A stretch of 64,000 nt of DNA from an uncultured Oscillospiraceae bacterium (GTDB lineage Bacteria; Bacillota; Clostridia; Oscillospirales; Oscillospiraceae): the NCBI GenBank assembly GCA_947626265.1, contig CANQRM010000003.1, forward strand, positions 62,001 through 126,000, given 5' to 3'. Positions within the stretch are counted from its first letter, which is position 1. Each line of letters opens with the position of its first letter. This document shows positions 1 through 64,000 of the stretch, one piece after another. The position numbers were made by a program, and so were the translations under genes. The notes under the pieces are model-generated. The model saw nothing but the letters and a program-made list of their open reading frames with translations, was not told the origin of the DNA and searched no databases.

Positions 1-335
1 CCATCCGGGAGGCCGGGGGCCTCGCGGTGGCGGCCCACCCCCTGCAGTACGGCTACGAGGGGGAGGACCTGGAGGCCTTTCTGCGGGCGGCGAAGGACGC
101 CGGGTGCGGGGCCATGGAGGTGTGGTATCCCGGCTATACGGAGGAGGAGCGGGCCATGCTCCTGGGCCTGGCGAAGCGGCTGGGCCTGACCCCCTCGGGG
201 GGCAGCGACTTCCACGGCAGCCGCAAGCTCCACATCGCCATGGGTACCGGCAGGGACGGGGACCTGGCGGTGCCGTACGAGGTGCTGGAGGGCCTGCGGG
301 CGGCCCGGGAGGCGAATTTATTACAAAGACCTTAA
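1..335 (+). CDS. PHP-domain metal-dependent phosphoesterase, C-terminal part (5' end outside window)
   Basis: Frame open from base 3; 'GLAVAAHPLQYG' and 'GGSDFHG' motifs typical of PHP-domain phosphoesterases. Confidence 0.8.
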   Translation, partial: IREAGGLAVAAHPLQYGYEGEDLEAFLRAAKDAGCGAMEVWYPGYTEEERAMLLGLAKRLGLTPSGGSDFHGSRKLHIAMGTGRDGDLAVPYEVLEGLRAAREANLLQRP

Positions 336-350
336 TTTGGGGATTTGTAC

Positions 351-379
351 TTGTTTTATGGGCAGATGTTGTTTATAAT
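351..379 (+). promoter_or_regulatory. Putative sigma-A promoter TTGTTT-N17-TATAAT upstream of U32 peptidase gene
   Basis: TTGTTT at 351-356, TATAAT at 374-379, 17-bp spacer, AT-rich intergenic region, ATG at 427. Confidence 0.55.
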
Positions 380-426
380 ATAGTGGCCTATACAGTTTTT
401 TCAGTCATCGTATCATGTGAGGGACT

Positions 427-2526
427 ATGCTTGAGCTTTTAGCCCCCGCCGGGAGCACCGAGGCGGTCATCGCCGCGGTGCAGAGCGGGGCGGACACAGT
501 ATATATGGGCGACGCGCTCACGGCCCCGGGCAAAAGCGGACAGGACCTGGACCGGGAGGGCCTGGCCAGGAGCATCCGCTACTGCCGCCTGCGGGGCTGC
601 AAGGCCGCGGTATCCGTGGGCGGGCTCTGCACCGACGAGAGCATGGGCCGTGCCCTGGATCTCGCCGTATTCGCCGCGAAGGAGGGCGCGGACGCCCTCG
701 TCGTCCGGGACATCGGCCTTATCGGCGCATTGCGCCGGGTGCTGCCGGATATGCCCCTGTGGGGGGACATCCGCATTGCCGCCAGCAGCCTGGAGGGCGT
801 GACGGCGGCCGCCGCCATGGGGCTTTCCCGGGTGGCGCTGGCCCCGGAGCTTTCCGCCGAGCAGCTGGCCGTCATCGCCCGGGCCGCCCCCATCGAGACG
901 GCGGTGTGCGTCCACGGGCCGGTATGCGTGGCCCACGGGGGCCGCTGCTACATAGGCGCCCTGGCCCACGAGCACCGCAGCGACAGCTGCATGAACTGCA
1001 CCGAGCCCTGCCGGGGCCGGTTCTCCCTGGGCGGGCGGATGGACGAGCGGCCCCTTTCCATGGCGGACGTGTGCCTCATAGACCACCTGGAGGGCCTGGA
1101 GGCGGTGGGCGTTGCCTGCGCCTTCATTGAGGGCCGGAGCCGGACGCCGGAATATGTGGCCTATGTGACGAAGTTATATGCCCGGGCCATCCGGGAGCAG
1201 GTGATGCCCTCGGACGAGGAACGGGAGACTTTGCGGAGCGTATTTTCCTCCGGCGCGCTCACGGACAGCTGGTTCACCGGGGAGCCGGGGCCGGATATGT
1301 TCGCCCTGCCGGAGACAAAGCCGGACCGGGCCGCGGCCCGGACGGCCGCCGAGGTGCGCAAGGGCTATATGAACGGGGAGCTTCGCCGGGTGCCGGTGAA
1401 GTTTTACGCGGTGATGGAGCAGGGGAAGAAGGCCCTGTTCGCCGTGGAGGACGGCATGGGCCGCCGGGCGGCCTACCGGGGCTATGAGCCCCTGGATATG
1501 GGCCGGCAGGGCATATCCGAGGGCCGGGTAAGAGAAATACTCTACCGCACGGGGGGCACCCCCTTTTACTGCACCGAGGCCAACTGCGCCATCGGCCAGG
1601 GCCTGGACTACCCCGACGAGGCGGTGGAGGAGGCCCGAAAGGCCCTTCTGGCGGAGCTGGCGGACAAGACCCGGGAGACGGCGCCCATCCGGGAGGGAGA
1701 GCGCCCGGCCATGCCGGAGACGGTCCCGCCCCAGGGCCCGCCCAAGCTCATCATCCAGGTGACCAACGAAAACCAGCTGACGGCAGAGCTTGCAGCCGAG
1801 GGGCCGGACCTTCTGTATGTACCGGCGGAGCTTCTGGCCGCGGGCACGGCGGGCATCGAGCCTTTTAGGGCCCGGGGCGTGCGCATCGCGGCGGTGCTGC
1901 CGGCGGTGGTGTCCGAGGCGGAAAAGCCGGAGCTGCGGGAGCTTTTGGAGACCTTGAAGGCCCAGGGCATAACCGAAGTGCTGGCCGGGGACCTGGGGCT
2001 TCTCGCCGCCGCGGGACAGGCGGGCATGGCCGTGCGGGGGGACTTCGGCCTCAACGTGGCCAATTCCTGGACCCTGGACCGGCTGGGCCGGGCGGGGTTT
2101 CAGTCCGTGACCGTGTCCTGCGAGCTGTCCGCACGGCAGATCGCCGCCATGGCAAAGAGCGCCCCCACGGAGATGATCGTCTACGGCCGGGTGCCGGTGA
2201 TGGTGACGGACCACTGCCTCATCCGCAACAGCGCGGGGCGGTGCTCCTGCTCCACTCCCACCAGCATGTCGGACGTATTCGGCGGCGTGTACCCGGTGGC
2301 GAAGGAATTTGGCTGCCGGAACACGGTCTATGACGCGCGAAAGATATTCCTGGCCGACCACCCGGAGGTGTATACCGGCATTGGCCTCTGGGGCCTCAGG
2401 CTGCTGTTCACGGCGGAGAGCCCCCGGGAGTGCCTGCTGGTGACGGAGCGGTACAAGGCCATGAACGACTATGTGCCCATCAACGCCAGCCGGGGCGCCT
2501 ATCAGAAGGGAGCGCTATGGATCTGA
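427..2526 (+). CDS. U32 family peptidase (with DUF3656-like C-terminal region)
   Basis: 699 aa; 'MLELLAPAGSTEAVIAAVQSGADTVYMG' N-terminus and Cys-rich 'CVHGPVCVAHGGRCYIG...CMNCTEPCRGRF' typical of U32. Confidence 0.9.
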   Translation: MLELLAPAGSTEAVIAAVQSGADTVYMGDALTAPGKSGQDLDREGLARSIRYCRLRGCKAAVSVGGLCTDESMGRALDLAVFAAKEGADALVVRDIGLIGALRRVLPDMPLWGDIRIAASSLEGVTAAAAMGLSRVALAPELSAEQLAVIARAAPIETAVCVHGPVCVAHGGRCYIGALAHEHRSDSCMNCTEPCRGRFSLGGRMDERPLSMADVCLIDHLEGLEAVGVACAFIEGRSRTPEYVAYVTKLYARAIREQVMPSDEERETLRSVFSSGALTDSWFTGEPGPDMFALPETKPDRAAARTAAEVRKGYMNGELRRVPVKFYAVMEQGKKALFAVEDGMGRRAAYRGYEPLDMGRQGISEGRVREILYRTGGTPFYCTEANCAIGQGLDYPDEAVEEARKALLAELADKTRETAPIREGERPAMPETVPPQGPPKLIIQVTNENQLTAELAAEGPDLLYVPAELLAAGTAGIEPFRARGVRIAAVLPAVVSEAEKPELRELLETLKAQGITEVLAGDLGLLAAAGQAGMAVRGDFGLNVANSWTLDRLGRAGFQSVTVSCELSARQIAAMAKSAPTEMIVYGRVPVMVTDHCLIRNSAGRCSCSTPTSMSDVFGGVYPVAKEFGCRNTVYDARKIFLADHPEVYTGIGLWGLRLLFTAESPRECLLVTERYKAMNDYVPINASRGAYQKGALWI

Positions 2527-3083
2527 TACTGGCCTCCGCCTCGCCGAGACGGCGGGAGCTGATGGGTTATTTCGGACTGCCCTTTGCCATAGTCCCCGCC
2601 GCGGGGCCGGAGACGCCCCCCGCCGGGGCGGACGCCGCCCATACGGCGGAGGCCCTGGCCCTGGCCAAGGCGAGAGAAGTGGCGGGAACGCACCCCGGCG
2701 CCGTGGTCATCGGCGCGGACACGGTGGTGGAAGTAGACGGCATTATTCTTGGAAAGCCCAAGGACGAGGCCGACGCCAGGCGCATGCTCCGGCTGCTTTC
2801 GGGCCGGGAGCACCGGGTGTATACGGGCCTCGCGGTCATATGCGGCGGCCGGACGGAGAGCTGCGCCGAGTGCACGCGTGTGCATTTCCGGCCCATGACT
2901 GAGGCGGAGATCGACGATTATATCGCCACCGGCGAGCCCATGGACAAGGCCGGGGCCTACGGCTATCAGGGCCGGGCGGGCCAGTATATCCGGGGCATAG
3001 AGGGAGACTTTTTCAACGTGGTGGGTCTGCCCCTGTGCCGGCTGGGACTTATGCTTGCGGAAATAGGAGTCAAGCTGCATTGA
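2517..3083 (+). CDS. maf: Maf-like nucleotide pyrophosphatase
   Basis: ATG at 2517 gives 'MDLILASASPRRRELM', the Maf signature; overlaps preceding gene by 10 bp. Confidence 0.92.
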   Translation: MDLILASASPRRRELMGYFGLPFAIVPAAGPETPPAGADAAHTAEALALAKAREVAGTHPGAVVIGADTVVEVDGIILGKPKDEADARRMLRLLSGREHRVYTGLAVICGGRTESCAECTRVHFRPMTEAEIDDYIATGEPMDKAGAYGYQGRAGQYIRGIEGDFFNVVGLPLCRLGLMLAEIGVKLH

Positions 3084-3928
3084 AGGAATACCTGAAAAAA
3101 TACGGTCTGCGGATAGGCGCGGCGGTATTGGCCGTGGTGCTGGTGGTGGTATTGGCCACCGCGCTGCTGCATGGCCGGGCCGGGCTCATGTCCAACCTGA
3201 CCGGCGCTATCGCCAGCCCCGTGGGCCAGGCGGCCTCCGCCGCCGTGGAGTGGATCGAGGGCATATACGGCTATATCTACAAATACGACCAGCTGGTGGC
3301 GGAGAACAACTCCCTCCGGGCCCAGCTGGCCCAGGCCCAGCAGGCGGCCATCGACGTGACCCAGTACCAGGAGGAGAACAAGAGCCTCCGAAACGCCCTG
3401 AACTTCGCGGAGAAGCATGAGGACTACGTGATGGAGCCGGCCAAGATCACCGAGTGGTCCAGCTCCAACTGGGAGAGCAGTTTCCGCATCTCCAAGGGCT
3501 CGGACAACGCCGCGAACCCCATCGAGGCGGGCGACTGCGTGGTGACGGAGTACGGCGCGCTGGTGGGCCAGGTCATCGAGGTGGGCGACAGCTGGAGCAC
3601 GGTGCGCACGCTTGTTGACTCCAGCATCGACGTGGGCGCCCTGGTGGGCGAGGCCGGCGCGGTGGGCATGTGCGTGGGCGACTTCGCCCTCATGCAGGAC
3701 GACCTGCTCCGGCTGACGTATCTTTCCGAGAACGCCCAGCTGGTGGAGGGGGAGGCTGTGCTGACCTCCGGCCGCGGCTCCATCCCCCAGGGCCTGGTCA
3801 TCGGCTACATCAGCCAGGTCCTGAGCGAGGGCAACGGCCAGTCCCTCTACGGCGTGGTGGAGCCGGCCTGCGATCTGGGGAGCCTGTCCCAGGTGTACAT
3901 CATCACGGACTTCACCATCCAGGAGTAA
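3080..3928 (+). CDS. mreC: Rod shape-determining protein MreC
   Basis: TTG start at 3080 overlapping maf stop (TTGA), AGGAG at 3065; one N-terminal TM, coiled coil, then 'GDCVVTEYGALVGQVIEVG' beta domain. Confidence 0.85.
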   Translation: MKEYLKKYGLRIGAAVLAVVLVVVLATALLHGRAGLMSNLTGAIASPVGQAASAAVEWIEGIYGYIYKYDQLVAENNSLRAQLAQAQQAAIDVTQYQEENKSLRNALNFAEKHEDYVMEPAKITEWSSSNWESSFRISKGSDNAANPIEAGDCVVTEYGALVGQVIEVGDSWSTVRTLVDSSIDVGALVGEAGAVGMCVGDFALMQDDLLRLTYLSENAQLVEGEAVLTSGRGSIPQGLVIGYISQVLSEGNGQSLYGVVEPACDLGSLSQVYIITDFTIQE

Positions 3929-3933
3929 CAGCC

Positions 3934-4485
3934 ATGCTCTTAGACCTTATCGACTTGTCCAAGCTGCGCCGGGCCATCGTGTACGGCCTGGTGCTGGCGG
4001 GGCTGTTCATATTGCAGGACCTGATCGTGTCCCGCGTCACCCTGTTCGGCGTGCGCGCGCTGCTCGTCCCCGCGGCGGTGACGGCCATCGGCCTTTTCGA
4101 GGGCGGCGTCTGGGGCGGGGTCATCGGCCTCGTGGCCGGGTACTTCAATGACATGGCCACGGGCCATGTGATCCTGTTCACCGTCCTGCTCCCGGCGGCG
4201 GGGTTTCTCTCCGGCGCGCTGGGAAAGTTCATGCTCCACAAGGGCTTCATGTCCTACATGACCCTGGCGTTTCTGGTGCTGGCTGTCGCGGCCTTCTGTC
4301 AGATGTTCCGGTTTTTATTCCTCCTGGACGCCGACGCCAAAGTGTTCCACAGCCTGTATCTGGGCGGGTCCTCCGCCTGGCGGGTGCTGCGCACGGGGCT
4401 GGTGCAGACTTTGTGGAGCCTGGTGTGGGCCGTGCCCATCTATTTCCCCTGCAAGCTCATCGCCTCCAAGCCCATGGGCCGGTAA
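3934..4485 (+). CDS. mreD: Rod shape-determining protein MreD
   Basis: ATG at 3934; ~183 aa polytopic protein directly between mreC and PBP2. Confidence 0.82.
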   Translation: MLLDLIDLSKLRRAIVYGLVLAGLFILQDLIVSRVTLFGVRALLVPAAVTAIGLFEGGVWGGVIGLVAGYFNDMATGHVILFTVLLPAAGFLSGALGKFMLHKGFMSYMTLAFLVLAVAAFCQMFRFLFLLDADAKVFHSLYLGGSSAWRVLRTGLVQTLWSLVWAVPIYFPCKLIASKPMGR

Positions 4486-4504
4486 CGGCCAAGAAAGGTT
4501 CCCC

Positions 4505-6598
4505 ATGAAAAAGCTCATAAGTCCCGGACGGCTGGTGTTTCTGGGTATCCTGATGGCCGCGGTCCTGGGCATATTCTTCACAAAGCTGTATATGCTGCAG
4601 ATCGTGGAGGGCAACGCCAACTACGAGGCCAGCACCAACTCCATCCTGTCCACCGAGACGGTCATCGCCGCCCGGGGCAACATCATGGATAGATATGGTC
4701 GGCTGCTCGTCTCCAACCGCAACTGCAATAACCTGCTCATCGACGTGGACGAGCTCTTTTACTCCGGCCTGGACGACAACGAGATCAACGCCGCTATCCT
4801 GCAGATGTGCCAGCTCATCGAATCCAACGGCGACCACTATAACGACGAGCTGCCCATCACCACCAGTACCCCCTGGGAGTTCACCAGCATGTCCTCCACC
4901 CAGGCCCAGCTTCTCAACGCCTGGCTGGACGCCAAGGGCCTGCCCCGCAGCGCCACCGCCGTGGAGGTCATGGCCCGCATGCGCACCCGCTACGGCATCG
5001 ACGGCAACTACTCCGCCGAGGAGATGCGCATCATCGCCTCCGTGCGCTATTCCATCAACGTCCGCTACGACATCAACACGTCGGACTATATCTTCGCCCA
5101 GGACGTGAACATCAACACCATCACCTCCCTCATGGAGGCGGACCTGCCCGGCTTCGACGTGCAGGTGAGCTACATCCGGGAGTACAACACATCCTACGCC
5201 CCCCATCTGCTGGGCTACACCGGCCTCATGGACGCGGAGGATTATAAAAAATACAAGGACAAGGGCTACCCCATGAATGCCACCATCGGCAAGTCCGGCA
5301 TCGAGGCGGCCTTTGAGGACTATCTCCACGGCGTGGACGGCGAGGCGGAGATCACCCGCACCAGCGAGGGCGTGGTGACCCGCACCGTGTATACGAAGGT
5401 CCCCCAGCCGGGGAACAATATCTACATCACCATCGACAGCGAGCTGCAGGGCGCGGCGGAGACCGCCCTGGCCACCTATATTGAAAACGCCAACGCCGAG
5501 ACCGAGCGCAGCAACCAGCAGGCCGAGGCCAACGGAAAGCTCTCCGAGATCCGGGAGCTCATCACCGGCGGGGCCCTGGTGGCCCTGGACGTGAACACGG
5601 GGGAGCCCCTGTGCATCGCCAGCTACCCCTCCTATAACCTGGAGACCTTCTGGGACGACGTGGACGAGCTGATGCACGACAAGACCAACCCCCTGGTGAA
5701 CCGGGCGCTGTCGGGCCTCTACTCCCCCGGGTCCACCTGGAAGCCCTGCATGGCCGTGGCGGCCCTGACGGAGGGCTTTATAGACGGCAAGACCACCATC
5801 AACTGCACCCGCGTGTTCGATAAATACATCGACGCGGGCTACGCCCCCGGCTGTACCGGCGGGCCCCACGGCCCGCTGACGGTGGACCAGGCCCTGACCT
5901 GGAGCTGCAACTTCTTCTTCTTCACTGTGGGCGACCAGATCACCATCAAGAACATCGACAAATACGCCGCCCTCTTCGGCCTGGGCGAGCCCACGGGCAT
6001 CGAGCTGGCCGAGGCCAGCGGCCGGGTCTCCTCTCCCGAGTACAAGGCCCAGCTCTACGCCGGCCGACGGGACGCGGCCTGGTACGCGGCGGACACCCTC
6101 CTGGCCTCCATCGGCCAGGGCCTCACCGGCGTCACGCCCCTGCAGCTGGCCCGGTACTGCGCGGCGCTGGCCAACAGCGGCAAGGTATACAGCACTTCCC
6201 TTCTGAAGTCCGCCTCCAGCTATGACTACTCCGAGAGCGTCTATGAGCGGGAGCCGGAGGTCATGAGCGAGGTAAAGAGCGGCCAGTATGTGTGGGACCT
6301 GGTCCACGAGGGCATGCGGGGCGTGGTCACCCGGGGTACGGCCGTCAACCAGTTCTACGGCTTCCCCTACACCGTGGCCGCCAAGACCGGCACCACCGAG
6401 ACCGGCAACGCCACCAACGACGCCTTCTTCATCTGCTACGCCCCCTATGAAAAACCGGAGGTAGCGGTGGCGGTGGCCATCGAGAACGGCTCCAAGGGCG
6501 CCAACCTGGGCAATATCGCCCGGGAGATGCTCCAGTATTACTTCGAGTTCAAGCAGAGCACACAACAGACGGAAAACGAGCTGACCATGCTGCACTGA
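4505..6598 (+). CDS. Penicillin-binding protein 2 (class B transpeptidase)
   Basis: 697 aa; N-terminal TM; SxxK (STWK), SxN (SCN) and KTGT motifs present. Confidence 0.92.
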   Translation: MKKLISPGRLVFLGILMAAVLGIFFTKLYMLQIVEGNANYEASTNSILSTETVIAARGNIMDRYGRLLVSNRNCNNLLIDVDELFYSGLDDNEINAAILQMCQLIESNGDHYNDELPITTSTPWEFTSMSSTQAQLLNAWLDAKGLPRSATAVEVMARMRTRYGIDGNYSAEEMRIIASVRYSINVRYDINTSDYIFAQDVNINTITSLMEADLPGFDVQVSYIREYNTSYAPHLLGYTGLMDAEDYKKYKDKGYPMNATIGKSGIEAAFEDYLHGVDGEAEITRTSEGVVTRTVYTKVPQPGNNIYITIDSELQGAAETALATYIENANAETERSNQQAEANGKLSEIRELITGGALVALDVNTGEPLCIASYPSYNLETFWDDVDELMHDKTNPLVNRALSGLYSPGSTWKPCMAVAALTEGFIDGKTTINCTRVFDKYIDAGYAPGCTGGPHGPLTVDQALTWSCNFFFFTVGDQITIKNIDKYAALFGLGEPTGIELAEASGRVSSPEYKAQLYAGRRDAAWYAADTLLASIGQGLTGVTPLQLARYCAALANSGKVYSTSLLKSASSYDYSESVYEREPEVMSEVKSGQYVWDLVHEGMRGVVTRGTAVNQFYGFPYTVAAKTGTTETGNATNDAFFICYAPYEKPEVAVAVAIENGSKGANLGNIAREMLQYYFEFKQSTQQTENELTMLH

Positions 6599-6635
6599 GG
6601 CATGGGAGGCGTACACATATGTTAGGAGGAACGGC

Positions 6636-7046
6636 ATGAATATCGCACTGATGGCCCACGACGGAAAGAAGGAATTGATGGTCCAGTTCTGCATCGCCTA
6701 CTGCGGCATTTTGGCGGAACACAACATCATCGCCACCAACACCACCGGCAAGCTGGTCAGCGAGGCCACGGGCCTGCCCATCGAGCTGTACATGAACGCC
6801 ACCCAGGGCGGCGTACAGCAGATCGGCGCCCGTATCGCCTACAACGAGATCGACCTGGTCCTGTTCTTTGCGGACCCCTACCACCCGGAGCTGTTCGGCC
6901 CGGTGAACGAGATCGCCCTTCTCTGCGCTACCCACAACATCCCCTTCGCCTCCAACATGGCGACGGCGGAGGTGCTCATCCAGGGCCTGCGCCGGGGCGA
7001 CTTCGCCTGGCGCGACATCGTCAACCCCAAGAACAAGAAAAAATAA
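6636..7046 (+). CDS. mgsA: Methylglyoxal synthase
   Basis: 'MNIALMAHDGKKELMVQFC...TTGKLVSEATGL' and 'VLFFADP' match the MgsA pattern. Confidence 0.95.
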   Translation: MNIALMAHDGKKELMVQFCIAYCGILAEHNIIATNTTGKLVSEATGLPIELYMNATQGGVQQIGARIAYNEIDLVLFFADPYHPELFGPVNEIALLCATHNIPFASNMATAEVLIQGLRRGDFAWRDIVNPKNKKK

Positions 7047-7055
7047 CAGGAAAAG

Positions 7056-7090
7056 GATAGGGCGGCAGCCGGTCCCGGCTGCCGCCATCC
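7056..7090 (+). other. Strong GC hairpin in mgsA-hisS intergenic region
   Basis: GGCGGCAGCC-GGTCCC-GGCTGCCGCC flanked by GGAT/ATCC; no T-tract, ends just before hisS start. Confidence 0.55.
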
Positions 7091-7103
7091 ATGAGGAATG
7101 AGT

Positions 7104-8441
7104 ATGGAACGCATCAAGCCCCGGACTCTGTCCGGGTTTATGGAGCTGCTGCCCGGGCCCCAGGCCCAGATGGACGCCGTTATGCAGGTGCTGCGGGATA
7201 CCTACGCCCTGTACGGCTTCACCAATATCGACACCCCCGCCATCGAGGCGGCGGAGGTGCTGCTGGCCAAGGGCGGCGGCGAGACGGAAAAGCAGATATA
7301 CCGCTTTATGAAGGGGGACCACGACCTGGCCCTCCGGTTCGACCTGACCGTGCCCCTGGCCAAGTACGTGGCCATGCATTACGGGGAGCTTGCCTTCCCC
7401 TTCCGCCGCTGTCAGATCGGCAAGGTCTATCGCGGCGAGCGGAGCCAGCGGGGCCGGTTCCGGGAGTTTTACCAGGCGGATATCGACGTCATCGGCGACG
7501 GGAGCCTGGACATTTCCAACGACGCGGAGATGCCCGCGGTGATATGCCAGGTGTTCCGTAAGCTGGGGATAGAGCGGTTTTGCATCCGCATCAACAACCG
7601 GAAGATATTGAACGGCCTGTTCGCGTACCTGGGCGTGGGGGAGCAGGCCGGGGCGGTGATGACCGCGGTGGACAAGCTGGAGAAGATCGGCCGGGACAAG
7701 GTATTGGACCTGCTCGTCGACTTGGGTGTGGAGTCAAATAATACCGGGGAGCTTCTGGATATCCTGGCCTCTGATGACCCCATGGGGACCCTGGCGGCCC
7801 TCGCCGGGAAGAATGAGACGCTGGACTTAGGAATAGAGGAGCTCAAGGCCGTCACCGGGCTCTTGCCCACGTTGGGCGTGCCGGACGACAAATGGCGCGT
7901 TGACCTGACCATCGCCCGGGGGCTGGACTACTACACCGGCACGGTGTATGAGACCCAGCTTTTAGACCACCCGGAGGTGGGTTCCGTCTGCTCCGGCGGG
8001 CGCTATGACGACCTGGCGGGGTACTACACAGACAAAAAGCTGCCCGGCGTGGGCCTCTCCATCGGCGTGACGCGGCTATTTTACATCCTCCAGGAGCAGG
8101 GGCTTTTGAACGAGGACCTGCCCACCGCCCCCTGCGACGCGCTGGTGATCCCTCTGGGGGAGGACATGGGCTACGCCATGGCCTGCGCCACCGTTCTGCG
8201 CCAGGCGGGCGTGCGGACCCAGGTGTATACCGAGAAGAAAAAGACCAAGGCCAAGTTCGCCTATGCGGACAAGCTGGCCGTGCCCTACGCCGTGGTGGTG
8301 GGTAGTGACGAGGAGGCCAGCGGCACCGTGGGGCTCAAGGACCTGCGGGCGGGCGGCCAGGTGACCGTCTCTGCCGCCGAGGCCGCCGAAATTATAAAAA
8401 AGAGCATAGCCAGGCATGTGAAGCCTGTGAAGGGAGAGTAA
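7104..8441 (+). CDS. hisS: Histidyl-tRNA synthetase
   Basis: 'RFDLTVPLAKYVA' and 'GLDYYTGTVYE' class II HisRS motifs; ATG 7098 is an alternative start. Confidence 0.95.
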   Translation: MERIKPRTLSGFMELLPGPQAQMDAVMQVLRDTYALYGFTNIDTPAIEAAEVLLAKGGGETEKQIYRFMKGDHDLALRFDLTVPLAKYVAMHYGELAFPFRRCQIGKVYRGERSQRGRFREFYQADIDVIGDGSLDISNDAEMPAVICQVFRKLGIERFCIRINNRKILNGLFAYLGVGEQAGAVMTAVDKLEKIGRDKVLDLLVDLGVESNNTGELLDILASDDPMGTLAALAGKNETLDLGIEELKAVTGLLPTLGVPDDKWRVDLTIARGLDYYTGTVYETQLLDHPEVGSVCSGGRYDDLAGYYTDKKLPGVGLSIGVTRLFYILQEQGLLNEDLPTAPCDALVIPLGEDMGYAMACATVLRQAGVRTQVYTEKKKTKAKFAYADKLAVPYAVVVGSDEEASGTVGLKDLRAGGQVTVSAAEAAEIIKKSIARHVKPVKGE

Positions 8442-8447
8442 GAAACC

Positions 8448-10226
8448 ATGACACAAATGCGCACCCATACCTGTGGGGAACTGCGTCTGTCCGACGCAGG
8501 GAAGCAGGTGAAGATCGTCGGTTGGATGGAGAACGTCCGGGAGGTGGGCTCCGCCCTGGCCTTCGCGGTCATCCGGGACTTTTACGGCGTCACCCAGGTG
8601 GTGGCCGAGACCGAGGACATGGTGAAGGCCTTCCGGGCCATCACCAAGGAGAGCACCGTCTCCGTCACCGGCACGGTCCGGGAGCGGGACAGCAAGAACC
8701 CCAAAATACCCACCGGCGATATAGAGATCGTCCCCCAGGCCGTGGAGGTGCTGGGCCGGTGCCACTATAACGAGCTGCCCTTTGAGATCAACCGCAGCCG
8801 GGAGGCGGACGAGACCCTGCGGCTCAAATACCGCTACCTGGACCTTCGCAATCCCGCGGTGAAGAAGAACATCATCCTCCGCTGCAACGTGGTGGCGGCG
8901 CTGCGCAGCGCCATGCTGGCCCACGACTTTTTGGAGATCACCACCCCCATCCTGACCGCCTCCAGCCCGGAGGGGGCCCGGGATTACCTGGTGCCCGCCC
9001 GGAAGCACCCGGGCAAGTTCTACGCCCTGCCCCAGGCGCCCCAGCAGTTCAAGCAGCTTTTGATGACCTCCGGCTTCGACCGGTATTTCCAGATCGCCCC
9101 CTGCTTCCGGGACGAGGATGCCCGGGGCGACCGCTCCCCCGGTGAGTTCTACCAGCTGGACATGGAGATGGCCTTCGCCAGCCAGGAGGATGTGTTCGCC
9201 GTCATCGAGGACGTGCTGCCGCCCATCTTCGCCAAGTACGGCACCTATGACATCGCCTCCAAGCCGCCCTTCAAGCGCATCAGCTTCAACGACGCCATGG
9301 AGACCTACGGCACCGACAAGCCGGACCTGCGCATCGACCTGACCGTGAAGGATATGACGGACCTGGCCCATAAGACCGAAGGTTTCGAACCCTTTTCCCA
9401 GGCCAAGGTGGTAAAGCTGGTGCCCTGCACCGGCGCGGAGCTGACCCGCAAGCAGATCGACAAGCTCTGCGACGACATCGCCGTCCAGTCCGGCAAGAAG
9501 CCCTACTGGGTGCGCATGGACGACACCGGCGCTCTGGTGGGCGGCGTGGCCAAGTTCCTTGTGGGTCATGAGGAGGAGCTGAAGGCTCTTGGCATGGCTC
9601 CCGGCGCTCTGGGAATTATCGCCGCGGGCACCAAGGACGAGGCCCGGAAGACCGCCGGCGTGGCGGTGAAGATGCTGGGCGCGGCCGTGCCCGGCCATAT
9701 AGACGAGGCGCGCTACGAGTTTTGCTGGATCGTGGACTTCCCCATGTTCGAGATCGGGGAGGAGTCCGGCGAGCTTGAGTTCTGCCACAACCCCTTCTCC
9801 ATGCCCAACGGCGGCCTGGAGATATTGGAAAAGGCGGAAAAGGGCGAGGTGGACCCCCTGGACATCTACGCCTATCAGTATGATCTCGTGTGCAACGGCG
9901 TGGAGCTCTCCTCCGGCGCGGTCCGGAACCACGACCCCGATATCATGGTCAAGGCCTTCGAGATGGTGGGTCTTGGCGAGGCGGACGTGAAGGCCAAGTT
10001 CCCCGCCATGTACAACGCCTTCTGCTACGGCGCGCCCCCTCACGCGGGCATCGCCCCGGGCGTGGACCGCATGGTCATGCTCCTGGCCGGGGAGCCCTCC
10101 ATCCGGGAGATCATTCCCTTCCCCATGAACAAGAACGCCCAGGACGTGATGATGGACGCCCCCTCCCCCGTGGAGCAGAAGCAGCTGGACGAGCTGCACA
10201 TAGCGGTAGTGGGGGTAGAGGAATAA
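8448..10226 (+). CDS. aspS: Aspartyl-tRNA synthetase, bacterial type
   Basis: 592 aa; 'RYLDLRNPAVKKNIILRC', 'CFRDEDARGDRSPGEFYQLDMEM', 'GVDRMVMLLAGE'; classic hisS-aspS pair. Confidence 0.96.
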   Translation: MTQMRTHTCGELRLSDAGKQVKIVGWMENVREVGSALAFAVIRDFYGVTQVVAETEDMVKAFRAITKESTVSVTGTVRERDSKNPKIPTGDIEIVPQAVEVLGRCHYNELPFEINRSREADETLRLKYRYLDLRNPAVKKNIILRCNVVAALRSAMLAHDFLEITTPILTASSPEGARDYLVPARKHPGKFYALPQAPQQFKQLLMTSGFDRYFQIAPCFRDEDARGDRSPGEFYQLDMEMAFASQEDVFAVIEDVLPPIFAKYGTYDIASKPPFKRISFNDAMETYGTDKPDLRIDLTVKDMTDLAHKTEGFEPFSQAKVVKLVPCTGAELTRKQIDKLCDDIAVQSGKKPYWVRMDDTGALVGGVAKFLVGHEEELKALGMAPGALGIIAAGTKDEARKTAGVAVKMLGAAVPGHIDEARYEFCWIVDFPMFEIGEESGELEFCHNPFSMPNGGLEILEKAEKGEVDPLDIYAYQYDLVCNGVELSSGAVRNHDPDIMVKAFEMVGLGEADVKAKFPAMYNAFCYGAPPHAGIAPGVDRMVMLLAGEPSIREIIPFPMNKNAQDVMMDAPSPVEQKQLDELHIAVVGVEE

Positions 10227-10236
10227 ACGCCCGGTG

Positions 10237-10336
10237 ACCCGACGGGCGGCGAGAACCGGCAGTGTCACGGCCCACGGCTCGTGAGCGCAGCGTAACAAGT
10301 GGGCCGGGATACTGTCGGGCTCGGCCGCCCTGGCAC
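10237..10336 (+). repeat. Dispersed ~100-bp hairpin repeat, copy A
   Basis: Shares CCCGACGGGCGGC..CCGGCAGTGT....GATACTGTCGGGCTC.GCCGCCCTGG with 38781-38880 and reverse complement of 14321-14420; ends are mutually complementary. Confidence 0.85.
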
Positions 10337-10359
10337 AGACTAAAGTAAGGAGGCCGCCC

Positions 10360-11868
10360 ATGTATTCACGCATCCGTTCCCTTGGCATCAAAGGAATAGG
10401 GGGCTACGAGGTGGAGCTGGAGACCTCCATCTCCTCCGGCCTGCCGAGGCTTGACATGGTGGGCCTGCCCGACGCCGCCGTGAAGGAGGCCGCCGACCGG
10501 GTCCGGGCCGCGGTGAAGCACAACGGCTGGGACTTTCCCGTGAGCCGCATCACGGTCAATCTCGCCCCGGCGGACACGAAAAAGGCCGGCACGGTCTACG
10601 ACCTGCCGGTGCTGCTGGGCATCCTCACCGCCTCGGGGCAGATCAAACCGCCCCGGGCGGACGACATGTTTTTCGGCGAGCTGTCCCTGACGGGGCAGCT
10701 CCGGCCCGTTTCCGGGGCGCTGCCCATGGCCCTGGCCGCGGAGGCGGCGGGGGCAAAGCGCCTGTTCGTGCCCAGGGACAACGCCGCCGAGGCGGCCTTT
10801 GCCCAGGGGTTGGAGGTCTACCCCGTGGAGGACGTGCGTAAGCTTGCCGCGTTCCTCGCCGGGGAGGGGGACATGGCCCCCGCCGCCCCCGGCGTCATCC
10901 GCCCCGGGGACGCGCCCGTGCCGGACTTTTTTGAGGTCAAGGCCCAGGAGAATGTGAAGCGGGCTCTGGAGGTGGCCGCCGCGGGCGGCCACAACGTGCT
11001 CATGGTGGGCCCGCCGGGAGCGGGCAAGAGCATGCTGGCAAAGCGCCTGCCCGGCATATTGCCGGACATGAGCCGGGAGGAGGCACTTCGCACCACGGCC
11101 ATATGGTCCGTGGCGGGGCTCACCACCGCCGCCGACCCCATCGTGGGCCGCAGGCCCTTCCGGGCCCCCAACCAGACCGCCTCCCGCCAGGCATTGGCCG
11201 GAGGCGCGGACCTGAAGCCCGGGGAGATGAGCCTGGCCCACAACGGGGTGCTCTTCCTCGACGAGCTGCCGGAATTTCACCGGGACGTGCTGGATCTCTT
11301 GCGCCAGCCGTTGGAGGACGGGGAGATCACCGTCTCCCGGGCCAGCGGCTCCGTCACCTACCCCAGCCGGTTCATGCTGGTGTGCGCCATGAATCCCTGC
11401 CGCTGCGGCTGGTACGGCCACCCCTCCGGCCGGTGCCGGTGCACCCGCAAATCCGTGGCGGAGTACCGGGCGAAGATATCCGGGCCCCTTCTGGACCGCA
11501 TCGACATCACCGTAGAGGTGCCCGCCATGGCCTACGAGGAGCTGGAGGCCCGGCCCAACGGGGAGCCCTCCGCCGCCATCAAGGCCCGGGTGGACAAGGC
11601 CAGAGAGGCCCAGCGGGCCCGTTTCGCCGGCTCCGGCACGGAGTCCAACGCCCGGATGAGCCCGGGGGACATGGAGCGGTTCTGCGCCCTGGACGAGGCG
11701 GGCTCCGCCCTTATGAAGAGCGCCTACGAGGCCCTGGGCCTCACGGGCCGGAGCTATGACCGCACCCTGCGGGTGGCCCGGACCATCGCGGACCTCAGTG
11801 GCAGCGAGAGCATCCAGCCCCAGCACCTGGCCGAGGCCATCCAATACCGTACATTCCAACTGAAGTGA
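10360..11868 (+). CDS. comM: YifB/ComM family Mg-chelatase-like AAA+ ATPase
   Basis: 502 aa; 'GIKGIGGYEVELETSISSGLPRLDMVGLPDAAVKEAADRVRAA', Walker A 'GPPGAGKS', 'NPCRCGWYGHP'. Confidence 0.94.
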   Translation: MYSRIRSLGIKGIGGYEVELETSISSGLPRLDMVGLPDAAVKEAADRVRAAVKHNGWDFPVSRITVNLAPADTKKAGTVYDLPVLLGILTASGQIKPPRADDMFFGELSLTGQLRPVSGALPMALAAEAAGAKRLFVPRDNAAEAAFAQGLEVYPVEDVRKLAAFLAGEGDMAPAAPGVIRPGDAPVPDFFEVKAQENVKRALEVAAAGGHNVLMVGPPGAGKSMLAKRLPGILPDMSREEALRTTAIWSVAGLTTAADPIVGRRPFRAPNQTASRQALAGGADLKPGEMSLAHNGVLFLDELPEFHRDVLDLLRQPLEDGEITVSRASGSVTYPSRFMLVCAMNPCRCGWYGHPSGRCRCTRKSVAEYRAKISGPLLDRIDITVEVPAMAYEELEARPNGEPSAAIKARVDKAREAQRARFAGSGTESNARMSPGDMERFCALDEAGSALMKSAYEALGLTGRSYDRTLRVARTIADLSGSESIQPQHLAEAIQYRTFQLK

Positions 11869-11878
11869 GAACGCATCC

Positions 11879-13051
11879 ATGACCGATATGATACTCCTGA
11901 AGGAGGGCGAGGTGGTCCTGAAGGGCCTCAACAAGCGCTCCTTTGAACAGAAGCTGACATCCAACCTGCGCCGGCGCATCAAACGCTTCGGCCCCTTCAC
12001 CGTGACCGCGAACCAGTCCGTCATCTACGTGGAGCCCCAGAGCGAGGACTGCGACGTGGACGGGGCCTTTGAGGCCCTTACAAAAGTATTCGGCATCATG
12101 ACCCTGACCCGGGCCGCCGCCTGCGAAAAGGACCCCGAGGCCATCGCGAAGCGGGCCGCGGAATACCTGCGGGACGAGCTCACCAGCGTTAAGAGCTTCA
12201 AGGTGGAATCCCGCCGGGGGGACAAGTCCTTCCCCATGACCAGCGTGCAGCTGAGCCAGTACGTGGGCGGGGCCCTCCACGACGCGTACCCGGACCTCAT
12301 CGCCGACATGCACACGCCGGAGCTTGTGGTCCATTTGGAAATTCGGGATAGAGCGGCCTACATCCACGGCGCGCCGGTGCCGGGCGCGGGCGGCCTGCCC
12401 GTGGGCACGGCGGGGCCCGCCGTGAGCCTTCTCTCCGGCGGCATCGACAGCCCCGTGTCCACCTGGATGATGGCGAAGCGGGGCATGCGTATCCTGCCGG
12501 TGCACTTTTTCTCCTTCCCCTACACCTCGGAGCTGGCGAAGGAGAAGGTGCTGGACCTGGCGAAGCTGCTGGTGCCCTGGTGCGGGCGGATGGTGGTACA
12601 GGTGGTGCCCTTCACCCACATCCAGGAGGAGATCCGGGCCAGGTGCCCGGAGGACTATTTCACCATCATCATGCGCCGCATGATGATGCGCATCGCCTCG
12701 GCGGTGGCGGCGGACAATAAGTGCGGCGCCATCATCACCGGGGAGAGCCTGGGCCAGGTGGCCAGCCAGACCATGGAGGCCATGGCCGCCACGGAGGACT
12801 GCGCCGATGTGCCCGTGCTGCGGCCCCTGGTGGGCATGGACAAGGCGGAGGTCATCACCATCGCCCGGCGCATAGGCACCTTCGACACGTCCATACTGCC
12901 CTATGAGGACTGCTGCACCGTGTTCACCCCCCGGCACCCCTGCACCCACCCCAAGCTTCGCAAGGTCCGGGAGGCGGAAGCGGGCCTGGACGTGGACGCC
13001 CTGGTGGCAGAGGCCGTGGCCGGAATAGAATTCATAAAGGTCGGTTATTGA
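11879..13051 (+). CDS. thiI: tRNA 4-thiouridine synthase ThiI
   Basis: THUMP region plus PP-loop 'LLSGGIDSPVSTWMMAKRGM'. Confidence 0.93.
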   Translation: MTDMILLKEGEVVLKGLNKRSFEQKLTSNLRRRIKRFGPFTVTANQSVIYVEPQSEDCDVDGAFEALTKVFGIMTLTRAAACEKDPEAIAKRAAEYLRDELTSVKSFKVESRRGDKSFPMTSVQLSQYVGGALHDAYPDLIADMHTPELVVHLEIRDRAAYIHGAPVPGAGGLPVGTAGPAVSLLSGGIDSPVSTWMMAKRGMRILPVHFFSFPYTSELAKEKVLDLAKLLVPWCGRMVVQVVPFTHIQEEIRARCPEDYFTIIMRRMMMRIASAVAADNKCGAIITGESLGQVASQTMEAMAATEDCADVPVLRPLVGMDKAEVITIARRIGTFDTSILPYEDCCTVFTPRHPCTHPKLRKVREAEAGLDVDALVAEAVAGIEFIKVGY

Positions 13052-13052
13052 T

Positions 13053-14294
13053 ATGGTAGAGAATTTTGACGCGAAACTGAGAGAATACGCCCATCTGCTG
13101 GTGGACGTGGGCCTCAATATACAGGCCGGGCAGACGCCCCGCATCTCCAGCAGCGTGGAGTGCGCGCCCCTTACCCGGCTGTGTGTGGCCGCCTGCTACG
13201 ACCGGGGCGCCCGGGACGTGATCCTGGACTGGTACGACGACTTCACCGACCGGGAGAGATACCTGCGTGCGGAGGAGGCCGTGTTCGGCGAGTTCCCCGC
13301 CTATAAGAAGGCGAGGTTGGACTGGCTGCTGGAGAAGAATGCCCCGGCGCTCAACATCATCGGCTCGGACCCGGAGCTTTTCAAGGGCGTGGACCCGAAG
13401 CGCATCCAGGCTTACCAGCGGGTGGCCGGCGCCAACGGCAAGGCCTACTATGACGCCATGGACGCGGGGAAGTTCCAGTGGTCCATCGGCTCCTATCCCA
13501 CCCCCGCCTGGGCGAAGAAGGCGTTCCCGGATAAGTCGGAAACCGAGGCCATGGACGCCCTGTGGGACGCCATCTTCGACGTGTGCCGCATCACCGGGGA
13601 CGGCAAAGCCGTCCAGCGCTGGCAGGAGCACATCGACGTCACCGCCCGCCGGGCGAAAAAGCTCAATGACTACAACTTCAAGAGTTTACATTATGTAAAC
13701 TCAATAGGCACGGACCTGACCGTGGAGCTGCCGGAAAACCACGTCTGGATGGGCGGCGCGGAGGACACAGTGGACGACGTGCGCTTCGTGGCCAACATCC
13801 CCACGGAGGAGATATTCACCGCCCCCAAATGGGACGGCGTCAACGGCCGGGCCGTGGCGGCCATGCCCCTGGCCCTGAACGGGAATCTGGTGAAGGATTT
13901 TTATCTCGACTTCAAGGACGGCCGCATCGTGGACGTGCACGCGGCGGAAGGTGAGGACGTCCTGCGCCATTCCATCGACCTGGACGAGGGCTCCCATTAC
14001 CTGGGCGAGGCGGCCTTGGTGCCCTACGACAGCCCCATCCGCAACAAGGGCATTTTGTTCTATGAGACCCTCTTCGACGAGAACGCCTCCTGCCACCTGG
14101 CCTTCGGCTCCGCCTACGCCACCTGCGTGAAGGGCGGGGCGGACATGGACGAGGAGCAGCAGAAGGCCGCGGGCCTCAACCAGTCCATCAACCACGTGGA
14201 CTTCATGGTGGGCACGGCCGACCTCTCCATCGTGGGCGTCACCCACGACGGGCAGGAGGTGCCCGTGTTCGTGGACGGGAATTTTGCGTTTTAA
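13053..14294 (+). CDS. M29 family aminopeptidase
   Basis: 413 aa; 'YAHLLVDVGLNIQAGQ' N-terminus and 'NKGILFYETLFDENASCHLAFGSAY' typical of AmpS/AmpT family. Confidence 0.88.
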   Translation: MVENFDAKLREYAHLLVDVGLNIQAGQTPRISSSVECAPLTRLCVAACYDRGARDVILDWYDDFTDRERYLRAEEAVFGEFPAYKKARLDWLLEKNAPALNIIGSDPELFKGVDPKRIQAYQRVAGANGKAYYDAMDAGKFQWSIGSYPTPAWAKKAFPDKSETEAMDALWDAIFDVCRITGDGKAVQRWQEHIDVTARRAKKLNDYNFKSLHYVNSIGTDLTVELPENHVWMGGAEDTVDDVRFVANIPTEEIFTAPKWDGVNGRAVAAMPLALNGNLVKDFYLDFKDGRIVDVHAAEGEDVLRHSIDLDEGSHYLGEAALVPYDSPIRNKGILFYETLFDENASCHLAFGSAYATCVKGGADMDEEQQKAAGLNQSINHVDFMVGTADLSIVGVTHDGQEVPVFVDGNFAF

Positions 14295-14320
14295 AGGTGG
14301 CGGGCCTCTGACACGATCGG

Positions 14321-14420
14321 GGTAGTGCGGCCTGGCCCGGCAGTATCCCTGCCGCTAAAGTTCGCTTCGCTCACCAACCGCGTCCGGGACACTGCCGGTT
14401 CAGCCGCACGTCGGGCTGGC
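14321..14420 (-). repeat. Dispersed ~100-bp hairpin repeat, copy B (inverted orientation)
   Basis: Reverse complement shares 'ACGCGGTTGGTGAGCGAAGCGAACTTTAGCGG' exactly with copy C and terminal arms with A and C. Confidence 0.85.
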
Positions 14421-14462
14421 AGGGCCCGCCGGACTTTATATGATAAATTCGGGAGATACATT

Positions 14463-15734
14463 ATGAACTGTGAGATACTGGCCGTGGGGACCGAGCTCTT
14501 GCTGGGCAACACCGTGAACACCAACGCGGCGAATCTGTCGGAGCTCTTGTCCGGCCTGGGCATAAACGTGTTCTGGCACACGGTGGTGGGGGACAACCCC
14601 AAGCGCCTGGTGGAGGCGGTGGCTATCGCCCGGGGCCGAGCGGACCTCATCATCACCACCGGCGGCCTGGGGCCCACCTACGACGACCTTACGAAAAACG
14701 TGCTGGCGGAGTGCTTCGGCCGGAAGCTGGAGCTGCACCCGGAGGAAGAGGCGTTCTTAAAGGAGTGGTTCAAGCGCAATTCCAACAGCGGCTACACGGA
14801 GAACAACCTCCAGCAGGCCTATCTCCCCGAGCGGTGCACGGTGTTCCACAACGACTGGGGCACCGCCCCCGGCTGCGCCTTTGAGGAGGGCGGGGTGCAC
14901 GTGATCATGCTGCCCGGCCCGCCGAGGGAGTGCCTCCCCATGTTCAACGCCTGCGCGGCGCCCTATCTTCAGAAGCTGTCCGGGGACGTGATATTCTCCC
15001 GGAAGATCATGGTCTTCGGCATCGGCGAGAGCGCCATCGAGACCCTGTTCCGGGCGGAGATGGAGAAGATGGCGAACCCCACCCTGGCTACCTACGCCAA
15101 GTTCGGCGAGGTCATGCTCCGGGTCACCGCCAAGGCCCCCACGGAGGCCCAGGCGGAGGCCATGTGCCGGCCCGTGGTGGAGAAGGTGTGCGCCGCGCTG
15201 GGGGACAAGGCCTACGCCGTGGACGAGCCCAGCATGGAGACGGTGAGCCTGCGCCTGCTCACGGAGCAGGGGAAGACCTTCTCCGCCGCGGAGAGCCTCA
15301 CCGGCGGGCTCATCGGCGAGCGATTCACGGCCCTCTCCGGCGCGTCGGCGGTATACAAGGGCGGGGCGGTGACCTACTGCAACGAGGTCAAAGCCGCCAT
15401 GCTGCATATCGATAGGAATCTTATTGAAGAAAACGGCGCGGTGTCCTGTGAGACCGCCGCGGCCATGGCCAAGGGCGTGCGCCTCGCCGCAAACACGGAC
15501 ATTGGCCTTTCCGCCACGGGTCTCGCCGGTCCCGACGGGGACGGGGTCCACCCTGTGGGCACCGTGTTCGTGGGCCTGGCGGATGGGGATAATGTATGGG
15601 TGCGTGAACTTCACCTGGGCACCGGTCGGGCCCGGGTGCGCCAGCTGGCCGCCAACCACGCCTTCGACATGCTCCGCCGGTACCTGCAAGGGCTGGAAGT
15701 GGTGCCGGAAAAGTACGTTCCCGCGGGGAAATAA
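14463..15734 (+). CDS. cinA: CinA family competence/damage-inducible protein (nicotinamide-nucleotide amidase domain)
   Basis: ATG 14463 gives 'MNCEILAVGTELLLGNTVNTNA'; C-terminal 'FSAAESLTGGLIGERFT'; upstream ORF extension is read-through of repeat B. Confidence 0.93.
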   Translation: MNCEILAVGTELLLGNTVNTNAANLSELLSGLGINVFWHTVVGDNPKRLVEAVAIARGRADLIITTGGLGPTYDDLTKNVLAECFGRKLELHPEEEAFLKEWFKRNSNSGYTENNLQQAYLPERCTVFHNDWGTAPGCAFEEGGVHVIMLPGPPRECLPMFNACAAPYLQKLSGDVIFSRKIMVFGIGESAIETLFRAEMEKMANPTLATYAKFGEVMLRVTAKAPTEAQAEAMCRPVVEKVCAALGDKAYAVDEPSMETVSLRLLTEQGKTFSAAESLTGGLIGERFTALSGASAVYKGGAVTYCNEVKAAMLHIDRNLIEENGAVSCETAAAMAKGVRLAANTDIGLSATGLAGPDGDGVHPVGTVFVGLADGDNVWVRELHLGTGRARVRQLAANHAFDMLRRYLQGLEVVPEKYVPAGK

Positions 15735-15756
15735 CACCGCAAAGGAGGAAGCGCGT

Positions 15757-16701
15757 ATGCGCCTTTCCATCATCGTCCCCTGTTATAACGAGCAGGAGGT
15801 GCTGCCCCTTTTCTACCGGAAGACCGGCGAGGTGCTGGAGAAGATGGGGTGCGAGTATGAACTCATCCTGGTGGACGACGGGTCCAAAGACGGCACCCTG
15901 GCCGTCATGAAGGACCTGGCCCAAAAGGACACCCATGTAAAGTATCTCTCCTTCTCCCGGAACTTTGGCAAGGAGTCGGCCATGTACGCGGGGCTCTCCA
16001 ATGCCCGGGGGGACTATGCGGCCGTGATGGACGCGGACATGCAGGACCCGCCAAGCCTCCTGCCCCGGATGCTGGATAAACTCCAGACAGGGGAATATGA
16101 CTGCGTGGCGGCCCGGCGGGTGAGCCGGAAGGGGGAGCCCAAAATAAGAAGCCTCTTCGCCCGGGGCTTTTATAAGATCGTGAACTGCATCTCCGAGGCG
16201 GAGATCGTGGACGGGGCCCGGGACTTCCGGCTCATGAAGCGGGAGATGGTCCAGGCGGTGCTGTCCATGGGGGAATATAACCGCTTCTCCAAGGGCATCT
16301 TCAGCTGGGTGGGGTTCAAGACCGCTTGGGTGGAGTACGAAAACGCCGAGCGGGCCGCGGGGACCACGAAGTGGAGCTTCTGGGGTCTTATGAAATACGC
16401 TCTGGACGGGGTGGTGAGCTTTTCCCACGCGCCCCTGGCCTTCATCGCCTGGCTGGGGCTCATCATGACCGCCTTCGCGGGCGTGATGCTGGTGTTCGTG
16501 GTGGTGCGGAAGCTCATCTTCGGCGACCCGGTGGCCGGGTGGGCCTCCACCATGAGCGTCATCATCTTTATCGGCGGCCTGCAGCTGTTCTGCCTCGGCA
16601 TCATCGCCCAGTACCTGGCCAAGACCTACATGGAGACGAAGCGCCGGCCCCATTACATCATCACTGAGACCAACGACCCAGACGCGGAAAAGATACGCTG
16701 A
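15757..16701 (+). CDS. GT2 glycosyltransferase with C-terminal TM helices (DPM1/GtrB-like)
   Basis: ATG 15757 after AAAGGAGG; 'MRLSIIVPCYNEQEVLPLFY', 'DMQDPP', two C-terminal TM segments. Confidence 0.9.
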   Translation: MRLSIIVPCYNEQEVLPLFYRKTGEVLEKMGCEYELILVDDGSKDGTLAVMKDLAQKDTHVKYLSFSRNFGKESAMYAGLSNARGDYAAVMDADMQDPPSLLPRMLDKLQTGEYDCVAARRVSRKGEPKIRSLFARGFYKIVNCISEAEIVDGARDFRLMKREMVQAVLSMGEYNRFSKGIFSWVGFKTAWVEYENAERAAGTTKWSFWGLMKYALDGVVSFSHAPLAFIAWLGLIMTAFAGVMLVFVVVRKLIFGDPVAGWASTMSVIIFIGGLQLFCLGIIAQYLAKTYMETKRRPHYIITETNDPDAEKIR

Positions 16702-16708
16702 GAAAAAC

Positions 16709-16745
16709 AAAAACTGCCGCACGTTTTTCGTGCGGCAGTTTTTTG
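16709..16745. terminator. Bidirectional intrinsic terminator
   Basis: AAAAACTGCCGCACG-TTTT-TCGTGCGGCAGTTTTTT between convergent genes. Confidence 0.9.
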
Positions 16746-16754
16746 CGGGAGGGC

Positions 16755-17192
16755 TCACGCCTCGGCGCCCAGGAGCTTGTGGAGCAGGCCGTAAAGCTGC
16801 ATGGCCTCGGCCGGTTCCAGGCGGATGCAGGACGCCAGGTGCCCGGGGATGTCCACAGCCTCGTCCTTCAGTGCCTCGCCCTTTTCCGTCAGGGAGACGA
16901 TCAGGTTCCGCTCGTCCGTCTTGGACCGGGCCCGGACCACCAGACCCTTCTCCTCCAGCTTTTTGAACAGAGGCGTCAGGGTGCCGGAATCCAGGTACAG
17001 CAGCTGGCCGGCGTCCTTCACGGTGATGGAGCCGTGTTCCCACAGCACCAGCATGGTGATGTACTGGGTATAGGTCAGGTCCAGCTTGTCCAGATAGGGG
17101 CTGTAGCGTTTCACTACCTCCCGGGAGGCGGCGTACAGGGGAAAGCACAGTTGGTTGTCAAGCTTCAGGCAGTCGTACTTGTTGTTTGGCAT
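16755..17192 (-). CDS. ohrR: MarR family regulator, OhrR-like organic-peroxide sensor
   Basis: 'LDNQLCFPLYAASREVVKRYSPYLDKLDLTYTQYITMLVLWEH...LYLDSGTLTPLFKKLEEKG' closely follows OhrR including the redox Cys. Confidence 0.83.
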   Translation of the reverse strand: MPNNKYDCLKLDNQLCFPLYAASREVVKRYSPYLDKLDLTYTQYITMLVLWEHGSITVKDAGQLLYLDSGTLTPLFKKLEEKGLVVRARSKTDERNLIVSLTEKGEALKDEAVDIPGHLASCIRLEPAEAMQLYGLLHKLLGAEA

Positions 17193-17226
17193 ACGGGTTT
17201 CGGTCTCCTCTTTCTTTGTCCCGGAT

Positions 17227-17255
17227 ATGATAGCACAATCTTACGCGATTTGCAA
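17227..17255 (-). promoter_or_regulatory. Putative promoter TTGCAA-N17-TATCAT for ohrR-like gene
   Basis: Read on minus strand: TTGCAA (17255-17250), 17-bp spacer, TATCAT (17232-17227), AGAGGAG before start. Confidence 0.5.
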
Positions 17256-17342
17256 ACACTTGCGTGCATTTTTAAGAACTTTCACAAAAATTTCTTATGA
17301 TTGTTTGCGACCGAATTGACCCGGGCCCGCCGGGGCGGCTCC

Positions 17343-17371
17343 TTGACAGGTCCCGGTATACTAATTATAAT
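17343..17371 (+). promoter_or_regulatory. Perfect consensus sigma-A promoter TTGACA-N17-TATAAT
   Basis: TTGACA 17343-17348, 17-bp spacer, TATAAT 17366-17371, ~35 bp before GT2 start. Confidence 0.85.
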
Positions 17372-17406
17372 GCTATACAGGAAAATGGGGCCATCGGAGG
17401 ACGAGT

Positions 17407-18342
17407 ATGGACGTATCCGCCCGGGAAAAAATAACCGTGATCATGCCGGTCTATAAAGCGGAGAAGTACCTGGCCCGGAGCGTGGAGAGCGTGCTGGCCC
17501 AGACGTATACGAACCTGGAGCTCATCCTGGTGGACGACGGCTCCCCGGACGGCTCCGGGGCGCTGTGCGAGGATTATGCCGCCCGGGACAGCCGGGTGCG
17601 GGTCATCCACCGGGAAAACGGCGGAGCCGCCGCCGCCCGGAACACGGGCCTGGACGCGGCCGTGGGGGACTATATCGCCTTTGTGGACGCCGACGACCAC
17701 GCGGCCCCGGAGATGCTGGAAAGGCTGTACGCAGCCCTCACCGCCGGCGGGGCGGACATGAGCCTGTGCGGCGTGGCATATGTGGACGGGGAGGACAGGC
17801 CCCTCATGGACCTGCCGCCCATGGCGGCGGAGGTCGTGGGGCCGAAGGAATTTTATGAGCGGATGGAGTTCGCCCCGGAGCGCTGGCGGTACATCGTGCC
17901 CTGGAACCGGCTGCACCGGCGGGCGCTTTTTGACGGCGTCCGCTTCCGGGAGGGACGCATCTATGAGGACGAGATCCTGGCCACGGAGCAGACTATGCTG
18001 TGCCGGTCCATCGCGGTGATACCCGACGTTCTCTATTACGACGTGCGCCGGGAGGCGAGCGTCATGACCTCGCCGGTGAGCCTTAAAAATCTCGCGGCGG
18101 TGGAGGCCTTCACGGAGCGGTACGATTTCTACCGGGCCCAGGGGTGGCCGGACCTTGCCAGGTCCGCCCTGCGCCGGGCGTATATAAACCTCTGGACCGT
18201 GCTGGACAAGGTGGACGTGCCCGCCGGGCGTGCGGAGATAGAGCCCTGGGTAAAAGCCGTGGCGGGGCGGATGCTGGGCCGGGGAGACCTGCGGGCTTTG
18301 TGGCTGCGGCTGCACTACCGCAGGCGGCTGGCCGGGAGGTGA
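17407..18342 (+). CDS. GT2 family glycosyltransferase
   Basis: 'ITVIMPVYKAEKYLARSVESVLAQTYTNLELILVDDGSPDGSGALC...AFVDADD'. Confidence 0.92.
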   Translation: MDVSAREKITVIMPVYKAEKYLARSVESVLAQTYTNLELILVDDGSPDGSGALCEDYAARDSRVRVIHRENGGAAAARNTGLDAAVGDYIAFVDADDHAAPEMLERLYAALTAGGADMSLCGVAYVDGEDRPLMDLPPMAAEVVGPKEFYERMEFAPERWRYIVPWNRLHRRALFDGVRFREGRIYEDEILATEQTMLCRSIAVIPDVLYYDVRREASVMTSPVSLKNLAAVEAFTERYDFYRAQGWPDLARSALRRAYINLWTVLDKVDVPAGRAEIEPWVKAVAGRMLGRGDLRALWLRLHYRRRLAGR

Positions 18343-18346
18343 GCGC

Positions 18347-19282
18347 ATGGGAACGATAAGCGTCATCATCCCGGTCTACAAGGTGGAGGATTATCTCGAC
18401 CGGTGCGTTCAGAGCGTGCTGGCCCAGACCTATGAGGATATTGAGGTCATACTGGTGGACGACGGCTCCCCCGACGGCTGCGGGGCGAAGTGCGACGAGC
18501 ATGCGGCCCGGGACAGCCGGGTGAAGGTCATCCACCGGCCCAACGGCGGCCTCTCCGCCGCCCGGAATACCGGCCTGGATGCCGCCGCGGGGGAGTATAT
18601 CCTCTTCGTGGACGGGGACGACTATATTGCCCCGGACATGGCTGAAAAGCTGCTGGCCGCGCTGGAGGATACCGGCGCGGACGCGGCGCTGTGCGATATA
18701 AAATGCGTGGACGACGAGGGCAATGTGGTCCGGGAGCTGCCCCCCTTCGAGGCGGGGGTATTTGGCCCGGAGGAGATATACCGGCGCATGACCTTCGACG
18801 ACTGGGCCATGCGGTATGTGACCGCCTGGAACCGGCTGTATAAGAGGGAACTCTTCGACGGGCTGCGCTTTGAAGAGGGGAAGCTCCACGAGGACGAGTT
18901 CCTTGCCCACCGGCTCTACGACCGCTGTGAAAAGGTCGCGGCGGTGTCGGACGAGCTCTATTACTACGTCCAGCGGGGCGGGAGCATCATGAGCGCGCCC
19001 AAGTCCCTGGCCCGGCTGGACAGGGTCCAGGCCCGCTTCCAGCGGTATGAGTTTTTCAAGGAAAAGGGCTTCAGGGACCTGACCGGCCCCACCCTCCGGC
19101 GGGACTATGAGTTTTTGTGGGACGTGATGGCCCATGTGGATGTGAAGGCGAATAAGGCCGCCATCCGTCCCTGGGCGGCCGCCATCGCCCGGGAGCAGCT
19201 GAAAAGGCTGGACGTGCGTGGCGCGTGGCTGTGGCTATACTACCTGCGCCGGGCGTACGGGCCCGGGAGAGAGGACGCATGA
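18347..19282 (+). CDS. GT2 family glycosyltransferase (paralogue of preceding gene)
   Basis: 'ISVIIPVYKVEDYLDRCVQSVLAQTYEDIEVILVDDGSPDGCGAKCDEHAARDSRV', same length as upstream gene. Confidence 0.92.
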   Translation: MGTISVIIPVYKVEDYLDRCVQSVLAQTYEDIEVILVDDGSPDGCGAKCDEHAARDSRVKVIHRPNGGLSAARNTGLDAAAGEYILFVDGDDYIAPDMAEKLLAALEDTGADAALCDIKCVDDEGNVVRELPPFEAGVFGPEEIYRRMTFDDWAMRYVTAWNRLYKRELFDGLRFEEGKLHEDEFLAHRLYDRCEKVAAVSDELYYYVQRGGSIMSAPKSLARLDRVQARFQRYEFFKEKGFRDLTGPTLRRDYEFLWDVMAHVDVKANKAAIRPWAAAIAREQLKRLDVRGAWLWLYYLRRAYGPGREDA

Positions 19283-20826
19283 GCGGAGAAGAATCCAAAG
19301 AAAAACGGCTGTTCATCAACATGGCAGCCCAGATCGTGTCCTTTACCGTCAGCGCGGGCATCAGCTTTTTCCTCACGCCCTTCATCGTGGAGAAGCTGGG
19401 CCGGGAGGCCTACGGCTTCGTGGGCCTGGCCAACGACTTCATAAGCTATGCCCAGATACTGGTGACGGCGCTGAACTCCATGGCCTCCCGGTTCATCACC
19501 ATCAGCATCCACCGGGGGGAGAACCAGTCCGCCAACGAGTATTTCACCTCCCTCATCATCGCCAACGCTATTATAACGCTGGTCCTGCTGGTGCCGGCGG
19601 TGCTGGTGGTGCTGTTCCTGGACAGGCTCCTGGACGTGCCGGCGGCCATCCTTGGGGACGTGCGGCTGTTGTGGTCGCTGCTGTTTCTGGAGGCTCTCGC
19701 GGGCATCGCCATGAGCGTGTACGGCAGCGCCACGTATGTCAAAAACCGGCTGGACCTTTCCAGTAAGCGGCTCATTGAGTCGGAACTGCTGCGGGCGGGC
19801 ATCCTGCTGGCGGCCTTTTCCCTCCTGCCGCCCCATGTGTACTACCTGGGCGTGTCCGCGGTGGTGTGCGTGACCTACCGGACCATCACCAACATCCGCT
19901 ACACCCGGATGCTGCTGCCGGAGATAGAGGTCAAACGGAGTTATTTCCGGTGGGCGCGGATAAAGGAGCTCCTGTCCGCCGGGGTGTGGAACTCCGTGAC
20001 GAAGATAGGGTCGATCCTGTCCAACCAGCTGGACCTCCTCATCACCAACCTGCTCGTAGGCGCTTCGGCCATGGGCGTGGTCAGTATCGCCAAGAGTCTG
20101 CCGGTGCTGATACAGGCCGTGTTCAGCATGCTGGCGTCGGTGTTCATGCCCCAGCTGAACATCAGCTATGCCAAGGGTGACACGGACCAGATGCGCGCCG
20201 AGCTCATCTTCTCCATCAAGCTGCTGGGCATGATCGCCTGCATCCCGGTGGCCTGCGTGTACGCCTTCGGGGACGTGTTCTTCTCCCTGTGGGTGCCGGG
20301 CCAGGACGCGAAGCTTTTGCAGGGTCTCGCCATCGTGGCCATGCTGGCAAGCCCTCTGGGCTATCCGCTGGAGCCCTTGTGGAACGTGTTCACGGTGACC
20401 AATAAGATCAGGCAGTCTTCTCTCTATATCATCGCCAACTCCTTCCTCACCATCGGCATGGTGTTCGTGCTGCTGCACTTTGCCTCCACGGATACGGCCA
20501 AAATGTTCATCATCGTGGGCGTGAGCTCGGTGTTCAGTATCATCCGGGGGGCCACGTTCCTTCCCCTCTATGGCGCCAAGTGCCTCAACATGAAGCTGAC
20601 CACCTTTTACGGCCCGCTTTTGAAGAACCTGGCGGCTCTGGCGGTGGTGAGCGCCGCGGCCTTCGCGCTGAAGGCCCTACTGAACGTGCACACCTGGCTG
20701 GGGCTCATCCTGGTGTGCGGCACAGTGGGGGTCACGGCTCTGGCCGTAAACTACTTCGTGCTGCTGAGCCGGGCGGAGCGGGCCATGCTCCACACGAAAG
20801 TCAAAGGATGGCTTCATAAGACATGA
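19279..20826 (+). CDS. Polysaccharide flippase / Wzx-like (MOP superfamily)
   Basis: ATG 19279 overlaps previous stop; ~515 aa, ~12-14 TM segments, 'AAQIVSFTVSAGISFFLTPFIVEKLGREAYGFVGLANDFISY'. Confidence 0.88.
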   Translation: MSGEESKEKRLFINMAAQIVSFTVSAGISFFLTPFIVEKLGREAYGFVGLANDFISYAQILVTALNSMASRFITISIHRGENQSANEYFTSLIIANAIITLVLLVPAVLVVLFLDRLLDVPAAILGDVRLLWSLLFLEALAGIAMSVYGSATYVKNRLDLSSKRLIESELLRAGILLAAFSLLPPHVYYLGVSAVVCVTYRTITNIRYTRMLLPEIEVKRSYFRWARIKELLSAGVWNSVTKIGSILSNQLDLLITNLLVGASAMGVVSIAKSLPVLIQAVFSMLASVFMPQLNISYAKGDTDQMRAELIFSIKLLGMIACIPVACVYAFGDVFFSLWVPGQDAKLLQGLAIVAMLASPLGYPLEPLWNVFTVTNKIRQSSLYIIANSFLTIGMVFVLLHFASTDTAKMFIIVGVSSVFSIIRGATFLPLYGAKCLNMKLTTFYGPLLKNLAALAVVSAAAFALKALLNVHTWLGLILVCGTVGVTALAVNYFVLLSRAERAMLHTKVKGWLHKT

Positions 20827-22703
20827 TACCGAAGATACTCCATTACTGCTGGTTCGGCGGCAAGCCCCTGAGCGCCGAGACGGAAAAGTATATCGCCACC
20901 TGGCGGGCTCAGTGCCCGGACTATGAGATCAAGCGCTGGGACGAGACCACCTTTGACGTCAACATGTGCCCCTATGCCAAAGAGGCCTACGAGGCGAAAA
21001 AGTGGGCGTTCCTCGCGGACTACGCCCGGCTGTGGGCGCTTCATACGTACGGCGGCGTGTACATGGACACGGACGTGGAGCTCATAAAGCCCCTGGACGG
21101 ATTTCTGGGGGAGAGCGCCTTCTGCGGCTTTGAGGAGCAGGGCCGGCTCTGCACCGCCCTCATGGGCTCCGAGCCCGGGGGAAAATGGGTGGGCGCCCTG
21201 CTGGAGAGCTACCGGGACCGGCACTTTTGCCTCGCGGACGGCAGCTTTGACCAGACCACCAACGTGACGGTGATATCCGACCGGACGGAAAAGCTCTTTG
21301 GGTTGAAGCTGGACGGCACGGCCCAGAGGGCGGAGGGGGTGCTGACCCTTTGGCCCCGGGACCGGTTCAGCCCCATGGACTTCGAGACGGGGAAGATAGA
21401 GCGCACGGAAAATACCGTGGCCATCCACCACTTCGTGGCCTCCTGGCACGACGAGAAATGGCTCAAAGAGCGGGCGGTGCGCTATAAGTGCATCCGGCTC
21501 TTCGGCGAGGGCCTGGGAAACCGGATCGCCAACGCCGTGAACTTTGCCCGCCGCCGGGACGGCAGCTTCCGCCGGGGCGTCATCTACTACCTGACCCTGC
21601 CCCTTATCGGGATAAGCCGCCTGTTCCCCCCGGGGAACGCGGTGGTGTTCGAGACGGAGGGGGACTTCTGCGACAACGGCCGGGCGCTGTATGAATACCT
21701 CCTCCGGGTGGGGGCGAACCGCCGCCGGAAGCTCATATGGCTGGTGAAGGAGCCGGAAAAGTTCCGGGACCGGCAGAAGGACAACGTGCTCTTTCTCCGG
21801 CGGGACAGCCTGGCGGGCCGGTACTGGATGAGCCGGGCGCAGTTTTTCTTCTTCACCCACCCCTGGTGGATGAAGAGCTGGCGGCGCGGCCAGACGGTGG
21901 TGAGCCTGTGGCACGGGGTGCCCCTGAAGGCCGGGGACGGACGGGATATGTCGGGGCTTTTCGACTTCTTCACGGCCTCCTCCCCGGAGACCTATGAGCT
22001 CTACCACAAGTTCACCGGCGTGAAGCTCTCCCAGTACCTGCCCCTGGGCCAGCCCCGGCTGGACGTGATGTTCCAGCGCCGGGACCTCTCTCCCCTCTTG
22101 GGGGGCATGGCCCGGGGCCGGGACTATGATAAGCTCATTCTCTGCATGCCCACCTTCCGCCAGACCCAGCGCTGGACGGACGGCACCTTCGCCAACACCT
22201 ATTCCATCAATCCGGTGGAGACCCTGGACGAGCTGGAGGAGCTGAATGCCTTTCTGGCGGCGCACAGGATGGTCCTGGCCGCCAAGATACACCACCTGCA
22301 GAAGCTGGACTTTCTGGCGCGCACCAGCCTTTCCAACATTCTCTACCTCACGGACGACGATCTGATCGCCGGGGATATGCAGCTATACGAGCTGGTGGGC
22401 GGGGCGGACTGCCTGCTGACGGACTACTCCTCCATATACTTTGACTACCTCACCCTGGACAGGCCCATTGGCTTTTTCGTGGGGGATATGGCCCAGTACA
22501 CCCGGGGCTTTCTGGTGGAGGACCCCCTGGCCTGGATGCCGGGGGAGAAGATAGAGGACTTTTCGGGGCTTCTCGCCTTTTTGGCGGACGTCTCCGCCGG
22601 GAAGGATGACTATGGCCCCGCGCGGAAAGAGCTGCGGGACAGGGTGGACCCCTATCAGGATGACGAAAACTGCAAACGCATCGCGGAAAACTTCGGCCTT
22701 TGA
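20823..22703 (+). CDS. Bifunctional GT32-type sugar transferase fused to CDP-glycerol:polyglycerophosphate glycerophosphotransferase-like domain
   Basis: N-term 'MIPKILHYCWFGGKPLS...YGGVYMDTDVELIKPL' (GT32, DxD); C-term 'VVSLWHGVPLKAGDG...LLTDYSSIYFDYLTLDRPIGFF' (TagB/TagF family). Confidence 0.88.
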   Translation: MIPKILHYCWFGGKPLSAETEKYIATWRAQCPDYEIKRWDETTFDVNMCPYAKEAYEAKKWAFLADYARLWALHTYGGVYMDTDVELIKPLDGFLGESAFCGFEEQGRLCTALMGSEPGGKWVGALLESYRDRHFCLADGSFDQTTNVTVISDRTEKLFGLKLDGTAQRAEGVLTLWPRDRFSPMDFETGKIERTENTVAIHHFVASWHDEKWLKERAVRYKCIRLFGEGLGNRIANAVNFARRRDGSFRRGVIYYLTLPLIGISRLFPPGNAVVFETEGDFCDNGRALYEYLLRVGANRRRKLIWLVKEPEKFRDRQKDNVLFLRRDSLAGRYWMSRAQFFFFTHPWWMKSWRRGQTVVSLWHGVPLKAGDGRDMSGLFDFFTASSPETYELYHKFTGVKLSQYLPLGQPRLDVMFQRRDLSPLLGGMARGRDYDKLILCMPTFRQTQRWTDGTFANTYSINPVETLDELEELNAFLAAHRMVLAAKIHHLQKLDFLARTSLSNILYLTDDDLIAGDMQLYELVGGADCLLTDYSSIYFDYLTLDRPIGFFVGDMAQYTRGFLVEDPLAWMPGEKIEDFSGLLAFLADVSAGKDDYGPARKELRDRVDPYQDDENCKRIAENFGL

Positions 22704-22712
22704 GGAGCGGGT

Positions 22713-23543
22713 ATGGACATAGACACAAAAGCGGTACAGGCCCGGGAGCTGGCGATACTCAAAGAGGTATCGGCGGTGCTGGACCGGCTGGGCCTGCGGT
22801 ACTGGGCCGACGGGGGCACCTTGCTGGGGGCCGCCCGGCACAGGGGTTTCATCCCCTGGGACGACGACGTGGACATCGGCATGCCCCGGCCGGATTTTGA
22901 TAAGTTCCGCCATCTGGCCGCCAAGGAGCTGCCCGAATGGCTGGAATTACAGGACTATGAGAACGTGCGCCACGCGGGCCACTCCATCCTGAAGATACAC
23001 GACGTGCGCACCACCTTCGTGGAGGATGTCTTTGCCTCCTGGCCCGAGTGCCACACGGGAGTGTATATCGACATCTTCTGCTTCGACGGCTTTCCGGACC
23101 CGGGGCCGGAGCGGGAGGAACGGGTGCGCCGGAAAAAGCAGTTCATCCGCCTGAACGGCTTTCTGCGGGCCGACTGGCGGGATACCCGCACGGCGGGTGA
23201 GAAGCTGCGGTATATCCTGCTCGCCCCGGTGCGGTGGCTGCTGCCCTTCAACTGGGCGAGCATGTGCCAGGAGGAGCTGTACCGGAAGAGCGATTTCGAT
23301 ACCGCCAACTGGATCAGCGAGTGCTTCGAGTGGGTGGTATACCCCGCCGGATGCCTGCGGGGGACGGTGAAGCTGCCCTTCGAGGACATGGAATTGCCCT
23401 GCCCGGCGGGATACGATGAATACCTGACCACGGTATACGGCGACTGGCGCCAGCCGCCCCCGGAGGGGGAGCGTATCCCCGCCCACCCGGTGGCCTGGTT
23501 CAGTCTGGACAAGTCCTACCGGGACCGCTGGTGGGAAAAATAA
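22713..23543 (+). CDS. LicD family phosphotransferase
   Basis: 'LRYWADGGTLLGAARHRGFIPWDDDVDIGMPRPDFDKF' LicD signature. Confidence 0.93.
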   Translation: MDIDTKAVQARELAILKEVSAVLDRLGLRYWADGGTLLGAARHRGFIPWDDDVDIGMPRPDFDKFRHLAAKELPEWLELQDYENVRHAGHSILKIHDVRTTFVEDVFASWPECHTGVYIDIFCFDGFPDPGPEREERVRRKKQFIRLNGFLRADWRDTRTAGEKLRYILLAPVRWLLPFNWASMCQEELYRKSDFDTANWISECFEWVVYPAGCLRGTVKLPFEDMELPCPAGYDEYLTTVYGDWRQPPPEGERIPAHPVAWFSLDKSYRDRWWEK

Positions 23544-23551
23544 ATGACAGG

Positions 23552-23585
23552 AAAGCCCCCTCACGCGTACACGTGAGGGGGCTTT
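23552..23585. terminator. Bidirectional intrinsic terminator between the two convergent glycan operons
   Basis: AAAGCCCCCTCACG-CGTACA-CGTGAGGGGGCTTT. Confidence 0.9.
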
Positions 23586-23594
23586 ATTATCGGT

Positions 23595-24617
23595 TCACTT
23601 GCCCGCGGCCCGGAGCCGCAGCTTCGTGATGAACAGGGCCGGGAGGTATAGCTTGCACTTCACCAGCAGCACGTAGAGCTTGATATACCCCGGCAGGCCG
23701 TCCAGGGTCAGGTCCTTGGCAAGGCCCGTCTCCTTCATGGCGGCGGCTATCCGCTTCGCCGCGGCTGCGAGGCCCGTCCCGCCATACAGCACCTCCATGG
23801 ACAGGCCCCGAATGAGGCCGTTGTGGACCGTGAAGGCGTTGATCTGGGTCGGGAACAGGGGGGAGAGAGGGGCCAGATGGGAGTTTACATAATCTAAAAG
23901 CCACCGTATCTCCTGGAAGAACCGGGGCCGGTAATGGCGCAGGTTGGAGTTCTGGACCCTGCGGTAGATATAGAGCTTCTCCCGGGAGATGTACACGCTG
24001 TCGGCGAACCAGAGGCACTCGTAGGTCATGGCCGTGTCCTCGTAGAGGGTGATGCGGCCGTCGGAGAGGTAGTGCTCCGCGATGAGCGCCCGCCTCCACG
24101 CCTTGGTGTACAGGAAGCCGGGCAGCAGCTGGGTGCCGAAGGGGGCGCGGCGGGCGTCGCAGACCATGTAGGGGTATATCTCCTTTTCCAGGCGGGCCTT
24201 GTCGTAATATCCCTCGTCGGCGTATACGGGCTGCTCGACCTCGCCGGTGTCCCGGGCGATGTCGCAGACCACCACGTCGGGATGGTGGGCGTCGATATGC
24301 TCCTTGAGTACCGCCAGCCACCGGGTCTCCACCCAGTCGTCCGCGTCGGCGAAGCACACATACTCGCCCTTCGCTCTATCCAGGCCCGCCTTCCGGGCGG
24401 GGGTGGGACCGGCGTTGGCCTGATGGATAACCGAGACGCGGCTGTCCCGGGCGGCATAGGCGTCGCAGAGGGCGGGGCTGCCGTCAGGGGAGCCGTCGTC
24501 CACCAGAATGAGCTCAAAGTCGGGGCAGGTCTGGGCGAGGATGCTCTCCACGCACTGAGAGAGATACTTCTCCGCGTTGTAGACCGGGACGATGACGGAA
24601 AAAAGCGGCATAGGCAA
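23595..24617 (-). CDS. GT2 family glycosyltransferase
   Basis: 'LFSVIVPVYNAEKYLSQCVESILAQTCPDFELILVDDGSPDGSPALCDAYAARDSRVSVIH...CFADADDWV'. Confidence 0.92.
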   Translation of the reverse strand: MPMPLFSVIVPVYNAEKYLSQCVESILAQTCPDFELILVDDGSPDGSPALCDAYAARDSRVSVIHQANAGPTPARKAGLDRAKGEYVCFADADDWVETRWLAVLKEHIDAHHPDVVVCDIARDTGEVEQPVYADEGYYDKARLEKEIYPYMVCDARRAPFGTQLLPGFLYTKAWRRALIAEHYLSDGRITLYEDTAMTYECLWFADSVYISREKLYIYRRVQNSNLRHYRPRFFQEIRWLLDYVNSHLAPLSPLFPTQINAFTVHNGLIRGLSMEVLYGGTGLAAAAKRIAAAMKETGLAKDLTLDGLPGYIKLYVLLVKCKLYLPALFITKLRLRAAGK

Positions 24618-24623
24618 CTCCTT

Positions 24624-25619
24624 TCAGTCCATGCGTGCGCGCACCAGCGCCGCGGCCGCCGGCCACAGCCGGCACTTTAAAAGCACTAAAAAGGCCTTCA
24701 TGTAAAGGGGCAGGCCGTCGAAGGAAAGCTCCCCGGGGATGCCCGTCTCCCGCATGGCCCGGCCCGTGTTCCGGGCGGCGGCGGAGAGGCTGTCCCCGTG
24801 GGCGCACTCGGTGGCTATGGCGGTGATGACCATGCCCATGTACGCGCCGTTGATCTGCCTGTCGATGGCGGGCTCCAGGCCGCCCATGCGCCGGCGCAGA
24901 TACTGAAAGCAGGTCTGCACTTCCTGAAAGTACCGGGGCCGGTAGGCGTTTAAAAGCGACCCCTCCCGCAGCCGGTAGACATACAGGGGCTCGTGGGTAA
25001 TATACATGCTCCCGGCGTAATACATGCACTCGTAGGCCATGGCCACGTCCTCAAAAAGGGTGACGCCGGAGGCGGCCTCCACGTAGTGGTCCAGCAGCAG
25101 CTGCCGCTTTCCCACCCGGGCCCAGATGAAAGCGGGCACCTTCCGGGAGGGGGCGGCGTTGTCGCAGATCATGTAGGGGTATACCTCTTTTTCCAGGCGG
25201 GATTTGTCGTAATACCCCTCCGCCGCGCCGATGGGGTAGCGGGTGGGACCGATGTCCCGGGTGTGGCCGAAGAGGACGATGTCCGGTCGGTGGTTTGCGT
25301 CGATGTGGCCCTTCACCGTCTCCAGCCAGTTGGGCAGCACCCAGTCGTCGGAGTCCACAAAGGCCACGTATTCGCTTTTCGCCGCGTCCAGGCCCGTCTT
25401 CCGGGCGGCGGCGAGGCCGCCGTTTTCCCGGTGGATGACCCGGATGCGGGGGTCTTTTTCGGCGTATGCGTCGCAGAGGGCCGGGCAGCCGTCGGGGGAG
25501 CCATCGTCCACCAATATGAGCTCAAAGTCGGTCCAGGTCTGGGCCAATATGCTCTCCACGCACTGGGAAAGGTATTCTTCCACCTTGTAGACCGGGACCA
25601 CCACGGAAAATTCGCTCAC
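24624..25619 (-). CDS. GT2 family glycosyltransferase
   Basis: GTG start 25619 gives 'VSEFSVVVPVYKVEEYLSQCVESILAQTWTDFELILVDDGSPDG'; overlaps upstream gene's stop by 4 bp. Confidence 0.9.
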   Translation of the reverse strand: MSEFSVVVPVYKVEEYLSQCVESILAQTWTDFELILVDDGSPDGCPALCDAYAEKDPRIRVIHRENGGLAAARKTGLDAAKSEYVAFVDSDDWVLPNWLETVKGHIDANHRPDIVLFGHTRDIGPTRYPIGAAEGYYDKSRLEKEVYPYMICDNAAPSRKVPAFIWARVGKRQLLLDHYVEAASGVTLFEDVAMAYECMYYAGSMYITHEPLYVYRLREGSLLNAYRPRYFQEVQTCFQYLRRRMGGLEPAIDRQINGAYMGMVITAIATECAHGDSLSAAARNTGRAMRETGIPGELSFDGLPLYMKAFLVLLKCRLWPAAAALVRARMD

Positions 25620-26659
25620 GCCCCCGCCCCCTTTCCGGCCATGGCCGCCGCGATGCGCACGCACAGGCCCGTAAAGCCCATGTCCAGCAGACGGTAGAAT
25701 ACCCGGGTGGCCATATCCCCCCGGGCGGCGGCATAGCGGGTCAGGGCCCCGGCGGGGGCGCCGTCATGGAAGTTTTTGACCAATGCCCGCCGCTGGGCCA
25801 TAGAGAGGTCCGCCCGGCCCGCGGCCCGGTAGACGCGGGCGTGGACCATGCTGCCCACGAAGGCCAGCACGGCGTTTTTATCCATGTTGAAATCTTCCGC
25901 CACTTTGCGCAGGGCCTCATATACGGCCCCGATGCGGGCAAGCTCCTCCTCCCCGGAGCGGTGGGACACGGAGCCTGAGAGGATGCGGTGGTGGTATTTG
26001 GCGGTCGTGGGCGCGGTGACAACTTTCTCAGCCAGGGACACCGCCGCGGCGTTCAGTACCGCGTCCTCCCCCAGGGACAGCCGCCCGTCATACCAGGGCA
26101 GGGCTTTTTGAAGCAGATCCCGCCGATAGAGCTTGTCCCACTTGGCGTAGGTCAGGGGCCGGTCCGGCTTATCGGGGACGCCGTCGTAGCGGAAGGAGAG
26201 CATGTACTCCTCCGCCAGACGCTTTAAGTCTTCAAGTCCCTCCCAGCAGGTGACGCCGGTGCGGCGGCTGCCCATGGTGCGCTGGGTATCCCCGGAGAAT
26301 ATCTCATTGACGAACTGGCCTTCTATGATGTCCGCGCCGTGGGTTTCCAACGCATGCAAAAGCTCGGCGAACCAGTCCGGGTCCACCCAGTCGTCCGCGT
26401 CCACGAAGCCCAGAATGTCCCCTTGGGCGGCCTCTATCCCCGCGGCCACGGCGTCGGCCACGCCCCCCGGGGCCCGGTGCAGGACCCGGACGCGGGCGTC
26501 CTTCGCCGCGTAGGCGTCGCACAGGGCGGGGCTCTCATCCGTGGAGCCGTCGTCCACCAGAATGAGCTCCCAGTCCTCCATGGACTGGGCAAGGACGCTG
26601 TCCACGCATGGGGCGAGATACGCCGCCGCGTTGTAGACGGGTACGATGACGGATACCAT
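25616..26659 (-). CDS. GT2 family glycosyltransferase
   Basis: ATG 26659 gives 'MVSVIVPVYNAAAYLAPCVDSVLAQSMEDWELILVDDGSTDESPALCDAYAAKDARV...GFVDADDWV'. Confidence 0.9.
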   Translation of the reverse strand: MVSVIVPVYNAAAYLAPCVDSVLAQSMEDWELILVDDGSTDESPALCDAYAAKDARVRVLHRAPGGVADAVAAGIEAAQGDILGFVDADDWVDPDWFAELLHALETHGADIIEGQFVNEIFSGDTQRTMGSRRTGVTCWEGLEDLKRLAEEYMLSFRYDGVPDKPDRPLTYAKWDKLYRRDLLQKALPWYDGRLSLGEDAVLNAAAVSLAEKVVTAPTTAKYHHRILSGSVSHRSGEEELARIGAVYEALRKVAEDFNMDKNAVLAFVGSMVHARVYRAAGRADLSMAQRRALVKNFHDGAPAGALTRYAAARGDMATRVFYRLLDMGFTGLCVRIAAAMAGKGAGA

Positions 26660-26667
26660 AGCGCGCC

Positions 26668-27648
26668 TCACAGGAGCCTGGTGAGCTCTTTGTACCAGCC
26701 CCGCCGGTCTACGAACTGGCGCACGCATATGTCCGCCCTATCGTTGCCCTCGATGAGGCACACGCCTTTGTCCGTCACGGCCACGTCCCAGCCGATGTAG
26801 CGCATGTCGGGCACCTCTTTGGCCGCGGCGGTGACGAGAGAGACCGCCTCCTCCCAGTGGGGCACATGATAGCCCGGGAAGGGGACGCCGCTCAAGGGGT
26901 GCACCACATACTCCCGCCGGTTCATGTCGATGGCGGGGGTGGTGACGACGCCGGTATCCACGTCGATGTGGGCGGCCATGCCCCCTGCGCCCATGTTATC
27001 CACCACCGCGTTCCCCGCGCCGGTGCGCAGGAACGCGGAGAAGACGTGCACATTGCCCTTTCCGTCCACCATGGTGTTGAGCCGGGGCACGTTGGTGCTG
27101 GCGGGATTGAAGGCGGCAAGGCTGGAGTGCTGCAGCACCATCTCCTCCGCCAGCATGTCCCGGCTGCCGTCGTAGAGGGCGCGCAGGTCGTCCGCCGGGT
27201 CGTAGTCATAGCGGGAGATGCCCTTGCCGCAGGAGAGACTGGTGGCCTTGAGCATCACATGGCCGTGGGCCTTGACGAAGGCTTCAAATTCGTCGAAGCT
27301 GGCCTGTGAAAGGTCCAGCCAGTCCCGGTTCAAATAGGGCGCAAAGCGCCGGTTGAAGGCGGCCTTGTTGATGAAAAGCTGCTTGTCCCCGGTGTTGACC
27401 TTTTGGATGAAGCGCTCGAAGCGGAGCATAGTGAAGTACCGGGCCCGCTCCCGGTCGCTTTTTTTGTCGAAGTTCAGCTGGGCGTACTCCGCGGGGCTGG
27501 AGCCGTGGCGCGCCACGCACCAGAGCATGCTCACCCAGTTGGTGAAGCAGCCCCAGCCTGTATATTGGGCCTTCATCTGCTCCCGGAAAAATTCGAAGGA
27601 GCTCTGGAAAAGCCCTTTTAAGGTGGCCTCCCGAAAGATGTCGCTCAT
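26668..27648 (-). CDS. Sugar-transfer-associated ATP-grasp domain protein
   Basis: ATG 27648; 'HVMLKATSLSCGKGISRYDYD...LAEEMVLQHSSLAAFNPASTNVPRLNTMVDGKGNVHVFSAFLRTG...IGWDVAVTDKGVCLIEGNDRAD' typical of ATPgrasp_ST. Confidence 0.78.
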   Translation of the reverse strand: MSDIFREATLKGLFQSSFEFFREQMKAQYTGWGCFTNWVSMLWCVARHGSSPAEYAQLNFDKKSDRERARYFTMLRFERFIQKVNTGDKQLFINKAAFNRRFAPYLNRDWLDLSQASFDEFEAFVKAHGHVMLKATSLSCGKGISRYDYDPADDLRALYDGSRDMLAEEMVLQHSSLAAFNPASTNVPRLNTMVDGKGNVHVFSAFLRTGAGNAVVDNMGAGGMAAHIDVDTGVVTTPAIDMNRREYVVHPLSGVPFPGYHVPHWEEAVSLVTAAAKEVPDMRYIGWDVAVTDKGVCLIEGNDRADICVRQFVDRRGWYKELTRLL

Positions 27649-28619
27649 GCCTTGTCCTCTTTCTTCTCCGCCGCGGGGGCATTCTCCGTGCGGCGGACGG
27701 TGTACTGGGGCAGGTCGCTGACGGTCATGAAGATGCGCCCCACATACTCCCCCAGGATGCCCAGCATCATCATGATAACGCCGCCGATGAAGCACTGCAC
27801 GGCGATGGAGGTGGTGTAGCCGGCGGCGATGTGGGCGTTCAGGAGCTTGCGGATGACCATGATCACCGCCACGAGAAAGCCGAACACGGCGGTCAAAACG
27901 CCCACCACCGACGCCATCCGCAGGGGCACGATGGAGAAGTTCGTGAGGGCCGTCACCGTCAGGGCCAGCAGGCGCTTTAAGCTGTAGTTGGATTTGCCCG
28001 CCAGGCGGTCCCGGTGCTCCATGGGGACGTTGGCGATGCGGGTGGTGATGCGGTTGAGGTAGAGCCCCGCCGCGGGGAAGGGGCTGTGGTAGTTTTTCGC
28101 CGCGTCCACGGCCATGCGGCTCCAGGCGGTGAAGGAGCTGACCGCGATGCCCCGGGGCCGGTTGCCCATCCAGGCGGCCACGGCCTGGTAGAGCCTGGAG
28201 CAGGTGCGCTTGAACCAGGAGTGGTGCTTCTGGGGGAACTGGGCGTACACCACGTCGTAGCCCTCGGCCAGTTTGTCCAGCATGGGGAAGATGCCCTCCG
28301 CCGGGTGCTGGCCGTCGTCGTCCATATATACCACCGCGTCGCCGTCGGCGTAGGCCAGCGCCGCCTGCTTGGCGGCGGCCTGGCCGTAGTTGCGGGAAAG
28401 CTCCACCCCCACGATGTGCGCGTCCTCTTTGCACAGCGCGCATATCACGTCATAGGTGTCGTCGGGAGAGCCGTCGGAGACCAGAATGAGCTGGTAGTCA
28501 TAGCCCTCGTGCTTGGCAAAGGCCTCGCGTATTTCCTTCACTACCGCGGGCAGGGTCTGGGCGCTGCGGTAGCAGGGGATGCATACGGATACGAGCATAG
28601 CTTTTTCCTCCCCGTTCAT
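27645..28619 (-). CDS. GT2 glycosyltransferase with C-terminal TM helices (GtrB/ArnC-like)
   Basis: 'LVSVCIPCYRSAQTLPAVVKEI...DDDGQHPAEGI', two TM segments near C-terminus. Confidence 0.9.
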   Translation of the reverse strand: MNGEEKAMLVSVCIPCYRSAQTLPAVVKEIREAFAKHEGYDYQLILVSDGSPDDTYDVICALCKEDAHIVGVELSRNYGQAAAKQAALAYADGDAVVYMDDDGQHPAEGIFPMLDKLAEGYDVVYAQFPQKHHSWFKRTCSRLYQAVAAWMGNRPRGIAVSSFTAWSRMAVDAAKNYHSPFPAAGLYLNRITTRIANVPMEHRDRLAGKSNYSLKRLLALTVTALTNFSIVPLRMASVVGVLTAVFGFLVAVIMVIRKLLNAHIAAGYTTSIAVQCFIGGVIMMMLGILGEYVGRIFMTVSDLPQYTVRRTENAPAAEKKEDKA

Positions 28620-29689
28620 GTGTCAGAAAGGCGGAACGCGCCGGGCTTATCGCCGGGCGTCAGGGCGTGGTCGAAGATGCCCTTTTCCTGCAGGGGCAGG
28701 GTCCGGGCCAGGTGTTTGGCCCGCTGGTAGAAGTCCCAGCCCAGGGCCACGTCCACGTAGGAAAGGCCTACGGCGTTGAAGTAGATGAACTCCTCCGGCT
28801 TTTCCCGGCCGGGGATGCGGCCCGCCACGATGTCGGGCAGGTCCCCATGGATGTCGCTGTCACGGAGCTTCCCGGCCTGGTAGAGGCGGGTGAGGGTGGG
28901 GCTTCCCCGGCTTCTCAGGTGATGCCAGTTGTCGCAGACGATCTTGTCCGCCTTGAAGACGGTCTCGTCGTCGTCCTCCCAGCCGCCCACGTGGCTGTAG
29001 AAGGCCCCGGGCTTGCACCATGCTCCGTGGAGCACCGGCGCCTGGCCGCTGATGGCCGTGACGATCACGTCCGCGCCCGTGGCGGCCTTCTCATAGTCCC
29101 CCCCGCAGGGGATGAACTCCATGTCGGGGAAGAGGGGAGAAAGCTCCCGGATGAACTCCTGCTCCCTTGCCTCGGTCCGGGAGGACACCCGGCAGACCCG
29201 CAGCCCCGGCAGGGCGGTCTTCAGCCCCGCCAGGTGCATTTTTGCCATCTCCCCGGCGCCGATGAAGCCGATCTCTGCGCTGTCGGGCCGGGCCAGGTAC
29301 TTGGCCCCCACGGCGCTGACCGCGGCGGTGCGGACGGCGGAGCAGAGCATGGCCTCGATGAGGGCGATGGGATAGCCCGTCTCCAGACTGGACAGCAGCA
29401 CCACCGCGGACTGGTTCTGGGTGCCGAAGCGGTGGGGGTTTTCCGGGAACACGGATATCCACTTGGCCCCGCACACCCCCTTATCCAGCAGCGTGGCCGG
29501 GAGGATGTTGATGCGGCTCTGCACCGCCTCGTCGAAGATCTGCACGGTCTTGTCCGGATAGAGGACCCGGCCATTGGCGTAGGCCAGCATGACGTCCTCC
29601 ACCACGGCCATGGCCCGCTCCATGTCGAAGCAGCCGGCCCGGAGCATGTCCTCCTGGGAGAGATATTGAATGTTGAGCTCGGTTTCCAT
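28616..29689 (-). CDS. Ornithine cyclodeaminase / mu-crystallin family NAD(P)-dependent enzyme
   Basis: 'LSQEDMLRAGCFDMERAMAVVEDVM', 'LIEAMLCSAVRTAAVSAVGAKYLARPDSAEIGFIGAGEMAKMHL' (Rossmann GxGxxA region). Confidence 0.83.
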   Translation of the reverse strand: METELNIQYLSQEDMLRAGCFDMERAMAVVEDVMLAYANGRVLYPDKTVQIFDEAVQSRINILPATLLDKGVCGAKWISVFPENPHRFGTQNQSAVVLLSSLETGYPIALIEAMLCSAVRTAAVSAVGAKYLARPDSAEIGFIGAGEMAKMHLAGLKTALPGLRVCRVSSRTEAREQEFIRELSPLFPDMEFIPCGGDYEKAATGADVIVTAISGQAPVLHGAWCKPGAFYSHVGGWEDDDETVFKADKIVCDNWHHLRSRGSPTLTRLYQAGKLRDSDIHGDLPDIVAGRIPGREKPEEFIYFNAVGLSYVDVALGWDFYQRAKHLARTLPLQEKGIFDHALTPGDKPGAFRLSDT

Positions 29690-29705
29690 GGGTTTGCCTT
29701 TCTTT

Positions 29706-30959
29706 TCAGGAAAAACGGTAGAGCTGGAAGATCATATTTTCGCCCCGGTCGTCCTCCGCCCGGAGCAGGGCGGTCACTTCATCTACGGCGGCGGCCAGGC
29801 CGGCCATATCGTCGTACAAAAGATGCAGGTAGCAGAACACCTGGCTCACGGTGCCGGTGGCCCGGATGGTATCCCCCGCCCGGTGGATGGGCACGTAGGC
29901 GTAGACCTGGGGAAGGGCCCGGACCGCCTCCTCGCCGGAGACGGACTTTATGACGCCGGGGCGGATATGCAGCGGCAGGATGCCGTAACGCTTCCCGGCG
30001 GGCCTGTCCCGGCGGATGAGGCTCGTATGCTTCGCGGGATCGGGCTTGTCGCCTAAGGCGTAGCGCAGCATCAGCTCCAATTGGTCCACGCCGGTGAAGT
30101 AGCGCACCGGGTGATAGGTCATGGACCCGCCAAAGCGGTAGCCCATCTCGTTGAAGATAAAATGGCCCCGGTCGTTGAACGCCTCGATCCACACCGGCCC
30201 GTCGTGCATCCCCGCGGCGCGGAACATGGCCCGGACCTTTTCGTCCAGCGTGGCGAGATACTGCTCGGTCCAGGCGGAGGGGAACTGCTGCAATGCCATG
30301 ACGGACCCGCCGCCCTCGCCAAGGAGCATGGAGCGCTTATCGGATATGCCGCCAAACAGGGCCTCGCCGCCGCAGAGGGTGTAGTGGATGATGGAGGCGT
30401 CGTAAGGGATATATTCCTCTATCAGCACCGTGCCGGTGCGGGAGAAGGGCAGGGCCTTTTGAAGCGCGGGGGCCAGCTCCTCCGGGGCCCGGCAGATGGA
30501 GAAGCCCTGGCTGCCGCAGCTGTCCGCGGGCTTCACCGCCACGGGATATTCCACGCTTTCGGGTTTCGCCGGGTCATAGGTCTTCGCCACCGGGATGCCC
30601 GCCGCCCGGCACATGGCCTTGAATTTGGCTTTGTTGGCGCAGTCGTCCCACATCTTCCCGTCGCAGTAGATGGGAAGGCCGGTCCTCTCCGCCGCGGCGA
30701 TGGCGTGGGGCATCACATCCTCGTTGTTGCCGGGGAACACCCCGTCGATGTGGGCTTCTTTTATAAGCGCGGCCAGGGCGTTCTCGTCCACCGCGTCGGC
30801 GTCGTAGCGCTCGTCGGCGATGGCCTTTAAGGCGGTGAGGCCGAAGCGGGGCGGGGCGGTGGCGATGAGAGTGACGCCGTTTGCGTCCGCGAAGCGGCGG
30901 ATGTCCTCGGTGCTGTTGGACCCGCCCAGCAGCAGCAGGCGCTTTCCTTGAAGGGTCAT
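29706..30959 (-). CDS. ATP-grasp ligase
   Basis: ATG 30959 gives 'MTLQGKRLLLLGGSNSTEDIRRFAD'; 'PVAVKPADSCGSQGFSICRAPEEL...VLIEEYI...FNEMGYRFGGSM' ATP-grasp features. Confidence 0.83.
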   Translation of the reverse strand: MTLQGKRLLLLGGSNSTEDIRRFADANGVTLIATAPPRFGLTALKAIADERYDADAVDENALAALIKEAHIDGVFPGNNEDVMPHAIAAAERTGLPIYCDGKMWDDCANKAKFKAMCRAAGIPVAKTYDPAKPESVEYPVAVKPADSCGSQGFSICRAPEELAPALQKALPFSRTGTVLIEEYIPYDASIIHYTLCGGEALFGGISDKRSMLLGEGGGSVMALQQFPSAWTEQYLATLDEKVRAMFRAAGMHDGPVWIEAFNDRGHFIFNEMGYRFGGSMTYHPVRYFTGVDQLELMLRYALGDKPDPAKHTSLIRRDRPAGKRYGILPLHIRPGVIKSVSGEEAVRALPQVYAYVPIHRAGDTIRATGTVSQVFCYLHLLYDDMAGLAAAVDEVTALLRAEDDRGENMIFQLYRFS

Positions 30960-32068
30960 AAACGTTCTCCCAAAGTTATCCACCAGCCGTGGCGGCTGGC
31001 GCTGTCGGTGACGCCGCCGTCGGGATGGCCGTCATAGCTGCAGCGCCAGAGGGCCTCCGGGGCGTCTCGTTTTATTCTCTCCAGTTTTTCCGCGTCATCC
31101 CGGGTGAAGATGAACCGCACCGCCGCGGCGTGGGGCGCCCGCTTGGGGGCAAGGTCCGGGGCGTGCCCTAAGGCGACGTCGATGACGGCGGCCATGTAGT
31201 CCACGCCGGTGGACAGATACACCAGGTCCGAGCCGATGCAGTCCCCGCCCATGCGGGCGCCGATCTCGATGATGCGGGCCCGGCCGTCGGGGCCCAGGCG
31301 GAACTCGGCGTGGCTGGCCCCATAGCGGACGGACAGGGCGTCCAGGGCTTTCTTGATATCGGCATGGATGGCGGGGATGAGCGCCGCCGGGATGTCCGAG
31401 GGCTCGTCGTGGCCCGTCTCGATGAAGTGGGGCGCGCCGGTGGTGTATTTCTTCGTCAGCGCCAGGATGTGGTGTTCCCCGGCGAAGGACACGCTCTCGC
31501 AGCTGTACTCCGGGCCGGTGAGGACTTCCTCTATGATGGCCTCCCGGTGGAAGGACTGGGCCGCCGCCTGGGGGATGGCGGCGCAGAGAGACGGATAATC
31601 TGATACCTGGAAGATGCCCCGGCTGCCGGAGCGGTCCGTGGGCTTCACGATGAGGGGCCAGGTCATGTTCGCCAGCTCCTCCTCCGCCGGCGGGGCGGAG
31701 ACCTTCATGAACCGGGGGCAGGCCACTCCCGCCGCGGCCAGGGCCCGGCGCATCTCATACTTATCCGTGGCGATGGTGTCGGTGATCTCCGGGTTGCAGG
31801 GGATGCCCAGCTTTCGCTGGACGTAGTTCACCGTGTGCACGGCCAGATCCGACCCGATGGAGCAGCACCCCTCCACGCCCTCGGCTTTGCATACCTGCCA
31901 GATGGCCTCCTTCTCCGTGATGCTGATGGGGTGGAACCTGTCCGCGAGCTTTTCCCCCACGTCCCCCGCCGCCCAGGCGAACGCGTGGGTCTCAAAGCCC
32001 ATCTCCTTCGCCTTTTGGATGAGGGGGGCCTGAAATTCATTGGCGCCGATGACGGCCAGCTTTCTCAT
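30956..32068 (-). CDS. ATP-grasp ligase (biotin carboxylase-like / amino-acid ligase-like)
   Basis: 'KLAVIGANEFQAPLIQKAKEMGFETHAF...PLIVKPTDRSGSRGIFQVSD...IIEVGARMGGD'-type motif 'RIIEIGARMGGDCIGSDLV'. Confidence 0.86.
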   Translation of the reverse strand: MRKLAVIGANEFQAPLIQKAKEMGFETHAFAWAAGDVGEKLADRFHPISITEKEAIWQVCKAEGVEGCCSIGSDLAVHTVNYVQRKLGIPCNPEITDTIATDKYEMRRALAAAGVACPRFMKVSAPPAEEELANMTWPLIVKPTDRSGSRGIFQVSDYPSLCAAIPQAAAQSFHREAIIEEVLTGPEYSCESVSFAGEHHILALTKKYTTGAPHFIETGHDEPSDIPAALIPAIHADIKKALDALSVRYGASHAEFRLGPDGRARIIEIGARMGGDCIGSDLVYLSTGVDYMAAVIDVALGHAPDLAPKRAPHAAAVRFIFTRDDAEKLERIKRDAPEALWRCSYDGHPDGGVTDSASRHGWWITLGERL

Positions 32069-32083
32069 AAACGCTCCTTTGTG

Positions 32084-34288
32084 TCAGCCCTCCATAAGGC
32101 TGTAGGCGGTGGTGGTGTATACCTGTTCGCCCTCGGCCGTGACGCCGGCAGTGAGCCGGGCCTCGCTGCCCGCGGGGGCGAAGGTGTAAGTCTTCCCGTC
32201 GATGACCTGCTCTCCGGTGAGAGCCTGGCCGTCCTGGAAGTAGTAGGTCATGCCGTTCTGCTCATGCCAGCCGGTATAGCCCTCCGAGGGACAGACAATG
32301 TCCAGGTCCGTGACAAAGGTGTCCGCGGTGAGCTGGGCAGCGCTCCTCGCCTGGACGGGGCCGAAGTCCAGCGTCAGGTATTGCAGCAGCGCCAGGATGG
32401 TGCTGGGCCTCTGGCACATGAATTGGACATCCTCCCGGAAGAAGGCATCGGCGTAGAGCCGGTCCGGGTCCGACGTGACGCCGGTGCCGCCCCACAGGTG
32501 CATGTTGCCGGGGTAGGCCGTCGCGTCGTGGAAGGGGTCCAGGTTTTGACTGATAAAGTTGGTGACGAAGTATATATCCGGATGGGCGCTGGCGTAGCTC
32601 TCCGTGGCATCCTGGAAGGCGAAGACATCCTTCCGGCCCACGGCCTCGCCGGTGTAGGGCACGCTCCGGGCGGAGAGCCCCGCCGTGACGCACAGCGCCG
32701 CGCCAAGGACAACGGCGATGGCCTTCTGCCAGGGCCGGGCGGGCTTTTCCGCCGCCGGGCCGGACAGGGCGAACAGGAGGAGCATCACCGCCGCGGGGAT
32801 GACCACCACCAGGTGGACCCTGAGCAAAAACCGCCCCTGCCGGATGAGGTACAAAAGCAGCACCGCCCCGCCGCCGAAGGCGGCCAGGGCCCCCAATATC
32901 TCCGGCCAGCAGCGCCTGCCCCGGCGGAGAAGCGTCAAAAGCGCCAGCGCCAGCAGCAGGGGCAGGCACAGGGCCGTCAGGGCCATGGTGCGCAGATGGC
33001 CGGCGCTCTCCATGGAGGTGGCCGCCGCCAGGGAGCCGGCCGCCAGGGAGGGCTCATAGTACATGTCCGCGATGGCCTTGAAGGTGTCGGTGTTGACGCG
33101 CTCGTCCATGAAGTACCAGGCCCGCAGGAGGTTGGATAGCTCCGGGGGCAGGCCCGCGGCTTCCAGCTGCTCGTTGGTAAGACCGTCTATGAGGTAGTCC
33201 ATGACGACGGAGCGGTAATGCTCGGCCTCGGCGTATCCGGCGGAGGCGGCGGGGTCCTGCCCGGCGTCGGAGCTGTCCAGCCAGAGACGGCCCACGCCCT
33301 CGTAAAGCCCGAAGCCCACGGCGGCGCAGAGGGCCAGGGCGGCGAGACGCCGTGCCCGGTCCGGGTCCTTTTGAAGCCATATCCTGAGCAGCTGATACCC
33401 CACCGCCAGGGCCCAGAAGCACATGATGCACTGGGCCGTGTAGGTGCGCTGCAGCCGAACCAGCAGGAGCATCAGCAGGCACCCGAGGTCTGTGGCGATG
33501 CGCCCGGCCCGGCTTTTCGTCCCGTCCCGGCAGAGGGTGAGGGCCACCGCCGCCGTGCCCAGCAGAGCGGGGGTCACCGTGAAGGAGAGCTCCGCCGCCG
33601 CCGGCAGGGCCAGCCCCGCGCACAGGAGGGCAAATATACCCATGCCGCCCAGGGCGGACATGCCCCGGCGGGAGGTCTTTAAAATGATGCACCGGCCGAT
33701 GACGGTGAGGGAGACGGCGATGGCGAGAATGTGGTAGCCGCCGTACCAGTACCCGTGGGGGTCGATGCGGTAAAAAAGGCCCAGAAGGCCGCAGAACAGG
33801 TAATGGGAAAAGGCGTGGGCGGCAGCGCCAAGCCCCTCCGCGGGGATGCGGGCGATGGTGCGCATGAGCGTCACGTCGTCGTTGGTCATGAAGGAAATGA
33901 CCGTGACCCGCCATGTCCACAGGAGGAACAGCCCCGTCATGCCCGCCGCGGCCAGCCATCGGGAGCTATCTTTCGTCATGGCCCTGTCAAGCCCCGCCAG
34001 GAGCTTTTCACCCCTATCCGCGGCGAACAGGGCCATAAAGGCCACCGCGAGAGCCAGAAACAGCGCCGTCCGGCCGGGATAGGCCGTGCCGCCCCAGGCG
34101 GGCAGCAGCGCCTCCGCCGTCATGCGCCGGGCGACGGCGCTCTGGACGGCGAGATAGGTCAAAAGCGCCGCGGCCAGGGCCCGGAGCGCCACGGACCACT
34201 TGTCCTCCCTGGAGGCATACAACCGCCCGCACACCACCGCCGCGGCGGCGGTGAGGGCGAATATGGCGATGTAGCGCAGGTAGGTCAT
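32084..34288 (-). CDS. Polytopic GT-C-like membrane protein with C-terminal extracytoplasmic region ending in cell-wall-binding-repeat-like segment
   Basis: 734 aa, many TM segments; 'SFMTNDDVTLMRTIARIP' acidic motif after an early TM; C-term 'GWHEQNGMTYYFQDGQALTGEQVIDGKTYTFAPAGSEA'. Confidence 0.65.
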   Translation of the reverse strand: MTYLRYIAIFALTAAAAVVCGRLYASREDKWSVALRALAAALLTYLAVQSAVARRMTAEALLPAWGGTAYPGRTALFLALAVAFMALFAADRGEKLLAGLDRAMTKDSSRWLAAAGMTGLFLLWTWRVTVISFMTNDDVTLMRTIARIPAEGLGAAAHAFSHYLFCGLLGLFYRIDPHGYWYGGYHILAIAVSLTVIGRCIILKTSRRGMSALGGMGIFALLCAGLALPAAAELSFTVTPALLGTAAVALTLCRDGTKSRAGRIATDLGCLLMLLLVRLQRTYTAQCIMCFWALAVGYQLLRIWLQKDPDRARRLAALALCAAVGFGLYEGVGRLWLDSSDAGQDPAASAGYAEAEHYRSVVMDYLIDGLTNEQLEAAGLPPELSNLLRAWYFMDERVNTDTFKAIADMYYEPSLAAGSLAAATSMESAGHLRTMALTALCLPLLLALALLTLLRRGRRCWPEILGALAAFGGGAVLLLYLIRQGRFLLRVHLVVVIPAAVMLLLFALSGPAAEKPARPWQKAIAVVLGAALCVTAGLSARSVPYTGEAVGRKDVFAFQDATESYASAHPDIYFVTNFISQNLDPFHDATAYPGNMHLWGGTGVTSDPDRLYADAFFREDVQFMCQRPSTILALLQYLTLDFGPVQARSAAQLTADTFVTDLDIVCPSEGYTGWHEQNGMTYYFQDGQALTGEQVIDGKTYTFAPAGSEARLTAGVTAEGEQVYTTTAYSLMEG

Positions 34289-34302
34289 AGCCGCTCCTTG
34301 TG

Positions 34303-36459
34303 TCAGTCTGCTATAAGGCTGCAGGCGTCGGTGGTGTAGATAACCGCGCCGCCTTCGCCGGCGATGGGCATGAACTGAGCTTCGCTCCCGGCGGGGGCAA
34401 AGGTATATGTCTTGCCGTCGATAAGCTGCTCGCCGGTGAGGGCAACGCCGTCCCGGAAATAATAGGTCATGCCGTTTCGCTCATACCAGCCCGTGTAGTC
34501 TTCCCCGGGGGAGACGGCGTCAATGTCCGTCACGGCGACGCCCTCGCCCAGCTGGGCGGTGAGCGACGCCTGCACGGGGCCGTATTCCACGCTCAGATAT
34601 TGCAGCAGGGCGGCCAGGGTGGAGAACCGGTCGTTCATAAAGAGCACGTCCTCCCGGAGGAAGGCGTCGGCGTAGAGCCGGTCCTCAGGGGCCTTGGCCG
34701 TGTCGCCGCAGTAGCCCCACTGAACGATGTTTTCAGGGTAATCGCCCAGAGGGCAGAGGGGGTCGGTGTTGGCCTCGTGGTGGTCGTAGACGCTGGAGAT
34801 GATGAGCTTGTCCCCGTTTTGGGCGGCGAGATCCTCGATGGCGGACTGCAGGGCGAACACGTCCGAGCGGGTGACGGCCTCCGCCGCCCGGGGGGTGGTA
34901 TAGGCGCCCAGGGCGCAGCAGATCACCGCGGTCACAGCGCCCAGGGCGGCCAGCGTCCCGGCGGCGCGCCGCCGGGAAGGAGCAGGGGCCTTCGCGTTCG
35001 CCGGGGCGGTCAGCGCCGTTAAGAGCAGCAGCACTGCCGCGGGCAGCGTCACCACCAGAAACACCCGCAGGGGGAAGCGGCCCATATCCACCAGGTACAA
35101 CAGCAGTATCCCCGTGCCGCCCAGGGCGCACAGCGCGCATAATAGCTCCAGCCACCACCGCCTGCCGAAGCGGATGAGGGCGGCGGCGCAGCAGAGAAAT
35201 ACGGCAAAGATGAATCCCAGCCGCGCGGACATCTGTCTGTCCGCGCGCACATAGCCGGCCAGCCGGGAGAGAAGACCGCCCGCCCGGGAGAGGGCGGAGG
35301 CGTTCCCGCCGCCGGTCTGGTTCTGGTAGTGGATGTTGATCACGTCCCGGAAAAGGTCCGTGGTCACCTGCTCGTCCATGAAGAACCAGCCGTGTATCAG
35401 CGTGGCCAGCTCTCGGGAGACGCCCGCCTGTTCATACTCCTCCAGGGTCAGCTCGTCGTTGAGGAAGTCCACGATGCGGGAGCGGTAATTCTCCGCCTGG
35501 CTGTAGGCGGGGTCGACGGGGACGATCTCGGCGCGGCCGATGGCCGTCACGCCCAGGGCGATGGCCAGGGACGCGGCAGCGAACAGGGCGGTCCGCCCCA
35601 AACCCGTCCGGGCCAAAAGCATGCGCACCAGCTGATAGCCCACAGCCACGGCCCAGAAACACAGCGCCGCCCGGCCCGTCTGCCGCCGCTGGAGGATGCT
35701 GAGGACCAGGAGGACGGCCGCCGCTATGTCGGACGTGACCCTGCCGGCGGTGGTCTTGTTCCCGTCCCGGCAGAAGGTGAGCGCTATGGCCGCGGAACCC
35801 GCCACGGCGGGGGTCACGGTGAAGGAGATGGCGGCGAAGCAATAGAGGAAAAGCCCTGCGCACAGCCCGGCCTGGATGGCCGCACCGGCCCAGGCGGGCC
35901 ACCCACGGCCGCAGGTCCGCATCAAAATGCACCGGCCGATGACCGTGAGGGAGACGAGCAGCACGGTAAGGTGAAAGCCCAGATACCAATACCCGTCCGG
36001 ATAAAGGCCGTAGAGCTTCCCCAGGGCCCAGCTCAGAAGCTGGCTGGAGAACACGCCGGCGGTGGCGTCCAGGCCCTTCTCCGGCACTTGGGCGATGGCC
36101 AGCAGGAACGTGGTGTCGTCCATGGTCATGTAGGCCAGCACCGTCACCCGCAGGGCCCAGACGAAAAACAGCGCCGTGACCGCCCCGGCGGTGAGCCAGC
36201 GCCACCGGTCCTTCTGGCAGGCCCGGTCCCAGGCGGCGAGCATGGCCCGGCCCCTGTCCGTCAGGGCCAGGGCGAAGCCCAGCACCAGAAAGGCCCCCAG
36301 CCGCGCCAACCGCCCGGGGAGGAAGGCTCCCTCCGCCACGGGCAGGAACAGGTCCAGACCCACCCGCCGGGCCACGGCGCTCTCCGCCGCCAGAAAGGCG
36401 ATGAGCCCCGTCATGAGCCCGGCCAGGGCCGCGCCCCATGGATAGCGCCGCTGGGTCAT
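34303..36459 (-). CDS. Paralogous polytopic GT-C-like membrane protein with C-terminal cell-wall-binding-repeat-like segment
   Basis: 718 aa; 'AYMTMDDTTFLLAIAQVPEKGL'; C-term 'GWYERNGMTYYFRDGVALTGEQLIDGKTYTFAPAGSEA'; collinear with neighbouring paralogue. Confidence 0.65.
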   Translation of the reverse strand: MTQRRYPWGAALAGLMTGLIAFLAAESAVARRVGLDLFLPVAEGAFLPGRLARLGAFLVLGFALALTDRGRAMLAAWDRACQKDRWRWLTAGAVTALFFVWALRVTVLAYMTMDDTTFLLAIAQVPEKGLDATAGVFSSQLLSWALGKLYGLYPDGYWYLGFHLTVLLVSLTVIGRCILMRTCGRGWPAWAGAAIQAGLCAGLFLYCFAAISFTVTPAVAGSAAIALTFCRDGNKTTAGRVTSDIAAAVLLVLSILQRRQTGRAALCFWAVAVGYQLVRMLLARTGLGRTALFAAASLAIALGVTAIGRAEIVPVDPAYSQAENYRSRIVDFLNDELTLEEYEQAGVSRELATLIHGWFFMDEQVTTDLFRDVINIHYQNQTGGGNASALSRAGGLLSRLAGYVRADRQMSARLGFIFAVFLCCAAALIRFGRRWWLELLCALCALGGTGILLLYLVDMGRFPLRVFLVVTLPAAVLLLLTALTAPANAKAPAPSRRRAAGTLAALGAVTAVICCALGAYTTPRAAEAVTRSDVFALQSAIEDLAAQNGDKLIISSVYDHHEANTDPLCPLGDYPENIVQWGYCGDTAKAPEDRLYADAFLREDVLFMNDRFSTLAALLQYLSVEYGPVQASLTAQLGEGVAVTDIDAVSPGEDYTGWYERNGMTYYFRDGVALTGEQLIDGKTYTFAPAGSEAQFMPIAGEGGAVIYTTDACSLIAD

Positions 36460-37580
36460 CGCTTGTAAAAGGCCGTGACGGCCTCCACAGCCTTCTCCAC
36501 GTCGGAATCGGCGAGGCCGTAGTGCATGGGCAGGCGCAAAAGCCGCTCGCTCTCCCGGGTGGTGTACTTATCCTCCCCGTGGAACCGGCCGAAGCGCAAT
36601 CCCGCCGTGGCGGAGTGAAGGGGCACATAGTGGAACACGGACTGGACGCCCCGCTCCCGCAAGAAGGCGATGAGGGCGGTGCGCTCGGAGATGTCCCTGG
36701 CCTTGACGTAGAACATGTGGCCGTTGTGCACGCACCCTTCGGGGACGGCCTGCCAGTCGATACAGCCCTCCCGTTCCAGGGGTGCCAGGCCCTCCCGGTA
36801 GAGCTGCCAGCTGTGGAGCCGGGCGGCGTTTATCTCGTCCGCCATCTCCAGCTGGCCGTAGAGGTAGGCGGCGTTCAGCTCGCTGGGCAGGTAGCTGGAG
36901 CCCAAGTCCTCCCAGGTGTATTTATCCACCTGGCCCCGGAGCAGCCGGGCCCGGTTGGTGCCCTTCTCCCGGATGACCTCCGCCCGGGGGTCATCCTCCC
37001 GCAGGAGGATGGCGCCGCCCTCGCCCATGGAGTAGTTTTTCGTCTCATGGAAGCTGTAGCAGCCGTAGTCCCCGATGGCCCCCAGGGCCCTGCCCTTGTA
37101 GGTCGCCATGACCCCCTGGGCCGCGTCCTCCACCACCTTCAGGTCATGGCGGCGGGCGATGTCCAGGATGGCGTCCATCTCGCAGGCCACCCCGGCGTAG
37201 TGCATGACGCATATGGCCCGGGTCCGGGGCGTAATGGCATCCTCGATGAGCTTTTCGTCTATGTTCATGGTGTCCGGCCGGATGTCCACGAATACGGGCA
37301 CCGCCCCGGCCAGGACGAAGGCGTTGGCCGTGGAGGAGAAGGTATAGGAGGGCAGGATGACCTCGTCCCCGGGCTGGAACTGGCAGAGAAGCGCCGCCAT
37401 GTCCAGGGCGTGGGTGCCGCTGGTGGTCAGGAACGCCCGGGCCGCGCCGGTGCGTTCCGTGAGCCATTCGTGGCACTTTTTCGAGAAGGCCCCGTCGCCG
37501 CATATCTTATGGGAGTGGATGGCCTCCAGAACATACTGGTCCTCCCGGCCGCAGTAGGGGGGTATGTTGAACAGGATCAT
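36456..37580 (-). CDS. DegT/DnrJ/EryC1 aminotransferase, dTDP-4-amino-4,6-dideoxygalactose transaminase-like (WecE/RffA)
   Basis: 'ILFNIPPYCGREDQYVLEAIHSHKICGDGAFSKKCHEWL', 'TTSGTHALDMAALL', 'YSFHETKNYSMGEGGAI'. Confidence 0.9.
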   Translation of the reverse strand: MILFNIPPYCGREDQYVLEAIHSHKICGDGAFSKKCHEWLTERTGAARAFLTTSGTHALDMAALLCQFQPGDEVILPSYTFSSTANAFVLAGAVPVFVDIRPDTMNIDEKLIEDAITPRTRAICVMHYAGVACEMDAILDIARRHDLKVVEDAAQGVMATYKGRALGAIGDYGCYSFHETKNYSMGEGGAILLREDDPRAEVIREKGTNRARLLRGQVDKYTWEDLGSSYLPSELNAAYLYGQLEMADEINAARLHSWQLYREGLAPLEREGCIDWQAVPEGCVHNGHMFYVKARDISERTALIAFLRERGVQSVFHYVPLHSATAGLRFGRFHGEDKYTTRESERLLRLPMHYGLADSDVEKAVEAVTAFYKR

Positions 37581-37605
37581 GTGTTTCCTCCGATATGTCC
37601 GCGCG

Positions 37606-38628
37606 TCAGCGGTTGGCGTACATCCGCTCGTAGTAGGTCTTGTACTCGCCGGAGACGATCTGCTCCCACCAGGGACGGTTGTCCAGGTACCAGCGGATGG
37701 TCTTTTTGATGCCGTCGGCAAAGGCGGTCTCCGGCGTCCAGCCAAGCTGGGCGTGTATCTTCGCCGGGTCGATGGCGTAGCGCAGGTCGTGGCCCTTCCT
37801 ATCGGTGACGTAGGTGATGAGGCTCTCGGGCTTATCCAGGGCCTGGCAGATGAGCTTCACGATGTCGATGTTGCGCATCTCGTTGTGGCCGCCGATGTTA
37901 TAGACTTCGCCGATGCGTCCTTTCTCCAGGATGAGATCGATAGCCTTGCAGTGGTCCTCCACATACAGCCAGTCACGCACGTTCAGGCCCTGGCCGTAGA
38001 CGGGCAGGGACTTGTCGGCAAGGGCGTTCGCGATCATCAGGGGGATGAGCTTTTCCGGGAACTGGTAGGGGCCGTAGTTGTTGGAGCAGCGGCTCACCGT
38101 CACCGGCAGGCCATAGGTGCGGTGATAGGCCAGGGCCAGCAGGTCCGCCCCCGCCTTGGAGGCGCTGTAGGGACTGGAGGCGTGCAGCGGCGTGCTCTCG
38201 GTGAACAGAAGGTCCGGCCGGTCCAGAGGCAGGTCCCCGTAGACCTCGTCGGTGGAGACCTGGTGGAAGCGGATACCCCCGTGGGCCCGGCAGGCGTCCA
38301 TGAGCACCTGCACACCCAAGACGTTGGTCTTCAGGAATATCTCCGGGTCCTCGATGGACCGGTCCACGTGGGTCTCGGCGGCGAAGTTCACCACCGCATC
38401 GGGCTTTTCCGCCTCAAAGATGGCGTCTATCCCCGCCCGGTCCCGGATGTCCTGGCGGTAGAAGGTGAAGCGGCTGTCCTCCATGGCCCGGGCCAGGGTG
38501 GACATGTTTCCCGCGTAGGTGAGGCTGTCCACGCAGACGATGGAAACGTCCGGACGGTTATCCAGCAGGTAGTAGACGAAGTTGGCGCCGATGAAGCCGG
38601 CGCCGCCGGTGACCAGCAGTTTTTTCAT
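37606..38628 (-). CDS. rfbB: dTDP-glucose 4,6-dehydratase
   Basis: 'MKKLLVTGGAGFIGANFVYYLLDNRPDVSIVCVDSLTYAGN', 'ETHVDRSIEDP', 'PYSASKAGADLL'. Confidence 0.95.
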   Translation of the reverse strand: MKKLLVTGGAGFIGANFVYYLLDNRPDVSIVCVDSLTYAGNMSTLARAMEDSRFTFYRQDIRDRAGIDAIFEAEKPDAVVNFAAETHVDRSIEDPEIFLKTNVLGVQVLMDACRAHGGIRFHQVSTDEVYGDLPLDRPDLLFTESTPLHASSPYSASKAGADLLALAYHRTYGLPVTVSRCSNNYGPYQFPEKLIPLMIANALADKSLPVYGQGLNVRDWLYVEDHCKAIDLILEKGRIGEVYNIGGHNEMRNIDIVKLICQALDKPESLITYVTDRKGHDLRYAIDPAKIHAQLGWTPETAFADGIKKTIRWYLDNRPWWEQIVSGEYKTYYERMYANR

Positions 38629-38685
38629 AGGTCCTCCCATTGGCAGACTTTATTTTATAATAAACCTATTTCTTCCTATTAAAGC

Positions 38686-38713
38686 ATTATACCACAGCCG
38701 CCCCCAAAAGCAA
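38686..38713 (-). promoter_or_regulatory. Putative sigma-A promoter TTGCTT-N16-TATAAT for the minus-strand glycan operon
   Basis: Minus strand: TTGCTT (38713-38708), 16-bp spacer, TATAAT (38691-38686), ~55 bp upstream of rfbB. Confidence 0.65.
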
Positions 38714-38749
38714 CACCATTTGACATAATGTTGGGGGCTGGCGGGGCGT

Positions 38750-38780
38750 AAAAAACCTCCCTCGAATGAGGGAGGCTTTT
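38750..38780 (-). terminator. Intrinsic terminator downstream of chromate transporter operon
   Basis: AAAAAACCTCCCTC-GAAT-GAGGGAGGCTTTT. Confidence 0.8.
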
Positions 38781-38880
38781 ACCCGACGGGCGGGGAGGCC
38801 CGGCAGTGTGCCGCACGCGGTTGGTGAGCGAAGCGAACTTTAGCGGGAGGCATACTGTCGGACTCAGCCGCCCTGGTACC
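38781..38880 (+). repeat. Dispersed ~100-bp hairpin repeat, copy C
   Basis: ACCCGACGGGCGGGGAGGCCCGGCAGTGT...ATACTGTCGGACTCAGCCGCCCTGGTACC; matches copies A and B. Confidence 0.87.
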
Positions 38881-38882
38881 AC

Positions 38883-39458
38883 TTACGCTCCCGCGAAGCG
38901 GAACACCGCGCCGGCGACGGCGCCGATGAGGATGAGGAAGGCGGGGTGGAGCTTTTTGAAGACCTTGCTCACGGCGAAGATGACCGCCGCCAAGGCCCAT
39001 GCCTTCCAGTCCAGCACGGTCCAGAACTTGGAGACGCCCTCCCAGGCGTCCAGGCGGAACAGCACCCCCAGGGCCACGGTGATCCCCGCCGCGGCGATGA
39101 GCCCCGTGGACACGGGGCGGATGCCATAAAAGGCGCCCTTGACATACTTGTTGTCCCGGAAGGCCCGCAGGGCGGCGGCGATGAGGATGATGACGATGAT
39201 GCTGGGGGTGACGATGCCCACCAGGGCGGCCACGCTTCCCAGCACGCCGGCGCTGGTGTAGCCGGTGTACACGGCCATATTGATGCCGATGGGGCCGGGG
39301 GTGGACTCGCTGACGGCCAGCATGTCCGCCACCTGCTGGGCGGTGAACCAGCCGGTGCGTTCTCCCATCTCGTAGAGGAAGGGGAGGGTGGCCAGGCCCC
39401 CGCCCACGGCGAACAGGCCTGTCTTGAAAAACTCCCAGAAGAGCTGCAGGAATATCAT
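38883..39458 (-). CDS. Chromate transporter (split CHR family half)
   Basis: 'FLQLFWEFFKTGLFAVGGGLATLPFLYEM...LAVSESTPGPIGINMAVYTGY'. Confidence 0.9.
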   Translation of the reverse strand: MIFLQLFWEFFKTGLFAVGGGLATLPFLYEMGERTGWFTAQQVADMLAVSESTPGPIGINMAVYTGYTSAGVLGSVAALVGIVTPSIIVIILIAAALRAFRDNKYVKGAFYGIRPVSTGLIAAAGITVALGVLFRLDAWEGVSKFWTVLDWKAWALAAVIFAVSKVFKKLHPAFLILIGAVAGAVFRFAGA

Positions 39459-40000
39459 TTCTTTGCCGCCCCCTTCCGCATTTGAAGCGCCACGCCGATG
39501 ACGCCCGCGGCCAGGACGAACAGCACCGGGGACACGTCCAGCACCAGGCTCAGCACCGCCGCCACAACGAAAATGCAGGCGGTGAGCTTATCCACCACGG
39601 AGGACTTTAAGAGCTTGATGACCGCGTTCAGGATGAGCACCGTCACCGCCACCCGGATGCCGGCGAAGGCATTCTGCACGACGGCGTAGTCCGCGAAGTT
39701 CTGCAATAGCGCGGCGATGAGGCCGATGATGATAAAGCTGGGCAGTACCAGGGAATAGGTGGCGGCGATGGCGCCGGGGACGCCCTTCTGCTTGAAGCCG
39801 ATGAAGGTGGCGGTGTTCACGGCGATGATGCCGGGGGTGCACTGGCCGATGGCGTAATAGTCCGTCAGCTCCTCATTGGTGCACCAGCCCCGGCCCTCCA
39901 CCACCTCCCGCTGGAGGATGGGCAGCATGGCGTAGCCGCCGCCGAAGGTGATGGCCCCCATGCGGAAGAAGGTGACGAAAAGCTCCCAGTATATTTTCAT
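39455..40000 (-). CDS. Chromate transporter (split CHR family half)
   Basis: ATG 40000; 'YWELFVTFFRMGAITFGGGYAMLPILQREVV...AIGQCTPGIIAVNTATFIG'. Confidence 0.9.
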   Translation of the reverse strand: MKIYWELFVTFFRMGAITFGGGYAMLPILQREVVEGRGWCTNEELTDYYAIGQCTPGIIAVNTATFIGFKQKGVPGAIAATYSLVLPSFIIIGLIAALLQNFADYAVVQNAFAGIRVAVTVLILNAVIKLLKSSVVDKLTACIFVVAAVLSLVLDVSPVLFVLAAGVIGVALQMRKGAAKK

Positions 40001-40476
40001 GGCTGCGCCTCCCGGTCCTTGCACACGTCGCACCACCCGGCGGGGTCGCATAAGCTATCCAGCTCCTGCCAGGTGAGCTCCACGCCGGAGTGGGCGCTGC
40101 CCGCGGCGGGATAGACCGTGTCGTGGTCTTTAAGGCTCACGTCCAGCCACACCTCCGCCTGGGGCGGGACCAGGAAGGGGCACACCCCGCCGGGGGCGTT
40201 GCCCGTGAACCGCTCCGTGTCCTCGGGGGAGAGCATCTTCGCCTTGCCGCCGAAGGTGTCCTTGAATTTGCGGTTATCCACCCGGCGCTTGCCGGCGGCC
40301 ACCACCAGCACGGCCCCGTCCCCGTGGTAAAAGCCCAGGGTCTTGGCGATCTGGTCCGGGTCCACGCCCAGGGCCTCCGCCGCCAGGTCCACCGTGGCGG
40401 TGGACTGGGGGAACTCATGCAGCCGGTCCAAAAAACCTTTTTCTTCCAAAAAAACACGCACTTTTTCGATGTTCAT
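39997..40476 (-). CDS. YbaK/EbsC family aminoacyl-tRNA deacylase
   Basis: 'VDLAAEALGVDPDQIAKTLGFYHGDGAVLVVAAGKRRVDNRKFKDTFGGKAKMLSPEDTERFTGNAPGGVCPFLVP'. Confidence 0.9.
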   Translation of the reverse strand: MNIEKVRVFLEEKGFLDRLHEFPQSTATVDLAAEALGVDPDQIAKTLGFYHGDGAVLVVAAGKRRVDNRKFKDTFGGKAKMLSPEDTERFTGNAPGGVCPFLVPPQAEVWLDVSLKDHDTVYPAAGSAHSGVELTWQELDSLCDPAGWCDVCKDREAQP

Positions 40477-40489
40477 GGGGGAAAACTCC

Positions 40490-40517
40490 TTGCAAAATGG
40501 AAAATCTGCGCTACAAT
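40490..40517 (+). promoter_or_regulatory. Putative promoter TTGCAA-N16-TACAAT with -10 ending 6 nt before ATG (predicted leaderless)
   Basis: TTGCAA 40490-40495; TACAAT 40512-40517; ATG 40524; no Shine-Dalgarno seen. Confidence 0.5.
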
Positions 40518-40523
40518 GATACC

Positions 40524-41417
40524 ATGAATGAGGAAAAAAGAAAAGTCGCCGTTATCGGCGCGTTGAATGTGGACATCAGCGGCCGGGCGGAGGCACCTCT
40601 GGCACGGGGCGACTCCGTTATGGGCAAGGTGCGCACCACCCTGGGCGGGGTGGGCTGGAACGTGGCGCGAAACTGCGCCCTGTTGGGGGCGGACGTGTCC
40701 TTCTACTCCCTGCTGGGCCGGGACGGCCAGGCCGACGCCATCCGGGCGGAGAGCGCCCGATACGTGGTTGACATCTCCGGCTGCCGCTGGGTGGATGAGC
40801 AAAACAACCGCTACCTCTATATCTGCGACGAGCACGGGGACGTGGCCGCCTGCGTCAACGACATGGCCCTGTGCAGCCGGATGGACAAATCCTTCGCCGC
40901 CCGGTGCCTGGACGCCGTGCGGGACTGCGGCGCGGTGGTGGCAGACGCCAACCTCCCCCAGGGGACGCTGGCCTACATCGGCGAGAACTTGGCGGCGCCG
41001 CTGGTGGTGGACTGCGTGTCCACGGCAAAGTGCGTGCGCCTGCGGCCCATATTGGGCCATATCCACACTCTGAAGGCCAACCTCTCCGAGGCGGAGTCGC
41101 TGATCGGAGCCAAGGGCCCGGAGGCCTGCATCGCGGCGCTGATTGCCGCGGGGGTGAAGCGGGTGGTGATCTCCATGGCATCCGAGGGCGTCATATGCGG
41201 CGAGGCCGGCGGGGAGATCTTCGCCAAGCGGTCGGTGCACACCGAGGTGGTGGACGCCACCGGCGCGGGGGACAGCATGACCGCCGCCCTGACCGTGGGC
41301 ATGGCCGCGGGGATGAGCTTCACCGACTGCGCCTCCATGGGCGTCACCGCCGCCGGCATCACCATCGCCAACCCCGGCGCCGTCACCTCGGCATTGGCTG
41401 TGTTGCGGCCATTCTAA
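40524..41417 (+). CDS. PfkB family carbohydrate/nucleoside kinase
   Basis: 'VIGALNVDISGRA', 'TTLGGVGWNVARNCALLG', 'VVDATGAGDSMTAALTVG'; ATG 40497 in the same frame is an alternative. Confidence 0.88.
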   Translation: MNEEKRKVAVIGALNVDISGRAEAPLARGDSVMGKVRTTLGGVGWNVARNCALLGADVSFYSLLGRDGQADAIRAESARYVVDISGCRWVDEQNNRYLYICDEHGDVAACVNDMALCSRMDKSFAARCLDAVRDCGAVVADANLPQGTLAYIGENLAAPLVVDCVSTAKCVRLRPILGHIHTLKANLSEAESLIGAKGPEACIAALIAAGVKRVVISMASEGVICGEAGGEIFAKRSVHTEVVDATGAGDSMTAALTVGMAAGMSFTDCASMGVTAAGITIANPGAVTSALAVLRPF

Positions 41418-41427
41418 AAAAGAGGAA

Positions 41428-41468
41428 TAAAAAGAACGAGAACCGCACTCGCGGTTCTCGTTCTTTTT
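41428..41468. terminator. Strong intrinsic terminator
   Basis: AAAAAGAACGAGAACCGC-ACTC-GCGGTTCTCGTTCTTTTT. Confidence 0.92.
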
Positions 41469-41518
41469 ATAAAAGCCACACCCCTGCGCGCTTCGGAAGT
41501 TGGAAAGGAGTTTCCTGT

Positions 41519-41689
41519 ATGAGAAAGCATCAAGAGGAGAAAGGGGAGTTAAAGGTGGGCCCATTTACAGGGGCGTGGCCGGCGGCGAAGTCATTGGCCA
41601 GAGACTTTGCTCCGACCTTCTATGCCTATCTAAACACATTTTGGACAGTTCGTCAAGGATATTTTTCAATTATTTGGAAATTTTTATAA
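41519..41689 (+). CDS. Candidate 56-aa small protein of unknown function
   Basis: ATG 41519 preceded by AAAGGAG (41504-41510); MRKHQEEKGELKVGPFTGAWPAAKSLARDFAPTFYAYLNTFWTVRQGYFSIIWKFL. Confidence 0.35.
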   Translation: MRKHQEEKGELKVGPFTGAWPAAKSLARDFAPTFYAYLNTFWTVRQGYFSIIWKFL

Positions 41690-41731
41690 CACCTGAACGA
41701 AAAGGGCTAAACTAGTTCCATATTTTGATAT

Positions 41732-42691
41732 TTATCCTGCATTTTTGACGCGGGCCAGGGCGGCCAGCACCGCCTCCCGGATGGCCTCCGGGGGACCGGC
41801 CAGCACCGCTCCCGCGGCGTCGGCATGGCCCCCGCCGGTGGGGCTCAGCGCGTGCAGGATGTCCCCTGCGTGGACCGTTCCGTCTGTGCGCAGGGAGACC
41901 TTCCAGGTCCCGTCGGAAAGCTCGCGTATCAGCAGCCCCGCCCATGTCCCCTCCGGGAGCATGGTGAGAAGCGACAGCTTGTCCATGTCGTCCTCCCCGG
42001 CCCCGCAGGCGGCGATGGTGGCAAGGGGCAGGACCATGGCGCATACGCCGTCATGGAGCTCCATGGCGCCGAAGAGGGCGCTCTCCAGCCGCAGCCGGGC
42101 GGGGGACTTGGTCTCAAACAGTCGGCGGGTGAGGGACGCTGCGTCGAAGCCTGTATCCCGCAGCGCCCCGGCGATGGTGAGGGTCCGGCCGGTGGTGCCC
42201 GGGGTGCGGAAGCAGTTGGTGTCGGTGGAAAGGGCGGCGTACAGTGCCTCGGCGGTCTCCCCGTCCAGGGGCGCGCCCATCTCCCGCAGCAGCAGGTACA
42301 CAAGCTCCCCCGCGGCGGCGCTGTCCGGCTCCAGATAGGTATATTTTGCGTAGCCGGAATTGGTGCCGTGGTGGTCCACGGCCAGGTCGATGCGGGCGGC
42401 CAGATGCTCCCAGCCCGCCGGGAACTGGGCTGGGCCCGGGGTGTCTACGGCGGCCACGAAGGCGGGCTCAAATCCCGTCGGCGCGAAATAGGGCAGCATG
42501 TACTTCTCATACCGGGCCATGCTGGGCGGGTTGGCGGCCAAGTACGCACATTTGCCCAGGGCCCGCAGGCCCCGGCACAGGGCGCAGGAGCTTCCCGCTG
42601 CGTCCCCGTCGGGGCGGACGTGGGTGATGATGAGGATATCGTCCGCCGCCGCCAGCAGCGCCGCGGCGTGAGAAAGATCAGCAGTAATCAT
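41732..42691 (-). CDS. nrnA: DHH/DHHA1 family phosphoesterase (NrnA-like oligoribonuclease/pAp phosphatase)
   Basis: 'ILIITHVRPDGDAAGSSCAL', 'IDLAVDHHGTNSGYA', 'TDTNCFRTPGTTGRTL', C-terminal 'GGGHADAAGAVL'. Confidence 0.92.
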   Translation of the reverse strand: MITADLSHAAALLAAADDILIITHVRPDGDAAGSSCALCRGLRALGKCAYLAANPPSMARYEKYMLPYFAPTGFEPAFVAAVDTPGPAQFPAGWEHLAARIDLAVDHHGTNSGYAKYTYLEPDSAAAGELVYLLLREMGAPLDGETAEALYAALSTDTNCFRTPGTTGRTLTIAGALRDTGFDAASLTRRLFETKSPARLRLESALFGAMELHDGVCAMVLPLATIAACGAGEDDMDKLSLLTMLPEGTWAGLLIRELSDGTWKVSLRTDGTVHAGDILHALSPTGGGHADAAGAVLAGPPEAIREAVLAALARVKNAG

Positions 42692-42773
42692 CGGCCGGCT
42701 CCTGTTCTGTCAAAGACTGTTATGGCTGTGCCTGTCAGATTCTAACACAAATGGGCAGTGGAACACAATAACG

Positions 42774-42803
42774 TTGAAAGAAAGCCGATGGATATGGTAT
42801 GAT
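42774..42803 (+). promoter_or_regulatory. Putative promoter TTGAAA-N18-TATGAT with extended -10 (TGG)
   Basis: TTGAAA 42774-42779, TATGAT 42798-42803; AAGGAG at 42841 and ATG at 42853 follow. Confidence 0.5.
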
Positions 42804-42852
42804 GGATAAAGACAAGCTCGGAACAAAGGCAAAAAGACAAAAGGAGTGGATC

Positions 42853-43884
42853 ATGTTGAATGGGAGAGGATATAAGGCGGGAAGAAAGCTGACAGCGATC
42901 GTTTCCCTTGCCGCGGTGGTTTTATGTTCACTGTTCGGCTTGGCTGCCAAGTGGGATGATAAGCCGGTAGAGGTGTTGTACAGCACGGATCTGTGGGTAG
43001 AAGGGGACCAGGATGACCGCTACGACCTGGCCGTCATGTACAGCATGGACAGCATCGATCTGCATCTGCTGCTGGACAATGCGCTGGAGGGTGATCTGCA
43101 GGATTCCGATCTGTCGGGAAAGCGGGCTGTGGAGAATCTGAACGGCCTGTTTGGGAAAGAGATCGTTCCCATGATCGGGAAGCAATATCCATATGGATCG
43201 GGAGAAAAGGAACCTGTCACAGACGAGATCATCCGTCGGCTTCAGGCTATGGACGGTAAATGCACGATCATTACGGTGGGAAGCCTGCGGGACATTGCCG
43301 CAGTGTATGAGCAGGCGCCGGAGCTGCTGCAGGAGAAAGTGGAGAAGGTCTGCGTATTTGCAGGGAGCTACGAGCAGACGTATGACGAATATAACGTAGA
43401 AATGGATGGGGGGGGGTATAACGCGGTCATGCAGTCTGATCTTCCCATTTACTGGATCCCCTGTTTTCAAAATACGCTTTGGAGCCAGGGAGATCACTGT
43501 TCCTACTTTCAGATCCGGCAAAAGGATGTGATGGCGGACTGCGATGAAGAACTGCTCAAATGGTTCATATATGAATGGCAGCATGCCAGCGGGGATATTG
43601 ACGGATTCACTGTGACGGACGATGTAAAGAAACTGTTTATGGAGGACCTGAGAAACCTTTGGTGTTCGCCGCTCCTGCCTTTCCTGACGGGCGAGTATAC
43701 GGAGGAGGATATGCTGCAGGAGTACCAGCGGGATACAGGCAGGCAGATCGCGTTTCCCTGGCACTTTGAAGATGACGTATTCAATGGGAACGCGGTGAAG
43801 GTCTTCACGATAGAAGACCGGGAGAACTACGTTGAATTCAGCAAATGGCTGCTGACGAATATCTACAGAGATAAAAAAACCTGA
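42853..43884 (+). CDS. Secreted/membrane-anchored nucleoside hydrolase-like protein
   Basis: N-terminal hydrophobic signal 'KLTAIVSLAAVVLCSLFGLAAK'; 'YSTDLWVEGDQDDRYDLAVMY' and 'CTIITVGSLRDIAAVYEQAPELLQEKVEKVCVFAGSYEQTYDEYNVEMDGGGYNAVMQSDLPIYWI' resemble the IUNH fold. Confidence 0.6.
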   Translation: MLNGRGYKAGRKLTAIVSLAAVVLCSLFGLAAKWDDKPVEVLYSTDLWVEGDQDDRYDLAVMYSMDSIDLHLLLDNALEGDLQDSDLSGKRAVENLNGLFGKEIVPMIGKQYPYGSGEKEPVTDEIIRRLQAMDGKCTIITVGSLRDIAAVYEQAPELLQEKVEKVCVFAGSYEQTYDEYNVEMDGGGYNAVMQSDLPIYWIPCFQNTLWSQGDHCSYFQIRQKDVMADCDEELLKWFIYEWQHASGDIDGFTVTDDVKKLFMEDLRNLWCSPLLPFLTGEYTEEDMLQEYQRDTGRQIAFPWHFEDDVFNGNAVKVFTIEDRENYVEFSKWLLTNIYRDKKT

Positions 43885-43887
43885 TAT

Positions 43888-43905
43888 CAGACGAGAAATC
43901 GTCTG
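43888..43905. other. Small hairpin with GAAA loop
   Basis: CAGACGA-GAAA-TCGTCTG immediately after the nucleoside-hydrolase-like stop. Confidence 0.6.
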
Positions 43906-43919
43906 CGGACGTAACGAGC

Positions 43920-43951
43920 GGGCGGCCTGTGCATATATGCACAGGCCGCCC
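43920..43951. terminator. 32-bp perfect palindrome, likely bidirectional terminator between convergent genes
   Basis: GGGCGGCCTGTGCATATATGCACAGGCCGCCC is identical to its reverse complement; no T-tract. Confidence 0.55.
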
Positions 43952-43967
43952 TCCATGTTCTGAACGT

Positions 43968-45710
43968 TCAGGACAGGTCCTGAGCCTCCCACAGCCGGGC
44001 GAAGGCCCCGCCTTTGGCGATGAGCTCTTCTCTCGTGCCCAGCTCCACGATGTGCTCGTCCTCCACCACGGCGATGGCGTCCGCGTTCTTTACGGTGGAG
44101 AGCCGGTGGGCGATGATGATGCTGGTGCGTCCTTTGGCCAGCTCGTCCAGGGAGGCCTGGATGCGCTGCTCGGTGACGCTGTCCAGGGCGCTGGTGGCCT
44201 CGTCCAGGATGAGCACCGGGGGATTTTTGAGGAACACCCGGGCGATGCTGAGCCGCTGCTTCTGGCCCCCGGAGAGCATCACGCCCCGCTCGCCCACGAA
44301 GGTGTCGTACCCGTCGGGCATGGCCAGGATCTCTTCGTGGATCTCCGCCCGCACCGCCGCGGCCACGATCTCCGCGTCCGTGGCGTCGGGCCGGCCGTAG
44401 CGGATGTTCTCCCGGATGGTGTCGGCGAAGACGAACACGTCCTGCTGGATGATGCCGATGTTCTGCCGCAGGCTGTGCTGGGTCACGTCCCGCACGTCGT
44501 GCCCGTCGATGGTCACCGCCCCGCCGGTCACGTCGTAGAACCGGGGAAGAAGTTGACATAATGTAGTCTTGCCGCCGCCGGAGGGGCCCACGACGGCCAG
44601 GCATTTTCCATGGGGCAGGGTAAAGCTGACGTGCTCCAGCACCGGCCCGCCCTCGGCGTAGGAGAAGGACACGTCCTTATACTCCACGTCCCCGACCACA
44701 TTCTGTAAGTCCTCTGCCCCGGGCTTGTCCTGGATGTCGGGCTGGGTGTTCATGATCTCCAGAAACCGCTTGAAGCCGGTCATGCCGTCGGTGAAGGTCT
44801 CGATGAAATCCGCCAGCTGGGTCACGGGCCGGGTGAAGGTGGACACGTACAGAGAGAAGGTGATAAGGTCGACATAATCCATCTTCCCCTTCATGATGAA
44901 GAACCCGCCGGCGGCGATGGTGAGCACCTGCATCAGGCTCATGGTGGACTCGATGCCGGAGTGGTAGATGCCCATGGTCTTGTACCACTTTTTCTTGGAC
45001 TCCTTGAACGCGTCGTTGGCGGAGCGGAACTTGTCCGCCTCGGCGTCCTCGTTGGCGAAGGCCTTGGCGGTGCGGATGCCGGAGATGCCCGACTCGATGG
45101 AGGCGTTGATCTCCGCCAGATTCTTCTTCACCTCCGCGTTGGCCTCGTCCATGCGGCCGTTCCAGTGGACGGTGAAGAGGATGAAAAGGGGCACCACCGC
45201 GAGGATGATGAGGGCCAGGGGCCAGCATATGGTGCACAGGATCGCGAAGGCGCCCAGGATGGTCACCAGGCTGGTCATCAGATTCTCCGGCCCGTGGTGG
45301 GATAGCTCCGTAATGGAGAACAGGTCGTTGGTGATGCGGCTCATGATGACGCCGGTGCGGTTGTGGTCGAAAAAGGAGAAGGACAGGGTCTGGATGTGGG
45401 TCAGGATGTCCGTGCGCATGTCCGCCTCCAGGCGCACGCCCATGAGATGCCCTAAGTAGGTGATGATGTACTTGCACACGGCCTTGATGATATAGGCCCC
45501 CGCCAAAATAGCCATGACGGCGAAGAAGAGGCCGAACAGCCTGTCCGGCAGGAGGGTATTGAGGGTATAGCGGGTGGCGTAGGGGAAGATGAGGTCCGCC
45601 AGGCACGCCACCAGCGCGCAGGTCATGTCCAGCAGGAAAAGCCGCATATGGGGCTTATAGTAGCTGGCGAACAGCTTTATGGGGTGGGCGGAAAAATCTC
45701 GCTGCTTCAT
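43968..45710 (-). CDS. ABC transporter, fused permease/ATP-binding (MsbA/multidrug type)
   Basis: 580 aa; TM domain, Walker A '[14 protein letters not shown]', signature 'LSGGQKQR', '[11 protein letters not shown]'. Confidence 0.93.
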
Positions 45711-45734
45711 ATATGTACGCTCTTTCTTGAAAAT

Positions 45735-45852
45735 AAAAGGCCCCCTTGTGCAAAGGGGGCTGTCACGCGGAGCGTGACTGGGGGATTGTCTGACAACCCC
45801 TCCGCCTCGCTCCGCTCGGCACCTCCCCTTGCACAGGGGAGGCTTTCCATTG
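45735..45852. repeat. Palindromic intergenic repeat element (second family)
   Basis: GCCCCCTTGTGCAAAGGGGGC hairpin, GTCACGCGGAGCGTGAC hairpin, CCTCCCCTTGCACAGGGGAGG hairpin; spurious ORF '...GAVTRSVTGGLSDNPSASLRSAPPLAQGRLS' typical of such Clostridia elements. Confidence 0.7.
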
Positions 45853-45855
45853 TAT

Positions 45856-48174
<2,319 letters not shown>

Positions 48175-48196
48175 GGAAGTCTCCTTGTGTCGAAGC

Positions 48197-48988
48197 TCAG
48201 AGGGATATGTAATTGCCCAGCAGGTCCCTTGTCAGGAAGAAGTCCGCCAGGCCCGTGGCCCGCAGGGTCTCCTCCGGCAGGAGCAGGCCCGCGAACTTGA
48301 ACACCCACACGATCACCGAGCAGAACAGCGCCCCCACGAAGAGCCCGATGACGATACCGCCGATATCGTTCACGATGCCCACGTAGGGCAGCTTGAAGCT
48401 CAGGTTGGGGATGTTCACGATGACCATGAGGATGGCGAAGATGATGATGAATGCCAGCAGGAACCCGCCGTACCAGGTGATGGACTGGCAGGTGGTGGTC
48501 ACCACCGCCGAGGACAGGGACGCGCCGTTGTCCCGGACATAGGCCATGGTCTTGTCCGTCAGGTTCTGGGCCATGTCGTCGTAAAGGCCCAGCTCCTTAT
48601 AGGTATTGAAGGCGATCTCCTCCCCCTTGGAGGGGTCGGCGTTCAGCATGTCCGTCATGGAGTAGGGGACGTTATAATTGCCGGTGGTCTCGTCGGCGGT
48701 ATAGCCGAAGGCCTCGTAGGTATTGGTCTCCACCTGGGCCTCCATATAGCCGCTGACGAAGGGCTTCAGCACCGGGATGACCTCATAGGAATAGGTGTCG
48801 CTGAGGAGCTGGGCGCCATATAGAGATAGTATTATCACCAGCACCTCGATAATTCCCATGATGATGCCCTTTTTGTAGCCCTGCCAGGCGCACACGGCCA
48901 ATATGACGATGAGCAGCACATTGATCACCGCGTTGACGGACACGTTCAGGGAGGATACGGACTCGACGATGGACTCTACCTTGGACAT
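48197..48988 (-). CDS. CvpA-family membrane protein
   Basis: 'VINVLLIVILAVCAWQGYKKGIIMGIIEVLVIILSLYGAQLLSD' N-terminal pattern and C-terminal TM pair. Confidence 0.75.
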   Translation of the reverse strand: MSKVESIVESVSSLNVSVNAVINVLLIVILAVCAWQGYKKGIIMGIIEVLVIILSLYGAQLLSDTYSYEVIPVLKPFVSGYMEAQVETNTYEAFGYTADETTGNYNVPYSMTDMLNADPSKGEEIAFNTYKELGLYDDMAQNLTDKTMAYVRDNGASLSSAVVTTTCQSITWYGGFLLAFIIIFAILMVIVNIPNLSFKLPYVGIVNDIGGIVIGLFVGALFCSVIVWVFKFAGLLLPEETLRATGLADFFLTRDLLGNYISL

Positions 48989-49028
48989 AAGACGCTACCT
49001 CTCGCAATAGTGTGGTGGGTGGATTCTG

Positions 49029-50552
49029 TCAGAAGGTGTACACCTCCGCGTAGTTGGAGGCGATCAGCAGGGCCTCGCCCCGGGACCGGAGCAGGGCGTA
49101 TTTGAAGCCGGGCAGGCCGGTGAGCCGGCCCTTCTCGGCAAGGGAGCTGTTGTAGAGGATGGCCCCGTCGGAGCACAGGACCATGATCTCCAGGTCCGAC
49201 GCCGTGAGACACACGATGCCGCTTTCCACCTCCGCGGTGCCCAGCTCCTGGCCCGTGGGGTCCAGGGAGACGAGCGTGGCGGTGGTGCCCGCCCGATAGG
49301 GGCTCAGGGCGAAGGCCGCGCAGTTGGGCCCATCGAAGGTATAGCCCACCAGGTACTGGCCGGCGAAGGCGTAGGTGTTCTGCCACTCGCCCTTGGCGTC
49401 GAAGAAGAATACCTGCTCGCCGCTGAGGGCGCAGAGCCGCTGGTCGGAAAACCAGTGCACGTCCAAAAGCACCGTATCCGTCACGGAGAAGGTGCCCTGG
49501 GATTCCTCCCGGCTTAAGTCGAAGAAACGGACCTCGCTGCCGCTCACGGTATAGGACAGCACCGCCATCTTCCGCCCGTCGGGGGAGACGTGGGCGCTCA
49601 GCACCCAGGCGGAGGAGGAATACCACTGATAGACCTCGTCCAGGTCGGGGCCGTAGACGGTGACAAGCGCCCGGCGGCCGGTGTATTCCGTGGTGACGGC
49701 GATGAAGCCGCCCTCGGATACGGTGGCGGAGATGATGTTCCCGGCCACGGCCAGCTCCTCCACGGTGCCGTCGAACCGGGCCACGGCCATCTGGGTGCCG
49801 CCGAGATCATAGAACACCGCGAAGTCGTCGCAGCCTGCGGCGGTGGGATTTTCCATCTGCATGAGCTTGCTGGTGACAGGGGTGCCGGTGCCGTCCAGAA
49901 GCTCCAGCCCGGAGGAATTGGCCACGGCCAGGCCCTGGCCCGCGGCGGCGAAGGCCTCCCCGGAGCCGGCGTCGAAGACGTACTCGTCCTTGGGCGCGGC
50001 GGCGGTGTCCACGGATAAGATCATCCCGTCGGGGGAGAAGCTGTCCCGGTAGACGTACACCACCACCGTGGCGGCCAGGAGCACCAGCGCGGCCACCAGG
50101 GCGATGAGGGCGCCGGTGGCGTCCCGCTGGCTGAAGGCGCCGCCCTCCTCCCGGGAGGGCTCCTCCTTCACCCGCTCCCGGCGGAAGAATACCTTTTTCT
50201 TCTCCTTGGGGGCGGGGACCTCCTCGGCCTGGGCCTTCTCCTGCTCGGCCTTGGTCAGGGTGAAGCGGGGGGCGCTCTCCTGATCGGCCTTTTTTTCCGC
50301 CTCGGTCATCTCCCGGACCGGCTTTTCCTTCACCAGCCGGGGTCCCTTCTTGGGGGCGTTTTCCAGCGCGGCGGCCACCTCCGCCACCAGGGCGGGGTCT
50401 GCCTCGGGGGCCGTGTTCTTATCCCGGCGCTTTTTGGGCTTTTTCTCCTTGGGCGCGTCCGCCTTTTGGGCGGCTTCATGGGAGCCCTTGGAGGCCCCCT
50501 CCCGGGAGCCCTTGGCAGCGGTATCCACTTTTTTCAGATGCTTGCTGGCCAT
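49029..50552 (-). CDS. DUF5711-like protein: charged N-tail, single TM, extracytoplasmic beta-propeller-like domain
   Basis: Lys-rich N-terminus, TM 'ALIALVAALVLLAATVVVYVY', repeated beta-propeller-like segments. Confidence 0.7.
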   Translation of the reverse strand: MASKHLKKVDTAAKGSREGASKGSHEAAQKADAPKEKKPKKRRDKNTAPEADPALVAEVAAALENAPKKGPRLVKEKPVREMTEAEKKADQESAPRFTLTKAEQEKAQAEEVPAPKEKKKVFFRRERVKEEPSREEGGAFSQRDATGALIALVAALVLLAATVVVYVYRDSFSPDGMILSVDTAAAPKDEYVFDAGSGEAFAAAGQGLAVANSSGLELLDGTGTPVTSKLMQMENPTAAGCDDFAVFYDLGGTQMAVARFDGTVEELAVAGNIISATVSEGGFIAVTTEYTGRRALVTVYGPDLDEVYQWYSSSAWVLSAHVSPDGRKMAVLSYTVSGSEVRFFDLSREESQGTFSVTDTVLLDVHWFSDQRLCALSGEQVFFFDAKGEWQNTYAFAGQYLVGYTFDGPNCAAFALSPYRAGTTATLVSLDPTGQELGTAEVESGIVCLTASDLEIMVLCSDGAILYNSSLAEKGRLTGLPGFKYALLRSRGEALLIASNYAEVYTF

Positions 50553-50589
50553 AAGGCGTCCCCTGTATCACGGTTTACTGCAACTATAC

Positions 50590-50619
50590 ATTATAGCACA
50601 TTAAATCATATTTTGTCTA
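50590..50619 (-). promoter_or_regulatory. Putative extended -10 promoter TAGACA-N18-TATAAT for DUF5711-cvpA-clp unit
   Basis: Minus strand 'TAGACA...TGCTATAAT'; located at the truA 3' end. Confidence 0.45.
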
Positions 50620-51377
50620 TCCATCATTTTCCCCACGGCGCCCTCGTACCACAGCCGGTGCATGTAAAGGCCCTGGGGGGGCATGGTGGGGCCGGTGAGC
50701 CGCCGGTCGCCCTTTTCCAGCAGGGCGGGGATGTCCGCCGGGGCAAGCTTTCCGTCGGAGGCGTAGACCAGCGTGCCCACGATGGCCCGGACCATGTTAT
50801 ACAAAAATCCGTCGGCGCACACCGCCACGGTGATGATGTCGCCCTGCCGCTCCGCGCGGCACCACTTCACCGTGCGGACGGTGGTCCTGGTCTCCGTGCC
50901 CACGCTGCGCACGGCGGCGAAGTCGTGGGTGCCCACGAAGGCGGCCGCCGCCGCGTCCATGATATCCGCGTCCAGGGGCGCGGGCCAGAAGCAGGCCCGG
51001 CAGTCCAGGAAGGGGTCCCGGATGCGGCTGTTGTGGATGCGGTAGATATACTCCTTCTGGATGCAGGAGCCGATGGCGTTGAAATCCTCCGGCGCCTCCA
51101 CCGCGTCCTGCACGGCGATGTCCGCCGGCAGGCGGGAATTGAGCGCCAGGGGGACCCGGTCGATGGGGATGGAAGATTCCGTGCGGAAGTTGGCGCAGTA
51201 GGAAAGGGCGTGGACCCCGGCGTCGGTCCGGCCGCAGCCGGTGACGTGCACCGTGTGCTGGACGGTCTTCTCCACCGCCCGCTCCAGGGTCTGCTGGACC
51301 GTGGCCTCCTTCGCCTGGGTCTGCCAGCCGTGGTAGTTGGAGCCGTCGTAAGCAAGGCGCAGGGCGATGTTTCTCAT
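50601..51377 (-). CDS. truA: tRNA pseudouridine(38-40) synthase TruA
   Basis: ATG 51377; 'LRLAYDGSNYHGWQTQ', 'GCGRTDAGVHAL', 'FLYNMVRAIVGTL'. Confidence 0.95.
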   Translation of the reverse strand: MRNIALRLAYDGSNYHGWQTQAKEATVQQTLERAVEKTVQHTVHVTGCGRTDAGVHALSYCANFRTESSIPIDRVPLALNSRLPADIAVQDAVEAPEDFNAIGSCIQKEYIYRIHNSRIRDPFLDCRACFWPAPLDADIMDAAAAAFVGTHDFAAVRSVGTETRTTVRTVKWCRAERQGDIITVAVCADGFLYNMVRAIVGTLVYASDGKLAPADIPALLEKGDRRLTGPTMPPQGLYMHRLWYEGAVGKMMDRQNMI

Positions 51378-52180
51378 ATCCCCAGCCTCCGCAGCAAAAG
51401 GATGCCCGCCACCAGCAGCGCGCCCAGGCCGAAGGCCGCGGCGTCCTGCCAGCCCATGTGCAGCTGCTTCATGCGGGTGCGGCCCTGGCCGCCGTTGTAG
51501 CATCGGCACTCCATGGCCAGCGCCAGCTCGTCCGCCCGCCGGAAGGCGGAGATGAAAAGGGGTATCAGCAGGGGCAGCAGGGCCTTGGCCCGCTCCGGCA
51601 GGGAGCCGGTCTCCAGATCGGCGCCCCGGGCCTTCTGGGCGGACATGATGCGGTCCGTCTCCTCGATGAGCGTGGGGATGAACCGCAGGGCGATGCACAT
51701 CATGAGGCTCAGCTCGTATACCGGCACATGGAGTTTGTTGAGGGGGGACAAAAGCCGCTCCAGCCCGTCGGTGATGGCGAGGGGGGAGGTGGTGTAGGTG
51801 AGCATGAACGTGCCCGATACCAGCAGCATCACCCGCAGCACCATGGACACGGCCCGCTCCAGGCCCGTGTGGGTGATACGGATAAAGCGCCATTGGAACA
51901 AAATGTCGTCCCCGGCGGTGAAGAAGAGGTTCAGCACCGCCGTGAACACGATGATGAAGATAAGGGGCTTCAGGCCCTTCAAAAGGGCCCGGGGCCGGAT
52001 ATGGGCGATGAACGTGACGGCGGCCAGCGCCGCGATGACGAGGGCGTATCCGCCCCAGGTCTTCACCATGAACAGCGCCGCGATGTAGACCACGGTGAGG
52101 ATGAGCTTGGTCCGGGGGTCCAGCCGGTGGACCGGGGTGTCGCCGGGGAAGTACTGGCCCAGGGTGATGTCCTTCAGCAT
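51374..52180 (-). CDS. ecfT: ECF transporter transmembrane component EcfT
   Basis: 'QYFPGDTPVHRLDPRTKLILT', 'RADELALAMECRCYNGG'; next to ECF ATPases. Confidence 0.93.
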   Translation of the reverse strand: MLKDITLGQYFPGDTPVHRLDPRTKLILTVVYIAALFMVKTWGGYALVIAALAAVTFIAHIRPRALLKGLKPLIFIIVFTAVLNLFFTAGDDILFQWRFIRITHTGLERAVSMVLRVMLLVSGTFMLTYTTSPLAITDGLERLLSPLNKLHVPVYELSLMMCIALRFIPTLIEETDRIMSAQKARGADLETGSLPERAKALLPLLIPLFISAFRRADELALAMECRCYNGGQGRTRMKQLHMGWQDAAAFGLGALLVAGILLLRRLGI

Positions 52181-53037
52181 GGCGCGCCCCCCTTTCCCCG
52201 CAGGGACAGGATGGCCTCGGCCAGCTGGTCCACGGTATAGATGGCGGCGGGCAGGTCCACCCCCGCCCGGCGCAAAAGCCCCGCGATATGGGCCGCGGCG
52301 GGCAGGTCCAGGCCCGAGCCCCGCAATTGCTCGCTGGCGGCGAAGACAAGCTCCGGCGGTCCGTCCAGGACGATGCGCCCGGACTCCATCACCACCAGCC
52401 GCTGGCAGCGGTTGGCGATGGACATGTCGTGGGTGACCAGGATGATGGTGCCGCCGGAGGCGTCCTTCCAGGCGAAGAGCTTTTCCAGAAGGTCCTCCCG
52501 CCCGGCGGGGTCCAGCCCCGCGGTGGGCTCGTCCAGCACCAGCACCTCCGGCTCCATGGCCAGCACCCCGGCGATGGCCGCCCGGCGCTTCTGGCCGCCG
52601 GACAGCTCCAGGGGGGAGCGGTCGAACTGGTCTTCGGAAAGACCCACGAACGCCGCGGCCTCCCGGACCCGGCGGTCGATCTCCTGCTGAGAGAGACGCT
52701 GATTCTTCGGCCCGTAGGCGATGTCCGCGTACACGGTCTCCTCGAAGAGCTGATATTCCGGGTACTGGAACACCACCCCCACCCGGAACCGGGCGTGGCG
52801 CATGGCGGCCTTGGTGGCATAGATGTCCTCCCCGTTGAAGAGGACTGTGCCCTCGGTGGGCTTCAAAAGGGCGTTCAGATGGCTTATGAGGGTGCTCTTG
52901 CCGCTGCCCGTGTGGCCGATGAGGCCCAGGGTCTGGCCCGCCTCGATATCCAGGTCCAGGTGGTCGATGGCGGTCTTTTCAAAGGGCGTGCCCCGGCTGT
53001 ATACGTGGGTCAGGCCTCGCAGTTCCAGAAGGCTCAT
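52174..53037 (-). CDS. ecfA2: ECF transporter ATPase
   Basis: Walker A 'GHTGSGKS', 'LSGGQKRRAAIAGVLAMEPEVLVLDEPTAGLDP'. Confidence 0.92.
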   Translation of the reverse strand: MSLLELRGLTHVYSRGTPFEKTAIDHLDLDIEAGQTLGLIGHTGSGKSTLISHLNALLKPTEGTVLFNGEDIYATKAAMRHARFRVGVVFQYPEYQLFEETVYADIAYGPKNQRLSQQEIDRRVREAAAFVGLSEDQFDRSPLELSGGQKRRAAIAGVLAMEPEVLVLDEPTAGLDPAGREDLLEKLFAWKDASGGTIILVTHDMSIANRCQRLVVMESGRIVLDGPPELVFAASEQLRGSGLDLPAAAHIAGLLRRAGVDLPAAIYTVDQLAEAILSLRGKGGAPC

Positions 53038-53867
53038 GACAGCGCCTCCTTGATGGCGGCGGCGCAGGCCTCCGGCGTCAGGGCGGAGAGGGGCAGGGCC
53101 ATCCCCGCGGCGTTTAATTTCTCTATAAGGGCGGTGGTGTCCGGTACGGTGAGGGACAAAGCCCGCAGCTCATCTGCCCGGGCGAACACTTCCGCCGGTG
53201 TCCCGTCCATGACGATATGGCCCTTATCCATGATGAGGACCCGGTCCGCCCGGACCGCCTCGTCCATGTGGTGGGTGATGAGAAGGACGGTGATGCCCTT
53301 TTCCCGGCACAGCCGCTCCACCGTGCCCACCACCTCCCGGCGGCCCCGGGGGTCCAGCATGGCGGTGGGCTCGTCCAGCACCAGCACCTCCGGCCCCATG
53401 GCCAGCACGCCGGCGATGGCCACCCGCTGCTTCTGCCCGCCGGAGAGGAGATGGGGCGCGTGCAGGCGGAAGTCATACATGCCCACCTGCCTCAGGGCCT
53501 CGTCCACCCGGCGGCGTATCTCACGAGGCTCCACCCCCAGGTTCTCCGGGGCGAAGGCCACGTCGTCCTCCACCACGTTGGCCACGATCTGGTTGTCCGG
53601 GTTCTGGAACACCATGCCCACCTTCCGGCGGATGGGCAGGAGACTGCCCTCGTCGATGGTGTCCATGCCGTCCACCAGCACCTTCCCCGCCTGGGGCAGG
53701 AGGATGGCGTTCAGGTGCTTGGCCAAGGTGCTCTTGCCGCTGCCGTTGGAGCCCAGCACTGCCACAAAGGTGCCCGGCGCCACGTCCAGGTCCACCCCGT
53801 CCAGGGCGGGCCCGGGGGCGTCGGGATAGGTATATGTGAGGTTTTTGATGCGGATGATCGGGTCCAT
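53034..53867 (-). CDS. ecfA1: ECF transporter ATPase
   Basis: ATG 53867 'MDPIIRIKNLTYTYPDAPGPALDGVDL'; Walker A 'GSNGSGKS', '[33 protein letters not shown]'. Confidence 0.92.
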   Translation of the reverse strand: MDPIIRIKNLTYTYPDAPGPALDGVDLDVAPGTFVAVLGSNGSGKSTLAKHLNAILLPQAGKVLVDGMDTIDEGSLLPIRRKVGMVFQNPDNQIVANVVEDDVAFAPENLGVEPREIRRRVDEALRQVGMYDFRLHAPHLLSGGQKQRVAIAGVLAMGPEVLVLDEPTAMLDPRGRREVVGTVERLCREKGITVLLITHHMDEAVRADRVLIMDKGHIVMDGTPAEVFARADELRALSLTVPDTTALIEKLNAAGMALPLSALTPEACAAAIKEALS

Positions 53868-53883
53868 AGAGTCCTCGCTTATA

Positions 53884-54744
53884 TTATCTTTCCCACCTGC
53901 AGGATGCTCCGCAGGGCAAAACCAGCCCCGATGCGGCGGCCCGCAGGCCCAGCTCTTGGGCGTCGCTGCGGCCGCCGAACTTTTTTGTGAACAGGCTCTC
54001 GGAAATATAGGTGAGCACCGACGGGGAAAGGCCCGTGGTGTAGGAGTTGATGAGCACAAAAAGGGGGTCGTCTGAAAGCAGCGGCACGATGGAGCTGACA
54101 AAGGGCCACAGGTCGTCCTCCAGCTTCCAGACCTCCCCGCCGGGGCCCCGGCCGTAGGAGGGCGGGTCCATGATGATGGCGTCGTAGCGCCGTCTACGGC
54201 GTATCTCCCGCTGGCAGAACTTGCCGCAGTCGTCCACGATCCAGCGCACGGGCTTATCCGCCACGCCGGAGCAGGCGGCGTTCTCCTTCGCCCAGGCCAC
54301 CATGCCCTTGGCCGCGTCCACGTGGCACACCTCCGCCCCGGCGGCGAGACACGCCGCCGTGGCACCGCCGGTGTAGGCAAAGAGGTTCAGCACCCGGATG
54401 GGGCGCTTCGCATTGCGTATCTTTTCCATGGCCCAGTCCCAGTTGGCGGCCTGCTCGGGGAAGAGGCCCGTGTGCTTGAAGCTCATGGGCTTGACCTGAA
54501 AGGTGAGCTCGCCATAGCGTATCTGCCAGCTGGGGGGCAGGGAATTCTTCTCCCAGGCCCCGCCGCCGGAGCTGGACCGGCGGTATCGGGCGTCGGGCCG
54601 GCGCCAGCGGGGGTCGGACCGTTCCGTGGCCCATATGGCCTGGGGGTCCGGGCGCAGGAGGATATGGCTGCCCCAGCGCTCCAGCTTCTCCCCGCCGGAG
54701 GCGTCTATGAGCTCATAGTCCCGCCACTTGTCCGCGACCCACAT
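53884..54744 (-). CDS. Class I SAM-dependent rRNA-methyltransferase-like protein (RlmI family)
   Basis: ATG 54744 (upstream ORF extension overlaps a promoter); 'VLNLFAYTGGATAACLAAGAEVCHVDAAKGMVAWAKENA', 'DAIIMDPPSYGRG'. Confidence 0.85.
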   Translation of the reverse strand: MWVADKWRDYELIDASGGEKLERWGSHILLRPDPQAIWATERSDPRWRRPDARYRRSSSGGGAWEKNSLPPSWQIRYGELTFQVKPMSFKHTGLFPEQAANWDWAMEKIRNAKRPIRVLNLFAYTGGATAACLAAGAEVCHVDAAKGMVAWAKENAACSGVADKPVRWIVDDCGKFCQREIRRRRRYDAIIMDPPSYGRGPGGEVWKLEDDLWPFVSSIVPLLSDDPLFVLINSYTTGLSPSVLTYISESLFTKKFGGRSDAQELGLRAAASGLVLPCGASCRWER

Positions 54745-54781
54745 GGTATCCAAATTCCCCCAGGTTACAATTTGACTACAT

Positions 54782-54810
54782 ATTATAACACTTGTTTCCG
54801 GGCTGGTCAA
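54782..54810 (-). promoter_or_regulatory. Putative promoter TTGACC-N17-TATAAT for the methyltransferase unit
   Basis: Minus strand TTGACC (54810-54805), 17-bp spacer, TATAAT (54787-54782). Confidence 0.65.
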
Positions 54811-54887
54811 TGCCTCACAGACCGGGCACCGCGGTCATATCCTGCGATAGACGGGCGATAACGCCCGCGTTTGGAGGATAGGGACCA

Positions 54888-55442
54888 TTGCATATATTGG
54901 AAGAGTTTTTATTGGTGCTGGGCCTGAGCATGGACGGCTTCGCCGCCTCCGTGTGCATGGGCATGGCGGCGGGGGGCCGGCGGATCGGCCCCATCGTGGC
55001 CATCATGAGCGGGTTTCATGTGGGCATGCTCCTCTTAGGCTACGCTATAGGCGTGGGCCTGCCCGACACCCTGGCCGCCATGTACCCCTGGGCGGCGGGG
55101 CTGCTCTTGGCGGGCATGGGCACGAAGATGCTCATCGAGGCCCGAAAGCCCGAGGAGGAGCTCCGGGCGGGGCAGTCGGCGGCGTCCATCGCGGCCCTCT
55201 CCCTCGCCACCAGCATAGACGCCATGACCGTGGGGGTCACCTTCGCGGTGATGGCTGTGCCCGCCCTGCGGGCGGGGGCCATGGTGGCGGCGGTGATGGG
55301 TTCGCTCTCCACCCTGGGGGCCACCCTGGGAGGCCGGGTGGGCCGGTCCCGCCGCCGGGCGGCCCGGACGGCGGGCGGGGCCATACTGTGCCTGCTGGGC
55401 CTAAAGCTCCTGCTGGGGGCTTTGGGGGTCATCGGCTTTTGA
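54888..55442 (+). CDS. mntP: Manganese efflux pump MntP family
   Basis: TTG start after GGAGG; 'LVLGLSMDGFAASVCMGMA', 'LATSIDAMTVGVTFAVM', six TM pattern. Confidence 0.9.
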   Translation: MHILEEFLLVLGLSMDGFAASVCMGMAAGGRRIGPIVAIMSGFHVGMLLLGYAIGVGLPDTLAAMYPWAAGLLLAGMGTKMLIEARKPEEELRAGQSAASIAALSLATSIDAMTVGVTFAVMAVPALRAGAMVAAVMGSLSTLGATLGGRVGRSRRRAARTAGGAILCLLGLKLLLGALGVIGF

Positions 55443-55448
55443 ACCACT

Positions 55449-55476
55449 TTGCGTCAAGCTAATAATATGTTATAAT
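55449..55476 (+). promoter_or_regulatory. Putative promoter TTGCGT-N16-TATAAT with -10 ending 6 nt before addB ATG (predicted leaderless)
   Basis: TTGCGT 55449-55454, TATAAT 55471-55476, ATG 55483, no SD. Confidence 0.6.
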
Positions 55477-55482
55477 CGGAAC

Positions 55483-58400
55483 ATGGTACGAACGATCATT
55501 GGCCGGGCGGGCGCCGGGAAGACGGCGCTGGTGTTCCGGGAGATAGCCGAATATGTGCGCCAGGGCGTGGGAAAGACGGTCCTGCTGGTGCCGGAGCAGT
55601 ACAGCCACGAGGCGGAGCGGGAGCTCTGCGCCGCCGCGGGGGATACCCTGAGCCGGTACGGGGAGGTGCTGTCCTTCACGGGCCTGGCGCGGAAGGTGTT
55701 CGCCCAGGCGGGCGGGGAACGGCCCGCCATGGACGGGGCCGGGCGGCTTTTGTGCATGGCCGTGGCGGCCCAGGGGCTGGAGGGCCAGCTTCGTGTCTAC
55801 CACCGGGGACGGCAGGAGCCCCGGACCCTGGACAGCCTCACCCGGGCCATGGAGGAGCTGAAAAACGCCGGGGTGAGCCCCGCGGAGCTGGCCGCCGCGG
55901 CGGAGCATACCCAGGGGGCGCTTTCTGACAAGCTGCGGGACCTGGGCCTTCTCATGGAGGCCTACACCGCCGTGGAGAGCCTCTCCGGGGCGGACAGCGC
56001 TGACCGCCTTTCGTCCCTCGCGGCCCTGCTGGGGGATAGCGACGTCAGTGGCCGGTACTATGCCGACGGCTTTTCCGATTTCACGGCTCTGGAAAAGGAG
56101 GTCCTGCGGCAGATCGTCCGGGCCGGGGCGGACCTGACCGTGTGCCTCACCTGCGACGAGAGCCGGGAGGGGGCCAGCCTATTGCCTCTCGCCACCGCCC
56201 GGTGGCTCAGGACCGTGGCGGGGGAGTACGGCGCGGAGTATGTGGAACAGCGTGTGGAGCCGGCAGGGCCCGTGACGCCCATACGGTATTACTGCGACCA
56301 TCTCTTCGACTTCGGTGCGCCGTCTTACGAGGGCGGGACCGGCGCGGTCCGGTGCGTCCGGGCGGGGGACATATCCCAGGAATGCGAGCTGGCGGCGGCC
56401 CGGATGGCGGAACTGGCCCGGGGCGGGTGCCGCTGGCGGGACATGGCCGTGGCGGCCCGGGGCTTTGGGGACTACCGCACGGCGCTGGAGAGCGCCTGCG
56501 CCCGGTACGGGGTGCCGCTGTTTTTATCCGGCCGGGGGGACACCCTGCAAAAGAGCCTGCCCCTGTCCCTTTCCTGCGCCATGGAGGCGGTGTGCCGGGG
56601 CTATGAGTACGAATCCGTGTTCGGATACCTCAAGACCGGTCTGGGGCCCATATCGTTGGAGGATACCGATATATTGGAAAACTACGCCCTTCTCTGGGGC
56701 GTCCGGGGCCGGCAGTGGGACAGGCCCTGGACCATGCACCCGGAGGGGTACAACCGGGAGATGGACGACCGGGCGAAGGAGACGCTGGACAAGCTCAACG
56801 CCCTGCGCCGGGCGGTCATCACGCCCCTCAAAGCCTTGGAAGAGCGCGCATCCAAGGCGGCCACGGCCCGGGAACAGGCCATGGCCCTGGCGGCGTTTCT
56901 GGAAGATACGAAACTTGCTGAACGCCTCGAGGCCCGGACGGCGGAGCTGGCAGCCCGGGGGCGGCCTGAGGCGGCGGCGGAGCAGGCCCGGCTGTGGGAC
57001 ATCCTGTGCGGGGCCCTGGAGCAGTTTGCCGCCGTGCTGGGGGACATGGCCATGGACGCAGCACAGTTTGATGGTCTCTTCACCCTCATGCTGTCCAAAT
57101 ACGACGTGAACGTCATCCCCGTGTCCCTGGACAGGGTCAGTGCCGGGGAGATCGACGCCATGCGCCGGCGCCACACCCGCCATTTGATCCTTCTGGGCGC
57201 GGCGGACGGGCGCATCCCCGCCCCGGAGGCGGCGGGGGGCGTGTTCACCCCCGACGAGCGGGAAGAGCTGGCGGCCCTGGGCCTGGACGTGGGCAGCGCG
57301 GAGGAGGACCTGGGCCGGGAACTGGGGCGCATCTACAGCTGCCTCACCCTGCCCTCCGAGAGCCTCACCATGAGCTGGCCCGCGGTGGATGCCGCCGGGG
57401 AGGACCAGCGCCCCGGGCTTCTCATAAACAGGGCGCGCGACCTTCTGGGCGTCGTACCCGTGCAGGGGGATATCCTCCGGGCCCGGACCTTTGCGGCGGG
57501 CCCCGCCTTCTCCCTGGCCCTGCGGGGCCGGCGGGGGGAGGCGGAGCCGGTATGTCTCGCGGCCCGGGACTATTTTGCCACACAAGGCCGGAAGGCGGAC
57601 TTGGACAGGCTGGCGCAAGCGGCCCGGGCCGTGCCCGGGCCTCTGGGGCCGGGAGCGGTGCGGGACCTCTACGGCCCCGAGCCCAGGATGAGCCCCACCC
57701 GGGCGGAGAAGTTCGCCGGGTGCCGGTTCTCCTACTTTTTGCAGTACGGCCTGCGGGCCAAGCCCCGGGTGAAGGAGGTCTTCGCCGCCCGGGACTACGG
57801 CACGTTCATGCACTACATATTGGAGAACGTGGCCCGGTCCGTGCTGGACGAGGGCGGCTTTGCCGCGGTGGATGAAAAGCGCCTCACGGCCCTGACGGAC
57901 CAGTGGGTGGAAAAGTATATCGCCGACGAGATGGGGGGCTTTGCCGACCGGACGGCCCGGTTCGCCTACCTCTTCCGGCGGCTGCGGGCCACGGTCCGGC
58001 GGGTGGTGCGGGACATGTGGGAGGAGCTGAAAGACTCTAAGTTCCAGCCCATCGACCTGGAGCTGGACCTGGCCGCCGGGGGCGCCCCCGCCCCGGGGGA
58101 GCCGGTGCTCTCCGGCCGGGCGGACCGGGTGGACGGCTGGGTGCAGGGGGATACCCTGTATCTTCGCATCACGGACTACAAGACCGGCGTGAAGCATTTC
58201 GATCTCTCCGACGTGTGCATGGGCCTCAACCTGCAAATGCTCTTGTACCTCTTCGCCCTGGAACGGCACGGCCAAGAGCGCTTCGGCGCCAAAGAAATAC
58301 GCCCCGCGGGGGTGCTCTACTCCATGGCCAAGTTCGAGATCACCGACGCCGCCGGCGACGTGACGGACGAGGAGCTGGAGAAACTGCGGCGCGCCGCGGG

Positions 58401-58782
58401 GAAGAATTATACCAAGCGCAGCGGCCTGCTGCTGGACGACGAGACCGTGCTCCAGGCCATGGAGCCGGAGATGGGCCGGCGCTTCCTGCCGGTGAAGATC
58501 ACGAAAAACGGCGTCGCCGCTTCGGCGGATGGCACGCTGGCGAGCCTGGAGCGCTTCGGCGCATTGAACCGATACATAGACGACACCTTGGCAAATTTGG
58601 CGGCGGAGCTCAAGGCGGGCAGCGTGACCCAGGACCCCTGGTATCGGGATGGCAGCGAGAACGCCTGCCGCTGGTGCGACTTTAAAGAGGCCTGCCGCTT
58701 TGAGGAGACCGGCGGCGCCTGGCGCATGCGCACGAAGCTCAATACCGAGGACGCGTGGAAGAGGATAGAAGGCCATGAGTGA
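55483..58782 (+). CDS. addB: ATP-dependent helicase/nuclease subunit B
   Basis: 1099 aa; 'IGRAGAGKTALVF' Walker A; C-terminal nuclease with 'ITDYKTG' and CxxC...C Fe-S cysteines 'CRWCDFKEAC'. Confidence 0.94.
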   Translation: MVRTIIGRAGAGKTALVFREIAEYVRQGVGKTVLLVPEQYSHEAERELCAAAGDTLSRYGEVLSFTGLARKVFAQAGGERPAMDGAGRLLCMAVAAQGLEGQLRVYHRGRQEPRTLDSLTRAMEELKNAGVSPAELAAAAEHTQGALSDKLRDLGLLMEAYTAVESLSGADSADRLSSLAALLGDSDVSGRYYADGFSDFTALEKEVLRQIVRAGADLTVCLTCDESREGASLLPLATARWLRTVAGEYGAEYVEQRVEPAGPVTPIRYYCDHLFDFGAPSYEGGTGAVRCVRAGDISQECELAAARMAELARGGCRWRDMAVAARGFGDYRTALESACARYGVPLFLSGRGDTLQKSLPLSLSCAMEAVCRGYEYESVFGYLKTGLGPISLEDTDILENYALLWGVRGRQWDRPWTMHPEGYNREMDDRAKETLDKLNALRRAVITPLKALEERASKAATAREQAMALAAFLEDTKLAERLEARTAELAARGRPEAAAEQARLWDILCGALEQFAAVLGDMAMDAAQFDGLFTLMLSKYDVNVIPVSLDRVSAGEIDAMRRRHTRHLILLGAADGRIPAPEAAGGVFTPDEREELAALGLDVGSAEEDLGRELGRIYSCLTLPSESLTMSWPAVDAAGEDQRPGLLINRARDLLGVVPVQGDILRARTFAAGPAFSLALRGRRGEAEPVCLAARDYFATQGRKADLDRLAQAARAVPGPLGPGAVRDLYGPEPRMSPTRAEKFAGCRFSYFLQYGLRAKPRVKEVFAARDYGTFMHYILENVARSVLDEGGFAAVDEKRLTALTDQWVEKYIADEMGGFADRTARFAYLFRRLRATVRRVVRDMWEELKDSKFQPIDLELDLAAGGAPAPGEPVLSGRADRVDGWVQGDTLYLRITDYKTGVKHFDLSDVCMGLNLQMLLYLFALERHGQERFGAKEIRPAGVLYSMAKFEITDAAGDVTDEELEKLRRAAGKNYTKRSGLLLDDETVLQAMEPEMGRRFLPVKITKNGVAASADGTLASLERFGALNRYIDDTLANLAAELKAGSVTQDPWYRDGSENACRWCDFKEACRFEETGGAWRMRTKLNTEDAWKRIEGHE

Positions 58783-61700
58783 CATCAAACTGACCCCCTC
58801 CCAGGCCCGGGCGGTGGGATACCGGGGCGGCCCGGCGCTGGTCAGCGCCGCGGCGGGCAGCGGCAAGACCCGCGTGCTCACCGAGCGGCTCATGGCGCGG
58901 GTGCTGGAGGGGGAGGACATCGACCGGTTTCTCGTCATCACCTTCACCCGGGCCGCCGCGGCGGAGCTGCGGGGGCGGATTTTGTCCGAGCTGAACGCCC
59001 GCATCGGGGCGGACCCGGGCAATGCCCGCCTCAGGCGGCAGAGCGCCCTTCTCTACCGGGCGAAGATCGGCACCATCGACAGCTTCTGCACGGACCTGGT
59101 CCGGGAAAACGCCCATATACTCGGCATCAGCCCCGGCTTTTCCATCCTGGACAATGACCGTGCCCTGACCATGCAGGCCCGGGCGCTGGAGGATGTGCTG
59201 GACCGGGCCTACGAGCGCATAGACGCAGAGCCGGACCTGAAAGCGCTCATCGACGGCGTGGGGGCGGGCCGGGATGACGGAGCGTTGGGAAGGACCATAG
59301 CGGAGCTGTACGGAAAGCTCCGCAGCTACCCCTTCCCCTGGGCCTGGGCGGAGAAGGTCCTGGCGGGCCTGGATACGTCCGGCCTCGACGACGCGGGCCT
59401 GACCCCCTGGGGCCGGGTGCTGCTGGACGACGCGGCCGCCGAGGCCGCGTATCAGGCGGCGGCACTTGAACGGGCCGTGGCGGAGCAGATGGAAGGTCCG
59501 GACCGGGCGCCGGTGAAAGAAAAATACGGCCCTTCTTTTGAGGAGATGGCCCTGCACTTCCGGGATATCGCCCGGGCCTGCGGCGAGAGCTGGGACAAGG
59601 CCTGCGCTATGGCGGCCGAGCCGGACCCAAAGCTGAATTCCCTGCGAAACTATGACGGCGACGTGGAGGGCGTCAAGGCCATCTGGAAACAGGCCAAGGA
59701 CGCCGCTGAGCGCCTGCGGAGGACCCTGCGGGGCGAGAGCGCCGCACTTTTGAGAGAAATCGCCGCCTCCCGGGGACCGCTCACGGCCTTGGTGGGGCTG
59801 GTGCAGGAGCTGGACGAAGAGTACGCCCGGCGCAAGCGCCGGGCCGACAGCTATGATTTCGCGGACATGGAGCACATGGCCGTGGAGCTGCTGTGCGGCG
59901 AAGATGGCGGCCCCACGGCTCTGGCCGGGACGGTGTCCGCCCGGTTCGCCGAGGTGATGGTGGACGAGTACCAGGACGTGAACCGGGTCCAGGAGACCCT
60001 CTTCCGGCGGGTGTCCGGGGAGGGGCAGCGGCTGTTCCTGGTGGGGGACGTGAAGCAGGCCGTGTACCGCTTCCGCATGGCGGAGCCGGGTATCTTCAAC
60101 GAGTACTACGAGCGCTTCGGCCGCAAAGACGGCGGCGAATTGATATTGCTGCAGGAGAATTTCCGCAGCCGCGCCGCGGTGCTGGAGGCCTGCAACGCCG
60201 TGTTCTCCCGCATCATGTCCCGGGACCTGGGCGAGGTGGACTATGACGCCGCCGCCCGGCTCATCCCCGGGGCGGCCTATCCCCCTGAGGGGGAGATGAA
60301 GCCGGAGCTGTGCCTCATATCCAGCGAGGATAAAGAGGAGGGCGAGGAGCGCCTGGGCCCCGAGACCCGGTACGTGGCCCGGCGCATCCGGGACATGGTG
60401 GAGGCGGAGCATATGCCCGTCGCCGACGGCCTGGGCGGGACCCGGCCGGTGCGGTACGGGGACATCGCCGTTCTTCTGCGCACCCCCAATACCACCGGCG
60501 GGGCCTACCGCCGGGCATTGCAGGAGCTGGGCGTGCCCGTCAGCGCCCGGCAGGGCGGGGCCTTCTTCACCCAGCCGGAGATCAGCTTCGCCATGAGCAT
60601 GCTCGCGGTAGTGGACAACCCCCGCCAGGACGTGCCCCTCATCGCGGTCCTGCGGGGCCTGCCCTTCGGCTTCACGCCCGACGAGCTCAGCGCCGTCCGG
60701 GCGGCGGGGAAGGGGGACATGTGGGACGCCCTCCGGCGCCGGGCGGAGCAGGATGAGCGCTGTGCCCATGTGGTGGACATCATCCGGGACCTGCGGAGCT
60801 TTGCCCGGGAGGAGCCCATGGACAGCCTCCTGCGGCGGCTCTACGACGAGACGGAGCTCATGACCGTGTGCGGGGCTCTCGCGGACGGGGGCCGCCGGAC
60901 CGGGGAGCTGATGCAGCTTTATGAGTACGCCCGGCGGTTCGAGGAAAGCGGCAGTCACGGGCTTTTCCGGTTCATAAGCTGGCTGCGGGACCTGGAGGAC
61001 CAGGGCCGGGAGCCCCCCATGCCCGTCTCGTCGGACGCGGTGCAGATCATGAGCGTGCACAAGTCCAAGGGTCTGGAATTCCCCGTGGTGTTTCTGGCGG
61101 ACGCCGCCCACGGCTGGAACGACCAGCGCACCGGGCAGGTGCTCTGCCATGAAAAGCTGGGCCTGGGCATGAAGATCACGGACCCGGTGCGGGGCGTGCG
61201 CTGGCCCACGTTGTGCTGGAAGGCCATCGATATGGCGGAGAAGCGGGAGGACCTGTCCGAGCAGGAGCGGCTTTTGTATGTGGCCATGACCCGGGCCAGG
61301 GAACGGCTCGTCATGACCGCCACGGTGAAGGACCCGGCGGGGAAGCTTAAAAAGTACGCTCCCGCGGGGCCGGGGCCCATCAGCCCCCGTATCCTGATGC
61401 GGGCGGACAGCACCGCCCCCTGGCTCATGCGGGCCGCCCTGGCGGACGGGGGCGAGACGATGGACATCATCCTGCCGGAGAGCGCGGCGGCGGAGGAGAC
61501 GGAGGCGGCGGCGGAAGAGCGGCCCCTGCCCCCGGCGGACCCGGCCCTGACGGCCCAGATCGGCGAGAGGCTTGCATGGCGGTATCCCTATGAGGCGTCG
61601 GTGAGCCTGCCCAGCAAGCTCACGGCCACGGCGGCCTCCGAGCTGGCGGCGGGGACTGTGGACCCGGAGGCCGTGGACCTGACGGCGGCGCCCGTGGTGA

Positions 61701-62260
61701 CCGCGCGGCTGCGCAGGCCCGACTTTGGCCGGGCAGAGCGGGACCTGACCGGCCCGGAGCGGGGCGTGGCGGCCCATCTGGTCATGCAGCACATAGATTT
61801 TGCCAAGACCGGCTCAGAGGCGGACATCGCCGCCGAGATCGCCCGGATGGAGGCCATGGGCTTTCTGGATGCGCGCCAGGCCCGGGCGGTGGAGCCGGGG
61901 GACATCCTGGCCTTCTTCCGTTCGACGCTGGGGCAAAGGCTTTTGAAAGCGGACAGGGTGATACGGGAGTTCCGGTTCTCCCTGCTCTGCCCGGCGGGGC
62001 TGTGGTACCCCCAGGCACCCGAAGGGGAGCAGGTGCTGCTGCAGGGCGTGGTGGACTGCTGCCTGGAGGAAGAAGGCGCCCTCACGGTCATCGACTTCAA
62101 GACCGACGGGCACATGGACCCCGAGCGGTATACCGGGCAATTGCAGGCCTACGCCGCCGCCATGGAGCGGATATGGAAAAAGCCGGTGCGGCAGGCGAAG
62201 CTGTGGTACCTGCGGCTGCGCAAAGAAGCGGACTGTCCGCTGCCCGGGGACAGAGAGTGA
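58775..62260 (+). CDS. addA: ATP-dependent helicase/nuclease subunit A (UvrD-like helicase plus nuclease)
   Basis: 1161 aa; 'SAAAGSGKTRVLTERL', 'VDEYQDVN', 'VTRARERL'-type 'AMTRARERLVM', nuclease motif 'LTVIDFKTD'. Confidence 0.95.
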   Translation: MSDIKLTPSQARAVGYRGGPALVSAAAGSGKTRVLTERLMARVLEGEDIDRFLVITFTRAAAAELRGRILSELNARIGADPGNARLRRQSALLYRAKIGTIDSFCTDLVRENAHILGISPGFSILDNDRALTMQARALEDVLDRAYERIDAEPDLKALIDGVGAGRDDGALGRTIAELYGKLRSYPFPWAWAEKVLAGLDTSGLDDAGLTPWGRVLLDDAAAEAAYQAAALERAVAEQMEGPDRAPVKEKYGPSFEEMALHFRDIARACGESWDKACAMAAEPDPKLNSLRNYDGDVEGVKAIWKQAKDAAERLRRTLRGESAALLREIAASRGPLTALVGLVQELDEEYARRKRRADSYDFADMEHMAVELLCGEDGGPTALAGTVSARFAEVMVDEYQDVNRVQETLFRRVSGEGQRLFLVGDVKQAVYRFRMAEPGIFNEYYERFGRKDGGELILLQENFRSRAAVLEACNAVFSRIMSRDLGEVDYDAAARLIPGAAYPPEGEMKPELCLISSEDKEEGEERLGPETRYVARRIRDMVEAEHMPVADGLGGTRPVRYGDIAVLLRTPNTTGGAYRRALQELGVPVSARQGGAFFTQPEISFAMSMLAVVDNPRQDVPLIAVLRGLPFGFTPDELSAVRAAGKGDMWDALRRRAEQDERCAHVVDIIRDLRSFAREEPMDSLLRRLYDETELMTVCGALADGGRRTGELMQLYEYARRFEESGSHGLFRFISWLRDLEDQGREPPMPVSSDAVQIMSVHKSKGLEFPVVFLADAAHGWNDQRTGQVLCHEKLGLGMKITDPVRGVRWPTLCWKAIDMAEKREDLSEQERLLYVAMTRARERLVMTATVKDPAGKLKKYAPAGPGPISPRILMRADSTAPWLMRAALADGGETMDIILPESAAAEETEAAAEERPLPPADPALTAQIGERLAWRYPYEASVSLPSKLTATAASELAAGTVDPEAVDLTAAPVVTARLRRPDFGRAERDLTGPERGVAAHLVMQHIDFAKTGSEADIAAEIARMEAMGFLDARQARAVEPGDILAFFRSTLGQRLLKADRVIREFRFSLLCPAGLWYPQAPEGEQVLLQGVVDCCLEEEGALTVIDFKTDGHMDPERYTGQLQAYAAAMERIWKKPVRQAKLWYLRLRKEADCPLPGDRE

Positions 62261-62289
62261 AAAAAGTGCTCCTTTCCCGCAAAAAAACG

Positions 62290-62318
62290 TTGCGCTTTTC
62301 CGAAAGGTATGGTAATAT
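62290..62318 (+). promoter_or_regulatory. Putative promoter TTGCGC-N17-TAATAT upstream of rpmE
   Basis: TTGCGC 62290-62295; TAATAT 62313-62318. Confidence 0.45.
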
Positions 62319-62324
62319 ACCACT

Positions 62325-62386
62325 TGCGTCTTGTAACGGCGGCCTGTGGGACCGCACTCAAGACAGCCTGAACTGAGGTGAATATC
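62325..62386 (+). ncRNA. Candidate structured 5' leader of rpmE (possible L31 autoregulatory leader)
   Basis: Stem GTCTTG (62328-62333)/CAAGAC (62359-62364) enclosing GCGG/CCGC hairpin, directly before L31 gene. Confidence 0.45.
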
Positions 62387-62590
62387 ATGAAGGAAGGCAT
62401 CCATCCCAAGTACTATCGCACCAGCATCCGCTGCGCCTGCGGCAACGTGATCGAGACCGGCTCCACCCGGGAGAACATCACCGTTGAAATTTGCTCCAAG
62501 TGCCACCCGTTCTTCACCGGCAAGCAGAAGCTGGTGGACACCAGCGGCCGCGTGGACAAGTTCAACCGCAAGTACGGTCTGGCGAAGTAA
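62387..62590 (+). CDS. rpmE: 50S ribosomal protein L31 (zinc-binding type)
   Basis: '[64 protein letters not shown]'. Confidence 0.97.
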
Positions 62591-62600
62591 GCCTACAAGT

Positions 62601-62635
62601 AAAAAGTCCCCCGCTCCCACTGAGCGGGGGACTTT
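62601..62635 (+). terminator. Intrinsic terminator after rpmE
   Basis: AAAAAGTCCCCCGCTC-CCACT-GAGCGGGGGACTTT. Confidence 0.8.
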
Positions 62636-62724
62636 GGCTGAACGGGGTTTCCAAAGTCTTACATTCATGGTTTTCTTTTCCAGCAGGCACATAGACCCCC
62701 AAAAAAGAGCAGGAGGCTGAATTT

Positions 62725-62889
62725 TTGACGGCAGATTACAGGCACATGTACTACATCCTCTGCAACGCCGCGTCCAAGGCTCTGGACGCCATGCCGGAGG
62801 ACGGCGGGGACGCCGCCGACGCGGCGGCGATACTGCGCAAGGCCCTGGAAGAGGCCGAGGAGCTGTACATCCAGACCACAGAGGACTGA
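62725..62889 (+). CDS. Small (54 aa) protein not in the ORF track
   Basis: TTG start with AGGAGG SD at 62711-62716; MTADYRHMYYILCNAASKALDAMPEDGGDAADAAAILRKALEEAEELYIQTTED (amphipathic helical, strong codon bias). Confidence 0.7.
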   Translation: MTADYRHMYYILCNAASKALDAMPEDGGDAADAAAILRKALEEAEELYIQTTED

Positions 62890-62925
62890 AAAAAGCGGCG
62901 CGCCCACAGGCGCACCGCTTTTTGT
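62890..62925. terminator. Bidirectional intrinsic terminator
   Basis: AAAAAGCGGCGCGCC-CACA-GGCGCACCGCTTTTT between convergent genes. Confidence 0.8.
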
Positions 62926-62930
62926 ATGCC

Positions 62931-63716
62931 TTATGAAAGCAGCATTCTGTCGTTATCCAATGCTTTGCCAACGTTCTGCTTGAACATGTGAAGAAGGTCC
63001 TCCACGGTGAGGCCGTTGCGCTCCTCGCCCTTCAGGTCCAGGATGATGCGCCCGGAATCCATCATCAGCGTCCGGTTGCCCAGCTGCAGGGCGGAGGACA
63101 TGTTGTGGGTGATCATCATGCAGGTGAGCTTGCCGTCGCGCACGATGCTCTCCGTGAGGGCCAGGACCTTCTCCGCCGTACCCGGGTCCAGGGCGGCGGT
63201 ATGTTCGTCCAGGAGAAGCAGCTTCGGCGGCACCATGGTGGCCATGAGCAGGGTAAGCGCCTGGCGCTGTCCGCCGGAGAGGAGCCCCACTGGCTGGCGC
63301 ATGCGGTCCTCCAGGCCCATGTCCAGCAGGGCCAGCCTGTCCCGGAAGGCCTTCGTCTCCGCCTTGGACACGTGGCTCAGCCACCCGCCGCCCCCGGCGG
63401 CCAGGGCCAGGTTCTCCTCGATGGTCATGCCCGGGGCGCTGCCCCGCATGGGGTCCTGGAAAAGGCGGCCGATGGACTTGGCCCGCTTGAACTCGGGCAT
63501 GTAGGTGATGTTCTGCCCGTCCAGGGTGATGGAGCCGGTGTCGGGGTAGAAGCTGCCGGCGATGGCGTTGAAGAGGGTGGACTTGCCCGCGCCGTTGGCG
63601 CCGATGATGGTGACGAAGTCCCCCGGGTCCAGATGGAGGCTGAGGCCGGATATGGCCGTCTTCTCGTTGACGGTGCCGGGGTTGAAGGTCTTGGAGATGT
63701 TGGAAAGGGTGAGCAT
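62931..63716 (-). CDS. ABC transporter ATP-binding protein
   Basis: Walker A 'GANGAGKST', 'LSGGQRQALTLLMATMVPPKLLLLDEHTAALDP'; resembles ATPases paired with ABC-type tryptophan/aromatic importers. Confidence 0.88.
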   Translation of the reverse strand: MLTLSNISKTFNPGTVNEKTAISGLSLHLDPGDFVTIIGANGAGKSTLFNAIAGSFYPDTGSITLDGQNITYMPEFKRAKSIGRLFQDPMRGSAPGMTIEENLALAAGGGGWLSHVSKAETKAFRDRLALLDMGLEDRMRQPVGLLSGGQRQALTLLMATMVPPKLLLLDEHTAALDPGTAEKVLALTESIVRDGKLTCMMITHNMSSALQLGNRTLMMDSGRIILDLKGEERNGLTVEDLLHMFKQNVGKALDNDRMLLS

Positions 63717-64000
63717 TTATTCGCCCCCCTTTCCGGCGGTGAGCCGCTTTTTCAGCATGGGAAGCTGGGTCTTGAGATAGGGCCCCGCGATGGCCAGTAC
63801 CACGATGACGGAGCTTACCAGCTTCAACATGAACGCCGGCATGTTGAGCCTGAGGGCGATGGTGTACACCAGCCGGAAGATGACCGAGCCCAAGACCATG
63901 CCCACCGCCCGCTTGGCGATGGAGCCCTTGCCCATGAAGGTCTGGCCGATCAAAAGGCTCGCCAGGGCGATGGTGACCATGCCGGAGCCGATGTCGATGT
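63717..64000 (-). CDS. ABC transporter permease, C-terminal part (5' end outside window)
   Basis: Frame open to window edge; 'TIALASLLIGQTFMGKGSIAKRAVGMVLGSVIFRLVYTIALRLNMPAFMLKLVSSVIVVLAIAGPYL', abuts ATPase gene. Confidence 0.85.
   Translation of the reverse strand, partial: IDIGSGMVTIALASLLIGQTFMGKGSIAKRAVGMVLGSVIFRLVYTIALRLNMPAFMLKLVSSVIVVLAIAGPYLKTQLPMLKKRLTAGKGGE

Follow-up and report, generated by a model that had tools for sequence, protein, structure and literature searches.

Our analysis favors, with moderate confidence, an operon that makes undecaprenyl phosphate (Und-P)-linked 4-amino-4,6-dideoxy-D-galactose (Fuc4N) bearing an amino acid or peptidyl group on its 4-amino position, for export to a cell-wall glycopolymer. 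The operon lies within the window, the whole 64,000-nucleotide stretch of DNA that we analyzed. It contains a gene of the OCD/mu-crystallin family (OCD) and two neighboring ATP-grasp genes (ATPg1 and ATPg2), for which the sequence-only reading had proposed the synthesis of an amino acid and its attachment. This general idea fits all of the comparative evidence given below; the parallel with SbnB was not supported at the level of family membership, and the view of the three genes as a single module did not hold.

Operon layout and gene calls

The window is part of a 3.2-Mb genome (G000, contig C3). The nearest named relatives of this genome are Oscillospiraceae metagenome-assembled genomes (MAGs) with "Lapin" isolate names, presumably from the rabbit gut.

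In the order of transcription, the minus-strand run comprises RmlB, WecE, memA, memB, ATPg1, ATPg2, OCD, GT2, ATPgrasp_ST, and three more GT2 genes (Table 1). It is faced by a plus-strand run of three GT2 genes, a Wzx-like flippase gene, a TagF-like gene, and a LicD-like gene. As claimed from the sequence alone, OCD, ATPg1, and ATPg2 are adjacent, co-oriented, and tightly packed, and all three open reading frames were found on the minus strand. The ATPg1/ATPg2, OCD/GT2, and GT2/ATPgrasp_ST junctions are 4-base ATGA overlaps, as expected in a tight operon. The sequence-only reading had correctly recognized one OCD gene and two ATP-grasp genes, but it missed the third ATP-grasp gene, ATPgrasp_ST. 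It had also placed the three genes beside a sugar aminotransferase, which is indeed in the same run but lies upstream, beyond two large membrane-protein genes that together span 4.4 kb.

Table 1. Features of the minus-strand operon, with positions in the window
Feature and predicted product	Position	Strand	Basis
RmlB, dTDP-glucose 4,6-dehydratase	37606..38628	-	TIGR01181; ATG start 38628 after a Shine-Dalgarno-like stretch
WecE, dTDP-4-amino-4,6-dideoxygalactose transaminase (makes dTDP-Fuc4N)	36456..37580	-	NF008687, TIGR02379
memA, multi-TM protein with C-terminal cell-wall/glucan-binding-type repeat, candidate GT-C transferase	34303..36459	-	PF19127 repeat; GT-C role inferred
memB, memA paralogue, candidate GT-C transferase	32084..34288	-	Similarity to memA
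ATPg1, ATP-grasp carboxylate-amine ligase tied to the WecE module	30956..32068	-	PF13535
ATPg2, ATP-grasp ligase of L-amino-acid-ligase fold, tied to OCD	29706..30959	-	Fold match 3vot
OCD/mu-crystallin family enzyme, SbnB-like amino-acid/opine dehydrogenase	28616..29689	-	PF02423
GT2 of CsbB/ArnC/PgfS type, candidate Und-P-sugar synthase	27645..28619	-	PF00535; best NCBIfam ArnC, PgfS
ATPgrasp_ST, third ATP-grasp	26668..27648	-	PF14397; inside a longer spurious open reading frame
Three GT2 glycosyltransferases downstream	25616-26728, 24624-25664, 23595-24617	-	Family match

The codon-position GC content of OCD, ATPg1, and ATPg2 is of the coding type, and ATPg1, ATPg2, OCD, and GT2 are kept at full length in four related MAGs with 72-98% identity. 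Because of this coding signal, their family matches, and their full-length conservation in other genomes, we regard OCD, ATPg1, and ATPg2 as genuine, active-looking genes. For ATPg2, the previously proposed ATG start at 30959 was judged likelier than the mechanically called GTG start at 30983.

RmlB scored 486 bits against TIGR01181 (cut-off 365), and WecE scored 583 bits against NF008687 (cut-off 375) and 580 bits against TIGR02379 (cut-off 435). Since both proteins exceed curated cut-offs, the sugar is probably dTDP-Fuc4N, which makes it a reasonable acceptor, in line with the earlier suggestion of an amino sugar in this role. RmlA was not located in the window genome. The GT2 enzyme encoded after OCD (PF00535, 94 bits) scored 180 bits with ArnC and 169 bits with PgfS, both under the equivalog cut-offs. 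We liken it to the CsbB type, and its type points to an undecaprenyl-phosphate carrier.

An orthologue of memA is predicted to have about 12 transmembrane (TM) segments. The memA and memB proteins share 47-48% identity and an invariant "MT.DD" loop motif, and it is this topology and the DD motif that suggest they could be the GT-C part of the system. The AlphaFold model of memB (pLDDT 40.3) was too poor for fold comparison. A profile search of the PDB with memA and memB matched only the C-terminal cell-wall-binding-type repeat (PF19127), a type of repeat that glucan-binding proteins have in common with the repeat regions of large clostridial toxins, and returned no toxin domain. The window operon has no SMR or GtrA gene; the genome carries GtrA genes elsewhere, and the flippase candidate within the window is the Wzx-like gene.

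Family assignment of OCD and the ATP-grasp ligases

OCD belongs to the OCD/mu-crystallin superfamily (PF02423, E = 1.8e-54, 185 bits, cut-off 24). Its GAGxxA NAD motif is conserved, as are Arg-59, Lys-76, and Arg-120, which we take to be the substrate-carboxylate site of the family. The nearest solved structure in a profile search is SbnB (4m54, 291 bits), and the best NCBIfam match is likewise the SbnB family, TIGR03944. Accordingly, OCD resembles SbnB, DdaB, and VioK in its overall OCD subgroup, and an SbnB-type pathway would have it free L-2,3-diaminopropionate (L-Dap) from the SbnA product for use by the ATP-grasps. OCD differs from these enzymes, however, in reaching just 187 bits against a TIGR03944 cut-off of 326.9 and in having no SbnA partner. 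The best TIGR03945 match in the window genome, a CysK-like gene on another contig, scored 242 against 350, and SbnA over cut-off was found in none of the four carrier genomes; sub-cut-off signals of the SbnA family also appear in all control genomes. On these grounds, membership of the SbnB/L-Dap pathway was rejected, the earlier parallel with SbnB finds no support at the family level, and L-Dap supply by OCD is very improbable.

The Pfam family of OCD also includes the ornithine and lysine cyclodeaminases, by analogy with which OCD might yield proline or pipecolate for attachment. By profile, however, cyclodeaminases rank far under SbnB, P2C reductase, and alanine dehydrogenase (AlaDH) as relatives of OCD. 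In OCD and SbnB, one segment is ~5 residues shorter than its counterpart in AlaDH and P2C reductase, and the catalytic Asp of Pseudomonas putida OCD presumably falls within the segment shortened in the window enzyme. A cyclodeaminase role for OCD is thus unlikely, and the supply of proline or pipecolate in this way scarcely credible.

Alternatively, OCD may be an ordinary amino-acid dehydrogenase, such as one of the alanine or glutamate type, and provide either nitrogen for WecE or a common amino acid, leaving the decoration to the ATP-grasps alone. The closest characterized relatives of OCD include archaeal alanine dehydrogenase, which is also the best match, still under cut-off, of the OCD homologue at locus L045. 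Moreover, outside glycan loci the closest homologues of OCD (53% identity, uncharacterized) stand in catabolic-looking contexts. In a tree, the glycan-linked OCDs cluster together with moderate support (91/90), and two catabolic-context homologues form the next branch. A common amino acid, however, would not call for its own single-copy gene at a fixed place between ligase and glycosyltransferase genes, and OCD adjoins an ATP-grasp in two unrelated arrangements, in one of which (G542) WecE is not beside OCD. In all four tested genomes that carry OCD in a glycan cluster, the window genome included, it is the sole gene of its family, which speaks for a specific biosynthetic task. We therefore consider an ordinary dehydrogenase unlikely. 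Viral contigs gave only distant OCD matches (25-41%). An OCD with 50% identity is encoded on a cyanobacterial plasmid at a distance from glycan genes, and its reading frame appears to be split.

The two ligases could be placed in the ATP-grasp superfamily, as both have the two ATP lysines, the metal-binding acidic pair, and the arginine. ATPg1 matched PF13535 (3.5e-18), with Lys-103, Lys-142, Glu-180, Glu-255, Glu-268, and Arg-272 conserved. The Pfam ATP-grasp matches of ATPg2 are weak (best about 1e-6); Lys-110, Lys-143, Glu-181, Glu-259, Glu-271, and Arg-275 are present. Structure prediction, a check suggested with the original proposal, found an L-amino-acid-ligase (LAL) fold for ATPg2: the best PDB match of its AlphaFold model (pLDDT 89.7) was the L-amino-acid ligase BL00235 (3vot; E = 2.7e-26, TM 0.75/0.79), with some 19-20% identity between the matched structures, and RizA was also among the best matches. 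ATPg1 scored 29 bits with DdaF and 25 bits with BacD, whose cut-offs are 840-850, and neither is listed for ATPg2; both proteins are far under the equivalog cut-offs of every characterized ligase. BacD or DdaF identity was rejected for this reason, and the comparison with BacD/DdaF and CPSase-like ligases that had been suggested gave distant relatives only. ATPgrasp_ST, encoded two genes downstream of OCD, matched PF14397 ("sugar-transfer associated") with 141 bits against a gathering score of 31.4.

In fold and active-site layout, ATPg2 and ATPg1 are thus like BL00235, RizA, and BacD; their context differs in being a glycan rather than a free dipeptide. The LAL fold of ATPg2 and the distant similarity to DdaF and BacD could also suit a small dipeptide metabolite of the bacilysin or dapdiamide kind, made by OCD and the two ATP-grasps and unrelated to the glycan. 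This is highly unlikely, given that genes for a carrier protein, export, or resistance were not seen within the block and that all syntenic loci are glycan loci. Loss of catalytic residues and close homologues characterized in an unrelated pathway had been named as evidence that would speak against the original proposal. The catalytic residues are intact in OCD, ATPg1, and ATPg2, and the 53% identical OCD homologues, as noted, are uncharacterized.

Two modules in related genomes

Synteny splits the single three-gene module proposed earlier into ATPg1 with WecE and GT2, and ATPg2 with OCD, GT2, and ATPgrasp_ST. Apart from one very near relative, five further genomes of this family carry ATPg1 orthologues (47-70% identity); three of the five belong to a single genus and so do not count as independent. 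WecE and a window-type GT2 are near ATPg1 in four loci (L046, L073, L075, and L076), and the fifth (L074), at a contig edge, has RmlB and GT2. Four of the five carry ArnE/F-like SMR pairs; GtrA is present in L076 and a YfhO GT-C in L073. OCD is absent from all five ATPg1 loci. Because each of these genomes has just 2-3 full-length DegT genes, the ATPg1-WecE linkage is far beyond chance.

This linkage also bears on the possibility that the ATP-grasps use the amine of an amino acid to attach it to a carboxylated (uronic) sugar instead of Fuc4N. Surface glycans with amides of this kind have been described (PMC10609480). Against this stand the position of ATPg1, which follows the aminotransferase across genera, and the operon genes examined, which include no uronic-acid dehydrogenase; we consider a uronic acceptor quite unlikely.

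The second module recurs elsewhere. In G542, a member of a different family of the same order, ATPg2, OCD, GT2, and ATPgrasp_ST appear in identical order with 49, 49, 50, and 29% identity, and neither ATPg1 nor WecE is beside the ATPg2-OCD block. At L081, ATPg2 pairs with OCD and a syntenic PF14397 homologue is present. In G295, which belongs to the same genus as the window genome, the ATPg2-OCD slot between ATPg1 and GT2 is filled by another ATP-grasp, one that bears LAL_C2. In G290, OCD (52%) has an LAL-type ATP-grasp on one side and a DesI-type aminotransferase on the other; next come a dTDP-Qui4N formyltransferase, which passes its cut-off, and RmlA/RmlB. The LAL-type ATP-grasp of G290 falls on another branch of the tree than ATPg2, so that, together with the G542 arrangement, OCD appears to pair with two ATP-grasp lineages.

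Neither a phylum sample searched for close relatives of OCD nor a class sample searched for those of ATPg2 held any besides the window genome, so the cassette appears to be rare. More generally, two ATP-grasp genes lie close to a DegT aminotransferase in Bacteroides and Parabacteroides plasmid records, and a capsule locus of Enterococcus has one ATP-grasp with a PseC-like aminotransferase. These records suggest that amino-sugar ligation by ATP-grasps is probably common in glycan loci.

Proposed route and relation to known systems

For the favored Und-P-Fuc4N route, we infer the substrates of OCD and of all the ATP-grasps, the product, the bond, and the order of ligation; the bond could differ because ATP-grasp ligases act on other carboxylates too. 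RmlB and WecE, supported at the family level, would supply dTDP-Fuc4N. ATPg1 would activate an amino-acid carboxylate with ATP and link it as an amide to the 4-amino group. As an NAD(P)H-dependent dehydrogenase, OCD would make a dedicated amino acid or opine, which ATPg2 may couple directly or as a second residue, and the role of ATPgrasp_ST is probably the addition or modification of another residue. GT2 would then load the sugar onto Und-P, a flippase (Wzx-like, or of the GtrA/SMR type) would turn the Und-P-sugar over, and the multi-TM, GT-C-like memA/memB would transfer it outside. ATPg1 and WecE would form a conserved base and ATPg2 and OCD an exchangeable second-residue cassette. We put forward only tentatively the fuller proposal that an LAL-type ATP-grasp and OCD constitute such a modular cassette, extending ATP-grasp-aminoacylated dTDP- or Und-P-Fuc4N and giving gut Bacillota a peptidyl amino-sugar wall decoration through an Arn/CsbB-like lipid-carrier route.

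For the product of OCD, an opine would be an N-carboxyalkyl amino acid, made in one step with no partner enzyme by joining a 2-oxo acid to a common amino acid. This form is attractive because one enzyme suffices, because SbnB, the closest relative of solved structure, has an opine-like secondary amine as its substrate, and because an alanopine-sugar is known; even so, we regard it as a rather doubtful possibility. In PMC10609480, the O35 antigen of Providencia alcalifaciens is cited (reference 48) for an alanopine derivative of 4-amino-4,6-dideoxyglucose, and two-part acyl groups such as hydroxybutanoyl-alanyl are cited on the same sugar. N-Acylated 4-amino-4,6-dideoxy sugars of O-antigens such as O35 therefore resemble the amino-acid or opine amide predicted here on a 4-amino-6-deoxy sugar; they differ from the window locus in acceptor and envelope.

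In lipid-carrier glycosylation, GT-A enzymes make C55-P-sugars, and these are the substrates that a flippase and a GT-C enzyme subsequently use on the outer side of the membrane (PMC8035078). With the CsbB-GtcA-YfhO and GtlA-GtcA-GtlB systems (PMC8035078), the window locus shares a GT2 of putative C55-P-sugar type and a large multi-TM protein, and YfhO or GtrA stands beside the module in relatives of the locus. The characterized systems of this type add Gal, GlcNAc, and other sugars (PMC8035078), whereas the window has a Fuc4N pathway with three ATP-grasps and OCD. The Arn pathway (ArnB-ArnC-ArnE/F-ArnT, Und-P-Ara4N) offers a 4-amino sugar made by a DegT enzyme, an ArnC-type GT2 loading Und-P, and a counterpart to the SMR pairs of the related loci. 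It differs in using UDP-Ara4N and formylation by ArnA in place of dTDP-Fuc4N and the predicted N-acylation with an amino acid by ATP-grasps, and no lipid A acceptor is expected for the window locus.

O-antigen and teichuronopeptides are listed among the products of linked peptide ligases (PMC4431377), and the general idea is therefore not new. In the literature searched, no paper joins ornithine cyclodeaminase, ATP-grasp, and polysaccharide as a direct precedent, no OCD and ATP-grasp pair is assigned to the N-acyl groups of O-antigen 4-amino sugars, and no enzymes are assigned to making or attaching unusual groups such as alanopine. The individual parts are of known kinds; their combination is not described in that literature. 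To our knowledge, no earlier OCD enzyme has been assigned to glycan decoration, and this one would be the first if the cassette proposal is true.

Amino-acid groups on 4-amino sugars are already known from surface-glycan chemistry, and a compact OCD and ATP-grasp cassette tied to the WecE pathway provides named, testable genes for the unusual ones. If the proposal is true, lipid-carrier glycosylation of the Bacillota wall would extend to charged, amino-acid-bearing sugars in common, little-studied gut bacteria, and these sugars would affect wall charge and host recognition.

Loci related to the operon

In the locus from the window's own genus (L073), a different LAL_C2 ATP-grasp stands in place of the cassette formed by the second ATP-grasp ligase gene (ATPg2) and the OCD gene, an apparent cassette swap. 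The DegT aminotransferases of L046 are of two kinds, WecE-like and DesI-type. The ATP-grasp of the Enterococcus locus may substitute for the usual N-acetyltransferase.

Features of the window and compared loci
Locus	Positions	Strand	Feature
L073 (G295, same genus as window)	7960-10345		LAL_C2 ATP-grasp, different from ATPg2, between ATPg1 and GT2
L046 (G230)	8090-18207		Four ATP-grasp genes, two DegT aminotransferases, RmlA/RmlB in a single locus
L107 (Enterococcus hirae plasmid)	4228-10191		Capsule locus: dehydratase, PseC-like DegT, sugar transferase, ATP-grasp
L105 (Acaryochloris plasmid)	14998-16057		Cyanobacterial OCD homologue, 50% identity
Window	26668-27648	-	ATPgrasp_ST, third ATP-grasp (PF14397, sugar-transfer associated)
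Window	32084-36459	-	memA and memB, two large paralogous membrane proteins
Window	15424-23543	+	GT2 x3, Wzx-like flippase, TagF-like protein, LicD; run facing minus-strand operon

OCD homologues on plasmid and viral contigs

The Acaryochloris homologue is annotated as two overlapping CDS, likely reflecting a frameshift. Transposase genes lie nearby, as do genes for oxidoreductase subunits of the FAD and 2Fe-2S types. Distant OCD-family homologues (25-41%) are carried by viral-collection contigs L094-L104.

Other genes of the window

The ATPgrasp_ST gene is concealed within a longer ORF. The upstream portion of that ORF and the GT2 gene overlap in different reading frames. memA and memB each carry at the C-terminal end a single repeat of the cell-wall/glucan-binding type (YTGWxExxGMTYYF...), which is unusual for putative glycosyltransferases. 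The plus-strand run, whose TagF-like protein carries a glycosyltransferase DXD domain, probably comprises glycopolymer backbone genes with a phosphocholine-type decoration.

Follow-up and report, generated by a model that had tools for sequence, protein, structure and literature searches.

The window, a stretch of 64,000 nucleotides from an uncultured Oscillospiraceae bacterium, contains two adjacent genes for large polytopic membrane proteins, each of which ends in a segment resembling wall-binding repeats. The locus thus raises the question of what these membrane proteins do and what such a tail could contribute to them. The genes, q1 (32084..34288) and q2 (34303..36459), follow each other in the same orientation on the minus strand with a gap of 14 bp, and encode collinear proteins of 734 and 718 aa, just as the original prediction described them. 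These tandem paralogues are 48% identical over their full length, and the orthologue of q1 at locus L020 is 91% identical to it. A search of the genome returned no third full-length copy. In our opinion, it is reasonably probable that q1 and q2 are outer-face GT-C transferases of an Und-P-sugar route, in which the tail would serve as a wall-binding module holding the enzyme near its acceptor.

Fold and topology of the membrane-embedded body

The bodies of q1 and q2 are matched by no Pfam or NCBIfam model, including the ArnT (GT83) family; a DUF2339 match was dismissed as noise. The AlphaFold model of q2, computed from an input of 14 sequences, has a mean pLDDT of 70 and a pTM of 0.70, and when the full model was compared with the PDB by Foldseek, the first five matches were all GT-C enzymes: ArnT (probability 1.00), PglB (0.97), EmbA-EmbB, EmbC2 and EmbB, with probabilities of 0.63–1.00 over the five. 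The sixth match was the choline-binding domain of Spr1274. It should be noted that the GT-C matches have E-values of 9e-3 or weaker, TM-scores below 0.4 and large rmsd, so that assignment of q1 and q2 to the GT-C class rests on rank, topology and context.

Topology points in the same direction. A model with 13 transmembrane helices, assembled from predicted helices, places the acidic motif, a loop of about 100 residues (309–409) and the C-terminal 200 residues all outside, and positive charges cluster on most of the loops that it assigns to the inside. The C-terminus is therefore predicted to be extracytoplasmic rather than cytoplasmic. The acidic motif, a putative catalytic or metal site of GT-C type, reads MTNDDVT in q1 (DD at aa 137–138; 33875..33880, minus strand) and MTMDDTT in q2 (DD at aa 114–115; 36115..36120, minus strand). 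Among 14 homologues its first Asp is invariant and the second position is Asp or Glu; homologues that lack the tail retain it together with an Arg-rich motif of the RFxxR type. The motif had been predicted to follow an early transmembrane segment, in the manner of the GT-C first-loop Asp. Its presence is borne out, but in the 718-aa protein it follows the third predicted helix, not the first. A polytopic architecture with an acidic motif in a predicted extracytoplasmic loop after an early transmembrane helix is expected of the GT-C superfamily, and, judged by these models, q1 and q2 are most likely glycosyltransferases of this type that work on the outside of the membrane.

Neighbouring genes and a possible glycosylation route

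The pair is embedded in a minus-strand operon whose products suggest the origin of a sugar donor. Next to q2 are genes for WecE, a dTDP-4-amino-4,6-dideoxygalactose transaminase (36456..37601; NF008687, 585 bits, cut-off 375), and RmlB, a dTDP-glucose 4,6-dehydratase (37606..38640; TIGR01181, 486 bits, cut-off 365), both of which score above their equivalog cut-offs. On the other side of the pair are two ATP-grasp ligases, the first at 30956..32068 (PF13535, 3.5e-18) and the second, of the amino-acid ligase type, at 29706..30983 (ATP-grasp families and LAL_C2), followed by an enzyme of the ornithine cyclodeaminase/SbnB/alanine dehydrogenase type (28616..29689; PF02423, 1.8e-54; SbnB family, 4.3e-55, below cut-off). 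Beyond it is a GT2 of the ArnC/polyprenyl-phosphate sugar transferase type (27645..28619; PRK10714 (ArnC), 4.6e-53, below the equivalog cut-off), a probable donor synthase with hydrophobic C-terminal helices at aa 217–282. The minus-strand series continues with a sugar-transfer-associated ATP-grasp protein (26668..27645, inside the ORF 26668–28443; PF14397, 3.9e-41) and three further GT2 glycosyltransferases (23595..26728; PF00535). The plus strand carries a Wzx-type flippase (19225..20826; PF01943, 4.1e-11), a fusion of a sugar transferase with a CDP-glycerol glycerophosphotransferase (20823..22703; PF04464 and PF04488), a LicD-family phosphotransferase and two GT2s.

An operon that combines RmlB, WecE, ATP-grasp ligases and an ArnC-like transferase makes it most likely that the pair acts at the outer face, as one step of a multi-component glycosylation system, and from this setting we infer the enzyme activity, its donor and its acceptor. 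RmlB and WecE would make dTDP-4-amino-4,6-dideoxygalactose (Fuc4N), to which, or to a later intermediate of which, the ATP-grasp ligases and the SbnB-like enzyme would probably attach an amino acid. The ArnC-like GT2, the sole neighbour that points to a lipid-phosphate-sugar donor, would then place the sugar on undecaprenyl phosphate, and a flippase would turn the sugar-lipid outward. The window contains no GtrA-type flippase; one of three GtrA-type candidates encoded elsewhere in the genome, or another flippase, could fill this role. Finally, q1 and q2 would move the sugar to the surface polysaccharide produced by the same locus. Such a gene context fits both the multi-component scheme (PMC8035078) and the three-component systems (PMC11127046) described in the literature.

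Comparison with related loci adds to this picture. In L015, a homologue of the ArnC-like protein (40% identical) is encoded directly upstream of a tailless q homologue. Gene order is largely retained in sister genomes, where one flank consists of a DHH protein and chromate-transporter genes, and in several of them LicD lies on the opposite flank of the locus. In members of the genus that lack q, the slot after WecE is often filled by other, tailless polytopic proteins, while in some it holds nothing polytopic; no tail was found on the other transferases occupying this slot in sister genomes.

The same surroundings could also be read differently, with q1, q2 or both as Wzy-type polymerases that join polysaccharide repeat units rather than transferring side branches from an Und-P-sugar. 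Among the genes scanned, the locus includes a Wzx-type flippase but no recognised Wzy; q varies more than the genes flanking it, and a weak Wzy_C match (16.4 bits, below cut-off) was obtained for one of the tailless homologues. We consider this unlikely in view of the DD/DE motif, the GT-C ranking by Foldseek, the ArnC-like partner gene, and the many genus members in which the flanking locus is present without q.

Fold, conservation and origin of the C-terminal tail

The tails occupy aa 669–734 of q1 (32087..32284, minus strand) and aa 653–718 of q2 (34306..34503, minus strand). The expectation that the last 70 or so residues would match wall-binding-repeat profiles was borne out: Pfam Choline_bind_3 (PF19127), with a curated cut-off of 27 bits, matched q1 at 26.6 bits (E 6e-6) and q2 at 21.2 bits (E 2.8e-4), while in a whole-genome scan q1 reached 31.4 bits, above the cut-off. 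All 14 aligned homologues match this family, the best of them with scores near the curated cut-off, and the NCBIfam glucan-binding repeat TIGR04035 also matches, well below its own cut-off. When the profile of the q family was compared with solved structures, clostridial-toxin CROP repeats were found with a best E of 2e-20, which is a sum over many repeats; for glucansucrase repeats, E was about 5e-5. Within the window, an HMM built from the tail matches the ORFs of q1 and q2 only (E 1.5e-37 for q2, whose aligned sequence was part of the model). The motif would not be expected to arise by chance, its regular expression being absent from all 200,000 shuffled versions of the last 120 aa.

Modelling of the outer domain together with the tail, separately from the membrane part, gave a pLDDT of roughly 80–95 over the tail, mostly at least 90 in the first two hairpins. 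The proposed β-hairpin repeat fold appears in this model as three hairpins (pLDDT about 90–95), at positions 138–150, 157–168 and 177–191 of the construct. Foldseek related the construct to CROP repeats of clostridial toxins, choline-binding domains and glucansucrase repeats, and the tail fits some CROP repeats locally to about 1 Å rmsd. The first hairpin constitutes a complete GW repeat, whereas the next two are degenerate and lack the GW Trp. So few repeats are few for binding unaided.

The placement of such repeats on a polytopic protein is unusual in this genome, as had been proposed: in each of eight other repeat proteins that were inspected, a signal-like helix at the N-terminus is the sole transmembrane segment. 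A ninth repeat protein runs beyond the end of its locus. Secreted proteins with wall-binding repeats are numerous in the genus, and for this reason the wall of these bacteria is probably rich in a ligand for repeats of this kind.

Within the q family, possession of the tail is uniform. A scan of genome collections yielded ten loci from uncultured Oscillospiraceae MAGs. The gene is present in 15 of the 35 genomes of the window's own genus; each of the 17 copies that reach the end of the profile has the tail, and two further copies are truncated where their contigs stop. Outside the genus, no protein combining body and tail was found in samples taken at family, order and class level, where a match covered either the tail or the body but not both. 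Relatives of the body that lack the tail were verified by alignment or sequence in L015, L016 and L041, and the match in L042 is confined to the body. The MAG names (Lapin) point to rabbit gut, a host assignment taken from the name alone.

The tail is also the best-conserved part of the protein. Residues 655–690 (36 residues) have a mean pairwise identity of 0.79 among 14 homologues, against 0.50 overall, and q1 and q2 are 86% identical in the tail compared with 43–48% elsewhere. At fourfold sites, divergence falls from 0.43 in the membrane part through 0.35 in the outer domain to 0.30 in the tail. The tail value being not far below the others, the constraint appears to act mainly on the protein sequence, and recent gene conversion is not favoured as the way in which the tail spread. 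In the two closest genomes the tail (84–89% identical) is no better kept than the body (about 90%), a comparison based on small numbers.

The L015 protein, which is collinear with q2, stops just short of the tail, at roughly residue 648 in q2 numbering. Since tailless homologues stop where the tail begins, the tail is a module added to the C-terminus of an older protein; for the same reason, an insertion ahead of the last strand was rejected.

Could the added module be a structural or stability cap, or a dimer interface, that binds no ligand on an otherwise genuine GT-C body? Such a role would be compatible with a single complete repeat, with hairpins 2 and 3 lacking the GW Trp and with the absence of the WYYF Trp from hairpins 1 and 2. 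We regard it as rather unlikely, given that the GW and TYYF residues are invariant across paralogues that are 45% identical, that the tail is more conserved than the catalytic body, and that the tailless homologues suggest it to be dispensable for folding of the body.

Ligand of the tail and relation to known systems

The original prediction had the tail docking onto phosphocholine placed by LicD. The LicD gene near the pair is real (22713..23543, plus strand; PF04991, 8.1e-39) and recurs in several sister loci. Elsewhere in the genome, a nucleotidyltransferase–choline kinase fusion ORF is found in the company of genes for a second nucleotidyltransferase and a BCCT transporter, which makes phosphocholine decoration possible, and the Pfam family name and the Foldseek matches to the choline-binding domains of Spr1274 and C-LytA agree with such a ligand. 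The residues of the tail do not. In choline-binding repeats the aromatic cage is formed by the GW Trp, the WYYF Trp and a Tyr of the next repeat. In the first hairpin of all 14 tails, Thr replaces the WYYF Trp, and the second hairpin has no GW; by comparison, 17 of 32 secreted repeats of the same genome have Trp at the WYYF position. CROP and glucan-binding repeats resemble the tail at least as well, and LicD does not follow the tail across the genus, being present in 12 of 15 tail-bearing and 12 of 20 tail-free genomes (Fisher p = 0.28), an association that is not significant. Choline docking with LicD as partner, as first proposed, is therefore in our view unlikely.

The tail most likely binds carbohydrate or a substituted wall glycan. 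As to the docking role, we infer from EmbC that it is plausible for the pair to dock on the glycan being modified: the C-terminal extracytoplasmic carbohydrate-binding module of that enzyme was shown to bind acceptor analogues (PMC3044687). The three-hairpin tail, predicted to lie outside the membrane, would likewise keep the enzyme near its acceptor. The shared features are a GT-C enzyme, a putative one in the case of q, and a C-terminal extracytoplasmic binding module, again putative in q; the EmbC module is a lectin-like β-sandwich, whereas that of q is predicted to be a β-hairpin wall-binding repeat. AftD and potentially YfhO have also been suggested to carry extracellular carbohydrate-binding domains (PMC8035078).

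Other parallels are partial. The ArnT/ArnC aminoarabinose system shares with this locus an ArnC-like GT2 partner and a 4-amino-sugar pathway, and ArnT is the top structural match; the present system differs in its Fuc4N-type sugar, its presumed monoderm surface glycan in place of lipid A, its added tail and its lack of a sequence-family match. The Gram-positive CsbB/GtcA/YfhO multi-component systems (PMC8035078) pair a GT2 bearing membrane helices with a GT-C protein, as is predicted for this locus, but q is not YfhO by Pfam and its added module has a different fold. Choline-binding, CROP and glucan-binding repeats (PF19127, PF01473, TIGR04035) share the sequence motif and hairpin fold of the tail, which differs from them in having very few repeats, in sitting on a polytopic protein and in lacking the WYYF Trp. 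A term-based search of the open-access literature found no case of wall- or choline-binding repeats on polytopic enzymes. The novelty would lie in the kind of module, the parts themselves being known and the principle of a GT-C enzyme with an acceptor-binding module being already exemplified by EmbC.

By what means extracytoplasmic GT-C enzymes select and retain their acceptor polymers is largely an open question, and a small, separable and highly conserved module with natural tailed and tailless homologues makes it testable. More tentatively, and with some doubt on our part, the enzyme may tether itself through the repeats to the wall polymer that it modifies, and perhaps walk along it, so that one repeat code would serve both for the recruitment of secreted proteins and for guiding where glycans are decorated. 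A module of the kind predicted for q would also extend wall-binding repeats, found here otherwise on secreted proteins, to membrane-embedded enzymes of synthesis.

Polytopic proteins of the glycan operon

In genomes of the genus that lack q, the family of GT-C-like proteins with wall-binding-repeat tails that forms a tandem pair in the window, one or two different polytopic proteins often occupy its place after WecE. Such proteins, of about 450 and 530–600 aa, stand beside q at loci L026 (12178-15196) and L029 (10983-12779), and are also present in L066-L069, L071, L072 and L075. The 599-aa representative had no Pfam match; these non-q proteins are possibly unclassified GT-C enzymes. Upstream of the RmlB gene, L024 encodes a YfhO-family protein (4993-7728), an assignment by Pfam match that covers this locus only; similar ORFs lie likewise upstream of RmlB in L021 and L022.

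Possible amino-sugar acylation genes and a transferase fusion

A WbqC-like gene (L024:11956-12807; L071:4220-4927) replaces the ATP-grasp/SbnB-like genes found in the same position in other genomes, which suggests that ways of acylating the amino-sugar are exchangeable. At 20823-22703 (+), the window encodes a DXD sugar-transferase region (PF04488) fused to a CDP-glycerol glycerophosphotransferase (PF04464) in a single ORF.

Choline-pathway and pilus genes elsewhere in the genome

On contig C18 of the same genome (L036:568-3589), a 582-aa ORF combines winged-helix, nucleotidyltransferase and choline-kinase domains, and after it come a further nucleotidyltransferase gene and one for a BCCT transporter.

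Wall-binding repeats also occur at the C-terminal end of a single-TM protein on contig C9 (67005-68057; L035:7006-8058), within a type IV pilus operon with PilM and PilC/T2SSF homologues. Its T2SSM similarity is weak; we read it as PilO-like. One sister genome has a near-identical copy, and two others have shorter homologues of the N-terminal part only. This component of the pilus machine may grip the wall.
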